A stretch of DNA of 64,000 bases from Pocillopora verrucosa (Eukaryota; Cnidaria; Anthozoa; Scleractinia; Pocilloporidae): positions 5,565,849-5,629,848 of the forward strand of contig NC_089318.1 in assembly GCF_036669915.1 (NCBI RefSeq), given 5' to 3'. The notes beneath the pieces are model-generated. The model made no database searches, was not told the DNA's origin, and was given only the letters and a program-made list of their open reading frames with translations. The position numbers and the translations under genes are program-made. This document shows positions 1 through 64,000 of this stretch, one piece after another (position 1 is the stretch's first letter; each line of letters starts with the position of its first letter).

Positions 1-251
1 AGGTGCGTTTAAGACCTATGTTCTAGTCAATTGATTATGTTTATCAAAACCAGTTTGCCGGTTCCCATATGGACACCCCGCCCGGTAAAGCAGTGATGGC
101 GTAAAACTTTTTAGAATATTGCAAAGCGAAGTAAATTAAAACCGGTACATGCAGTTAATGATTACTTTCGACACGTGCTTGAAAATGATTATATTTTAAT
201 TGAATAATCAGTTTTATTCTGATCAATTTTTTGCTCCTTGTTTCTCCACAG

Positions 252-512
252 CGCATACAGTTGTACAATGCATACGCTGTTTGGGCCATGTGTAATGCGG
301 GAATTGAGATTTTGGATGTTTTTCCGATGAGTTATTCGTTTCCGGAAGGAACCGACGGAAGTAGCGACAGATACGATGCTGTACATTATAAAAACATTGT
401 CTTCAAACCAGCTGAACAGCTTTTGTATGAATATTTCAATCCTTACATGGACAAACCAAGGAAGATTGGATTGTATTATTCTTTATTTGGAAATAAAACC
501 GCCAACTTGTAA
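252..512 (+). CDS. Last exon of an SGNH/PC-esterase-like protein (partial)
   Basis: Only the final exon is in the window; the rest of the gene lies upstream of base 1. A pyrimidine-rich acceptor ending in CAG at 249-251 precedes an open frame of about 86 codons ending in TAA at 510-512. The segment contains DVFPMSYSFPEG followed by DAVHY. A D-x-x-H near the C-terminus is the usual site of the catalytic Asp and His in SGNH/GDSL hydrolases and PC-esterase (Cas1p/NXPE-like) domains, and the downstream helix-like ending (PAEQLLYEYF) also fits. The Ser block would be in missing exons, so the family call is inference. An AATAAA overlaps the stop at 512-517. It could also be another short-motif hydrolase. 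Confidence 0.5.
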   Translation, partial: RIQLYNAYAVWAMCNAGIEILDVFPMSYSFPEGTDGSSDRYDAVHYKNIVFKPAEQLLYEYFNPYMDKPRKIGLYYSLFGNKTANL

Positions 513-1232
513 ATAAAAATCGTTTGTTTTTGTTATAGAAGAAGCGACGCCAGGGGGAGAGGGGAGTAGAGTGTAGTCAAAGCATCCAAGATGATCTTCT
601 ATGTGGAACAGTTTACTACAGTTTACTATTACAGATGCTACATGCATGTGAAAACAATCATCTCCAACTGCTTTTAGCAGATGTATAGTTCACGAAAAAA
701 AGAGTGCAGAAACCCACAGATTGCATGCAATCCAGTGTGTATTTGCCTCGAACCACCCACAAATTCAAATCTTGAAGCCGGATTTTAACTAAATGAGATT
801 GGTAGTTTAATAAAATTGTTGTAGATATTGTCTTATACAATTAATTTCATAACATGAAGAACATGCAGGACAACCAAATAAAACAAATTTACTTCCCAGT
901 TCTTAAATCAAAACTCACAGATTAGAAGTCTACATTAATATTAGTAGATTGTCAAGATAGAAATACCATGCAACACGTTGATAAGGCTGTCGCTTCTCTT
1001 TAAGATCCACACTCTCATGTACATTACAATAAATTATCTCGCTTTTGCCCCCGAGAATCAAAGGTAGACTGGTGAGCATGCACATTCATCTTGTGAAGTT
1101 CCAGCAAGGGACTTATCACTCGTCGTGTAACAAAAGTAAAGAAGATCTAGACGAAAACTTAAGTCCCTTTGTATCTATATCTGAGTGTAGTCGACACCCA
1201 TCTTGATTCACAAACTACATCTGACATGTAGA
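513..1232. other. Intergenic stretch, no gene seen
   Basis: This AT-rich stretch lies between the end of the esterase-like exon and the 3' tail of the LINE. I see only short chance frames and no splice-supported exon or recognisable RNA gene. Confidence 0.5.
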
Positions 1233-1400
1233 TTAATAATAATAATAAAATAATAAAACTACTTATATAGCGCTTATCCAGTCCTGTTCTAAGCGCTTTA
1301 CAAAAATATTAAAATATCACACGTTAAAATAATATTAAAAGTAAGTCTTAAGTTAACTGATGTCTAAGACATAGGCGTTTGACATGGATAAGAAAAGAGA

Positions 1401-4400
1401 TCATACATTAAAGTAATTTTTAAAAAGATGAGCCTTAAGTTTACGTTTAAAAATATTTAAATTGTCACGAGAACGAATGTCATCAGGTAGTTTATTCCAC
1501 AGTTCAGGAGCCGAAACAGCAAAAGCTCTATAGCCACAGGACTTGAGATTAAAGTTGACAGGAGTCAGACGCAATGTTGAAGACGAACGGAGCGTTCTTG
1601 AAGTTGAATAACGGCGTATTAGGTCTTGAATGTAGACAGGAGACAGCTGGTGAAGAGCTTTATGGGTGAGCAGAATTATTTTGAATTTAATTCGCTCAGA
1701 AATTGGAAGCCAGTGTAGGTCGAACAAAACAGGGGTGATGCGGTCGAATTTACGAGAGCTGGTAATAAGTCGAGCCGCTGCATTCTGCACTGATTGGAGC
1801 TTTTGGATAGCGTATTTGGGGACACCGTTTAAAAGAGAGTTACAGTGATCCAACTTGGAGGTTACAAAGGCGTGGACTAGAGTCTCAGTGGTCTTAATGG
1901 ATAGTAATTTCCTTATACGGGAAATGTTCCGAGGATGATAGAAGGCAGATTTACAGACAGATTTGACATGAGGGAGCATTGACATAGTACTATCGAAAAC
2001 GACGCCGATATTTCTGGAAGATGAAGACGGCTGTAAAATATCAGAACCAAAACGAAGTGGAGGTATAGACTGTTGAGGGTTGTGCTTTGAATAAAGGTAG
2101 AGAAGTTCAGTTTTGTCTTTGTTTAGCTTCAGCTTATTTAAGGCCATCCATTTATCTAGATCGGATAAGTAATTCTCGATTTTAGCAATGCTACTGGTTA
2201 ATTCCAGATCATCGTTAACGGAAAAAGAAATGTACAACTGAGTATCATCGGCGTAGAAATGAAATTGCATGTCGTGAAAACGTAGAATGTCGGAAAGAGG
2301 AGCAGTGTAAAGTAGGTAGAGGATCGGCCCAAGAACGGAGCCTTGAGGTACTCCACACTCGAGCTCACGAGATTGCGATTTCCTCCCATCGATTAGGACG
2401 ACTTGTGTGCGGTTAGTAAGGTAGGAGCGGAACCAGTCAAGTGCAGTGCCACGTATTGAGAATTTAGAATTCAATCTTTTGAGCAGTATTACATGGTCAA
2501 CAGTGTCAAATGCAGCGGAGAGATCTAGTAACAGGAGCATGACACAGTGGCGATTATCGATAGCAAGCAAAATGTCATTTTGAACACGGAGAAGGGCGGT
2601 TTCGCAGCTGTGGAATGATTTGTAGGCAGATTGTAGCGGCTCTGTGAGTTGGTAGAAGTCAAGATAAGCTTGAAGACGCACTGCCACAACCTTCTCAATG
2701 ACTTTCGAGATAACCTTAAGGTTCGAAATAGGCCTAAAATTACTAAGAACTTCGTGGTCCAGGTTCGGTTTCTTGAGAAGAGGGGTTACAACAGCGTTTT
2801 TAAGGGACGAAGGTAGAAAACCAGATACCAGTGACAGGTTTACAATACTACAAATAGATGGTAGGAGCAGGTCCAGATGTTCTTTAAGTAACGTGGCTGG
2901 TAAAGGATCCAGACAGCAGGATTTCTGCACAACAGAGCGGGCAATCTTCGATAGTTCAAGATTTGAAGTAGGTGAGAAGTTGCTAAGCTCACAATTAGTG
3001 GTGGAAATATCCAGTGAGGAAAAGTAATCCGGAATTTCAGAAGGAGTAGGTATACTTCTAATACGGGTTATTTTATCTTCGAAGAAGGTAACAAATGTAT
3101 TAGCGAGATCTTCAGCTGATGTGCTGGTTGGATAACTTTTCTCTGCTTTCCTGTGGAGGAGACGGTCGATTAATCGAAATAGGGCTTTGTTGTCGTTTCC
3201 AGCCTCTGAAATACGATTAGAGTAGTAATCCATTTTTGACTTAAAAATGGTGTTCTGAATAATAGTGCGTTGATTAGCGTTAAGTCGATAGTCTGATTCA
3301 AGTTTGGAGCGTCGCCAGCGCCTTTCAAACTTGCGGCAGGTTGTTTTCTGTTTTCTGATTTCCTCGCTGTACCAGGGAGCATTAGGTCGCAGATTGATGA
3401 TTCTTGTGCGCAAAGGTATATGTTTGTCTAAAATGGAAAGTAAAACCGAGTCATACTGGTCACAGAGTTCCGTAATTTCCTGAGATGGTGAGTTATATAA
3501 GGCGGAGGAACGAATATCACGCCGTAGGTTGTCTGGATCAATGGTACGCAGTTTACGTGATGAGATGGTGAGCTTAGCTTTAGGTGGTCTCTTGATAGCC
3601 AAGGTGCAATGAACAGCAGAGTGATCAGAGATAACCGGGTCGTTGATGGATAAATTTAAGACAGTTTCTTCGCCGGATCTTGTGATAATGAGGTCAAGGG
3701 CGTTGTTGTTTTTGTGCGTCGGGGTGTGGACATTACAGACTTCCAGATTGAAACAGCTTAAAAGGTCGAGAAACTTATCGGCAGTGTTGTCAGATGAATC
3801 GTTGACATGAAAATTGAAATCACCGGCTAGAAGAAGACGGCCGGAAGAAGACACTAGCCTTTCCAGCAGTGAAGAAAAATCATCAAAAAAAGCAGCATGT
3901 GTAAGACCATTCTTGACAGAAATTGGAGGGCGGTAAATAACAATAATACGTATGATAGATGAGGAACAGTGAAGCAGTACTTCTTTAAATTCAAAAGATT
4001 TAAACGGATCCGATTTAATTTGCTCCATTTTCAGATTTTTCCTGTAGAGTAGGCCAACACCTCCACCATTTCCATTAGGTCTTGGTATGTGAACAAAAGC
4101 ATATCCGGTGGGACTGATATCACGAACGGTGTAGTCAGAGCAGTCATCGGGTTTAAGCCAGGTTTCAATTAAAGCAAGAATGTCGATGTTTTTGTCAACC
4201 ACAAAGTCTTTAATTTGTAGCGTTTTATTGATGATGGATCTTGCATTTAGAAGGCAGAAGTTTAGCGAATTTGCAGATGAAGAATTCAACGGGTGTCGTT
4301 TAATCGATACCAAATTATTTAAATTAGGTCCAACAGATAATTTCACACTTGAAGGTTTACGAACATTCCATACAGAACTAATTTCTGTGATTTTGTGGAA

Positions 4401-4964
4401 ACCATACGATTGCTTCATGGCCTTGCCTGCTCGAGTGCGACGTGTTCTGAGAATCCCTTGAATTTTCAGGAACTGGAAAAGGTCGGGTTGAAGTTTAGAT
4501 TTAGCTCTCAAATCCAGCAATTGCTGCCGTGAATAATTAAGTTTAATGGGCGAGACAGTACTATGCAAATCTCTGTACGAAGAAGAAGCAGGTCGATGAA
4601 GCGAGGAATTTTCCGGGTCGGGTCCGGGATTACAGTGAACATCCATGCATATGGTAAGATCGATGTCGAAGAAAGAATGAGGAAGGGCTAAAGTGATCAG
4701 TCCATGTTTCGTTGTCTTGGAGATTGCAAGCGAAAGTTTGTCGGATGTAAATCCATGCGGTCGACGCTTGAAGTGAAAGGTAGCGTTGAAGTAAAAGTTT
4801 ATCAAACTATCCGGTGTAGGGTCGGCTGAAATCCAAAATCCAGCTTGTTTACGGTAGTAAATATCTTTAAAAGTGGATTTCCATTGACAATCCAAGCAAG
4901 TGAGGAAAGAAAACAACAAAAAGGAAAATAATATGCAGAGCTGTGAATTGTTATCGGCAGCCAT
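1401..4964 (-). CDS. LINE ORF2-type protein: AP endonuclease plus reverse transcriptase
   Basis: This 1187-residue protein copies the element's RNA into nicked chromosomal DNA. After an N-terminal hydrophobic stretch (about residues 9-24) and a CMDVHCNPGP motif (about 106-115), an endonuclease/exonuclease/phosphatase domain runs from about 235 to 470. It shows LNARSIINK, ALIETWL, GDFNFH and SDHSAVH, holding the catalytic Asn, Glu, Asp-x-Asn and Ser-Asp-His. The reverse transcriptase follows, with NFRPISNL, LDLSAAFDTVDH, GVPQGSVLGP and FHFYADD; the YADD catalytic pair is at about residues 904-907. The C-terminal region has HWLPISERIKFK and ELWNKLPDDIR, typical of CR1/L2 elements. No stop or frameshift breaks the ORF, so the copy could be competent. 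The start at 4964 is the first ATG giving this frame; an out-of-frame ATG lies 26 bases upstream. Confidence 0.9.
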   Translation of the reverse strand: MAADNNSQLCILFSFLLFSFLTCLDCQWKSTFKDIYYRKQAGFWISADPTPDSLINFYFNATFHFKRRPHGFTSDKLSLAISKTTKHGLITLALPHSFFDIDLTICMDVHCNPGPDPENSSLHRPASSSYRDLHSTVSPIKLNYSRQQLLDLRAKSKLQPDLFQFLKIQGILRTRRTRAGKAMKQSYGFHKITEISSVWNVRKPSSVKLSVGPNLNNLVSIKRHPLNSSSANSLNFCLLNARSIINKTLQIKDFVVDKNIDILALIETWLKPDDCSDYTVRDISPTGYAFVHIPRPNGNGGGVGLLYRKNLKMEQIKSDPFKSFEFKEVLLHCSSSIIRIIVIYRPPISVKNGLTHAAFFDDFSSLLERLVSSSGRLLLAGDFNFHVNDSSDNTADKFLDLLSCFNLEVCNVHTPTHKNNNALDLIITRSGEETVLNLSINDPVISDHSAVHCTLAIKRPPKAKLTISSRKLRTIDPDNLRRDIRSSALYNSPSQEITELCDQYDSVLLSILDKHIPLRTRIINLRPNAPWYSEEIRKQKTTCRKFERRWRRSKLESDYRLNANQRTIIQNTIFKSKMDYYSNRISEAGNDNKALFRLIDRLLHRKAEKSYPTSTSAEDLANTFVTFFEDKITRIRSIPTPSEIPDYFSSLDISTTNCELSNFSPTSNLELSKIARSVVQKSCCLDPLPATLLKEHLDLLLPSICSIVNLSLVSGFLPSSLKNAVVTPLLKKPNLDHEVLSNFRPISNLKVISKVIEKVVAVRLQAYLDFYQLTEPLQSAYKSFHSCETALLRVQNDILLAIDNRHCVMLLLLDLSAAFDTVDHVILLKRLNSKFSIRGTALDWFRSYLTNRTQVVLIDGRKSQSRELECGVPQGSVLGPILYLLYTAPLSDILRFHDMQFHFYADDTQLYISFSVNDDLELTSSIAKIENYLSDLDKWMALNKLKLNKDKTELLYLYSKHNPQQSIPPLRFGSDILQPSSSSRNIGVVFDSTMSMLPHVKSVCKSAFYHPRNISRIRKLLSIKTTETLVHAFVTSKLDHCNSLLNGVPKYAIQKLQSVQNAAARLITSSRKFDRITPVLFDLHWLPISERIKFKIILLTHKALHQLSPVYIQDLIRRYSTSRTLRSSSTLRLTPVNFNLKSCGYRAFAVSAPELWNKLPDDIRSRDNLNIFKRKLKAHLFKNYFNV

Positions 4965-4998
4965 GCTGGCGCATTGTTACCGGCAGCCATGCTGGCGC
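4947..4998. repeat. Two-copy 26-bp tandem repeat over the LINE start codon
   Basis: The 26-base units at 4947-4972 and 4973-4998 differ by one base (TTATCGG against TTACCGG). Each contains the minus-strand start context with ATG. Because 26 is not a multiple of three, the upstream ATG (4990) opens a different, short frame overlapping the start of the main ORF. Confidence 0.85.
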
Positions 4999-5633
4999 AT
5001 ACATTAACTGATTCAACGATCTATGATAACGCATAGAAAATAAATGCGATATTTGAGGAAAACAGCTGTTAAATGAGTGGCGACTTTTTATTATCGCATG
5101 AACTTATCCAACCTTGCCCCGAAAAAGGGAGGAATTAGAAAAAAAATTATATTTAAATTTCTAGCGATAAATCCCTAAACTCATTAGCCGTCAAGTGCGA
5201 TCAAAATAAAAACACTCCTTTGAATTTTAATATACTGTCTAGCAGACGGATGTTAAGAATTGAGAAATGAAAAAGTATAGGAATATTTCATTATCTTAAC
5301 ACCAAACTGTCTGCACAGGCCTTCAAAGAAATTCCTGGTTAGAAAAATGGATTTTAGAAAATCACTTTTGATCCTTGAGAGTGGAAGATTCCAGTAAAAA
5401 AATGTATTTTTGTATGCTTTCCCCGCATTTTCAAGTCTTTTAATTTTTCTGGTCTTTATCACCTAATTTTCTCCGCACGACACTTAAAAGCGCACGGAAA
5501 ACCGCAGAGGACACCATCAGTTAATCAGTCAGCCAGTTAATCAAATAAGAAGTAATTTATCTTGACGCGTTTTTTCTCTCAAAGTATTGAGCTTTGCGAA
5601 TTATGAATCAAAGTGTGGCACTTTTATTTTCAG
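4999..5633. other. Intergenic stretch, no gene seen
   Basis: This lies between the LINE 5' end and the orphan globin exon. It should contain the LINE 5' boundary, which I could not place. I looked here for first and second globin exons matching the orphan exon and saw none. Confidence 0.4.
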
Positions 5634-5769
5634 TCGGTAGGGGCTGCGCTGATTCATGCTCTTGAGAAGAAACTTGGTGGTAATTTTACTGGAAAAACCA
5701 AAGAGTAGGAGTACTGTCTACGATATTATTGCAGAACCTGTGAAGGAAGGAGCAAAGAAATCTCAATGA
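5634..5769 (+). pseudogene. Orphan decayed last exon of a globin
   Basis: A good acceptor (TTTTATTTTCAG, ending 5633) is followed by a frame reading SVGAALIHALEKKLGGNFTG, which matches the start of the third exon of globin-X/neuroglobin-type genes and resembles exon 3 of the intact globin at 12168. The frame then meets a TAG at about 5707-5709. Shifting by one base recovers STVYDIIAEPVKEGAKK, which lines up with WTVVYGIVANTMQAGAKE in the intact gene, so a single-base indel broke the frame. Second and first exons are not visible upstream. The LEKKLGG wording differs from the two neighbouring globins, so this is a separate paralogue rather than a copy of either. Confidence 0.7.
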
Positions 5770-5786
5770 ATGAGTGTGTTCCATAT

Positions 5787-6057
5787 ACAGCTATTTCAAT
5801 TTACGTTGTCAGATCAAAGCTTCAAGGGTACGGGACAAGACCGAAAGGCGGTATGGGTAGATTAGAATTAATTTTAGGCTTTCGGGGTTGTCGGCGCGAG
5901 ATGGACATGTAGGCTGAAAATACAATATAAATCTTCGCTGTATGGACGAGGCATTGTTAATTTTGTTGATAATTATTCATTAAGATCCCATATTCCCCTT
6001 CGGTCTTGTCTTGTAGGCTTGAGGCTTTGATCCGACAACGTAAATTGAAATAGCTGT
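5787..6057. mobile_element. 271-bp inverted-repeat element (MITE-like)
   Basis: The left end, ACAGCTATTTCAATTTACG at 5787, is matched in reverse complement by the right end at 6057, and similarity continues for about 70 bases on each side (both arms contain a GACAAGACCGAA block). It inserted directly after the decayed globin exon. No ORF is present, so it is non-autonomous. I could not fix a target-site duplication. Confidence 0.7.
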
Positions 6058-9000
6058 GTGTCAAACAAGACTCAATGCCGCACGCTAATCTGTAACCTGG
6101 CCTCCGCTCTAGTTACCAGTTCTAACCGAGCGATTGAACTGGGTGAAGCATTTGATGGATCTCAAAATTTAATCCAGCTCAAAATTTGATGCAACCTAAA
6201 ATTTTGGAGAATTTTGGTCGTATCACTACAAAATTTATCTAACCCCCCCCCCCAAGTAAGGCCTCCTTTATAGTATGTCAGCGATGTACCTCCGTTCTCC
6301 CTGAAAAGCATGTGATCCCCTAAAAATTCTCCACCTCCCAAAAGACTGGCCTCTAATCTGGCGGCAGGAAAACTTCCCATGAAAGTAAATGTTCATTAAA
6401 CGTTAAGTAAACGTTAAGTATTCATTTATTCCAGCTATTTTTTGGTTTTCGTCGGATTTCATTCGGAAATGTAAGATCGCTATAGAAATCGGAACGCCCT
6501 TTGATGGCATGTGTGACAATTTTCTTTTGTTTATCGTCCAAAAACGAACAATAGCTTCAATTCCGAAAATTTTGCTTTTAATTTTTTAACCACACAGCAA
6601 GGAATGCCAAATTTGAAAGGCACTATAACTCAATAATAAAACATGAGTTAATTAAAATGCCTCGCGAATGCGCACGGCAAATGGCAAGAATTGAACTTTC
6701 AGCTTTTGGAGCAGTCCGTTCGCGTTTTTCAGTGATGAAACATTACAGACAGTAACAATAGCTTAAATGTAAACAACAGAAGTTTGGAGTTCATAGAAAA
6801 AAACGACTCGCGAGCGTCCCAGAAACACTTCCTCCGCAATTGCTCTCAAAGGCTTAATCGTAAAAATGTGTTAAAAGCTGTCAGACTCAAAGCTATCTAG
6901 TTCCTTAGATCGGACTTTCCTAAATTTCGATTGTGATCTAGCACGCGCTGTTCGGAATTTTTGCGAATGCACGACTTGCAAACACGCTTCACACGCACCT
7001 CATTTAAAGGTCTCTCTATAAAGCTCGCAAAATGCCCTTTTTTATTTTATGCAAATCAAGATTGAGAACATTTGGCGGAAAGAAACTTTTCATGCATAAA
7101 ATGCTGCAGTCATTCTTCATGCTTCACTCGCGCCGGTAAAAGATGGCTGTGCAAAAATTAAAACGACAATAACAAGAAGTAAAATACGAACTTTGGCCCA
7201 CAATCATCAAATATGCTTGTTCAAAGTCTCTATTTAAAGATTTGAAAATGCTCTGTTTTAATAAATACAAATCAAACTTGAAAACATTGAGCGAAAACAT
7301 ATGAAGGCACAAAATGTCTTCAATCATTTTTTGGAGTTCACTGACACGTCAAGGATACACTTGCAGACGCTGCCGCTCGAGGTCGCATAATTGCGCTTCT
7401 GTTTCATTCCTTTTAGTCTTTCTCCAAAAGATCTCACCTTTTCCAAAACGAATGAATCCGAACTTAGTCATTACGCTTTCGGCGGTTCTACGTGGCCTCC
7501 CGAAGTGAATACCCAAAGGAATAAAGCGAGCCTTCTATGCACAAAATCCAGCAGCGACACCCATTTCTGAATGACACACTTACATCGACGTGAAGTTGTG
7601 ATGAGCCCCAAGTTTGGAGAGTGGATTTCATTGTTGTCGTAACCGAGTTGCGGTTATAATCCACTGGTCTGGTACTTTGCAAATATTACAGCAGCTTTCT
7701 CGACCTTTCTAAAACCTGAATGCTAATGTGTTGTAAATAACAAAGATCATGTCACAACGAAGATGTCACCTATAGCACTCTACGAGTTATTTTGTGACGT
7801 CACTCACTCGTGGGTCATGTAGGAGATTTTAGACTTTACAGGCTGATTAAAACTTGAGCTTTGTAAAATGGACCACTGAAACCTTCGAGTAAGCTTTTCT
7901 CGCACTTGAATTCAAACAGGGCAAATGGTGTATAACTCAGACAGATGTTTTGAACAGAACATTAACTACTGTCTATTTCACTTGTTCTAATGCAAATTTT
8001 AAGACAGTAAGAATGTCATTAAAATAACACAGCCTGCAAAGTAAACAACGACGACTAAATAACTAGTCTCTTCAACTGTTGCCTTTGCTTTTAGCCAAAA
8101 GTACTTGGATTTAGTTTGGTTTCTGCGCATAAGCGATCAGATACGTACAAGTTGATTAGCTACAACAGCCACAGTCAAGATCTATCGGGGCGATAAAGGT
8201 ACTTAGTTACCCAGTTTGGTTAAGTGTTTTGACTCCCTTCTGACTTGAATCTTGCTGCCATATAACAAAAGGCTGATGAGAAAGACGCCCTTCGACGCAA
8301 ATGCTTCCACGCAAATGACTTAATCTACAATCTTAGTTTCTATAAGCTATCTAAAGTTCGTGATGAAAGTGGTTAGAACTCTTTTGTGATTGAAAAAGTT
8401 CTGTTTATTCTTTATGAAACCGAATACTTATTAGCATTTTTGATATGTTCATAAGTTGTCTTTTTAGCAAGAGTTCCTTTCCATTCCTGCGGTCTATCAT
8501 AGACTCCAGAAATTCGTAAACACCGGAACATTTGGGTTTCCCTCTTGCGGACCATGGGGTTAAGATATTATCTGTAGGCGATATTTTTCTGAGCATGATC
8601 AGGATTTTAGTATCGGTATTGTTGTGATTAAAAGCTTTTGATTCACGATAACTATTGCATAACAAGTCACAAGTTAATTTAATATTATCAACCGAGTTGA
8701 TAACGGTAAATTAGCCACCGTAAATTGGCCTCCGTCATCAACTCAGTTGATATACCAAATTACCCTGTTATACTCTACCACTAACGTAGCACCACAGTTT
8801 ATTGAGAAACTTACCCCTTTTATTAATTAGCAAACAAATTACACCGAATTCTTAACAGGACTTAGTAAAAGATAAAGTTAAGAATATTACAATACGCTTG
8901 ATCAGAACTGAAATGACGCCAAAATAGACAACTGACCTGCAAAGCCAATGGCTTCAAAACGAAATAAGTAAGTCACGTACCCCATTCACATCAAATCTCA

Positions 9001-9599
9001 AACAATGTTTTCTCAATGTCAATGTTTTTAAGCTGGTCAAATCGATCTTTGTCAACTTATTTTTTTTAATTTTGTGGGGGGGAGGGGGAGGGGGGCTTCA
9101 CTACCATGGCAACAGGAAATAGTAAACAAAATGCAATTGATAAGTGGATCAAAAAGAAACCTCGCTAAAAAGCTTTTTTAATTTGTTGTAAACTGATTTA
9201 ATTGGAACAACAAACCCTCTCTCGCTTACACAATTATTCCGACTAAAGAACAGTTCACTTAAACCTTTTTGTCTAAATTGATTTCTTTTTACGTGTAATA
9301 TAAACCTATTTTTGTCGTAGTGATTAATGAAAATCACATCTAGGCAACGCGCCTTTAAAAATGTTAATCTTTTAACAACACGTTCTCTTGTTTCGAAACG
9401 ATATTGTACAAAATCACGACAAACTAACCGAACAGCTGGCAATATCACGCGAAGTTGGACAGCACGAGAGAAAAGATATGTTGAAAAAATACTGAAAACA
9501 TCTAAACAAAACAGAACTTGAAAATACAAATATCAGGGCGCATGGTAAAGAAAAAGAACATTTTTACCAACGAAATTGGCTCTTTTAACTTATGTAACC
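6058..9599. other. Intergenic stretch with weak repeats
   Basis: No convincing exon is seen. It holds a C-tract at 6242-6252, a weak local duplication around 7015-7110 and 7220-7330 (CAAATCAA followed by a run ending in AAAATG), a GAGTTGATAA-type repeat around 8680-8770 related to those near 15755 and 19800, and a G-rich run at about 9075-9096 that could form a G-quadruplex. Confidence 0.4.
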
Positions 9600-9722
9600 T
9601 GACCTTTCGATCTAGAGATCCTACTGGCCGGCTCCTCTTCCTTCTGCGATTTTTTTTTTGTTTTACCCAAAATAAGGGGGAAAGCTCGGGACCCCCAGGC
9701 CCCTCCCCTGGATCCGCCACTG
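9600..9722 (-). mobile_element. Transposon end fragment with CAGTGGCGGATCCAG terminus
   Basis: Read on the minus strand from 9722, the segment begins CAGTGGCGGATCCAG followed by a G-rich stretch. From memory this resembles terminal inverted repeats of hAT-type non-autonomous elements. Only one end is recognised; the inner boundary is a guess. Confidence 0.4.
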
Positions 9723-9918
9723 GATAATGTAAATTGTTTCGAAATTTAATTGTATTCGTGTTTCATTTCCTCATTCTCCCTGAGTTCGGTATGCCACAGA
9801 CAACCCCTCAGAACCTTCTCTGAAGTGCTTTCCGGAGGTCTCTAAAAGGAACCATGTGAGTTGTCACGACCATGAATTACAACAATTCTTAATTCGTAAT
9901 TTTAGTCTTAGTTCAAAG

Positions 9919-12311
9919 ATGGGATGCGGAGGTAGCAAGGCAGTGAGAACCAGAACAGCTCCAGCACCGATCGCTCTCGATCAGGGACAAACTACCACCA
10001 TTATTACTTCTTCCAAAGAGGAGACAAGCCCTTTAAACCACAGAGAACAGCCCGACGGTAAGACAACCGTTGATCAAACTGCGTCAGAGGGACACCAAGA
10101 AACCCAGAAGCCAGATAATGAGGAACCAGTCACTCAGAAGCAGATTTCCTTGGTGCAAGAAACTTGGGGGCTAGTGAATGGTGATCTAGAAAAAGTTGGA
10201 GTAGACTTTTACATAAGGTAAAACATCTCAAATGTTATTGAATCAGCTTGCCCTCGGTTATCATATTAATTTACAAAAATTCAAGTTTAAAATGTTCCTA
10301 GTACATCCATGGGTTTATTGTATTCCAGCCGAAAAGTGAGACCCTTAAGTTTGCATGTGCTTTGAAGGAAACTTTCTCAGTGTATGGACACAGAAAGTCA
10401 GCAAAAAGATTTAACAGAGTTCCCTAGATCCTATAGCAAGATGTCTGTATTTGATTCGACTTTGATCCCTGAATGAAAAGCATGTTTTTCATCGTTCAAT
10501 TTCTCCGTTATAGTCGGGCTCATTTGTATCATGATAAACTAGCGAGAAGACGCATTTGATGAGGTAACAACTTTTTAAACTCACAAATCAAACCTAGTTT
10601 GATGAGAAAATTATTTTGACCATGAAAAGATGTGCTGCCACGCCATGCAATGAGGTCAATTGCGAAATAATCTGTTTTTAGAACCCTGCGGTTTTACGCG
10701 ATGCCGCATGTCATTTGCCAGGCCGAGACTGCAAAAAAAAAAAAAAAAAACCACAACATTTGAAAAATACGTCATGAAGGATAGCCCCAACCAGCTCTCT
10801 ATCGAGAAAAGTCACTGGTCTAGGAATGTTCTGTTCTGATCAACTGTGAAAATACCACTTCGGCAGGGAGCACTCGCCTGCCCGTGACTGAAATCATTAA
10901 TCCAGTAACTTATTTACCACCTTTCATAAAACCTTTAATAATTGTTTGGCAATATGATGTAATCTTTAAAAAATTGCACCAGCTTATGCCAAGTGTTCTT
11001 GTGGACGCGGCGGGCGCGATAGTGGAGCAGAGCGAGATTAGTGGAACGCTTCTAACGCCTTTTACGTCCTTTTACCCTCTTGAGCACACCTTTTTTCAAC
11101 AGAGACAAAATTTGTAGAGCGCCTTTTACTTACTACTTAGTGTATTTGTCTTAGAAAGCAATTTTTGATTCTTTTTTTTTTCCTCTAAGGTTGTTGAAGG
11201 CAGACTCAGAGATTTTAGAACTGTTTTCATTCCGAGACATTGACAAATCATCCGATGACATCATGAGAGCCGATGATCGACTTAAGAGACAGGCGCTGGT
11301 AACAATGCAACACGTGGACTTGGCCGTGAACTCGCTCAACGATCTGGGCTCTATTGTTCCTGCTCTCAAGGACCTGGGAGGGAGACATACGATGTACAAA
11401 GTCGAAGAACATCATTACGTGGTAGGAAATGAAATGTAAAGAAATGTATGTCACGTGAGTAAACAAATCGATATCTGCAGTCACACCCAAGTAGCCAATG
11501 AATACTCAAAGTAAAACCAAGGAAATAAGCAGAGAGGCGGGAGAACACGAGTCATTAAATTTCTGTATGGAAAGACTTCCTAAGTGAAATAACTAGCATT
11601 TATAGAGGTAAGAAATCGTACAAACGAAGCGATCGCAAGACTTCTTTGGGGTCAATTAAATATCTAGTTAGTCAAAAGTTCAGCAGTGACACTTCAGGTG
11701 ATAGCTCTTGGTCAAGTAGACTTGTGCCTCTATTTTTTAGCTTTTAGGATCTTTTCATACTGAAATATACTCCATGCAAAAATATTCAGGACGGAAAAAA
11801 CTAAAATCTGGGAACACTTTTTATTCGTAGAGCGCTTTCAGATTGAGAGTTAAAAAACCAAAACCAAAGAGATTACAACAGCCAATCAGGAGAGAGGAAA
11901 ACATTTTAGACAATAGGAACTCAGAGCAAAAAGAAACAAACTGCCTAAAAGGCGGGAAAACGCGGGTGACCAAGTCGTGATTGGTTTTAGTTTTTTTGCA
12001 TCTGATTGGTTGAGAAAGTGGTGCAATTTTTTTGGACCCAATCACAGAGCAAAGTAAAGCGAAATCAATGCTATCCTGGATTATTTTCGACAGTCAATTG
12101 AGAATTGCCCCTATTGTTTTCGTTTAGTTTAGATACATGTAGTTTATTTTTTTTTTAATTATTTTAGGTTGCAGGATCTGCTTTACTCGACACTCTTAAC
12201 AATGGTCTAGGGGACAAGTTTACTTCAGAGGTAAAAGAAGCGTGGACTGTTGTCTATGGAATCGTTGCGAACACGATGCAAGCAGGAGCCAAAGAAGTTT
12301 TGGAGGGATAA
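9919..12311 (+). CDS. Globin X/neuroglobin-like globin, three exons, N-terminally acylated
   Basis: Exons are 9919-10217, 11190-11421 and 12168-12311, joined in phase to give 224 residues. Intron 1 splits the Arg codon after FYI (phase 2) and intron 2 follows HHYV (phase 0), the classic globin B12.2 and G7.0 positions. The start is ATG 9919 because it yields MGCGGSK, a myristoylation plus palmitoylation signal known from globin X; this predicts membrane attachment. Residues 8-72 are a Thr/Gln/Glu-rich, probably disordered extension. The globin fold follows: Phe112 at CD1 and proximal His166 (F8, in GGRHTMYKV) are present. By alignment to neuroglobin, E7 is Gln134 (LKRQAL) instead of the usual distal His. 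The likely role is heme-based oxygen/NO binding or redox sensing at a membrane; this is inference from the family. Intron 2 carries a CCAAT-rich dispersed repeat. Confidence 0.85.
11836..12111 (+). repeat. CCAAT-rich dispersed repeat, copy 1
   Basis: This stretch in globin intron 2 contains GTGATTGG, GCATCTGATTGG and CCAATCAC within about 90 bases, preceded by GCGGGAAAACGCGGGTGACC and ending GGATTATTTTCGACAGTCAA. The same ordered motifs recur at several other places in the window. Confidence 0.75.
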
Positions 12312-13206
12312 ACAAGGAAACATCAGTTCATATACTCTATACACAACCAAAAAATATTCTGAAAGGGTCTTTTATAGAACGTTTATTGCTGCGATTTCGC
12401 CTCATTCTGAAAACGTTAAAGAAACAAGAAACGTGCTCAAACTTTCATTGCTTTGTTTAAAACAAAACAATGCTGCCTGCTTCTCAGGCTTTAAAAATGT
12501 CTTAACTGCCTAATTGGTCACGGCGACAAATGTAGACTCGAATATACTCAGTACCTTCCGAAGGAAATCGTCATCGATCAGCTGTTAAGAGATTTTAAAT
12601 ATATAATTTGGCGAGCCAAGTATGCAGACATGTAGAGCATTTTTCTTCAAAACCACATCTAGACCTTGACTTCTCCAGAAAAGCTGTTATATTGTCATGC
12701 CTTTCAGGCAAGCTCAAGTAAGGGTAAGGCGAACCTGCGTGCACGCGTGGCGAGTCCTAAGAGCGAGTGATGTGCGAGACACGCGTGACGTGTGACACGG
12801 GTCCTCTCCCACGTGATCCACCCTTCACACTTGTCTACAGCTTTCCTCCGATTCCCCGGAAGACACCAAAAATTACGTCTCTCATGCAGGCTAATCTGTT
12901 TTCTTTGCTTTTGCTTTTTCAAGGTTTATTTACCTATCATGAGTTACTGATACTTACTTTTGCTGTCTTGCTAGTTTTTTTAATTTATAATTCAGAAAGC
13001 TGATAGACTGACTGTTGATAAGACTGAGTGTCGCGCTTAAAAAAAACGAACACGATGATCATTAATTGCAAACAAGTTTTAGCGTAAATGTTTTTGTTCG
13101 TGGCTTTCGTTTTTTGCTTATCTTAGTTTTCGCATCTGCGTAACTTTTGTTATCTTTTTTAATCAGGCATATATTGGTATTGTATCGAAGTATCGGTGGC
13201 AGAGTG
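12312..13206. other. Downstream of globin, no gene seen
   Basis: This holds the globin 3' flank. A short stretch near 12704-12900 is richer in CG dinucleotides (ACGCGTG motifs repeated), but I see no exon. No other repeat was recognised. Confidence 0.35.
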
Positions 13207-13210
13207 TTAA

Positions 13211-13381
13211 GGCCTATTTACACGGCACGACTTTGTCGCATGCGACAAGCTTACGACAGGCCTACGACATGACTTAAGAGTCGTAAGCGAGTTGTAGGTT
13301 TGATTTACACGAAAAAATTCGTGTCGTAAGCCTGTCGTAAGCTTGTCGCATGCGACAAAGTCGTACCGTGTAAATAGGCCC
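13211..13381. mobile_element. 171-bp palindromic MITE flanked by TTAA
   Basis: About 50 bases at each end are inverted copies of each other: GGCCTATTTACACGGCACGA at 13211, and its complement ending at 13380 with one difference. TTAA lies immediately outside both ends (13207-13210 and 13382-13385), matching the TTAA target duplication of piggyBac-type elements. The arms contain the self-complementary TTGTCGCATGCGACAA. No coding sequence is present. Confidence 0.8.
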
Positions 13382-13385
13382 TTAA

Positions 13386-14484
13386 AGTGCCTTTTGAAGG
13401 ATCTCGAATATTAGTTGGTGTATTGTCCGACCACTGACGATCCTGTAACCTTCTTATTCCCAAGATCCAATAAGTTATACTCCCTTCTCATTGTATTTCC
13501 TTATCGATTAAATCCGAAAATTTGGCCATAAATCACGATAACGCTCTCTAAAAAAATTAGCCGGTCTGTTTTTATAACCTTTTTGTAAAATAGCATATTG
13601 GAATTACAAGGAGAACTTATATGTTAATCAACCCAAAAAGCTAAAGGATAGGATTTCCGAAAAGGTTCACGGCTGTTGTGTCACAGATAATTCGTCGTGT
13701 TGATTTTCCATTGGAAAGTGCCTTTATCCGCCATTGTTTGCATGTTAATATGAAATGATATACTAGCATTTGAATGCATACAATGCTTTTGTAACGATAA
13801 ACAAAAAAATAAGGTGGCAATCACCACCTGACTCTTATACAGTATATTTGTACAAACGATAACCAAAAAAAAAATTTAATAAATAAATGAGAAGAAAGAG
13901 ACCTTTAACAGCTGCCTCAGTTTTAAGGGGAATACATTCATAAAAATGCAAACGTGTTTTTTTTTTAAATTTATTTTTTTTTATGTGCATCCTTTCTGGA
14001 AAGGAAGCATTAAACAGTTTTCGATTGCGTGTCAAAAAACCAAAAGGAAAATAGTGGCAAAGGTCAATTCGAAAAAATTTAGCATCATCTTAAGACATTG
14101 AGGACACTTAACAGACAAGCTGCTTGAAGAGTGGGAAACGGAAGTGATCGAGTCACGTTTTGTTCTAGTTTTGCATCTGATTGGTTGAAAAAGATGGGGG
14201 AGTTTTTAGACCACTGAAACAAAAGAAACCTCGGATTACTCTCAAATTTTAACTGAAAATCGCTTATTCAACTAAACCGTTATTCTGTTGAACAGAAGCT
14301 GGTTGGAATGCCTCGATCGACGGCACACAGTGCTGCAGTCCCACCGAAATTTCCCACAAATGCTCCCGGTCGGAAGTCATGGATCATTCTTTCAACTTGA
14401 CCTCTCGGAACAGTACGAAGATGAGGACAAAGGAATTTTCGCGACAAGTCTAATCCGTAATTTTACTTTTAGTTTATATTAAGG
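13386..14484. other. Upstream of globin pseudogene, one dispersed repeat
   Basis: AT-rich flank. A diverged copy of the CCAAT-rich repeat lies at about 14120-14270 (GCATCTGATTGGTTGAAAAA). The last about 60 bases, with TAATTTTACTTTTAGTTTA before the ATG, resemble the flank upstream of the intact globin, so the duplication that made the pair included the promoter-proximal region. Confidence 0.45.
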
Positions 14485-15689
14485 ATGGGATGCGGAGGAA
14501 GTAAGGCAGAGAGAATCAATACAGCACCAGTTCTGATCGCAGGACAGACTACTACGACCACATCGACCGCTACACGAGAGGAAACCAGCCCTTCAAACCC
14601 CAGACATCAGGTCGACGGTAGGATAATAGATGACCAAACTTCGACAGAGGATCGAGAAGAAACACAGAACCCCGGACACTGTGGTGGAAGATCTCATCGA
14701 GCCAGTCACTGAGAAGCAGATTGCCATGGTGCAAGAAACTTGGGGACTTGTGAAAGGTGATATAGAAAAAACGGGAGTAGAGTTCTACATGAGGTAACAC
14801 ATCTCCAATGAAATTAAACTCGACTAAGCCTTTGTTTTGTTAATCTAATACAATTCAACTAGTGTTTCCGCGACATTCATGGCTCTGCAGTATTCCATCC
14901 ATAAACTTAGCCCCTTCGATTTTTACGTTCCTCCAGTGGGAACCCTTGGAAATTGACAGACACAGTAAGTAGATAAAAGGATCTTATAAAGTTGTTCGTT
15001 TAAATTTTATAGCGAATTTAATCTTAATCCCCAAATTACGAACACGTTTTTTCAGTGTTAAATCCTTCCGATACAGTTGCATATATGTGTATATATTTAT
15101 TTACAGATAATTATATCATGGTAAATCATGACAACTTAATTATAAAGGAGCTGTACATTAAGGACTCGAACTTAATTGGTTACAAATTCTTGACTGCAAC
15201 ATAATGCATTACAGTGACGCATACTTGAGTCAAACTGTACTATAAACTGTTTCTAAAATCCTGTTTTTTCTCGACGCTTCGTGCATTTGTGATGTCATTT
15301 ACCAGCTCGTTACTGGAAGGGCAAACATTTGAAGAATTTTCCACGAATGATAACCCAAACTAGCTCCTCACTGCACAATGTAATGGCGAACGACGACAGG
15401 TATTTTGTCGACTCAGTAAATACCAAGGGTTTCTCTTTCGTCGACACGGAGTTCCATTCACGCCTCTTTATTAAAATACCCAACTAGGAATCTTGACTCC
15501 GAAACATCTTTTTTCGTATTTTGTTTAACTATAAACAGTCAAATTGCAATGCGATCTGATGCTTTGGAATAACGCCAGGCCATTCCGTGCGTTCAGTTAG
15601 CTTAACAGTACTGTAACAGGCAGGCATGACAATAGCGCAGAGGGGAAAAAAGTGGGACTTGTTTAGACACCTGAATAAATGGGGTAAGC

Positions 15690-15850
15690 CTCTAGAGAAA
15701 CTGTAGTGCTGCGCCGGTGGGGGGTGGGGGAGAGGGTGCTACAAGATAATTTGGTTTTATTAACCCTCTAGAGAAACTGTAGTGCTGCGCCGGTAGGGGG
15801 TGGGGTGGGGGGGAGGAGAGAGTGCTACAAGATTATTTGGTTTTATTAAC
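15690..15850. repeat. G-rich two-copy tandem repeat in pseudogene intron 1
   Basis: The block CCTCTAGAGAAACTGTAGTG occurs at about 15690 and again at about 15766, each followed by GCTGCGCCGGT, a run of G tracts, then GTGCTACAAGAT and ATTTGGTTTTATTAA. The G tracts could form quadruplexes. Confidence 0.8.
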
Positions 15851-16032
15851 TGAGTTTATCACACATTGTGAACTGGCCACCGCAAACAGTTTCTAAAGCT
15901 GAACACCTATTTAATTACATCAGATTACCTCTACCAGTGAGAGGTCTTTAGGGAGCTGTGCATCCGGATTTTCATCTTTTTATTTTGTCTTGATAACTAA
16001 TACTAACCTAAAAAAGCAAGTTTTTCATTAAT

Positions 16033-16722
16033 TTTAAATTGGACATGGTTTGATGCTACTTTGGTTTAAAGATTTAATGAATGTAACCGAGAGGTTACAA
16101 TTCATAGACCCAACGTTTCGACAGAGACAAAGAAGTTCTTTGTCCTAGGGAAGCATCTTCTCCGAGTCTCTCCTCCGCAACCTTAACCCTTTAACTCCCA
16201 TAAGTAACCAAGACAGGATTTCTCCTTACAATATCAATACAATATCAAGCAGAAAAGTGTTGAGAATAAAGAAAAATATCAATTAGGGGATTATAAATTG
16301 ATCCAATCCCAAATTCTCCAAACTAACATCACAAGAACTGTATGGCAGGCAGTCAGGAGAATTGCTAATGAGATCTTGGGAGTTAAAGGGTTAACGGCCT
16401 ATTTGCCAAAAGAAATGGGATAAGTCTATAGTTATCACCACTAATCGGCGTTATCACCAGCGCCTTTGTTTGGAAGCCTGGCATATCAACTCCGCCCACG
16501 CTCCTTTAAATCTTGATGATGGCGGCTTATTTCCTGACGCCTATTTACACCTCGTCAGAAAAAAGGTCAGCTAATTAGTGAGCGTGTAAAAGGACCTCTT
16601 GTTGCAGCGTTTAGATGAAGGCACTAGTAAGGAGTGTCGAAACGTTGGGTCTATGAATCGTAACTTCTCGTTTATATTCATTAAATCTTTAAACCAGAAT
16701 AACATCAAACCATGTCTGATTG
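16033..16722. mobile_element. Inverted Penelope-LTR-like repeats with a nested MITE
   Basis: The segment 16035-16125 (CATGGTTTGATG, TTTAAAGATTTAATGAAT, CATAGACCCAACGTTTCGAC) returns as its reverse complement at 16632-16722. GAAACGTTGGGTCTATGAAT-type sequence next to a foldable motif is characteristic of Penelope-like element terminal repeats, which may be inverted. A separate MITE (16183-16394) is inserted between the arms. No reverse transcriptase is present, so this is a relic or non-autonomous copy. Confidence 0.5.
16183..16394. mobile_element. TTAACCC-type MITE, copy 1
   Basis: It begins TTAACCCTTTAACTCCC and ends GGGAGTTAAAGGGTTAA, perfect 17-base inverted termini that include TTAA. It is about 212 bp with no ORF. 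Internal arms (CAAATTCTCCAAACTAACAT) are shared with copies in the SPT genes. Confidence 0.85.
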
Positions 16723-17109
16723 TCCACCTGGTTGCTATGTAAACTTTAATATATTTCAATTTTAAATCCTTCTCTCTCTCTCTCTCGCTCTTAGGTTATT
16801 CAAAGTGAACCCAGAAACCTTACAAATGTTTTCATTCAGAGACATTTATAAATCATCATGTGACAAGATGAGAGCTGATGATCGACTTAAGAGGCAGGGA
16901 CTGGTAACCAGGACTGGTAATCGGGGTTCTATTGCTCCTGCTCTAAAGGACTTGGGAGAAAGACATGCAAAATACAAAGTCGAAGAACATCATTATGGGG
17001 TATGGAAAAGCAAATTACTTAACGCGATCTTTGCAGCCAGTGAATTATCAGACTGGAATATGTCAAATGATCACGGTCAAATAGAGCGTTTTTCGCAAAA
17101 TCTAAACCA

Positions 17110-17265
17110 GAGTTACTGGTAAGTTATTACAACAGCCGATCAGAGCGAATTAAGTAAAACAAGGAAGTGAGTAAAAACAATTAAATTACCCGAAGCAAGA
17201 GAAATGCAATTGAAACAAGACGCGGACTACTTTCGACAGTCAATAAAAAAATTGAAATAAGTGGT
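17110..17265 (+). repeat. CCAAT-rich dispersed repeat, diverged copy
   Basis: It lies in intron 2 of the globin pseudogene, the same intron that carries a copy in the intact globin, and shares ACAACAGCC near the start and GACTACTTTCGACAGTCAAT near the end. The shared position suggests it was present before the globin duplicated. Confidence 0.5.
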
Positions 17266-17850
17266 AGCAATCACGTGGATAACACAGGTCCATCACACTT
17301 TTAATTTTCTTTAATGGTCAATTTAAAATCTACTGGTCTTTCAATTATTCACCCCTGTCCACTTATCGACGGGCCATTGACGAAGCAAATTAAAGTTATG
17401 TGGGCGGTATCGAGTTTTCTTTTAAGATCTCATCTAATTAAAACAAACTCCACGTAAAATTATCAAGGCTTACAATGCTTGAGATCTTGAAACACTTTTT
17501 GGGCCAAAATAAAAGTGCAATTTCATGGAATTTTGTCTTAAATTTATGTTATTTTTTAACTTAAAGCTTTTTGGGGTCGCTTTGCTTGACACTCTTGACA
17601 AAGACTCGAGAAAGAAGTTTACATTGGAGTTAAAGAAGCATGGGTTTTCGTTTATGGAATTGTTGCGGACAGGATGCTAGCGGGAGCGAAAGACGTTCTC
17701 GAAGGATAGATCACAGATGACAAAAAAATTTCTGCACAGTTCCTTACAGTGATGGCGCTGAAAGAGTAAAACAGATGCATTCATTTTAACCGTCATGACT
17801 GCAAGCCGACTGGAAACATTTTTTTCAATAACCACAGACGGCCCAAGCTC

Positions 17851-18220
17851 ACGTCTCGAGAAAATTCATGAAAGCGTCACGCGCTTTGTGACGCGGTGTT
17901 AAGTTACGAGATTTGAACACGTAATAAGGAATAGTAAGGGAACGAAATATGGTCGTCGATTTACAACGATAAATGTTTCGAAATATGAACATTTTACACG
18001 TAAAATCAATAAAACTTACTCACATCCAGTGTGTTCGTCGTAGTTTCTGGCGATTTCTGCCGTTTTAAGCTTGCTCTTCCATCACTGTTATTCCTGCCAA
18101 AAGGAATTCCTATTCCTTAAAACGTGTTCAAATTTTCAACGGTTTCTCTCGTAACTTAACGCCGAGTCACACAACGCGTGACGCTTTCATGAATTAATCG
18201 TTGACTTTTTCTCAAGACGT
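17851..18220. mobile_element. 370-bp foldback element
   Basis: The left arm ACGTCTCGAGAAAA, TTCATGAAAGCGTCACGCG, GTTAAGTTACGAGA, TTTGAACACGT is repeated inverted at about 18110-18220 with small indels. No ORF is seen. It separates the globin pseudogene from the first SPT gene. Confidence 0.75.
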
Positions 18221-18624
18221 TGCATAATGTCTGACATAGTGGCTTACATGTTTAATAAGCACTCTACAGTCGTGTCTATGTAAATATTAAGAAGCCCTTC
18301 CACTAATGTAATTGTATCTTTTTTGGTTAAATACTAAGGATGATAATGTTTTCATTATAAATATAAACACAAATTAAAATATTTTTAGCGATAAAGACGA
18401 ACTAAATAAATGAGAAGCTATGAACTGTCAACAGCTGCTTGATTTGTGAGGAAAAGCTATTCATGACATAAAAACAGAGCTCTATCTGCATGAAAATAAA
18501 GTTAGTAAGTGTCTTGGAAATCACGATAACTTCAAAGTCGATCAAAGGTCGTGTGTTACTCTGTCTTGTGATCCAGGGAGGTCTGGGCACTACAGCCGAA
18601 GTTACACAACACAACTGACTCAAG

Positions 18625-21600
18625 ATGGTCGCCGGAGCGTATGCAACGAGCCCCAGAAGGCAGAAAACGTACAAAAATGGCTACTCTACCAAAGCTAATG
18701 GATTTGCAGCTCATGAGCAAGCGAAACTTAAAGAGTTTAAAGAGTCTTTTACCGAGGATTTCGAGGATACACCGTTTCAAGTCGCTGTTTTAACGTATCT
18801 ATCTTACTTCTTTTTGATTCTGTTCGGCTACTTACGTGACTTCATGCGAAAATACGGTTTGGAAAAGTCGAAAGCACCGAAAGAGGGCGGAAATGAGGTG
18901 AGAATGTGATCTAAAAGTGCTTTTACTTACAAAGAAATATTCATAGCTTCCTGAAATCATTACGGATTTCAAGATCAGGCACAGTTCTCTGATGTCAGCT
19001 GTTGCTGTACAATCACGAATCGCTACACCACAATTTGAGGGCGTCGACCGAAATTATTTTTAGTCAAAAACTTCCTTTCATCAAGCTTCGATTCTGTAAC
19101 TATACTTCCCATAAAGAAAATTCGTCGAGGGAGGAATTATTTTTTCTTGGAATGTGAATTTAATGCCCGAGTTATTCACAAAATATTCGTTCTCGTTCTT
19201 CGATCGATGCAACGCGCTTCGTTTCGCAATGTTTTGACGGTGAGACGCATGGGCAAATGGACTGATATTGTCATTGAACAAGAATGTAGAGGCCTGTGGT
19301 CATTCATAAATTTAAAATAACGCAATGTGACAACATCTAGATGTTACATATTTCCCTGGCAGTATAATGTATCCGCTTAAAACCCGTACAATTATGATGT
19401 AAGTGCATGCTATTGCAAACTCAACAGCTTGGAAAGATCACCATACCAAGATAAAATGTGTCACTCGGGAAAATTAGCTCTCCTTTTTTTTCGATGAAAA
19501 CAGTTACGTTAACCCCTAATCCACCAAGAGGTCTTTGACAAATTTCCTCTTTAGTTGTCTTGTGTTCATTCCTTGTCTTCTCGTTTTCATCCTCTGTTTG
19601 TTGGATATAAATTTGCTGTTACGAAATTTCTAGAGGTCACATGCTAATCACCTCAATAAGCCAAAGAGCTAAGGTTTGAAAATAAGGTCGGATTTTCATG
19701 AGGCCACATTTATCTATAATTTTAGGCTAAAACCTGATGTTTACAAATTGATAAAGAGGGTAATTTTGTAAAGAAACTACATGTACATGGGGTGGGGTGT
19801 AATTAGATAATTTGGTTTTGTCAGCTGACTTAATAATATGGCCTTGTCAAAATTTCTAAAGCTGATGTTTTGTGTGTTAGTCTTTTGTCAGAGTAAATTA
19901 GGTATTTCATGCAAGGCATTTTACACTGAGGTTTTTAATGTTAGCTTTTCATCAGAGAAATTAAGAGCTTATTTCAATCCAATGCTGATAAACCAAAATC
20001 ATAGTAGTCACAATTGCAAGTCTTAGCAAAGGGAGCAAGGGTCCAATGAGAATTCAGAGTGAAAGCAAGCTAACTACTAATAGCACGGGAAACTCTGACC
20101 AACCAAGTTATGGTTGGTTTTTTGTTTGGATCTGATTGATGTCAGTTTTCTGAACCAATCAAGTGGTGAAATAAACCAGAACCAAATAAATCTTGGAATG
20201 CATACAACACTCGATTTGAAATTGCTCTAAAAAGGAGTGTTTAAATCAGGTTATTTTTTACTCTTTTTATTGTTCTTGGTAACCTGATATTTTATGTTTT
20301 TTTCTAGCATGCTTTATTCATTAGTACCTTGTTCTACTGCACTTGCCCTTCCTTATACTCAGAACAATTTAACCCTTTAACTCCCAAGATCTCATTAGTA
20401 ATAACTGTGTATATACAATTCCTATGATGTTAATTCAGAGATAATGTTATTATGTCAAACAGTAATCCCATAAATTTATTTTTTTTTTAAATTGTTATTA
20501 CTGGTTGTTATTGTATTGATTGTAACTAAAGGAGAAAATGCTCTTGGTTACTCCTGGGTGTTAACCCTTTAACTCCCAGATCAAATTTGTAATTCGCCTT
20601 ACTGTCAACCATGTAATTCTTATAATGTTAGTTCAGAGAATTAAGTATTGGATCAACTAATTATCCCAAATTGATATATTTCTTTATTCTCATCACTTAC
20701 CTGGTTGATATTGCATCAATAATGTAAGGAGAAATTCTGTTTTGGTCACTCATGGGAGTTAAAGGGTTAAAGGATTTGCAGTCTTAATAACTTACTGTGA
20801 AAAGTCGAGTAGACCTCATTTTCTCCAAACTACTTAACAAGACTTAAAGCAATGTTTAGAACAAAAGGAAAGGAAATAACACTTTAAAAGTGTGCCATGG
20901 AGAAGTGGGGTGAAATGAAAAGCAGTTGGCTGGCTAAACTCAAATTTCTAAACTAAGCTTAAAAAGTAAATCCTTTTAGCACATGTATCAAGCATGGCCT
21001 TGTTTTTCTTGATAACTAACACTTATAATACTGTGTAAAATACAATTTGGCCTAAGTGCATCAGATATTTGTTTGTCAATGAATAATATTATATTCTCAT
21101 TGTTTGACCCTTAAATATTCAATATTATACAGTTCATGTAACTCCTATGCCTGCATGACTTTCTCAATTGATTTGTCCACCTGTCAGTGTGTCTTCATCA
21201 CATTTTTAAATGTAGAAGTTCACAGTTTTGTTTCAGAAACTAAAGGTTACTTGAGTCTCTTCCCTTGTTTTGTTTTGTTTTTCAGAGTTTTGTCCCTCTT
21301 TATGCGGATTTTGAAAGTTTCTACACAAGGAATCTTTATACTCGAATAAGAGACTGCTGGAACAGACCAATCTGCAGTGTTCCTGGTGCAGATATTGAAA
21401 TTCTTGATAGAGTCACTGATAATTATGGGTGGTCTTTCAGGTATGATGTACATACCTAAGTTTTTAAAAATTGTTTTAAAGCATTTTTTGCAAGGGACCT
21501 TCAAGGTCATAACTGCTTAAATTGTTGGTAATAATTATTGAAATACTTGCAGATACCAGAGAAGACAATGTGCCTCAGTTAACATGCCAAAAAAAGGCAA

Positions 21601-24600
21601 AAACTCAAAATTAAATTCATTTTTTATGTATGTAAAGAACTGGATAAAATCTCCAGCCATCCAAGGAGTTGGTCAGAGCAAAACTTATATTTGATTGGAC
21701 ATTGACTGTTGACTAGCTATTGTTCTGAGCCTTAATCTTGCATTCCCAAGTTAGCAGAGTCAATTTAGAACATTACAGTTAGAATATAAGTTACAGAACT
21801 ACTGTAAGGCAGCTTTATTGATTACTGATTTTATTAATGACATACCTGGTGTATTTTTAAATTTCTTTTCTTAGAAAAACTGGAGAGACCACAAAAGCAC
21901 TTAATCTTGGTTCTTATAACTACCTTGGCTTTGCGGAAAATGTGGGTCCATGTGCTGAGGCTGCTGAGAAAACAGTGCTTAAATATGGTCTGGGAGGCTG
22001 TAGTCCAAGACATGAATATGGTGAGCTAAACAACGTTTCTGTGGCAGAAAATGATCAGTAGTAGAGCAAATGCCAACTCCTTTGGGGTGGGACTAGGACT
22101 TTGCATTTCATGTAGTACAGTGTGGGTGCCTCAGGCTAGCAACTTTTGTATTTGGGGAACTGGTAAAACTTTACTTCTATAAAAGCTTTTTGAGTAGGAT
22201 ATCTAGATGTTTTGTATCAGAGTCCTCAGTAATTTCTCCAAGAGTGCAAAGTTTGTAATTGAGCAAAGTGGCCCATACAGTCAGCACTTATCTTGGTTTC
22301 TGTAGTATGAAATGCCTGGGAGAATTATTTCTCCCCCCTGGATGGGGATGCTAGTCTGCCTTAAGGTTAACCCTAAGCACTTCATCAAACTTCCCAAACA
22401 CTTTGCCAGTACTCATTTATACTCCTGGGTGGAGAGAGGAACTGTGAAAGGAAAGTGTTTTTCCTAAGAACACAATAATGCCCCCAGTCAGGTCTTGAAT
22501 TAAGACCTCTTGGCTTAAAGTCCAGCACATCAGCCATTGGGTCATTGCTTCCCCCAGATTGCTTTTCCAAGAGTGCAGCTGTGGTAGTGCTGGTCCAGAG
22601 CAAGGTTACCCATTAGGCAGTGTTTCTTCAGCTTTCCCTCACAAGTAATTGTTCAGAGGATTTTGTTTCCTCTCCAGGAACTCTTCACATTCATGATGAA
22701 CTGGAAGCTCTTGTGGCACGGTTTCTTAATAAGCCTGCAGCAATAGCTTTTGGAATGGGTTTTGCTACAAACTCCACCAACATACCCACTCTGGTGGGGA
22801 AAGGCGATTTGATTGTCAGTGATGAGTTGAATCACTCCTCCCTTGTTCTGGGAGCCAGATTGTCTGGGGCTAAAATAAAGGTCTTCAAACATAATGGTAA
22901 GAATTGATGATTAATTTGATTAAAGAAATCTGGTAAATACTGCAGGTCATTTTACAAGGAATTCATTATACTGTTAATCCAATGATTGGGTATTGTAGTG
23001 AGAAATTTTATTTGAATTTTAGACATGAAAAGCCTGGAGAATATTCTTCGGGAATCTGTTGTTCAGGGACAGCCACGCACTCACAGACCTTGGGGAAAAA
23101 TTCTCATTATTGTTGAAGGAATTTACAGGTATGTATTAAGTGAGGTAAAATGCTAGTTGGACCAATGCAGACTCAAGGTAATGCCAGCTGATGTTGTCAT
23201 GTTAAAATTTAACATTGGTTGAATGACCTGGCAGGGTCTGATGGGGTTTTACATCTCCACTGTGTTGACTGAACACTTTTAGCCTGAAGAGTGACTAAAA
23301 TCTAAGTTCTCGTTACAACATCACCCCTGAATCAAACATCAAGGTCATGAGAATAAAGGAGATGATCATCAACTTAAGAAGCTAGGAAATCTTTAGAGAT
23401 CAGTATGGAGAATATGCTTGAGTTGATAACAGGATGTTATGTATACTTATAATGGTGTAAAGGGCTAAAAACACTGATTTGTTCATGAATACTGCAATTT
23501 TTTGTAAATATTGGTAGCTCACACCTTCCCATCATCTTAAGGATTACATTAGGTCTTTTCTTTTTTTTACTTTGGTGCTTTGTCTTTGTATATTGTTATG
23601 AGAAAATCAATGCTTTTTGGTTTTTGATCAAAGCATGCATGTATTGTGATTGAACCAATAATACTGTATATGGGATGGTGCCATGATCTCTAACACTAGG
23701 CCCAGAAATATTGCTTGCAAAAATACAGTGGGGCTGTAAATATCTGAATTTTTCCATAATTCATTTTGTGCTACTTACTTTCTAATGAATTTTTTTATTT
23801 CCAGTATGGAAGGTTCAATAGTGAGATTGCCTGAGGTAGTAGCTCTTAAAAAGAAGTACAAAGCTTACCTTTTCCTTGACGAAGCTCACAGTATTGGTGC
23901 TATGGGCCCCAATGGAAGAGGTGTAACAGACTACTTTGGGGTGGACCCTGCTGATGTTGACATCATGATGGGAACATTTACGAAGAGTTTTGGTGCAGCT
24001 GGGGGATACATTGCTGCAACTGAGGTTAGCATTGAAAAGTCTTGTTCTCTAGCTGAAGGGGGTGCTTGGGAAAAACCCCAACTGATCTAGTGATTGACTA
24101 CTAGATCCTCCTGTTAATTTGTCAGTTAATTCCTTGTTAAACAAAAGGAGAAGTTGGTGTTGCATCAAAAGGCACTCAGGGCTTTTTTATTTGCAGTCCT
24201 TCAATTATGTATATCCATGAATCAATTTCCTTTGATTCATACTGAGAGATTAATTATTGTGAGACATCAAATCAAAAACATTCTTGTTAACAAATGATGA
24301 TAAAAGTTTGGTTCTGATCTCTTTATCTCTCTTGTTGTGCTGCTCGGATGGTGAACTAAGTTTTATTTCGCAGGAAATAATAAACCATATCAGGGGAAGT
24401 TCCCACAGTGCTGCATATGCTTCTTCCATGTCACCCCCTGTTGTGATGCAGATTATTGCTTCCATGAAGATGATTATGGGTGAAGATGGCACTGACAAAG
24501 GTTTGTTTATCTTAACACTTTGACCCTTCAGAATGACAAGCATTCACTAATCTCTCTGTACAATAACACGCGTGAATCGCATATTAAGGTCATGAGAATG

Positions 24601-27143
24601 AAGGAAATGATCACCAACTAATGATACTCTTGATTGTCAAACAAATTCTCCTTGTCAGCACTTTAGAAAATGTATAGAGACTAGTAAGGAGAATGTGCAT
24701 ACTGATGTTAGGGTGTAAAGGGTTATTACATGGTGTACTTACAATACAGTGATCATGTGATCTACTTGGGTGAGGTGCTTAGCATGAAGTGTTAACCAAA
24801 GCACACATATATGAGGATTTGACCACCAGTCAGTTCCATTGTTACTTTCAGATGAACTACTTGTACCAACTGAGTGACAAACTTTTTTTTTTTCTTCTTG
24901 TCAATTTTTAATTTGCAGGAAAGAAAAGACTTGTTCAGTTGGCTGAAAATTGCAAGTAAGAGAAAAATTCTGATATCTTTGGTTAGATTGTAGAGGTTTG
25001 TGGATTAATGTACACAGAATTTAATAAATAGGAAAGTTAAAAGTTTTTAGCGATGAAGGCCAGGGGCGCCTGACATAACAGATACGTGTTGCTCAACTAT
25101 ATTCTGATTTGGACGAGGTAATAGTGTTAGCATCATTAACAGTTTGCATATACACGAAGTTTAGTGTAACTAAATTATAGCCAATTCTTTAAAAACGATT
25201 AACCATCAAGAATAGAAAAAACAAAAGGCCTACCCCATACATACTAATGATGCGGATGTATCAAGCTTATGCACGCACGTGCGATATTTTGACGCGCTCA
25301 TTTCTTTTTTTATTCGCACTTGCATGCGACGTTTGGTGCGTATTATGTGCGTTTTTTTGGTTAACGTATATCTTAGCGGTACTGTACTCACACCATCTTT
25401 CCTCCTTTAGCTAAGCAAAGTTTGTAGATTAAAAAATCGTGTTTATCATTAATTGGAGTCAGTCTTTTGACGCGTTAACTTCCAAGATCTGATTCATATA
25501 TCTCCCTTAACATGTAACTATTACTGTTCAGGTACTTCCGACAGAGACTCAAGCAGATGGGATTTATTGTGTACGGTCATGATGCCTCCCCAGTCGTTCC
25601 TCTTCTTCTCTACATGCCAGCAAAAATCGCGTAAGTGAGACGCTGATTACACTATCAGTACGATATCTAGCAGACAAGTGATGAGAATAAAGAAAAATAT
25701 AAATCAGGGGATTATTGGTCGATACAATTCTAAATTCTCCAAACTAACATCATATGAATTGTATAGTAGATAGTAAGGAAAACTTTCAATGAGATCTTGG
25801 GAATGAAAGGGTTAATAAATGGATTCCGTGTTCGGTTATATATGACAGACTTGCAACCCGACACTTAGCGTGTAGAGCAGGTGTGAGACTGCTGAATATT
25901 TTCTCGGTGAAAATTACAGCTGGCTTCTTTGATTTAATTTAGGGTAGCGGAAGAAAGGGGGCGAGCGACGGTTCAAGGGAAGGAGGTGGGGGGGGGGGGG
26001 GGTGGAGTAACTCTAAATCAAACATGGGTGGCCGGATGAACGATCGCGACCTCGTAGCACCCACGCTCTAATAAGACGCTTGCATTGCAGGCTACCCAAA
26101 ACTTTGTTTTCTAGGTATGGTTAACCTGTGGTTTCGCTCTGTCGTGTGCTATATTGCGCCATGTCGAGGCTATGTGAGAGAGGAATACTGATAGTTTCCT
26201 TTGCATACTTATACAAAAAAATGTATTTCTTTGTTTTTCTGTTTGTGCGTGTTGAAGCTAATGCTTTTTTTCTTTTAGTGCATTTGGCCGTGAAATGCTG
26301 AAAAGGAACGTTGCTGTGGTTGTGGTTGGTTTTCCTGCCACCCCTCTCATCGAGTCTCGCACCAGATTCTGTCTGTCTGCCGCGCATACCCGTGAAATGC
26401 TGGACAAGGTGGGTGAGAGCTACTGTTGCTATGGCATCGAATCTTCTAACAGAGCCACACTTTTCCTTCGGAACCCCTTGTGATAAAAACAGCGTGACAA
26501 AGAAAAAACAACAACAAACAAACAATAAGTACTCAGTAGTCAACACCCACTGGGTTCTGCAATTTTAGAGAAGGAAATAAAACTAAAGAACCTAGAAAAA
26601 ATAAATTGGGATAAATCTTCTTGGAATTAGGAAGATAGTCATCAATAATCTCGACTTCGTTCTGACGCAAAATGTGGGAAAAAAATGAACCCCTCTGGAT
26701 ATAGGAGTACTCAACAATCTGTTACCAAGACTGGATGCTCTCGAATATCCTGTCTTGAAGTTGAATTTATTGGTTGAGGCTTTGGATAGTGCATTTGACT
26801 TTGGCGCGTCGAGAGGAACTCTGAGAGTCCCGTGCGGCGCGCTTAAGTCAATTTTCTTTTCTTTTTTTTTTTTTTTTTTTTTCGGCGTTGACTCGCGTGA
26901 TGAAACTCGCCCGAAAAGGATGCACCTCTTGTAGTCTACATATTCCTCGATTCAAATTGGATTCGTGAGTTGTTTTGGTTTACATGGATGTAAAAAAATC
27001 CTCTATGCCACTTATCAGTGTTTTCACGTGTAGTGTTAATTTTTTCCTTTTTGTAATATTTTTTTAATCAGGCTTTGGAAGCCATCGATGAAGTAGGTGA
27101 CATTCTTCAACTCAAATACTCGAAACAGACACAGAAGAAATAA
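18625..27143 (+). CDS. SPTLC2: Serine palmitoyltransferase subunit 2 (SPTLC2/3-like), copy 1
   Basis: This is a PLP-dependent subunit that, with SPTLC1, condenses serine and palmitoyl-CoA at the ER, the first step of sphingolipid synthesis. Eleven exons: 18625-18897, 21286-21440, 21875-22020, 22678-22896, 23023-23128, 23805-24024, 24374-24500, 24919-24955, 25532-25630, 26279-26408, 27072-27143. All join in frame to 527 residues, close to the 550-560 of vertebrate SPTLC2/3. Exon 1 encodes the membrane segment ([20 protein letters not shown]). Later exons give [36 protein letters not shown], the PLP-lysine motif [13 protein letters not shown] and [19 protein letters not shown]. Exon 2 starts Ser-Phe-Val where copies 2 and 3 have Gly-Phe-Val. 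Every exon except the first and last has the same length as in copies 2 and 3, but the sequence is clearly diverged (exon 4 about 80-85% identical at protein level by eye). Intron 1 (2.4 kb) holds two adjacent MITEs. Confidence 0.93.
19795..20236. repeat. Dispersed repeats in SPT copy 1 intron 1
   Basis: About 19795-19870 resembles the AGATAATTTGGTTTT block of the G-rich repeat near 15755. About 20030-20236 is another diverged CCAAT-rich repeat (GGTTTTTTGTTTGGATCTGATTG, then CCAATCAAG). Confidence 0.5.
20369..20564. mobile_element. TTAACCC-type MITE, copy 2
   Basis: It starts TTAACCCTTTAACTCCCAAG and ends CTCCTGGGTGTTAA, a decayed form of the usual right terminus. Its right-hand TTAA is shared with the next copy. 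Confidence 0.75.
20561..20770. mobile_element. TTAACCC-type MITE, copy 3
   Basis: It starts TTAACCCTTTAACTCCCAG and ends GGGAGTTAAAGGGTTAA with intact termini. It abuts copy 2 and shares one TTAA, as if one copy inserted at the end of the other. Confidence 0.8.
22331..22610 (-). mobile_element. tRNA-derived SINE in SPT copy 1 intron 3
   Basis: Read on the minus strand, a tRNA-like head lies near 22600-22480: TGACCCAATGGCTGATGTGC (A-box region) and AGAGGTCTTAATTCAAGACC (B-box region). It is followed by a tail including CTGGGTGGAGAGAGG (read on +, near 22424) that recurs in cnidarian short interspersed elements. The head no longer folds as a clean cloverleaf. Confidence 0.55.
23275..23465. repeat. 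Dispersed AAGGTCATGAGAATAAAG repeat, copy 1
   Basis: It lies in intron 5 of SPT copy 1. Ordered motifs AAGGTCATGAGAATAAAG, GATGATCATCAAC and AGTATGGAGAATATG recur at 24513-24725, 33530-33668, 43386-43497, 58228-58433 and inverted at 50012-50165. Confidence 0.6.
24513..24725. repeat. Dispersed AAGGTCATGAGAATAAAG repeat, copy 2
   Basis: It lies just inside intron 7 of SPT copy 1, starting about 13 bases after the exon 7 donor. The ends AACACTTTGACCC and GGGTGTAAAGGGTTA are imperfect inverted termini like those of the TTAACCC MITEs. Confidence 0.65.
25645..25815. mobile_element. TTAACCC-type MITE, right half
   Basis: In intron 9 of SPT copy 1, GATGAGAATAAAGAAAAATA, ATTCTCCAAACTAACATCAT and GAGATCTTGGGAATGAAAGG match the right part of the MITE at 16183. 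A short left-end-like stretch, TTAACTTCCAAGATCTGATT, lies on the other side of exon 9 near 25480. Confidence 0.6.
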
Positions 27144-28484
27144 CTGGAGCTACAGAGGTCACATAGAAACAAAACACTGTAACATAGACATGAAATAACT
27201 GGTATTATTGTTTCTTTAAAATAATAATAATATTTGAATGTTACCCACACTGCAATGGCCACAAAAGAGTATGCTCTTTTTTTACTTGTGAGGCAAAGGT
27301 TTAGTTGCTGTGGTCGAACTTCTCTAGGAATTTTTAAATTAAATGCAAACCACACAAAAATTTTCTTCAAAGTGCGAGAGACTGGGAACTAGGTGTCAGC
27401 GCAGTAAACTTTGAGGTCCTGTCAGATCAGGCTTTGATTGGCGAAAAGTTCTGCCCAACTATCCTTGAGGTACTTGCTGGGTATCTTAGCAAAGCGCTTG
27501 GCTTATATTTATTGAAGGACTTTATGTGCTAATTTTTTCTTCCTTTTCCCCATAAGTCTTACAAATAAGTTCTTGCGAGAGGTTTCTGTTTTCTTTGCCT
27601 AGCCTCTTTTCTGCATCGTTTCCGTTTCCGAACATTTTGCAGTTCATTAAGAGAAATAAACCAATTTTTAATATCTGTTTCCTACACACTAAAACAATTA
27701 TGCAACTCGACTTTGGTTCATAGTTGTTAAAAATGGCCCAGTTATTTACAAAAAATATTGATATCAGTTAAGGGAAGACTCAGCATATGGATATTGATTT
27801 TTTTTTTAGACAATTTATACTTTTGGTCTACTATTATTATAAAAAAATGAAGTGCTCTTTCAGAGCGTTCCCTGCTATGTACAAACAATAGCGATATCAG
27901 TTTAAGGATGCCTCAGAACGCAGATATTATTTCTACTTTTGGTGAAGATATATTTAATCCTATTATAAGATCTTGGTTTTATAGTTGCTTTTCTTAAATG
28001 GGGAAGGGATGTGATAAAAACCATGTAGTAGATAAATATGGACAGTACCGTTTGAAAGCTGAATGCTTAAAGTTTTGATTAATGACAATCGAATGGGAAA
28101 AGATGTAGTTGTGTTAAAATATATGCTCTATTAAAGCCATCACTAACAGTAATTGAAGACGGAGCTTTGTAATTGAACAATTTTGTTAGTAGGGTTGATA
28201 AGCACAAGAATGAAGTGATGCTAGCAATGGTGTAGAGGAGTCTTAAACAATTGCCTCTGCAATAAAAGCATTTTGAAGATGAGAGTGCTCATTTCTCTTT
28301 GTCCTGTTTAGCAGAATAATGATTGCGATAGAGTTCAGTCCTGCTTAGAGAAGTGGCGTATCATACAGCAGCCGGCTTTATCTTAACTTATTTAACCAAT
28401 ACCTAGCGGGGCCTTGTTGTGCTTTAGTCGGAGACTGAATCCGCGACAAGCTCTTACGGCTGTGACTCTCTTAGCAAGTGGGAA
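27144..28484. other. SPT copy 1 3' flank, no gene seen
   Basis: This is the 3' UTR and spacer before the segmental duplication. AATAAA candidates lie at 27655-27660 and near 28260. It has T-rich and AT-rich runs and two similar segments (ACAAAAAATATTGATATCAG near 27748 and ACAAACAATAGCGATATCAG near 27881) suggesting a small local duplication. Confidence 0.4.
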
Positions 28485-28650
28485 TGCGGGTAATGTGGCG
28501 CGAAAAAAATGCAGGGACATGATGTCTGATTTTTAAAGCTTCCACGAGTCACAATCAATTCGAGATAAATTGGGTCTGTGCGTATCAGTGACTTTCTTGG
28601 TAAAAATTAAAATTCTCGTGTGATATTCATATTTCAGCTTTAAAAGCTAT

Positions 28651-28708
28651 ATCAAAATTATCCTTAAAGACTGCTTCTATAGAAGCAGTCTTTAAGGATA
28701 ATTTTGAT
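28651..28708. repeat. 58-bp perfect palindrome
   Basis: The arms 28651-28679 and 28680-28708 are exact reverse complements with no spacer (centre CTTCTA|TAGAAG). Unit B has only the right arm at the matching place (about 37830), preceded directly by CTTGAAAAGC. Confidence 0.95.
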
Positions 28709-28811
28709 AAAGACGGTGAAATTGACCTCATGTTCATCTTAGCTCGCGTGATGGGTAAACCGCGTGACCAGATAATCGCGGGACTCGAAATATTAGGCAG
28801 AATGAGATGAG
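28680..28811 (+). pseudogene. Exon-like remnant with DKDGEID motif (unit A)
   Basis: From the right palindrome arm an open frame reads KDNFDKDGEIDLMF, then ARVMGKPRDQIIAGLEILG, and ends at TGA in front of AGGTAACG. In unit B (about 37830-37965) the same stretch has a frame-breaking deletion and an internal TGA. The DKDGEID block looks like an EF-hand loop, but the surrounding residues do not confirm one. I do not recognise the family; it may be the tail exon of a lost gene carried along by the duplication. Confidence 0.35.
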
Positions 28812-29888
28812 GTAACGCTAGTAAGGGGATTAACATAAATTGGAATAGTCATTTTCTAAATTACTGCGAAAGTTTCATTGAAAGCCCAAGGAAGAGCAAG
28901 AACTGAGTTTTCGCCCATTGCTGCCAATTACTTATTTCATAAATTACACAAAACAGAACAGTGTAAGTTCCTTTGGTAAAATCCCATAATCCAGTGTTTG
29001 ACTGCGGCAAAATATATCTTGTCAAGTCATGACTTATTAATATTATAACACAGAATGAATAGTTGAGAAAGCCTCCGGCCTTGCAGGTGCATGTTAATTT
29101 ATGGGAAAGCGTACTTAATCGCTCAACAATATGAAGCAATCATTATTCGTTTTTTTTAATTTTTTTTAATTTTTTTAAATTTTTTTTTATCTTCAAGATA
29201 TGGAGCAATGATTCGATTTTTTTACGAGAAAAGGTACTTTCAATTATCGAGCACAAAACGACAACATTACACATTGGACGAAGGTAATGACTAAATTACG
29301 ACTTCTCCTGCTAAGCTTAAAGAAAAGCTGGGTTGATAAAAACACTGCTTAACATGACAATTGTCCGACTCCACCAAACTCGGCTTCTACGCTTAAAATA
29401 TTGTTTGTTCATACAACAATAACACCATAACAACGGTAGAAGTAAGCCGTAGGCTAGCTTGCAAGCACTGAGGCCTTCACTATCAGCGCTTCAGCCTGCG
29501 AGTGTTTTTTTGCCCGGCACCGGAGGATAGGCCTTCCACGGGGTCTAACACAGTGCCAAGACTCCCCAGCAAAACGTTGCCCTTCTTCTCAGATCTCAGC
29601 TTCGGCGGAGAATCGCGCGTCCTGCAGTGCTGAAAAAAAAACATTAGGACAGGTGCGACCTGTTTTATTTATTATGATTGCTCAGTTGTTGATGATAGGT
29701 TTAGATCAAACATGCTGGCAAGTATAAATAAACCAAGTCTCGTCAGAACCTTTCATGTAGGATTGACAAGTAAGATACATCGAAGTGTGTCGTATTCCTG
29801 AAGGCGCTTTCATCTCATTTGATTGAATTTTATATTATACTGTTACGTCACGCAGAAGCTTGCAGCCTTGCACGGTTAAAAATTTAAA

Positions 29889-32800
29889 ATGGTGGCCGGT
29901 GCCCATGCAACGCGGCGAGTACAACATTCTATGAAAAATGGCTTTCCAAAGGGATCCAACGGCTTTGCAAGCCACCGGAGAGAGTTAAACACAGAGCTGG
30001 AGGAGGATCTCGAGGAGCCACCACTGTTTATCGCTGTTATGACATACTTGGCGTATTTCTTCTTTATAATCTTCGGTTACATGCGTGACTTCATGCGCAA
30101 GTACGGATTAGAGAAGTCCAAGTTTGTTAAGGAAACAGGAAATCAGGTAAGGATATCACTTTAATTAAAAAATCTTGTCTGTGCTTAGATGAAGAGAAAG
30201 TAATTTTACTATAGGCTATGCAATCTCTAAACCTTGATTTATAAGTTAGGCAATGTAATTCTACCAGCGCTTAATCCTTACTTATGAAGAAACATTCGTG
30301 ACTCGCTACGGCGAGTACGGCATTGAAACCTGTTTTTGCCGCCAAGAGAGAAAAAAAAGGGTAATGTTGGAATTTAATTACTACAGTTACAGATGGATTA
30401 CGACTCGAGGAAATCGACAGAACACGACATTGTTTTATTAGTCAAGGGCGTGAAGTTGTAAATAATACGAAGGATATCTGTTTCTTTGTTATTTATTTAT
30501 TTTTTATGAAACAACAGTAGCATACGTTAACCACGATGACAAGCATTTAAAAACTTCACTTTTGATTAAGTTCAGGTACGATCTTAGCAAGTGTACTTAT
30601 TTTTTTCTTATATTGTTTTTTTGGTCACAAATGCAGTAAAACCGCGTAGGAAAAAATTTGAATAGATAAGTCCATATGTAGATATTGCTAATATATTTTT
30701 TTTCTGTTAAATCGAGTAGAACAATGGTCGATAATGGGTAACTTTGATTATTTTTTTTCTCAGTTCGTGAGCGGGCGGTATTCTACAAATCCTGCAATCT
30801 GACTGGTTCCGAGAGCGGGCAGTATTCTACTCATCCGGCCCGCTCACGGTATCCGATCTTTTCGCAACCATTTGTTTGGTTTTTAGAAAAAATTAAAAAT
30901 GTTATTCACCAGCCAAGGTCGGTCCGTATTGGGAAAAACTGTGCCCTTTGTTTTGTGTACCGCCCGAGGCCGTAAGACCTCGGGTAATTTTCCCGGCTTC
31001 CGGCTATTATCGTCTACATCCCTGTTAACCTGTCTATGGTTTTCACTGATTGCAGGGTTTTGTGCCGCTTTATTCCGACTTTGAGAGTTTCTATACACGG
31101 AATCTTTACACTCGAGCAAGGGACTGTCTTAACAGACCCATTTGTAGTGTTCCTGGCGGAGAGGTCGTGCTCGTGGATAGAGAGTCTGAGGACTGGAACT
31201 GGACTTTCAGGTAGCATGAAAGTAATTCCCCCAGAACTTTGCCAAAGTTTGATCGTCTTTGTAGCCTTAATTTATCAAATTTATCATTAACACTAGAGAC
31301 ATAACGGGGGTTCCTGTAGATCCCTGCCCCTTCGTGGATTTTTTCTCGTGGTTGTTGTTGATTGCGCAGCATGCAAACGTAAGAAAGCGAGAAAAGATCC
31401 ACATTGGGGATGTCGACATCACATTAAGGTAGATAGTCTTAGTGTGACTCAATTAGACCCTACCTTCCCCCCCCCCCCAATTTTTGGCTGCAATCCATGT
31501 GAATCTCCGTTTCTTACCTCCGTGATGCAGAGGGATGCAGTCAGCGGTCTCTTGCGTCATGTATTAATGCCCAAGTGTCTTTCTTGCAATTCTATTTCAC
31601 TCTGACAAACTACCCTTTCAAGGTCTTTTTTAACCGCAACATGAAGGAAACTTAGAAAGTCCAGAAATTAGTAAAAAATATATCATATAACAATAAAGCT
31701 GTTTTCAACCGGAACAATAACACCCATCAATCCGCTTGGTCTAAATAGTTTTTTTGCCAATTTTCACGACATTCCAGCGGAGGTTGGATTATCACGATTA
31801 TTGATAAAAATGATTAAAAAAAACCCTTGTACACTCTGGTTTTTACACAACAGATCTACAATTTAATTGCTGTTTACATGCACTCATATCTAAACTATTA
31901 TTGACCAGGTTAAAATGAATTGTTTTCTTTAGATAAAGTGAATTGTTTTGTTTAGATACCCAGGAACGACAACCAAGACTGTCAATCTTGCCTCTTATAA
32001 TTATCTTGGGTTCGCGGAGAATTCTGGGCCGTGTCCAGATGCCGCTGAACAGGCTGTTCGTAAATATGGCATTGCGGGCTGCAGCTCAAGACATGAATAT
32101 GGTGAGTCAAAGTCCGGGAGATACTCGTTCTGGCGCTGACGTTTGACTACTGTGTTACTCCCGGAAATGTTGGTGGTGCTGTGCGGCGTGATTTTTAAAG
32201 CCCTTTCATTATTTCAGATTTGAATGTAAGAGTTACATGTACCGGCTTTTTCAGAGAAAGGGCAACCAGGCTACTTCTTTAAAATGAGCTAAATAGCTTC
32301 CAGTAACAATGTAACTCCGTTTTGTATGGAAACATTCAACTAATACGCGAAAATCATTCGACATTCCTCAATAGATACAATAAAACCTGGAGCCTGAAAA
32401 TAACGTCAAAGGCATTACATTTGGAAAAAAGTCCGAGTCTAGAAAGGGCGCATTCCCTCTCTACGTTTGAGATTTCATTTTGCCTACATTCGACGCTCCA
32501 TTGATCTTTCAACTTCCAGTTCCTCACAGCTTTTCTCCATTTTCCAGGGACCCTTGATATTCATAACGAGTTAGAAGCTCTTGTCGCCAAGTTTGTTGGT
32601 AAGCCTGCAGCTATGGTGTTTGGTATGGGATTCGCCACTAACTCTGCAAACATCCCCACCCTAGTGGGCAAGGGGGATCTGATTATCAGTGATGAGCTGA
32701 ACCACACATCGCTTATCTTAGGAGCAAGACTGTCAGGAGCGAAGATTAAAGTCTTCAAACATAACGGTAAGATCAAGTTGGCACAAGAAGATTGAGGCCT

Positions 32801-35800
32801 GCCTGGCCAGAGTATGTCTTGATTTCTGTTGCGCGAGGCGAGTAGGAGTATTGCCGCTCTCCTCTGAAACGAGGGCCAATGCATCACAGCTTACTCCACT
32901 TCGCCGGCGCCCGTATAATTCATATCTCGGGATAAAGAAGGGAACTATGATTGTGCATTCCTTGACCCTTAGCTAGCGTTGTTTGAACTGGTCTTTAAAG
33001 GGGATAGAGATAATAAGACCCTCTCCTTTCTACCTTTATTGCAGATATGGCGAGTTTGGAGAAAATCTTGCATGAGTCGGTTTCTCAGGGACAGCCAATA
33101 ACTCATCGTGCGTGGAAAAAGATTCTAATCATTGTCGAAGGGGTTTATAGGTAACTCAAGTCATCCTTTTAGGACAAGACATTTTATATGAAACAGTGTT
33201 TACAGATATTCCCTCAGGGCCGGGTTGTTCAAAAGGGGGTAAACTTTGATCTAGGATTAAAAATTAACTTTGGCTTCAATTTCACATGTAGAAGAGCGCG
33301 TATACGATCTAAGTTTTTTGTTGGGTTTTATCTCAAATGACTCGAAACTAATCGGAAAAATTATAAAAATTTTTTGCAAAGCTTTTAAATTGATTAAAAA
33401 AATTACACAAACCCCTGGTTAGATGAATCGTGTTTTTAGCAACCCCGGTCTGGACCTTAATTAACGAGTATTTTTGTACCTTCTGTACGATAATCAAGAA
33501 GTTCTTCGTATTCAATAGCGTGGAATATTAACTGAATCGAACATTAAGGTCACAAAAATAAATCATCAGCTGAAAAAGCTCTTGATTGTTAAACGAATTC
33601 TCCTTGTCAGTACCAAAGGGAATGTATAAAGAACAGTACGGAGAATATGGATACTGATGTAAAGGGTTAGGCTTAATGTTACACGAGTTGGCAACAATTT
33701 TTTTTTTCAGTATGGAGGGCTCCCTCGCGAAGCTCCCAGGGATTGTTGCCCTTAAAAAGAAGTACAAAGCTTACTTATACCTTGACGAGGCTCACAGTAT
33801 CGGTGCCATGGGCCCAAATGGAAGAGGTGTTACTGAATACTTTGGGGTGGACCCTGCTGATGTTGATATCATGATGGGAACATTTACAAAGAGTTTTGCT
33901 GCAGCTGGGGGATACATTGCTGCGTCACAGGTAAGAACCACTTGTTGCCTATTTTGGCACCAACACTGACGCTTAAAAAAGTGGTACATATCAATAATTT
34001 ATGGGAATATTGAGGTTTATTTTATAGCCAACTGTAATGAATGTACTGCTATGTATCTTTGAGTCATTGTTAGTATCTGAGCAAATGTGCACCTTATCCC
34101 TCCCCTGTCCCAACAAAATTCGACCGATAACAAGTTATGGTTACAGTTGGGTCAGGGGAGGGTAGGTGTGTAGTTTCTCAGATACTGACATTGATCTGTA
34201 CCTTTCATTTGAATGATCTCGCATTAAGGTAAGTAAGCGATTCGAAAGCTTCGAGTGGTAACCCCAAATAATAATTTATTATTTCTTCCAGGAAATAATA
34301 GATCATATCAAAGGAAGTTCCCATAGTGCAGCGTACGCCTCTTTCATGTCGCCTCCAGTAGTCATGCAAATAATATCTTCAATGAAAATAATCATGGGCG
34401 AGGATGGAACAAGTAAAGGTTAGTTATAAAATGTAAAATTTCTGGTACATCTCTTAAACAGAGCGATCAAACTTCTGTTCATGTGCGAACGTTGTAATGA
34501 CTAGGTGGCCTACTTTCAGACAGTCAGAACATGTTGTCTCACAGGAGCTATAGCCTATCAATCGGTTGTTTCATATGTTTTCCTTTCAAATTTTCCGCTG
34601 GAAATTGGTGCGCGGCCGGTCAGAATGGATCCCCTCGCACATGCCCGACGCCGTCGGTTTGTCTGTTCTCCGCTAAGTCTTAAATTCTATTGGTCGATGG
34701 CCAAGAAGTAAAAGCTAATACAACTTCGTTTTAGGGATGCTTCTCCTCTAGGAGCGCACAGTTCATTTACTTCAGTTTCCTGTGGACAAAATGCTGTCTC
34801 ATAGGAGAGGCGTGTATCGCTTTGCGAGTCCACGAATTGAGGGCGAGAGCTTTAATAGCTGAAACCGATTTTACAGCTTGCGTAGAATATTGTTTTCTTT
34901 CGTTTGCTCTAAATTGTTTGTCCTAACAGCCATGCAATCTTGTTTCTTCTTTTGTCTCTGTGCCAAAACATCACGAAAAGAGTGTAACGCCACTTTCTTT
35001 TCTTTTTTCGCAAAGCATCAATTTCCTTATTCCTATGTCTGTGCTAGAGTTTTCTTGATTATTTTTACCTACATTTCAATAAAAACTTCTGTTAGATTGT
35101 TTCTGTACATTGAAGTTTAGAGAGTGTTACTTCTCGTCTCAAGTTGACGTTTTTCCTATGTTCTCAGGAAAGCAGAGGCTTACCAGATTGGCACAGAATT
35201 GCAAGTATGTGGAATTATATGAAGAATTAAGCCAGTTTTTTCCCTACAAAGGCTTGAGCCAAATATTTTTTACATATATTTTGTGAGGCAGGCGACAGCC
35301 GGGAGTCGATATTTCCTTGCCATCTCAGTTGGTGCTTACGAAAGATCTTAAAGATCTATCGCGTCTGGTTCCAAATGCTAAAACAATGCCCCTCATTATT
35401 AGCGCTGCGGCACGAGGGTTTTGCTGCCCGCAGAAAGTTTGAGACAGGCCAGCGGTTTACGAGGGGGTCTGCTAGTAATTGATGGAGCACTTTTCAGATG
35501 GGGGCCTAATCACAGGATAAAATTTTCCCCATTTCTCTAAATCGTCCCTGCTTACATCCCCTAATGATGATTAAGAAACCATTGCTCAGCGAGAGTAGTC
35601 ACCTCCAACATTATTTCATGACTTGACTTAATCTTTGAGCTGTTTACATGACAGGTACTTCCGACAAAAGCTGAAAAAGATGGGCTATATAGTGTACGGC
35701 CATGATGCCTCAGCAGTAGTACCCATTCTTCTTTACATGCCGGCAAAAACGGTGTAAGTTTTCTTTTTCCTTTGATAAAGTGAATGAAAGTAAACTTTAA

Positions 35801-37082
35801 GAGCTCCAGTTGCGTTGAACCTTTCCTCTTAGTAGGCACACTTAGAAAATTTGCTTCTATGTTAGTTGGGAATTTACGAGAAAAGTGACCAGCTCTGTAA
35901 CCAACGAGAACTAAAATGTGAAAAAAGCAACCGTTAAAAGCGCGGGGAAACGCGGGTGACCAAGTCGTGATTGGCTTTGGTTTTGCATCTGATTGGTCGA
36001 GAGAGTGGCGCGAGTTTTCTGAACCATTTACAGAGCGAAGCAAAGCCAATGCAATCACGGATTACTTGCGAGACTCAATTGAGGGAACACAGATAACGCA
36101 GTGGTGGGTTGCTCTCGCGCTTACCGCGAGTCGCCTGGGTCCAGCTTGCTATTGGTTTTCTTCGAGGGTTTTTCTCTGGACCCTTCTTTTTTTCTTCCAT
36201 CACAAAACCAAGTCTTATTCGAAATGGAAACAGTAGACGAACAACCATTCTGTGTATGCGTTACTGCTAAATTCTGTTAATTTATCATTCTGATTTCACT
36301 TGTCTCTCTTTAAATGAGCCTGTTTCATGCTCCTATCAAGAAAACAGATTGAAATGTATGAAAGAATGCGCTGAAACGTGTGTGTATTACCTCAATCACT
36401 GACTCAAGGATGGCGTTTTGTTAAGGTTTAGGGCGATTATTCAAACTGTTCAATAATTTGACTTTGTTCCAGTGCCTTTTCGCGTGAAATGCTCAAAAGA
36501 GGTGTGGCTGTGGTCATTGTAGGGTTCCCTGCCACTTCACTGATTGAATCAAGAGCAAGGATTTGTCTGTCTGCGTCACACACCAAGGAAATGCTTGATA
36601 AGGTAACGTGAGTCAATCCTTTCGTAATATCCTTACGTCTTCTTCTTTACGAGACAAAATATCTGTCCGAATACTAAACCTTTTCTCTCTTAGAACCTAT
36701 TTTTCATAACCAACCAGGTGTAAGGGTGAAACTGGGAGTATTTTAAGTTAAATTTCCCTTTTTTCCTCTTTCTTGTTGTTGTTGTTGTTGTTGTTGTTTT
36801 CCTTTTATTACCATTGGATTCGCTAGCATTTGCTGGTTCATGGCAAATTTCACGCGCGTTTTCTGGCGCACAAGTTTTTTCACACGAGCGTTTCTCTTGC
36901 ACATGTATTCTCTTTTGTGTTTGCTATTTCTAGTGCGTCTTGCATCACAATTGTTTTCATTTGCTCGCGTTTCTGACCCAGGGTATTAATTTTTCTTTCC
37001 TTAGGCTTTGAACGCCATTGACGAGGTTGGGGATATACTTAGGGTCAAGTATTCAAGGCGAAAGAAAAATGCTAAATCGTGA
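29889..37082 (+). CDS. SPTLC2: Serine palmitoyltransferase subunit 2 (SPTLC2/3-like), copy 2
   Basis: Same enzyme role as copy 1. Eleven exons: 29889-30146, 31056-31210, 31956-32101, 32548-32766, 33045-33150, 33711-33930, 34292-34418, 35168-35204, 35655-35753, 36473-36602, 37005-37082; 524 residues, all in frame with GT/AG introns. The membrane segment is [18 protein letters not shown]. Catalytic-region motifs [22 protein letters not shown] and GTFTKSF are present, but the residue after KSF is Ala (KSFAAAGGY) where copies 1 and 3 and characterised SPTLC2 have Gly. Other differences from copy 3 are few: exon 1 AH/TY, P/T, A/S, F/L and F/S; exon 2 A/V, L/F, V/A; exon 3 P/A, K/E; exon 5 A/T; exon 7 M/I; exon 10 S/A, K/R; exon 11 K/E. 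A second acceptor-like TTTCTTTAG at about 31932 precedes exon 3. The start context and about 1.4 kb upstream are shared with copy 3. Confidence 0.92.
30725..31010. mobile_element. Insertion private to unit A, intron 1
   Basis: After GTCGATAATGGGTAACTTTG the two units diverge. Here unit A has GTGAGCGGGCGGTATTCTAC and CGGCCCGCTCAC as an inverted pair, then a GGTCGGTCCGTATTGGG segment. These look like small inverted-repeat elements that inserted after the units separated, or were lost from unit B. Confidence 0.5.
33530..33668. repeat. Dispersed AAGGTCATGAGAATAAAG repeat, copy 3
   Basis: It lies in intron 5 of SPT copy 2: AACATTAAGGTCACAAAAAT, AATTCTCCTTGTCAGTACC and GGAGAATATGGATACTGATG. In copy 3 its left part is replaced by an inverted exon 1 fragment. 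Confidence 0.6.
35815..36085 (+). repeat. CCAAT-rich dispersed repeat (unit A)
   Basis: In intron 9 of SPT copy 2: GCGGGGAAACGCGGGTGACC, GTGATTGG, GCATCTGATTGGTCGAGAGA, then ACAGAGCGAAGCAAAGCC. The expected CCAATCAC is altered to CCATTTAC here. It is duplicated in unit B at 45655-45900. Confidence 0.75.
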
Positions 37083-39044
37083 GAACAGAAGGAAGCAACT
37101 CTTGGGCAGCGAAAGAATTATAATTTTTGCTTTCGGACAAATGAATGCTTTTAACGTCCAAATAGTTATGTAAAGTAGGAATAATAATTTTAGTCTTCAT
37201 TTCAACAAATGCCTCTTTCTATGGGATCAGTCATTATTTTTCGCCTGGGGAGGATCAGTTTGAAATGTTTTACCTAGGAATTCATGGGACATTGGATTAT
37301 TCAGGTATTATTTTTGCCTTAGCTTTCAGCTAAGATTTAAGGGGATCATTCTCTCTAATTTATGAAAGGACCTAGTCCTCGATAGCTCCCAACGTAAATA
37401 GGACACAGTTTATGAGGTCCTCAAAGGACGTAACCTATACGGGCCCCGTTTAGCACAAACTCGTTATAGTCAAGTAACCAGAGTCTCGTCCCAGGGCCCC
37501 TGGTAAAAACCAATAGAACGATGATAAAGCCTGAGTATAGTTATGTAGGTTGGTAGGAGAAAGTAATTTTAATTTACCCACATTTCTAGAATTAAAAGCA
37601 TCTCAAAATATACGTTGGATCCAGAATTGCAAGGAATTGTTTTTGTTATGGCACAACATGGTTAGGTTGCGGGTAATTTGGCGCGAAAAAAATGCAGGGA
37701 CATGATGTTTGATTTGTAAAGCTTCCACGAGTCACAATCAATACGAGATAAATTGGGTCTGTGCGTATCAAATGAGTTTTTTTGGTAAAAAATAAAATTC
37801 TCGTGTGATATTCATATTTCAGCTTGAAAAGCTAGAAGCAGTCTTTTAAGGATAATTTTGATAAAGACGGTGAATTGACCTCTTGTTCGTCTTAGCTCGC
37901 GTGATGGGTAAACCTCGTGACCAGATAATCGCGGGACTCGAAATATGAGGCAGAATGAGACGAGGTAACGCTAGTAAGGGGATTAACATAAATTGGAATA
38001 CTCATTTACTAAATTACTGCGAAAGTTTCATTGAAAGCCCAAGGAAGAGCAAGAACTGCGTTTTCGCCCATGGCTGCGAGTTACTTATTTCATAAATTAC
38101 ACAAAACAGAACAGTGTAAGTTCCTTTGGTAAAATCCTATAATCCAGTGTTTGACACGGCGGCAAAATATATCTTGTTAAGTCATGACTTATTCATATTA
38201 TCATAACCCAGAATGAATAGTTGAGAAAGCCTTGCAGGTGCATGTTAATTTATAGGAAAGCGTATTTAATCGCTCAACAATATGAAGCAATCATTGCTCG
38301 GTGTTTTTTATTTTTTTTTATTTTTTATTTTCAAGATATGGAGTAATGATTCAATTTTTTTTTACGAGAAAAGGTACTTTCAATTATCGAACACAAAACG
38401 ACAACATTACACATCGGACAAAGGAAATGACTAAATTACGACTTCTCCTGCTAAGCTTAAGGAAAAGCTGGGTTGATAAAAACACTGCTTAACATGACAA
38501 TTGTCCGACTTCAGCTGGATTACTACCAAACTCGGCTTCTACGCTTAAAATATTGTTTGTTCATACATCAATAAAACCATAACAACGGTAGAAGTAAGCC
38601 GTAGGCTAGCTTGCGAGCACTGAGGCCTTCACTATCAGCGCTTCAGCCTGCGAGTTTTTTTTTGCCCGGCACCGGAGGATAGGCCTTCCACGGGGTCTAA
38701 CACAATGCCAGGACTTCCTAGCAAAACGTTACCCGACTCTTCTCAAATCTCAGCTTCGGCGGAGAATCGCGCGTCCTGCAGTGCTGAAAAAAAAAAACAT
38801 TAGGACAGGCGCGACCTGTTTTATTTATTATGATTGCTCAGTTGTTGATGATAGGTTTAGATCAAACATGCTGGCAAGTATAAACAAACCAAGTCTCGTC
38901 AGAACGTTTCATGTAGGATTGACAAGTAAGATACAATAAAGTCTGTCGTATTCTTGAAGGCGCTTTCATCTCATTTGATTGACTTTCATATTATACTGTT
39001 ACGTCACGCAGAAGCTTGCAGCCTTGCACGGTTAAAAATTTAAA

Positions 39045-42000
39045 ATGGTGGCCGGTACTTATGCAACGCGGCGAGTACAACATTCCATGAAAAATGGCTT
39101 TCCAAAGGGATCCAACGGCTTTGCAAGCCATCGGAGAGAGTTAAACACAGAGCTGGAAGAGGATCTCGAGGAGACACCACTGTTTATCGCTGTTATGACA
39201 TACTTGTCGTATTTCTTCTTGATAATCTTCGGCTACATGCGTGACTTCATGCGCAAGTACGGATTAGAGAAGTCCAAGTCTGTTAAGGAAACAGGAAATC
39301 AGGTAAGGATATTACTTTAATTAAAGAATCTTGTCTGTGCTTAGATGAAAGAGAAAGTAATTTTACTTTAGGCTATGCAATCTCTAAACCTTGAATTATA
39401 AATTAGGCAATGTAATTCTACCAGCGCTTAACCCTTACGTATAAAGAAACATTTGTGACTCGCTATGGCAAGTACAGCATTGAACCCTGTTTTAGTCGCA
39501 ATGAAAAAAAAAGAGTAATATTTGAAATGAATTACTACAGTCACAGATAAATTACGACTCGAAGAAACCGACAGAACACGACATTGATTTATTAGTCAAG
39601 AGCGTGAAGTTGTAAATAATCCGATTGAAAGCAATGTGTGGCAAGAACTTGCCAGAGTACTTTTTGTCAGTGATTAAAGGAAAGCTATAAGCAAAATTAC
39701 TTCAACTCTTGTGCCGAAAGCTGAAGAAAATTTTGATATGTCTACAAAATTAAGGAGGTGTGTTTCATGACCTATGGACTTTTAGCCTAACGCATGCTCA
39801 ATGGGTGCAATACTCGGTGGCGTGACCAAGCGTGATCTTGGGGCACGTGCAATGAGCAGAACGTTTGCATAGCGGATGAAGAAAATGTTAATTCTTTACG
39901 ACCTTCTTTCAAACGAATTGGATAAACTCAGGCTGTGATCGTCTCTATTAATTACTAAACGGTGTTCTTTTGAAACCTTCTAATGTCTTGATGTGTGTCG
40001 CAAACGGTTGTGCAAGCGTGGAAGCGTAAAGGATATCTTTTTCTTTGATATTTATTTATTTTTTATGAAACAACATTAACATACGTTAACCACGATGAGA
40101 AGCATTTGAAAGTTTCACTTTTGATTAAGTTCAGCTACGATCTTAACAAGTGTACTTATTTTTTCTTAAGTTATTTTTTTGTCACAAATGCAGCAAAACC
40201 GCAAAGAAAAAAATAATAAGTCTGAAGAAGTCCATGTGTTGATATCGCTAATATTTTTTTTGCTCAGACGAGTAGAACAATGGTCGATAATGGGTAACTT
40301 TGAGTATGTAAACGTATTTTCCTCAGAAAAGTTAAGGACAGGAGAATATCAGATGTTGATATTCTCTAGTTAAGGATTAATATCACGCGTGTTTTCAGAA
40401 GTTCCAGAGGTTGCTGCAATTTCTGAAAACACAAGTGATAACAATCCATAATTTTACGAGGAAAAATGCGTTTACTTGTTTATGATGTAAAGGACAAAAT
40501 TTCTGTTCCCTGTTGAGCAATTCTGTAGGAGCCATTTCAATTTTCAGGTAACCTCAATAAATTGTGTTAATTGACGCACGAATCAGCAGTATTAAATTTT
40601 ATTTTTGTACAACAACGCCAAAGCAATGAAACCAACCCTGCTGAAAAATAATTTGCTATCAATGGCATTGTAATACTTACATTACATGACCGTTACTCAT
40701 TGGTCGCCAATTCAGCAAGTTTGCAAATTGAATGACCAAAAGTTTCATCTACCCGCCATGGTGATCAAAAAGACTGTAGATGGAAGTGCTGTCAAAAAGA
40801 GGCTTCTTTGTTTATCATGAGTTGATTAACCTTTCTATGGTTTTCACTGATTGCAGGGTTTTGTGCCGCTTTATTCCGACTTTGAGAGTTTCTATACACG
40901 AAATCTTTACACTCGTGTGAGGGACTGTTTTAACAGACCCATTTGTAGTGTTCCTGGCGGAGAGGTCGCGCTCGTGGATAGAGAGTCTGAGGACTGGAAC
41001 TGGACTTTCAGGTAGCTTTAAAGTAATTCCCCCAGAACTTTGTCAAAGTTTGACCGATTAGACCCTACTCTCTCCCCCTCCCCCCCCCCCATTTTTTTGC
41101 AAAATGTTAGCCACGCTCCTGTGCAATCCATGTGAACCTTCTGTGATGATTTTACAAGGGATGCATTCAGCGGTCTCTTGTGTCATGTAATAATGCCCAA
41201 GTGCCTTTCTGGCAACTCTATTTTACTCTGACAAACTATCCTTCCAGGGTCTTTTTTAACACCAACATAAAGGAAACTTAGAAAGTCTAGAAATGAATCA
41301 AAAAGTATATCATAAACCAATGAAGCTCTTTTCAACCAGAACAATAACTCCCATCAATTCGCTTGCTCTCAGTAGTTTTTGCCAATTTTCACGACATTCC
41401 AGCGAAGATTTGTTTTTATTTTTCAAATAACCTTTGTACACTTTGGTTTTTGCACAACATATCTACTATTTAATTGCTGTTTACGTGCACTTATATCTAA
41501 ACTTTTACTGATCAGGTTAAAATGAATTGTTTTGTTTAGATACCCAGGAACGACAACAAAGACTGTCAATCTTGCCTCTTATAATTATCTTGGGTTCGCG
41601 GAGAATTCTGGGCCGTGTGCAGATGCCGCTGAACAGGCTGTTCGTGAATATGGCATTGCGGGCTGCAGCTCAAGACATGAATATGGTGAGTCAAAGTCCG
41701 GGAGATACTCGTTCTGGCGCTGACGTTTGACTGCTGTGTGGGTACTCCCGGAAATGTTGGTGGTGCTGTGCGGCGTGATTTTTGAAGCCCTTTCATTATT
41801 TCAGATTTGGATGTAAGAGTTACATGTACCAGCTTTTTCAGAGAAAGGGCAACCAGGCTACTTCTTTAAAATGAGCTAAATAGCTTCCAGTAACAATGTA
41901 ACTTCGTTTTGTATGGAAACATTGAACTAATACGCGAAAATCATTCGACATTCATCAATAGATTTATAATAAAACCTGGAGCCTGAAAATAACGTCAAAG

Positions 42001-45000
42001 GCATTATATTTGGAATAAAGTCTATAAAGGGCGCATTCCCTCTCTACGTTTGAGATTTCATTTTGCCTACATTCGACGCTCCATTGATCTTTCAACTTCC
42101 AGTTCCTCACAGCATTTCTCCATTTTCCAGGGACCCTTGATATTCATAACGAGTTAGAAGCTCTTGTCGCCAAGTTTGTTGGTAAGCCTGCAGCTATGGT
42201 GTTTGGTATGGGATTCGCCACCAACTCTGCAAACATCCCCACCCTGGTGGGCAAGGGAGATCTGATTATTAGTGATGAGCTGAACCACACATCGCTCATC
42301 TTAGGAGCAAGACTGTCAGGAGCGAAGATTAAAGTCTTCAAACATAACGGTAAGATCAAGTTGGCACAAGAAGATTGAGGCCTGCCTGGCCAGAGTATGT
42401 CTTGATTTCTGTTGCGCGAGGCGAGTAGGAGTATTGCCGCTCTCCTCTGAAACGAGGGCCAATCCATCACAGCTTACTCCTTCCCCAGACTTCTCTGACA
42501 CTTCGCCGGCACCTGTATAATTCATATCCCTGAATAAAGAAGAGAATTATGTGTGTATTCCAGAAACAACACAATGACTCAGCAAGGGATCAAACTCTAG
42601 CCCCATCATGAGCCCTGTGGTACCAGTGTTTCTTCTTGGGGTAAGCCGGCGAAAGGTTTGCGAGGGATCTGGTACTAACAGAGGTAGACCTTGCGTAGAT
42701 TTCTTTGTGGCTTGCTTTTCTCAAAGCCTGGAACTAACTCACAGGCAAGGATTAAAAAAAACGCTCGTGTCGCAGCGGTAATAGTGAGAGCCTACTTGCA
42801 AGGACTTCTTTGCGCTTCACTCTTCGCGCTTCACTCTTCACGCTTCACTCTTCACGCTTCACTCTTCACGCTTCGCCCTTCACGCATTACGGAAACGTAG
42901 ACTACGGCTGATAACTGCAGTGATTTTCACCTTTATCCCGAATTTCTTGCCCCTAATCTTATCTAGCGTTGTTTGAGCTGGTCCTAAGGAGATAGAGATA
43001 ATAAGACCCTCTCCTTTTTACCTTCATTGCAGATATGACGAGTTTGGAGAAAATCTTGCATGAGTCGGTTTCTCAGGGACAGCCAATAACTCACCGTGCG
43101 TGGAAAAAGATTCTCATCATAGTTGAAGGTGTCTATAGGTAACTCAAGTCATCCTTTTAGAACAACACTTTTTGTATGAAACAGTGTCTACAGATATTCC
43201 CTTAGGTTGTTAAAAAGGGGGTAAACTTTAGTCTAGTAGGAAAAATAAACCTTGGCTTCAATTTCACATGTGGAAGAGCGCGTACACGAGCTAAGTTTTT
43301 GTATGTCATAACAGCGATTAACAGTGGTGTCTCCTCGAGATCCTCTTCCAGCTCTGTGTTTAACTCTCTCCGGTGGCTTGCAAAAATAAATCATCAGCTG
43401 AAAAAGCTCTTGATTGTTAAACGAATTCTCCTTGTCAGTAGCAAAGGGAATATATAAAGAACAGTACGGAGAATATGGATACTGATGTAAAGAGTTAGGC
43501 TTAATGTTACACGAGTTGGTAACAAATTTTTTTTTCAGTATGGAGGGCTCCCTCGCGAAGCTCCCAGGGATTGTTGCCCTTAAAAAGAAGTACAAAGCTT
43601 ACTTATACCTAGACGAGGCTCACAGTATTGGTGCCATGGGCCCAAATGGAAGAGGTGTTACTGAATACTTTGGGGTGGACCCTGCTGATGTTGATATCAT
43701 GATGGGAACATTTACAAAGAGTTTTGGTGCAGCCGGGGGATACATTGCTGCGTCACAGGTAAGAACCACTTGTTGCTTATTTTGGCACCAACACCGACGC
43801 TCAAAAAAGTGGTACATATCAATAATTTATGGGAATATTGAGGTTTATTTTATAGCCAACTGTAATGAATCAGTGTACGGCTATGTATCTTTGAATCATT
43901 GTTAGTATCTGAGCAAATGCGCACCTTACCCCTCCCTGTCCCAACAAAATTCGACCGATAACATGGTTACAGTTGGATCAGGGGAGGGTAGGTGTGTAGT
44001 TTCTCAGATACTGACATTGATCTGCACCTTTCATTTGAATGATCTCGCATTAAGGTAAGTAAGCGATTCGAAAGCTTCGAGTGATAACCCAAAATAATAA
44101 TTTATTATCTCTTCCAGGAAATAATAGATCATATCAAAGGAAGTTCCCATAGTGCAGCGTACGCCTCTTTCATGTCGCCTCCAGTAGTCATGCAAATAAT
44201 ATCTTCAATAAAGATAATCATGGGCGAGGACGGAACAAGTAAAGGTTGGTAATAAAATGTAAAATTTCTGGTGCATCTCTTAAACTCAGTGATCAAACTT
44301 CTGTTCATGTGCGAACGTTGTAACGACTAGGTGGCCTACTTTCAGACAGTCAGAACCAAGTGGTCTTACAGGAGCTATAGCCAACCAATCGGTTGTTTCT
44401 TATGTTTTCCTTTGAAATTTTCCGCTGGAAATTGGTGCGCGGCCGGTCAGAATGGATCCCCTCGCGCATGCCCGACGTTTGTCTGTTCTCCGCTAAGCCT
44501 TAAATTCTATTGGTCGATGGCCAACCGACCAACAACCTCGTTTTAGGGATGCTTCTCCTCTAACGAGAAAGGAGCGCACAGTTCATTTACTTCAGTTTCT
44601 TGTGGACAAAATACTGTCTCTTAGGAGAGGCGTGTATCTCTTTGCGAATCCACGAATCGAGGGCGAGAGCTTTAATAGCTGAAACCGATTTTACAGCTTG
44701 CGTAGAATATTGTTTTCTTCCCTTTGCTCTAGATTGTTTGTCCTAACAGCCATGCAATCTTGTTTCTTCTTTTGTCTCTGTGCCAAAACATCACGAAAAG
44801 AGCGTAACGCCACTTTCTTTTCTTTTTTCGCAAAGCATCAATTTCCCTATTCCTATGTCTGTGCTAGAGTTTTCTTGATTATTTTATCTGCATTTGAATA
44901 AAAACTTCTGTTAGATTGTTTCTGTACATTGAAGTTTAGAGAGGGTTACTTCTCGTCTCAAGTTGACGGTTTTCCTATGTTCTCAGGAAAGCAGAGGCTT

Positions 45001-46903
45001 ACCAGATTGGCACAGAATTGCAAGTATGTGGAATTATATGAAGACTTAAGCCAATTTTTTTCCCTACAAAGGCTTGAGCCAATTATTTAGCTGAACCACA
45101 AATATTTTGTGAGGCAGGCCACAGCTGGGAGTCGATATTTCCTTGCCATCTCAGTTGGCGCTTACGAAAGATCTTAAGGATCTATCGCGTCTGGTTCCAT
45201 ATGCTAAAACAATGCCCCTCATTATTAGTGCTGCGGCACGAGCGTTTTGCCGTCCGCAGAAAGTTTGAGACCGGTCAGCGGTTTACGAGAGGGTCTGCTA
45301 GTAATTGATGGAGCACTTTTCAGATGGGGACCTAATCACAGGATAAAATTTTCCCCATTTCTCTAAATCGTCCCTGCTTACATCCCCTAATGATGATTAA
45401 GAAACCATTGCGCAGCGAGAGTAGTCACCTCCAACATTATTTCATGACTTGACTTAATCTTTGTGCTGTTTACATGACAGGTACTTCCGACAAAAGCTGA
45501 AAAAGATGGGCTATATAGTATACGGCCATGATGCCTCAGCAGTAGTACCCATTCTTCTTTACATGCCGGCAAAAACGGTGTAAGTTTTCTTTTTCCTTTG
45601 ATAAAGTGAATGAAAATAAACTTTAAGAGCTCCAGTTGCGTTGAACCTTACCTCTTAGTGGGCACACTTAAAATTTGCTTCTATGTTAGTAGGGAAGTTA
45701 CGAGAAAAGTGACCAACTTTGTAACCAACGAGAACTAAAATGTGAAAATGTAAAAGCGCGGGGAAACGCGGGCGACCAAGTCGTGATTGGCTTTAGTTTT
45801 GCATCTGATTGGTCGAGAGAGTGGCGCGAGTTTTCTGAACCAATCACAGAGCAAAGGAAAGCAAAGCCAATGCAATCCCGGACTACTTGCGAGACTCGAT
45901 TGAGGGAACACAGATAACGCAGTGGTGGGTTGCTCTCGCGCTGACCGCGAGTCGCCTGGGTCCAGCTCGCTATTTGTTTTCTTCGAGGGTTTTTCTCTGG
46001 ACCCTTCTTTTTTTCTTCCATCACAAAACCCAAGTCTTATTCGAAATGGAAACAGTAGACGAACAACCATTCTGTGTATGCGTTACTGCTAAATTCTGTT
46101 AATTTATCCTGATTTCACTTGTCTCTCTTTAAATGAGCTTGTTTCATGCTCCTATCAAGAAAACAGATTGAAATGTATGAAAGAATGCACTGAAACGTGT
46201 GTGTATTACCTCAATCACTGACCCAAGGATGGCGTTTTGTTAAGGTTTAGGACGATTATTCAAACTGTTCAATAATTTGACTTTGTTCCAGTGCCTTTTC
46301 GCGTGAAATGCTCAAAAGAGGTGTGGCTGTGGTTATTGTAGGGTTCCCTGCCACTTCACTGATTGAAGCGAGAGCAAGGATTTGTCTGTCTGCGTCACAC
46401 ACCAGGGAAATGCTTGATAAGGTAACGTGAGTCAATCCTTCCCGTAATAATCTTACGTCTTCTTCTTTACGAGACGAAATATCTGTCCGAATACTATAAC
46501 CTTTTCTCTCTTAGAACCTATTTTTCATAACCAACCAGGTGTAAGGGTGAAACTGGGAGTATTTTAAGTTAAATTTCCCTTTTTTCCTCTTTCTTGTTGT
46601 TGTTGTTGTTGTTGTTGTTTTCCTTTTATTACCATTGGATTCGCTAGCATTTGCTGGTTCATGGCAAATTTCACGCGCGTTTTCTGGCGCACAAGTTTTT
46701 TCACACGAGCGTTTCTCTTGCACATGTATTCTCTTTTGTGTTTGCTATTTCTAGTGCGTCTTGCATCACAATTGTTTTCATTTGCGCGCGTTTCTGACCC
46801 AGGGTATTAATTTTTCTTTCCTTAGGCTTTGAACGCCATTGACGAGGTTGGGGATATACTTAGGGTCAAGTATTCAAGGCGAAAGAAAAATGCTGAATCG
46901 TGA
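39045..46903 (+). CDS. SPTLC2: Serine palmitoyltransferase subunit 2 (SPTLC2/3-like), copy 3
   Basis: Same role as copies 1 and 2. Eleven exons: 39045-39302, 40857-41011, 41540-41685, 42131-42349, 43033-43138, 43539-43758, 44118-44244, 44987-45023, 45481-45579, 46292-46421, 46826-46903; 524 residues, all in frame. The membrane segment is [18 protein letters not shown], and the PLP-lysine motif is the canonical [13 protein letters not shown]. In exon 7 it reads ISSIKIIMG where copy 2 has ISSMKIIMG. Intron 5 contains an 83-bp inverted copy of part of its own exon 1. Intron 1 has a 0.4-kb stretch absent from copy 2, and intron 4 has a 14-bp minisatellite inside another 0.4-kb private insertion. 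All splice sites are intact, so the gene should be functional. Confidence 0.93.
39621..40030. other. Insertion private to unit B, intron 1
   Basis: Unit A reads straight from GTTGTAAATAATACG into AAGGATATCTG, while unit B has about 410 bases between the corresponding points. I recognise no element ends or coding sequence in it. Confidence 0.6.
42557..42955. other. Insertion private to unit B, intron 4
   Basis: About 0.4 kb is absent from the equivalent intron of SPT copy 2. It contains the 14-bp minisatellite at 42813-42886 and no recognised gene. Confidence 0.55.
42813..42886. repeat. 14-bp minisatellite, about five copies
   Basis: The unit CGCTTCACTCTTCA is repeated about five times with few changes (one CGCTTCGCCCTTCA). 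Confidence 0.9.
43301..43383 (-). repeat. Inverted 83-bp copy of SPT exon 1 in intron 5
   Basis: The reverse complement of 43301-43383 matches exon 1 of the same gene, 39121-39203, with two mismatches (by eye 81/83). It encodes, antisense, the stretch around [20 protein letters not shown]. It sits at the exact spot where copy 2 has about 250 bp of unrelated intron, between CTAAGTTTTT and AAAAATAAATCATC. Confidence 0.92.
43386..43497. repeat. Dispersed AAGGTCATGAGAATAAAG repeat, truncated copy
   Basis: The right part of the repeat seen at 33530 in copy 2: AAATAAATCATCAGCTG, CTCCTTGTCAGTA and GAGAATATGGATACTGATG. The left part was lost with the replacement that brought in the exon 1 fragment. 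Confidence 0.55.
45655..45900 (+). repeat. CCAAT-rich dispersed repeat (unit B)
   Basis: The counterpart of 35815-36085 in intron 9 of SPT copy 3. Here CCAATCACAGAGC is intact, so unit A carries the changed base positions. Confidence 0.75.
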
Positions 46904-47541
46904 GAACAGAAGGAAGCAACTCTTGGGCAGCGAAAGAATTATAATTTTTGCTTTCGGACAAATAAATGCTTTTAACTTCCAAATAGTTATGTAAAGTAGG
47001 AATAATAATTGTAGTCTTCATTTCAACAAATGCCTCTTTTTATGGGATCAGTCATTATTTTACGGCTGGGGAGGATCAGTTTGAAATGTTTTACTTAGGA
47101 ATTAATGGGACATTGGATCTGATTATTAAGGTATTATTTTTGCCTTAGCTTTCAGCTAAGATTTAAGGGGATCATTCTCTCTAATTTATGAAGGAACCTA
47201 GTCCTCGATAGCTCCCAACGTAAATAGGACACAGTTTATGACGTCCTCAAAGGACGTAACCTATACGGGCCCCATTTAGCACATACTCGTTATAGTTAAG
47301 TAACCAGAGTCTAGTCCCAGGGCCCCTTATTCGCCATCCTAAAATTTGAGGGTAGAAGCGCCCTGGAACGAGGTTGGTAAAAACCAATAGAACGACGATA
47401 AAGCCTGAGTATAGTTCTGTAGGTTGGTAGGAGAAAGTAATTTTAATTTACCCACATTTTCTAGAATTAAAAGCATCTCAAAATATACGTTGGATCCAGA
47501 ATTGCAAGGAACTGTTTTTGTTATGGCACAACATGGTTTGG

Positions 47542-48458
47542 TTTTCAAAGAATTGTTTGACGATGTAATTCAAAGGGGGAAAAAACATTGAAATATCAAC
47601 CATTTTAAATGGTTAAAGTTAGGTGTCGTATTTTTTCAAGCTCTATAGTTGGCATAAAACTCGCGAGACTGTTTAGTTTGAAATTAAGAAAAGGGAAGCT
47701 GATTGAGTCACGTTGACTAAAAATTTGTATAGCCTAGTTTAGCTCAGTTATACAAATTTTCGTTTACGGTTTTTTAACCATCAGAGTTTAAAGCTTGACA
47801 AATGAAAAAAATAAAGTCAGTGAATGAAAACTTAATTCGTGTCGAGAGTGAATCAGATGTGTGTTGTGACGCAGTTAAGAAATATCTGAGATACTACCAG
47901 CGCCTTTTCTCATGTTCTCCTAAACTCCCATCTAAGTTTTTACCCCGGCCACAGTTCACCCGATACTGACAAATTTATTCATGACCCATCACCAATTTCA
48001 CCGGTATTACGCTCTTTTTTTTTCCTTTTTTCAGCCTGAGAAAAATATTACGTTTTCCCACTTGCAAAATTTTATTTTGCGCCTCGGTGGACTTTTGATG
48101 GAAGTCAGAAAGCTTTGCTAGTTACTGGGTCTTGACTGGATGTTTAGCTTTAATAAACAACAAACGAGTGTCTTTGTAATTCCTGCTCCCGCTTCCCGCC
48201 CTCCCCGGCCCCTGTTCTCCCAGGCTCCCGCCCCCTGTCCCCTTCCATTTTAGATGACGCAAAATATGGCTCTCTGTAACTAATATATTTCGTTTCACGT
48301 CAACTCAGCCTTTAGGATCAAAGACACATACACTTATAGTTAGTCTCTGGAATTTTTTGATGACTGTTTGGCTCATTATTCAGCATGTGCTCCTGGAATA
48401 TGCAACCGAGCTGCGAAAAAATTTAGGTTTTAAATATCGAGCATCTTTCCTTAAATAG
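47542..48458. other. Spacer downstream of the duplication, no gene seen
   Basis: AT-rich with a C-rich stretch near 48185-48245. No exon, transposon end or RNA gene was recognised. Confidence 0.4.
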
Positions 48459-48631
48459 CTGTGGATGAACTGGAAAAAATAGCAGGAGGAGAGGGAAACA
48501 AACATTTTTTCACGCATATTTTTGTTATTAAAAAAGTTCGTGTCTGTAAAGGCCCAGAACTTGTACTGGCCGGAACCACTTCACCCAGCGTTAAAAAGGT
48601 GAAATCTCACGCCGTAGATTTGCTCTCATGA
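48459..48631 (+). other. Possible unassigned exon
   Basis: A TTTCCTTAAATAG acceptor-like sequence precedes an open frame beginning VDELEKIAGGEGNKHFF and containing GPELVLAGTTSPSVKK before TGA at 48629-48631. I do not recognise the product and no partner exon is proven. A second acceptor-like frame follows at 48707-48883 (VTYLTSEVNTQILPAE). Either may be chance. Confidence 0.18.
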
Positions 48632-48889
48632 GCTGAAAAACAATGAACGAAAAATAGAATCGGCACAAATCATTCATACACTTTGGACGTTTGTTTAACC
48701 ATTTCAGTGACCTATTTGACGTCCGAAGTCAATACTCAAATTCTCCCAGCGGAAATCACCACTCAGAGGTCAAACGAAGTCAAACTGGCTCCTCCCCCTT
48801 ACGCCAGAAAAATTATTTCGAATTTATTGCGTTGTGTAAACCATTCTAGAGGCGGAAGAGACTCCACCATGTGTAAGTTGTAGAATAAG

Positions 48890-49140
48890 GTAATTTTCGA
48901 TTGAGTGTTGAAAGTAATTCAGGATTCCATTGGTTTTGATTCACTTTGCTTTGTGATTGCTGCAGAAAACTCACCCCCCCCCCTCTCAACCAATCAGATG
49001 CAAAACAAAATCCAATCGCACCTTGGTCATCTGCGTTTTCCCGCTTTGAGCGGTACACTTGTTTTTAATTGAGTTCTCATTGGCTATTGACGTACTTCCT
49101 TTGCTCTGATTGGCCCTTGTAATTACTTTGGTTTTGATTT
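48890..49140 (-). repeat. CCAAT-rich dispersed repeat, inverted copy
   Basis: Read on +, it contains CAACCAATCAGATGCAAAAC, TCCAATCGCACC, CTCATTGGC and CTGATTGGC, the mirror of the family motifs, between SPT copy 3 and the asparaginase. Confidence 0.7.
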
Positions 49141-49251
49141 ACGGCACTTAATCACTGACCATAATTCTTTGAGAAACCTCATTCTATGTTAAGAGACCAT
49201 CAGGCACCGTCATGCACCGTCTGTGAGGCTGCATGTCAGAGAGAGACTTAC

Positions 49252-52200
49252 CGATTTCCTCTCTTCTAACGTGAGTTCCTCTAGTCCCATAACAAACGCG
49301 ACCTTGGTTAGCGCGCATTCGACCGTCATGTCTCCCCCGAGGACTACTCCTAACTCAACAAGGCCCTGTGTGAATAACGAATCACAATCTAAAACTCGGA
49401 CATTTTGTGGTTTTCGAGATTTGTTTAGCTTTAGTTCTGTAGCGGGTACATCTACAAAAGCATATCTTGATGAAAGCAAAAACGGCAAACGACCAGCTCG
49501 TTATCTATTAATCTTTCCTGGTACTGCCTAAGTCTTTCTTAAAATCTTTCCTAATATTTTCCTAGGAAATCTAGGTTCCTTCTCCTCAAAATTCTCTACA
49601 AAGCTGACGAGAAGATTGAGGTCAATGGAGAGTGTCAGTCACCTTCCTTCCCTCTCCCTTTAAATACTTAAAAATGTACACAATGAATAAGGTCCTGGAA
49701 AACATATTCTTACAAAACTGCATTAGGCATTTAGTCAGTACCTTTTCCACAAACTCGCTAGAAACATCATGTGGCCCTCCACGACAAGGACAACAGGTGA
49801 CAATGACCACACCCTTGTCCGTCGCTTCTTTGACCGCCTCAGTAAGATCAGTTCTCGAGTCTGGTATATTGCCACTTCCATATGTTACCAGGACAACACC
49901 CTCAATTGGAGGCTCTAAACACCCTTTTATCTGAATATAAGCAAATAGAAGGTAACAGAAAGGATCAAAAGCTAGGCAAACATCATTTGGGTTTGGAGGG
50001 CAAATCCAGTGTAAATTTTAAACCCTTTGTAACTGGTTTTCTTTGCTTTAATTAATTTGTTTCATCCTGGCGTTAATTAGTATCCATATTCTCCATACTG
50101 ATCTCTTTACATTTCCTTTTCATTTTTTGTTGGAAAATCAAGAGCTTCTATATTGGTGATAAAAGTTTTTCAACATCAATCTTCTAAAATGACATTGCAA
50201 CATACCATTTGTATTGGGATACCAGGGAACATAGGAAGTAATGCTATGTTTTGGCTCATCTTTGTGTGGAGTGTGAAACATCCTTTATGCCTTGGATCAC
50301 CAGAATAATTCCATTCAACTAAGTAATGACAAAAATTATTTTCAATAAATACCGGTAGCTGGTCAACCTGTTGAATTAAAACAGCTGTGATTGCATGCTA
50401 CACAAGCAGAGCATGGTAAAATCTGTGCAATGAGCTGCTGAAACTGGCAAAAATTAGGTGCTAAAATGCTACTAAACTACTTTTAAAGGGCTACTTTTAT
50501 AAATAAATTTTATATAGGGCTTATCAGATCAATGACTCTAAAGCATTGGCTCTCTTGAAAGGCAACCAGTAAAAGTACAAGTTAGCTTGGCAAAAAGGCA
50601 ATGGCTGGAACTGATGACATCTTTCACACAGGCTTTGGTACTGTCCTGCTAGCTTGGTTAGTGTACAGAACAAGACATGAGCATATACCATAGACAGAAG
50701 AAATTATTTATAAATAAACTCATTACCATCAGTAAAAGGTTATGCACTTACTGCCTCCATTATTGCTTAGTTTTGCCAGAGGAGGATAGCTTGGTGAGTC
50801 AAAAACAGAAAAACTCTTTGCATTTACTTTGGTTGATTTATTTCCTCTAAACAGCTTTCCATTAAAGAAAATTGTCACCTGTAGAGGTGGAAAGTTGTTT
50901 CTTAGGTGCCTGATATATAAGTGCAAAAGTACATTAAAATGGGTTTTATTCAAATTCATAAAATCGCTTGCATAGTAGTCATTTCCTTTCACCTGGCTCA
51001 CTTTCATCCAGCTTAATGCTACATACATTTACCCCTTCCACCCCCGAGATCTAGTAAATCTATGTTCCTACCTCTGAAACTGCATAGTGCCCAGCAAACA
51101 ACAGTGCACCACCCAGGTTATCTTTTGCATCTGTCTCTTCCTCATAAATTGGGGTCTGTGATAAAAGGAGACAGGTGAAGGTTTTAATGAACTTAACTGA
51201 CCATGTCTCTGTAAAGTGAAAAATAGTATTTGACCAGAAATAGACACTAGCACAGCCCAGAACCTATTGTAATGAGATTTCAAAACTTATGCAGAAATCC
51301 TAGATTCAGGCAATATAAGGGTTATTTTTTTAATACTAACAAGAAAATTAAAAGTTTTGTATACTTTCTACTCAATTACAGATTTTAAAATTCAGGTACT
51401 TCACTGCTTCATAATGCAATTGAGTGTAGTTTTAGTGTGACTTTACCACAGGTTCCATCTATCTCAGATGCCAATATTCTTACCCACATGATTCCTTGAC
51501 AATCTTTTGATCTTGAATTGTTCTATTAATCATACTGGCACTCAATCAGCCTACAAAATAACACTTGGAAATTTTAACATGGTTTACCTGTGCTCCAGTG
51601 AGGACCACAGGTTTCCCAAGATTCTCAAGCATGAAAGACAGTGCTGATGCAGTATAAGCCATAGTATCAGTCCCATGTAAGATCACAAACCCATCATAGT
51701 CATCATAGTTATTGGCAATCTCTGTGGCCATGTCAATCCAGTCCTTTGTGCAAGTATCTTTTGATTCCCGTACAGTACCAGCCTTCTTGATATCATACAA
51801 TATTTTGCTGTTATCCTGATCATGTACACTAAACAAAAACCAGTCAAATAAGCCAATTTTTTAATTATCTCAAGGGTAAGAATGAGAATAATGTACTTGT
51901 TTATCATACATTTCTAACAGTTCATCATGATCAGTTGTTGAATGCCAAGTCTATAATTTCTTTAGTTATCCATGAGATACCCAAGATCTAAATTACATAT
52001 ATAGTTAACATTTCTTCCACTTTATGGATATATTTTAAAATATTAGTTTTGAAAGTACAGCATTCAACAAGAAACTCCAAGTGATATTTTCTTCCCTTCT
52101 CATGTACCAAGTCTGGCAAAAGTTCTAACAGCTTCCCCTTACAGAGGCACAAATCTAGTCTGCCTGAGCTCAGTTGTTAAATTAATCTTTAAGATGGAAG

Positions 52201-52715
52201 GCTCAACTATTGAAAAGTATATTTCAACAAAAGAAGATTTATTTTAATGAGCTTGCAAGCTTGAGTCCCCATCAGGCATCAAATCTCAGATCTTCAGATT
52301 CTGAAAGGTAATACTTACGGCATGGCCAATCTTTCTGTTACACCCACTTTTCTTGCTTGAGGCGCAGTGAAAGCAGCATCATGAAGCAATGGATGCCTTT
52401 TCAACTCTTCAATGAATAAGTCCAAGTGTAGAATGCAAGGCTCTGAAATAGGAGGATTTTTCCTTTCCACTCACTCTGATTCTCATTGTTTTTTCATGCC
52501 ATACACACTTCATGATTGGAAATGATGCAAGATATCTTTATCAATTTCACCTTCACAAGGGAAGTGACATGCATAACATCTAAAACTATTAAGTCGATGA
52601 AAAATTATAAATTAATTGGTATCATACCATTTTCAGAGAGCTTTTTCATTCCAACTGTTCCTCCAGTATATAGAACAAGGACCAGTGAGGACTTGGCAGG
52701 CGTCATGTCACTCAT
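49252..52715 (-). CDS. ASPG: L-asparaginase, ASPG (type I) family; C-terminus not located
   Basis: It hydrolyses asparagine to aspartate and ammonia in the cytosol; some family members also have lysophospholipase activity. Minus-strand exons in order: 52715-52628, 52442-52319, 51828-51588, 51155-51072, 50878-50752, 50318-50206, 49930-49742, 49365-49252, all in phase, 360 residues. The start is ATG 52715. Residues 16-23, YTGGTVGM, hold the nucleophile (Thr20). The second catalytic block is LHGTDTMAYTA, followed by LTGAQ, then KLFRGNKSTKV, LLPMFPGIPIQM and VTYGSGNIPDS. The vertebrate SDGREN motif is TDAKDN here. The last exon found ends KS with a strong GTAAGT donor; if it were not spliced the frame would stop at about 49210 after 13 more residues. 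No ankyrin-repeat exons, which vertebrate ASPG has at its C-terminus, were seen downstream. Confidence 0.87.
50012..50165 (-). repeat. Dispersed AAGGTCATGAGAATAAAG repeat, inverted copy
   Basis: In the ASPG intron between exons 6 and 7, AACCCTTTGTAAC near the left end and AGTATCCATATTCTCCATAC are inverted versions of the motifs at 23275 and 58228. Confidence 0.5.
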
Positions 52716-54278
52716 AACGAAGAGATGGAGAATCTGGAAGCAGCTTATTGACAGGAGTACTCTATAAACTCTCTTGCGCACTGCCTGCTGTCACTTCAGT
52801 GACTTCATACAGCCTAAAGATAGAAGCAAGAGTAGGAACAGGAAGCTAAGCACAGCATTTTCCCAAGCATCCCCCCCCCCCGTCACATCACCTTCCAATC
52901 CCTTGAACCCGTGTAATTAATTGAGGCGGTGATCTTCCTCCCCAACTGACAATGGTTGATCGCAATAGGCCACCTCCGGATAAAATAACAGTCGAGAAAT
53001 ATAGCTTAAAAAACGACATAGGAACAGTAGAGAAGAAGTCTGAATTAATTCATCCAGCACAAAAATGCATAGATGACGTTACCTAAATTTCCTCACAATA
53101 AAGTTCGACGTGCGACACCATTTTCGCTTTCTGTCTTTGTCAATATTCTTCAAAATATTGTACAGCTTACTTTTATGACACTTTCTTTAGCGGTTACTAA
53201 CATCAAATCCTTGACCCATCCACTAACCCCACTTTTTTAGCTCATTTGGTCACGAAACTACGTAGAAGATGTCACGCTACTTAGCCACTGTGCGAACTAA
53301 ATCCGCTGGCCTAGTACAGAGGAACACCGGTTAATATGTACATACCGTGAAAAGTGTATGTGGTGAATATGTCACGCAAACGACAACAAATAAAACCGAG
53401 AAATTGAAATTACTCATAATGAAGGCTTTCCTTGTTAATAATCAATCGAAATCTCCAGTCTGCGTCTGGAAAAGCATTCTACCGTTCACCGCCAGCATCC
53501 ACCAACATTATAAAAGAAGCCGGGAAATCGAGAAAATTCGGAATCATTTCGAAGTTCTTCGCAAATGTTCGGGGATACTCGGAACGGGTGGATGACATTA
53601 CATTCGCCAAACTTCTCTGCGGTTGTCGTATTTGAAAAGCATTTACGAAAGGACAAATGCCATCAGAGAGCACGTATAAATAGAAAAGTACATTTATCAA
53701 AATAAAATCCACTTTTCATTTTGCAAAAGTGAGGATTAATGAGCGACTGGTGGCATGCAAAGAAGTTTGAATCCACATCACGCGTTAAATTCCTCACAAA
53801 TGATCGGAGCAGTTCTCTAATTGGTGTTTTATTTTCAGTCGAGAATTAAAGAAAATTGAAAAATTTATTGTCTAGGTCAGATTATTAGTGTGATACACAT
53901 CAATAAAAACCATCACAGTACTGGTTCAATTCTGAAGCCTAAATGTTTTCTAAGATATGAAAAAGTTGAAATTTCGTGCGTCAGAGCTTGCCATCGAGGG
54001 CGAACTACCTGTCAAAGTTTGAAACGGTTTGGTTACAGAGCTGACACCGGCCTATTTACAAACACCAAAGGTGAGAAAGTATTGCATCCTCCTGTTTACA
54101 TGTGCTGTGCGACAGTAAAACTCTTGTTGGTATTTCTGTGTTACATTCTCTGCTGTAACAATACAGCTTTCGAAAGCTGTTTAAACGCAGATCATGAGAA
54201 AGTAGATATTAAAAGAGTGATTTGGCTTTTTGTAATGCTTCATCACCACAAAGCTTTGATCGGTGAGTTTTACCCAAG
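52716..54278. other. ASPG to LPMO spacer, no gene seen
   Basis: This contains the ASPG 5' flank (with a C-tract at 52871-52880) and the LPMO 1 upstream region. A TATAAA lies at 53675-53680, about 600 bases before the LPMO start and not clearly linked to it. Short frames here lack homology I can recognise. Confidence 0.35.
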
Positions 54279-55133
54279 ATGGAGGCAATTTTTCATATCC
54301 TTATTGCGGCCAGTATTGTTGCTCTTGTCTCAGGCCACGGCCGGCTTATTGATCCACCCAGCAGGAACTCAGCATGGAGGTACGGTTTTGAAACGCCGAG
54401 GCAAGACACAGATAATGAGCTTAACTGTGGCGGATTTAATGTGCAGTGGTCTACGAACAAAGGAAAGTGCGGTGTGTGTGGAGACGCCCATCACTTAAGG
54501 CCTGGTAAAGCTCTTTATACCCATCCCGGAAAGTATGCGACGGGAACCATCACTAAGACGTACAAAGAGGGACAGGAGATTAAGGTGGTGGTAGACGTAA
54601 CCTCCAACCATCAGGGATACTTCACCTTCAGTGTGGGCGACATTGGCTCTCCTCCCATAACTCAAGAGAAGCTGAGCTACGTGTTGAGGCAGCCCAATGG
54701 CGACACCAAGTGGAAAATCAACTCGCACGGGAACGACGTGTTTACTATCAGGCTAAGACTTCCCAGGGGCTTGACATGTGATCACTGCGTGTTACAGTGG
54801 TGGTGGCGTGTGGGAAATAACTGGGGGTGTGATGGAAAAAGAGACTGTGGAATGGGTAAAGGACCACAGGAAACCTTCGTAAACTGCGCCGATATTAGGA
54901 TCACGAAAAGCGACGGAAGTGTGCCACCACCGCCTGCTCCAACCCGCCCCCCGCCACCTACAGAGGCACCTCCGGAGCCTCCCAAGCCTACCAAGCCCAT
55001 ACCCACCAATGCTCCTAACCCGGAAGGTTGCAGGTCAATACCTCCGTACAAAAGTAAACAAATGGACGACTGGTGTCGCAGAAATTGCGCCACAGGATAC
55101 TGCCCAGCAACTCACTGCAAGTGCTCAATGTAA
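54279..55133 (+). CDS. Secreted AA15 lytic polysaccharide monooxygenase 1
   Basis: This copper enzyme oxidatively cleaves chitin or similar glycans outside the cell. The 284-residue ORF has no intron. A signal peptide (residues 1-19, ending VSG) is followed by HGRLIDPPSRNSAW, so His20 becomes the N-terminal histidine of the copper brace; the second brace histidine is His111 in TSNHQGYF. Phe200 (QETFVNCADI) sits where the axial aromatic residue is expected. Cysteine-rich blocks NCGGF, CGVCGDA and CDHCVLQWWW are typical of AA15. A Pro/Thr-rich linker (215-248) leads to a C-terminal module with Cys spacing C-x14-C-x3-C-x4-C-x4-C-x-C (residues 251-282). AATAAA at 55165-55170 is a likely poly(A) signal. 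Substrate is inferred from the family. Confidence 0.93.
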   Translation: MEAIFHILIAASIVALVSGHGRLIDPPSRNSAWRYGFETPRQDTDNELNCGGFNVQWSTNKGKCGVCGDAHHLRPGKALYTHPGKYATGTITKTYKEGQEIKVVVDVTSNHQGYFTFSVGDIGSPPITQEKLSYVLRQPNGDTKWKINSHGNDVFTIRLRLPRGLTCDHCVLQWWWRVGNNWGCDGKRDCGMGKGPQETFVNCADIRITKSDGSVPPPPAPTRPPPPTEAPPEPPKPTKPIPTNAPNPEGCRSIPPYKSKQMDDWCRRNCATGYCPATHCKCSM

Positions 55134-57204
55134 AGAAGATCCCCATTACCTGAAGCTTGCATTGAATAAACTTGACAATAAGACTGTACTCGGGTTTGAC
55201 TTTTGATTTCATTCGATGTATCTGTGGGTTAATAAAATGTATATCAAACCATTGAAAAGACTTATGTGTTTCTTCGAGATGACTGAGTTGTCTCTGCTTT
55301 GCGTTCAACTTCATATTTCACCGTTACCAACATACCTGAGATTCCTTCTCCTCCTCAGCCCCCCACACTGCGAACTAAATATTTCCTGAAGATTTCTTAA
55401 CTTTTAAACCACACTTTACAATGAGTCAGTTTAATTATGACGAGTAACTATACATTTGTAACCACTCTTTTTCCACCAAATCACTGAGACTGGCAAATGT
55501 TCGATGAAAACCTGCACTGTTTTATTCTTAATGAGAACTCCATGAGCCTTTTCTGACCTTTTTTAAAGGCTGGTATTTCATATGGAGGTCAATTTTGATT
55601 CTGGTGCGTTTCCTTCATTGACACGAGATTGAATATTTAAGCACCCTTACACATGCCCGTGCGAATGTACATCACCACTCTTTGTGAGAGGGGTGATAAC
55701 CCATGATAATAAGGAGCCTGGCATTCCCCCAGGCGCAAAGGACCTCCCCCCCCCCCCTCACACCCCACTTGTCACATAAAATTATCCTTACGACGGTCAA
55801 GCGTTTAAAATGCAACCAGCGGGGGGAAGGAGAGGAGAGCGATACGTAATTTCTGCCAACGGCTATTTTTTTGTGTATATACGTTTCAAAGATGTGCGCG
55901 ATGCTTGAGCGCGAGAACAAACATGATCTTATTTTCGCGCTCATTGAATAAATCTTCTGCAGCTCTTGCTCCATCCACATGTCATATGAGAGAATAAAGG
56001 GCCTGTGGCCAGACTAAAATTGGTGTGAAACCGTGGAGTCTAAACAGAATTTAGCGTTGGAAAATAGTTTTTGCCCCATCTTCCCATCGGGTAAAACTTT
56101 CATATTAATCTAACTTTTACTATACCTCCTATTTCGGCATTTATAGGCAACGATTTTGACGCCAGAAACTGAGTTTAACGCAGAACTGTGCGCAAGGATT
56201 TGGAAACGACCACGAGGATTAAGCGAAGACTGTTTTTTCTTTTGTTTTCTTTTCTTCCTCTTCTTCTTTATCTTTTTGGAGGTTTTTATTGAGTTATTTA
56301 AGACACGTTTCCCAAAGGAACGGGCAACAAACGCGAAGATTACGTGTGCTACATTGATCAACTTTGCTGTTACTAGCGTTAAAAATTTTGAAATGTAAAA
56401 TTGCGAATTGCCCTCGCATAAACCACGCTCATTTAAGTCTGTTTATCTTTATCGTGTAGTGAGTAAAATTGATGAAAACCCTCCACTCTCCAGCACCCTC
56501 TCTCTTCCTAATTTGCAAACTAAACAACACCTATGTATGTACCTTATAAAATTTAAATACCTACTTTTTTGTGATAAAAATTTAATTCGAGCTCAGTTTA
56601 TATAAACACGACTATTTAATTTTCCGGCATCATATCTTCGATTCTCCGCAATAACTTGCATTTTACTCCAAACGAAATCAGCATTTTTCGTGATATTAAA
56701 CGTGATATAGAAATGTATCGTCTCTAGAACAACCTTTTGCTTTTGACTATTCGCCATGTGTGTAGCTAGATCTCAACTGTGTTTACATCTTGTGCGCTTT
56801 TATTTACAAACCAAAAAAGTGTGAGTGCACTGTTTGCATATCCAGTACATATGTCGTCCAAACGCCAAAAATTCTAAGTAAGGTTTGAACACATCCTGCT
56901 TATGTTAAAATAAGCGGACAGCCAACCTGTTTCAACTTTACAGACCAGATGACAGTCGTCAACCCACTTAAGGGCGTTGCTTATGAGACAGGGGGAGGGT
57001 GAATATCTGTTTGCAATCCCCTCTTTGTTGTGAAAAAAGTGGTACTTTGTAAAAGAGCACTTTGACGTGCTTTAGGGTGTTAATGCGACACTTGGGCAAG
57101 AATCCCCCCCCTACCGTCTATGCGCCTACCACGTTTTAAATTGACCTGCTGCTCGAATGAGATCACAAACGCTAAGAAGGTGCCATACTGAGTTTTCGTG
57201 AAAC
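55134..57204. other. Spacer between LPMO 1 and LPMO 2
   Basis: No gene recognised. It has a C-tract at 55747-55757 and a TTCTT-rich tract at about 56228-56285. The LPMO 2 promoter should be in the last few hundred bases; I see no clear TATA box. Confidence 0.4.
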
Positions 57205-58050
57205 ATGGCAGCGAGTTTGCAAGTTTTTATCGTACTAAACGTTATCACTTTAGTTCTTGGTCACGGCAGCCTTATTGACCCAGCTAGCAGGAACTCGGCT
57301 TGGAGGTTTGGTTTTGATACACCGACGCAGCATACCGATAACGAGCTGAATTGCGGTGGCTTCAGCGTTCAGTGGAAGACGAACAAAGGAAAGTGCGGCG
57401 TGTGTGGAGACGCGTACCATTTTAAGCCTGGTAAGGCTCTCTACACTCACCCTGGAACGTTCGCCACGGGAACCATCACTAAGACGTACAGAGAGGGACA
57501 GGAAATTACGGTGATGATAGAAGTTACCTCCAACCACCAGGGATACTTCACCTTCAGGGTGGGCGACATTGGCTCTCCTCCCATTACTCAAGAGAAACTG
57601 AAATATGTATTGAGGCAGCCTAATGGCGACACCAGGTGGAAAATCAACGTGCCCGAAGACAAAATCTTTGAGATCAAGCTGAGACTTCCCAAAGGCCTTA
57701 CATGTGATCACTGCGTGTTGCAGTGGTGGTGGCGCGTGGGAAACAGTTGGGGATGCGATGGGCCTAATGACTGCGGAATGGGCAAAGGACAACAGGAAAC
57801 TTTCGTAAATTGCGCCGACATCAGGATCACGAAAAGCGACGGAAGTGTGCCACCACCTCCTCCAACACGGCCTCCCCCACCCACTGAGAAGCCTCCGAAG
57901 CCTACCGAGCCTCTGCCTACCAATGCTCCTAATCCGAAGGGCTGCAAAGCCGTAGGCCCCTGGACAGGTAACAAAGCCATAGACGAGTGGTGCGTCAAAA
58001 ACTGCGCCAAAGGTAACTGTCCAGCCAACATGTGCAAGTGTCCGAAGTGA
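57205..58050 (+). CDS. Secreted AA15 lytic polysaccharide monooxygenase 2
   Basis: An intronless 281-residue ORF closely related to LPMO 1 on the same strand. The signal peptide ends VLG and the mature protein starts HGSLIDPASRNSAW (His20); the second brace histidine is His111 in TSNHQGYF. CGVCGDAYHF, CDHCVLQWWWRVGN and QETFVNCADIRITKSDGS are shared with LPMO 1, whereas the linker (PPPPPTRPPPPTEKPPKPT) is shorter. The C-terminal six-cysteine module reads GPWTGNKAIDEWC then NCAKGNCPANMCKC. AATAAA follows at 58126-58131. Tandem duplication with LPMO 1 is the likely origin; both lack introns, so the ancestor was already intronless. Confidence 0.93.
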   Translation: MAASLQVFIVLNVITLVLGHGSLIDPASRNSAWRFGFDTPTQHTDNELNCGGFSVQWKTNKGKCGVCGDAYHFKPGKALYTHPGTFATGTITKTYREGQEITVMIEVTSNHQGYFTFRVGDIGSPPITQEKLKYVLRQPNGDTRWKINVPEDKIFEIKLRLPKGLTCDHCVLQWWWRVGNSWGCDGPNDCGMGKGQQETFVNCADIRITKSDGSVPPPPPTRPPPPTEKPPKPTEPLPTNAPNPKGCKAVGPWTGNKAIDEWCVKNCAKGNCPANMCKCPK

Positions 58051-59697
58051 AAGGAACTGTAGTCTGAATGACGTCAAGTCTCTCGCTGGTATCAAGATTA
58101 AAGGAGTTCTGTGTAGATTAAGGGAAATAAAATGTATGGTTTGATAAATATCTGCATTTTAATAAATTCAAAAGGTGTGAGATGCTTGTGTAAATTTGTT
58201 TCAATATTGACAGCTGTTACGCTGTGTCAACCCTTTGACTCCTAAGAGTGATTAGCATCCAATATCTCCCTACAACATTAAGGTCACGAGAATAAAAAAA
58301 AATGATCACCAACTAACAAAGCTGTTGATTTTTTAACAAATTATCCCTGACTACGCCTTAGGAAATGACTAAAAAATGGTGGGAGAATATGCTGATGTTA
58401 CTGATACTGATGTTAGGTTGTAAAGTGTTTAAGAGTTTTCGACCATGATACTCAGTGTGACCTTATATAACTCGATAACTGTTTTAATTGTTATTTCTCA
58501 AAGTCTCGTTAGAAAATCAAATGCTTAAAATTTGGATGGCTGATAAATTTTGCTTTGAAAGCTTTTCCGTCGATCAAAATTAGTTTTCCTATCTGAAAAA
58601 TGAAACGATGGAAAGGCGATCGTAATTACTCACGGATTGAAAAACTTATTTACGTATTTATTTTTACAATGCAGGACTTTTACAGATCTAATACATGGCT
58701 TACAGCGCGATTCAAAAAATACCCAGCTGAGTATACATATATATATATTGCACGCTTTGTCAAACCATAAAAACACCAAAAAAAGAACGAAGCTAATATC
58801 CAGCCTCCTTGACCAAACAAACTTGGTCAGTAAAGGATTCATTATACAGTAAAAAAGATTTCGCTCTATTTAGAATCAAGATTGATTTGTTCATTTCGAA
58901 AGCCAGGAAAGAAGGCCAACTATGTTTTTCGGACAACAAACCAACAAGAGTATCTTATGTCTTCTATATTTTGACTGTCTTCTCCCGTTTTTTGCGACTT
59001 CATCACCGACATTGTCCAAGAATTACGATCTCTGTAAGTCTACTCCGCGCTCTTCTTTTTCTTGCGCAAGATCAAAGCGGGCAATCCCAAGTCCATCTTC
59101 CCCACTTGGGTTGCCGATCAGAACAGAGGATTCGTTGGATATTGCATACTGGCACCGCTAGTGACATAATAAGAGATGTCACAAAGCGGGGCACGGTGGC
59201 CAAAGTGTGAGATCTGTTCAATTTTAACACTCGAAACAACAAGTTGCAAAATCTAAAAAATTTCAAGGTTGCACAATTTTGATTGCACTCAGTTAAGTTA
59301 CAAGCACCTGAAAAAAAAAAAAAAAAAAGAAAAACACCTTTGACAGTCAAAAAAGACCTTTTCATACTCTTTTTTTTCTGAATGAATAATGATAACACCA
59401 ATGACTGAAAAAAATTCGGAATATCTTTTTTGTTTGCTCTTGAATTATCCATTTAATAAGGGTTATAAGGAACAAGAGTTCCATAAAGAGATTTTCTTCG
59501 TATTTGAAAATGATCACAATTCTTGAGATGAATTCCATGTTTTTATTTAATTCTGAAATAATCAGCGAGTAACAATCTTTTAAGAACTATCTGCTGCTAT
59601 ATCCGGGTAAATGATCTTCAGATTAAGCAAGCCGCAATTTATTTACCTAATATAAACTTAGTGCATATACGTAAAAGTTCGTTGCCTTTCAATACTG
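58051..59697. other. Spacer between LPMO 2 and LPMO 3 with one repeat
   Basis: This convergent spacer holds 3' flanks of both neighbours: AATAAA for LPMO 2 at 58126, and the LPMO 3 signal, read on minus, at 59638-59643. A dispersed repeat lies at 58228-58433, and a TATATA run at about 58735-58749. GGCAATCCCAAGT at about 59079 and ACTTGGGTTGCC at about 59104 form an imperfect hairpin. No gene recognised. Confidence 0.45.
58228..58433. repeat. Dispersed AAGGTCATGAGAATAAAG repeat, copy near LPMO 2
   Basis: It starts AACCCTTTGACTCCTAAGAG and ends GGTTGTAAAGTGTTTAAGA; inside are ATTAAGGTCACGAGAATAAA and ATGATCACCAACTAAC. The imperfect inverted ends resemble the TTAACCC MITEs, so the two families may be related. 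Confidence 0.6.
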
Positions 59698-60579
59698 TTA
59701 TTCACATTTACAGTGAGTGGAAGGGCAATAACCCGCTGCGCAGTTAGATGCACACCAGACATCCATATTGGCATCGCCGGTCCAGGCCCCTGTGGCTTTG
59801 CAGACTCCTTGAGGTGGTGCAGTTGGTGGTGCTGTGGCGCCAGGGCCTTCTGTTGGGGGAGGATTCGTTGCAGGCGCATCTGTATTGGGTTTCTCTGTCA
59901 TGGGCGCGTTCGTGTTTGGAGCTTCTGTAGCACCCGGTCCTCCCGCAGACACAATCTTGATATCCGCGCAGTTAACAAAGGTCTCTTGTTTCTTGCCCAG
60001 TCCTACTCCGCAGTTGCCGTTTTCGTCACAGCCCCAGTTGTTTCCCACAGTCCACCACCATTGCAGTACGCAGTGATCACATGTCAGGCCTCTGGGAAGG
60101 TTAAGCTTAATTGTGAACTTTCCATTTTGGGACGAGTGAAGCTGCCATGTGTTTGAGCCATCTGGCTGTAACAGAACGTATGTCAACTTCTCCTGAGTGA
60201 TGGGAGGTTTTTCCAGTTTTCCAAGGCTGAATCGAAAGTATCCTTGATGGTTTGAGGTAATATCAATCACAACTTCGATTACTTGACCCTCCTTGTAGGT
60301 CTTTGTTATAAAACCATCACTTGCGTACTTTCCAGGGTAGACATACTTGGGGTTTTTATCGTGATACGCATCACCGCACACGCCACATCTCCCATTGTTA
60401 GGCCCATTCCATTGAACACTGAAACCTCCGCAGTTCAGCTCGTTGTCTGTGTACTGTCTCGGACGGTTAGGGAAAAATCTCCAAGCAGAGTTTCTGCTGG
60501 CAGGATCTATCATTCTTCCGTGGCCAGCCACAGCGACTATCAAGCAGGCAGTCGCGAAAAGGCGAACGATTTCTTTCAT
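59698..60579 (-). CDS. Secreted AA15 lytic polysaccharide monooxygenase 3
   Basis: An intronless 293-residue ORF, convergent to LPMO 2. The signal peptide ends VAG; the mature N-terminus is HGRMIDPASRNSAW (His20), with His111 in TSNHQGYF as the second copper ligand. Core blocks CGVCGDAYH, CDHCVLQWWWTVGNNWGC and QETFVNCADIKI are conserved. The linker is Thr/Ala/Pro-rich (NTNAPMTEKPNTDAPATNPP) instead of the Pro-rich linkers of LPMO 1 and 2, and likely O-glycosylated. The C-terminal module (GAWTGDANMDVWC, NCAAGYCPSTHCKC) keeps all six cysteines. A weak TATA-like TTATAAAG (read on minus, 60707-60714) lies about 130 bases upstream. It is the most diverged of the three copies. Confidence 0.93.
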   Translation of the reverse strand: MKEIVRLFATACLIVAVAGHGRMIDPASRNSAWRFFPNRPRQYTDNELNCGGFSVQWNGPNNGRCGVCGDAYHDKNPKYVYPGKYASDGFITKTYKEGQVIEVVIDITSNHQGYFRFSLGKLEKPPITQEKLTYVLLQPDGSNTWQLHSSQNGKFTIKLNLPRGLTCDHCVLQWWWTVGNNWGCDENGNCGVGLGKKQETFVNCADIKIVSAGGPGATEAPNTNAPMTEKPNTDAPATNPPPTEGPGATAPPTAPPQGVCKATGAWTGDANMDVWCASNCAAGYCPSTHCKCE

Positions 60580-62039
60580 TCTAATCTAAATTGTCACAAA
60601 CGTAACTGATGATACTCGGGTTGACCCGGCTAAATCTCCTTAGAAAATGAACTTACACAAGAGAGACTCAAGTTTAAATAAAGTGCTACTGAGGCTAATG
60701 AAGACTCTTTATAAGTATCAAACAATAGGGTGACAAATTGCGTCCTTGAAAAGAAAAAAAATAGATGCATCTACACGTACGCTATTCCGGGGATGAAAAG
60801 GATTTTCACCTTAAAAGGCTGGGTAAATAGGCTTGCTGTATTCTTTGTGGTTTTGTAAATATTGCTTGGGGCGTAGATTCTGTGAAAAGGCAAAATATTT
60901 ATTCAGGAGGTTGTAGGACCAACAAAACTGAACAAATGTTTCCGGTTAACAATATCGCAATATATAATATTATCATTGAGCCAACAATGACCAATATTTC
61001 AAGATCAATGGTTGTAATAAAAAAAAAAAAAGCAAAAGCTTCGGAACTCCGAGAAAAAGAGGGAGAAACACGCCCTAATAAACAAGATCCATGTATTTTA
61101 ATCTTCGCGTTTAAAAGATCACTTATCGGATGAATTCATGGGACCAATAGGAAAATGTCACAGTATTAACCTCAGACTCCTCTAAAAGCGATCGTCACTA
61201 ATATACAAAGAAGTACATTTTTGGGGGGAATCTTTCAGTATAAAATGCTTTATTTGCCAGCGAAATAAGCGGCAAGCCCGAACGGAGAGTAAAACGAATA
61301 AAGGGCATTCATTTTATAACTTTTGAATAGAATGGAGCTTCACGCCGAGAATTCAATTATTCGCCTAGTTTTTTACTTTCGCTGATGTCTCAGAATATCT
61401 ATAATTTATGAGAAAGCACTGTTTTTAGGAAATATTAGATTGGCTACTGATTTTCTTACACCGAAGTGTTCAATAACTCGAACTTAGAAAATTCTAATTT
61501 GACCTTGATGTTTCTCTATGCTGGGGCATTTTAACGAACGGTTTGCCAGAGAGGCGTATTTAAACTTTAAACAGTTCGCTCATACTCAACAAAAGATTGC
61601 TTTATTTTTCTTGTCTAGATAAGCGTGTAACTCAAATTGTATTGTTAACCTCATTCCTTCATTGTTCTATATTTTGTATTTAATATGTAATGCGTCAGGC
61701 CGCCGAGAAACAATAATGTCAGCGGTTTTTTTTTTAGCCAGGGCTTTACAATTCGGTCGCCTTTGAAAGTTTCATAATTCTTTGAGAAGCTCTGTGAAGG
61801 ACAATTTTCCTCTTACGAAATATATTCAGAAACTTACCCCTATTGTCATTCTCATTTAATCCTTTCTTCATTTACAAAAATTTTTGCCTTAAACTTAGCA
61901 AACAGCTTGCATTAATGGCAAACAGAGATTTTTCACTTTCAGAAGATATTTCGCTCTTGGAATTTTGTAATATCTGACCAGAGTTAGCAGGGGGCCCTAA
62001 CATAACTCTGATCCGACTCAGCAAATAAAGAAACCTTGA

Positions 62040-62072
62040 ACGTCATTCGTGCGGCTAGGGCACGAATGACGT
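62040..62072. repeat. Perfect 13-bp hairpin with CRE-like ends
   Basis: ACGTCATTCGTGC (62040-62052) and GCACGAATGACGT (62060-62072) are exact reverse complements around a 7-base loop. The outer bases form ACGTCA, a half CRE/ATF site, in both directions. Confidence 0.85.
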
Positions 62073-62829
62073 GTGTGTTTGAGGGGGACAGGAGACGTAG
62101 TCGAGTATTCATTTCTATATCCTGAGTTCTCTAGCCGCTTCCTTCCTTCCAAGTCCTCCATTAAAGAGTTGTCATGGTCACGTTTACGAACGCGACTATG
62201 ATTTTCAAGAACTTCGTATACATTTGTACTCGTACTGACTCTTTAAGTTTTCGCTGATCAGTCTGATCATAACAGCAGAAATTCATGAAATGCAAGATTC
62301 TTGTCAAGTTCCTGAACAGTTTAACAAATAAGTTTTCTTTACAAGTTTAGTCATTGAAAGCAAGTTGGAAAGAACGTTGTTTGCCGCAATTATAAAAATA
62401 GAATTTCTGAGTGTTGCTTAAATTAGTTAATTTCGATAGTTTCTTGATAAATATATTTAGGAGCATCAAGGAAGATGCTCACTCTTAGAGGGGAAGCATG
62501 TTATGAAGTATTTAGTTAGTCAGTTCAGTATTTAAGTCATTCTTTTATATGTAGAATGTAGCTACTAGGAATTCAAAGTCTAAAGTTATTTGGGTTTGCG
62601 CTGTCACGATGAGTTTCCGAATTGTCTCTGTTTTGTCTAACTTCCAAGTGGATGTGCGTAGTTTGTCAACTAACTTTGGTATGATTTGGACCTATACGGA
62701 AGCTCTTTTTCTGGCTAACACAGTCAGTGGTTGATTTAGTTGATCGGAGGCATTAAAAACTTTCTTGTTCATTTCGAAGGTCTCGTGTGAAATTGTTTGG
62801 GTTGGTGTTAGAACAATAATAGAGGACAA

Positions 62830-62905
62830 CAATCATTTGAACTCATGACCTCTGGGATAAGGTACAATGCTCTACCATCTAAGCAAACAGGTCAATTGGG
62901 AGCTG
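62830..62905 (-). repeat. tRNA-derived relic (SINE head or pseudo-tRNA)
   Basis: Read on the minus strand, TTAGATGGTAGAGCA resembles a tRNA A box and GAGGTCATGAGTTCAAATG a B box about 35 bases later. Acceptor-stem pairing is poor, so it is not a functional tRNA. Confidence 0.45.
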
Positions 62906-64000
62906 GTCATTTTGTTGCTTCGTAATATACCCGTGAAATGATGAATCAATGACTGTAAATATATGAAAATCATACGTGTGAACCGCGGTTTAAGAAGTGA
63001 ATTTAAAAGTGATCTTCGCAGTGATGAACACTACTGAAGCAGTTATTTCAAATGACTAGAAGTGAGCAAAAATACAGTATTGACTCTATTCATCCAGTGT
63101 ATATCTCAGTTAATTTCAATAACAATACATGTCTAGCCGAATAAACACAGCGGTCAAAAGTCTGCGGGAGTGTGAACGTTGCAATGACTTGGTGCTATGC
63201 TTTCAAGCTTTCAGAACCAAGTTGTATTACACGTAAACAACTGCACAGGCCAGTAATTCACGGTGTTTTGAAATCGGCGATGTTTTTGGTAAAACTCAAA
63301 TTAGAATGGTAAATCAACAGGATACATGTACTTGAATTAGCTTTGTGTTCGAAAAGTCTCGAATTTTCGTTTTTCCTGCTTTTATTGCTACGGACGTTTC
63401 GAATTTCCTTTTTGCTTTCTTTGCGAGACAGCAATTGTTTCAACACAGCAGTCACGGTTGCACATGCGCACTTAGATTCAAGCGGCATGGATAATGTAGA
63501 GAACTCGAATGAGATGTAGTTTTTCATAGCTTCTAATAAAATTTCAAAGTTTCTAAAGCCAAGACTTTTATATATTGTTGTTTCCACCCATTACTCTCTA
63601 TTTTCAAACAAATTTTAATACACGAATGAATGAATATAGGTAATGGCTTTGGCGCCCGCCACAATTCCTCCGGAGCCTTACATAATCCACGACCGGAAGT
63701 TTGTGGTTCAATTCCTCACAAAGAACCAGTTTTTTATTTGTCCCCCCCTAAAGTATCGTTGAAAATCTCTTAGTTGATCTTTCTCACTTTGTACTAGCTT
63801 ACACTCTCGTAGTTTGTTTCACACTTCGCATGGCGACGTGATAAGGTCGTCTGGAGGCTTGGCCGTGGCTGGCTGTTGTTATCCTTTGCCGTGTTAATAG
63901 TGTAGTTGGCGGTAAACACCGAGGGAAATGTGTGAAAAAAAAGAGGGATCATGTATAGCCAATATCTCTTATGACGATAGCTGGTCTTTGTTTATGGCAG

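Follow-up and report, generated by a model that had tools for sequence, protein, structure and literature searches.

Intron 5 of a serine palmitoyltransferase (SPT) gene of Pocillopora verrucosa carries an inverted copy of about 84 nt of coding exon 1, which stands in place of lost intron sequence. It is very likely that this insert belongs to the replication-based templated inverted insertions (MMBIR/FoSTeS), that it arose after copies 2 and 3 of a tandem gene array had separated, and that it has no function. All positions refer to the window, the whole stretch of 64,000 nucleotides that was analyzed (C7:5565849-5629848), and the features are collected in Table 1. Positions 43301-43383 are the reverse complement of 39121-39203, with 81 of 83 positions identical in a direct comparison. 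Self-BLAST of the window returned the same pair as 84 nt at 97.6% identity with an E value of 8e-35, which rules out a chance match, and aligned the insert with 29964-30047 in exon 1 of copy 2 over 84 nt as well (96.4%, 3 mismatches). When the assembly (353,415,432 bases in 52 contigs) was searched with the 83-mer, the only matches at E ≤ 0.001 among the best-scoring candidates were the insert itself and exon 1 of copies 3 (98%) and 2 (96%). According to the gene model, the insert lies in intron 5 (43139-43538) of copy 3 and the donor piece entirely within exon 1 (39045-39302) of the same gene, with 4,097 nt from arm to arm. The first-pass annotation had described an inverted exon 1 copy of 83 bases with two mismatches, located in intron 5 of the same SPT gene, and both statements were borne out, the former by the direct comparison and self-BLAST and the latter by the 11-exon gene model.

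Table 1. Features of the window that bear on the inverted exon 1 copy
Feature	Position	Strand	Basis or remarks
Inverted, very likely templated, insertion; antisense of mid exon 1, in intron 5 of copy 3	43301..43384	-	direct comparison, BLAST, assembly search
Candidate donor, internal to coding exon 1 of copy 3, 4.1 kb off	39120..39203	+	2 mismatches
Other candidate donor, equivalent part of copy-2 exon 1, ~13.3 kb off	29964..30047	+	3 mismatches; at two of them copy 1 agrees with the insert
Copy-2 intron 5 stretch (~233 bp) missing in copy 3, apparent ancestral state	33320..33552		alignment; polarity from dispersed repeat
Dispersed repeat that runs over the right breakpoint in copy 2 and breaks off at 43381 in copy 3	33531..33660		BLAST matches in sampled stretches; alignment
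Putative further templated insertion in inverted orientation, 32 bp, found in copy 2 but not copy 3; perfect hairpin	28648..28709		copy 2/3 gaps and inverted match
Copy 3, intact 11-exon SPTLC2-type serine palmitoyltransferase gene, 524 aa	39045..46903	+	splice sites and open frame; SPTLC2 structures
Copy 2, intact 11-exon gene, exon structure as copy 3	29889..37082	+	projection from copy 3
Copy 1, older paralogue with 46-83% protein identity, depending on the stretch matched	18625..27134	+	tblastn matches

The introns of copy 3 are all GT..AG in the gene model, and the frame of copy 2 is open too. The copy-3 protein matched SPTLC2 structures with an E value of 4.9e-214 over residues 38-519 and SPTLC1 with 1.7e-48, a similarity that identifies the host gene as SPTLC2-type rather than SPTLC1. 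Scanning of viral contigs with the protein found no relative, and searches of the literature on coral serine palmitoyltransferase duplication, or on coral sphingolipids, SPTLC2 and symbiosis, yielded no paper. Copies 2 and 3 share 1,527 of 1,572 coding positions, with a dN of 0.014 and a dS of 0.084 (Nei-Gojobori), values that make both copies look constrained. Over their whole alignment, 8,060 of 8,701 ungapped positions are identical. The noncoding divergence is 552 of 7,043 positions (0.083 after correction), a figure that includes the poorly aligned introns 1 and 2 and may be an overstatement. The noncoding sequence of these two introns of copy 3 (39668-41667) differs from copy 2 by 22-29% and has large gaps, other noncoding 1-kb bins differing by 3-9%; replaced or misaligned sequence, or gene conversion elsewhere, may account for it. 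The tandem-duplication joint of copies 2 and 3 was located at 37668, and the units at 28485 and 37668 start with the near-identical GCGGGTAAT.TGGCGCGAAAAAAATGCAGGGACAT. Outside the array, the window includes an unbroken frame of 1,191 aa on the minus strand (1401-4976) with endonuclease and reverse transcriptase domains, as in a non-LTR retrotransposon, and three open frames with matches to Pfam LPMO_10 (lytic polysaccharide mono-oxygenase) at 54267-60585, two on the plus and one on the minus strand.

The insert replaces intron sequence, as had been noted on first inspection, and the stretch of copy-2 intron 5 that is absent from copy 3 in the alignment measures approximately 233 bp (33320-33552) instead of the about 250 bases proposed then. 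The direction of the change could be read from a dispersed repeat of at least 130 bp, copies of which lie at 33531-33660, 24573-24708, 58274-58398 and 23290-23417. The copy at 33531-33660 has matches in eight of the 20 stretches of 10 kb sampled from the same chromosome (L007, L011, L012, L013, L014, L016, L017 and L019), and the homology spans the right breakpoint in four of the 20 (L007, L011, L014 and L016) as well as at 24573 and 58274 in the window. A similar stretch in intron 5 of copy 1 (23327-23357) also spans this breakpoint, with a weak match of 84% over 31 nt (E 0.007) that could represent an independent insertion of the repeat. Most repeat copies differ from copy 2 by a gap of at most 8 nt immediately beyond the right breakpoint, a place at which copy 2 and copy 3 both have the same, shorter form; otherwise the repeat is unbroken in copy 2 and elsewhere, and in copy 3 the insert takes its place. 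Since the repeat is continuous in copy 2 and at other locations and interrupted in copy 3, the alignment indicates that copy 3 carries the derived state. The donor exon was kept: exon 1 is open in both copies. The opposite order, with copy 3 ancestral and copy 2 derived, was ruled out by the same repeat, since it runs on across the breakpoint in copy 2 but breaks off there in copy 3. The lost stretch had no match except itself in the 264 kb formed by the window and the samples (short-match search, E 0.1), and under the other search setting its last ~20 bases belong to the dispersed repeat.

The identity of the donor was examined at the four sites of the 83 nt that vary among the insert, copy 3 and copy 2. 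At two of them copy 2 alone deviates, copy 1 agreeing with the insert and copy 3, and one site, counted among the two mismatches to copy 3, has a base found in the insert alone. The remaining site is a synonymous C/T position in a His codon, with C in the insert and copy 2 and T in copies 3 and 1. The observation that one site (CCACCGG) follows copy 2 and another follows copy 3 is real, and a third informative site, where the insert reads GGAA and not GGAG, sides with copy 3 as well. A third allele as donor, proposed on that ground, is possible; it proved unnecessary, as either candidate donor can explain all four sites and no third donor is found among the best assembly matches of the 83-mer, which are three with the insert itself included. 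An early exon 1 of copy 2, or exon 1 of copy 3 with one more change at the His site, would account for the whole mosaic. Because copy 1 has T like copy 3 at the His site, a donor in copy 3 costs one step more than a donor in copy 2. Copy 1 is distant (59% protein identity in exon 1), and if C stood at this site in the ancestor that copies 2 and 3 share, both donors would need equal numbers of changes. Copy 3 is the nearer candidate, at 4,097 bp against ~13.3 kb, and has fewer mismatches. On these site patterns, the donor may be exon 1 of either copy. If the insert were as old as the duplication, the noncoding divergence of copies 2 and 3 would predict 3.4 changes on it, and one or two were observed (P(≤2) 0.33). 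Its age may fall anywhere within the life of copy 3. The count is consistent with neutral decay, and the complementarity to exon 1 gives no sign of upkeep.

At the left junction, the acceptor reads ...AAGTTTTTT/GT..., the donor ...ACAA/GTATGTC... and the product ...AAGTTTTTGTATGTC..., where the slash marks the breakpoint. The dinucleotide GT is a microhomology of 2 nt provided that a run of six Ts has lost one of them; without such a loss there is none. At the right junction, donor and acceptor have in common the four nucleotides CAAA. Short matches had been claimed at both ends, and the claim stood unconditionally for the right junction and for the left one only under the proviso of the lost T. 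Among 200,000 random junction pairs drawn from the same donor and acceptor, 0.56% had at least 4 nt at one junction and at least 2 nt at the other. The flanks of the insert differ and there is no target-site duplication. Excerpts of a human survey describe MMBIR templated insertions as inverted copies near their template and flanked by microhomology, with 2-12 bp, 3.7 on average, at 80% of the junctions examined (PMC8421209). The template-switch repair suggested by the first-pass annotation is well supported by the inverted copy, a donor in the same array, the replaced intron, the right microhomology and the polarity given by the repeat. In intron 5 of copy 3, a replication fork or an intermediate of break repair would have switched template twice. 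In the first switch, ~84 nt of exon 1 would have been copied in inverted orientation from copy 3 (4.1 kb away) or copy 2 (~13.3 kb away), and in the second the fork would have returned ~233 bp further along, leaving the inverted copy in place of the lost intron. The insert would since have been removed with intron 5 from each transcript and have drifted. The inverted copy, the intron loss, the junction sequences and the polarity are directly shown; the enzymology, which a single product cannot tell, and the choice of donor exon we infer. Against assignment to MMBIR count the left junction, which may lack microhomology, and the distance of at least 4.1 kb, which exceeds what the human and great-ape surveys, in the portions considered here, examined.

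Polymerase theta end joining, or the capture of a free exon 1 fragment during end joining, is an unlikely alternative to the replication template switch, even though either would yield nearly the same product and microhomologies of 0-2 and 4 nt with a loss of ~233 bp fit it as well. Templated insertions made by polymerase theta are usually far shorter than 84 nt and have closer templates, and a captured free fragment would have no reason to originate in the same gene array.

The predicted RNA structure bears on a different reading, in which the insert would be a functional antisense element and pairing of exon 1 with intron 5 would steer editing, circularization of exons 2-5, small RNAs or splicing. 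The predicted energy of the duplex between the arms is -163 kcal/mol, compared with -38.9 kcal/mol for the exon 1 arm with intron 5 of copy 2 and with a mean of -34.7 and a best value of -52.8 kcal/mol for 200 shuffled inserts; trans pairing of the insert with exon 1 of copy 2 is predicted at -160.2 kcal/mol. The 4,097 nt between the arms in the primary transcript are reduced to 887 nt once introns 1-4 are out. By energy prediction, the duplex has the geometry of an ADAR substrate (83 nt with 2 mismatches within one transcript), and A-to-I editing, for which repeats and neighboring inverted copies supply dsRNA, has been surveyed in a range of animals, a sea anemone among them, and before that in one coral (PMC9989829, in part). 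Back-splicing is said to be favored when reverse-complementary flanking introns pair (PMC8938519, excerpt). The arrangement studied here is unlike the one described in that excerpt: one arm lies in exon 1, 1,654 nt from the exon 2 acceptor, and would pair with intron 5. Splice potential was scored with a position matrix built from the donors and acceptors (20 each) of the two intact copies, 2 and 3, which, being self-trained, flatters real sites. The candidate donors above 2 in the insert scored 2.3, 2.7 and 5.9, the real ones 5.9-12.1, and no acceptor in the insert exceeded the cut-off of 2. Cryptic splicing from the insert was rejected, as its best donor equals the weakest real one, and the altered splicing imagined in the first-pass annotation found no site to start from above that level. 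Read through to 43300, exon 5 runs into an immediate stop. Against a functional element also stand the presence of the insert in only one of three paralogues, a complementarity without excess conservation, and a search of the window against Rfam that gave no family at gathering score. We consider such an element very unlikely. The sequence offers no support for editing, circularization or small RNAs from the duplex; all three would be physically possible, and as a by-product of the insertion the exon 1 duplex may sometimes draw ADAR editing of unspliced transcripts. It is a highly improbable model that copy 3 acts as a self-targeting hairpin gene whose unspliced RNA or freed intron dampens or edits both copies 2 and 3; if true, a dosage brake on duplicated genes, born by one mutation, would have been caught early. 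The insert is probably a neutral scar.

A scrap of reverse-transcribed SPT mRNA, placed in antisense by retrotransposon machinery, is an extremely unlikely source. An AAAAA run follows the insert on the minus strand, and the window contains a non-LTR retrotransposon whose endonuclease and reverse transcriptase frame is open. The A-run, however, predates the insert, being found in copy 2 as well, and the insert shows neither of the hallmarks of target-primed reverse transcription, a target-site duplication and an added 3' tail; it has no exon-exon junction or UTR, and intron sequence was lost, not duplicated. Foldback reads are known to give rise to inverted copies. An assembly artefact from a chimeric or foldback read is nevertheless exceedingly improbable, since both junctions are inside a contig of 25.7 Mb and foldback chimerism makes neither a private mismatch nor a loss of ~233 bp.

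The insert was set against the background of inverted repeats in the window and the 20 sampled 10-kb stretches, a total of 264 kb with 1,429 N in which repeats were kept in the count. Six inverted pairs had a length of 40 nt or more and an identity of 90% or more within 10 kb (BLAST, E ≤ 1e-8), a count that leaves out the copy-2 hairpin through an order filter and is low for wide pairs in stretches of 10 kb. The window accounted for three of them and the samples for the other three, of which one is a self-palindrome. The pair of insert and exon 1 exceeds all others in length and in the distance between its arms; no pair in the samples reaches 60 nt. The 32 bp of copy 2 at 28648-28679, not present in copy 3, pair perfectly with the bases that follow, up to 28709, and this hairpin upstream of the copy-2 gene has the form of a local template-switch product. 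Among the 19 gaps of at least 12 bp listed for the alignment of the two copies, no gap other than this one has an inverted match close by in the hits listed (at most five per gap, E ≤ 0.01). The insert appears as three of the 19 gaps because the aligner set it against part of the lost stretch. Short-range template switches use a template within a few hundred bases. The copy-2 hairpin lies within such a distance, and the arms of the insert, 4,097 nt apart, lie outside it.

Judged by its sequence, the insert looks like a case of an already known type of mutation, with nothing to indicate any activity. It provides a polarized example of a longer-range (at least 4.1 kb) inverted templated insertion, in an array with a second, local one, and it illustrates that a coding exon can acquire an antisense partner in its own transcript by one step. 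Should editing or silencing of such exon-antisense scars be demonstrated, they would offer natural tests of how new RNA hairpins acquire a function or fail to do so.

Comparison with described systems places the insert close to three of them. It resembles the human MMBIR templated insertions (MMB-TI), as the excerpts of PMC8421209 present them, in that a nearby template was copied in inverted orientation, with junctional microhomology that is clear here at the right end and conditional at the left; in those insertions the target may or may not be replaced. It differs in the distance of the template, at least 4.1 kb here as opposed to a search within 100 bp in that survey, in its length of 83-84 nt as opposed to synthetic test insertions of 20-50 bp, and in its non-human origin. 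Short-range switches in great apes, according to part of PMC7954356, reach 128 nt with a median of 12. As in those events, an inverted change has made an inverted repeat, and 84 nt is below the maximum; they are local, however, and the copy-2 hairpin (28648-28709) fits their description better than the insert does. In the dystrophin case ascribed to a replication-based mechanism of the FoSTeS/MMBIR kind (PMC4303224, as excerpted), an inverted exon-bearing segment is likewise accompanied by flanking intron deletions and 2-bp microhomologies. There, an exon segment of 4,260 bp was inverted in a patient, whereas in copy 3 a fragment of 84 nt was copied, the donor exon stays in place and the frame is intact.
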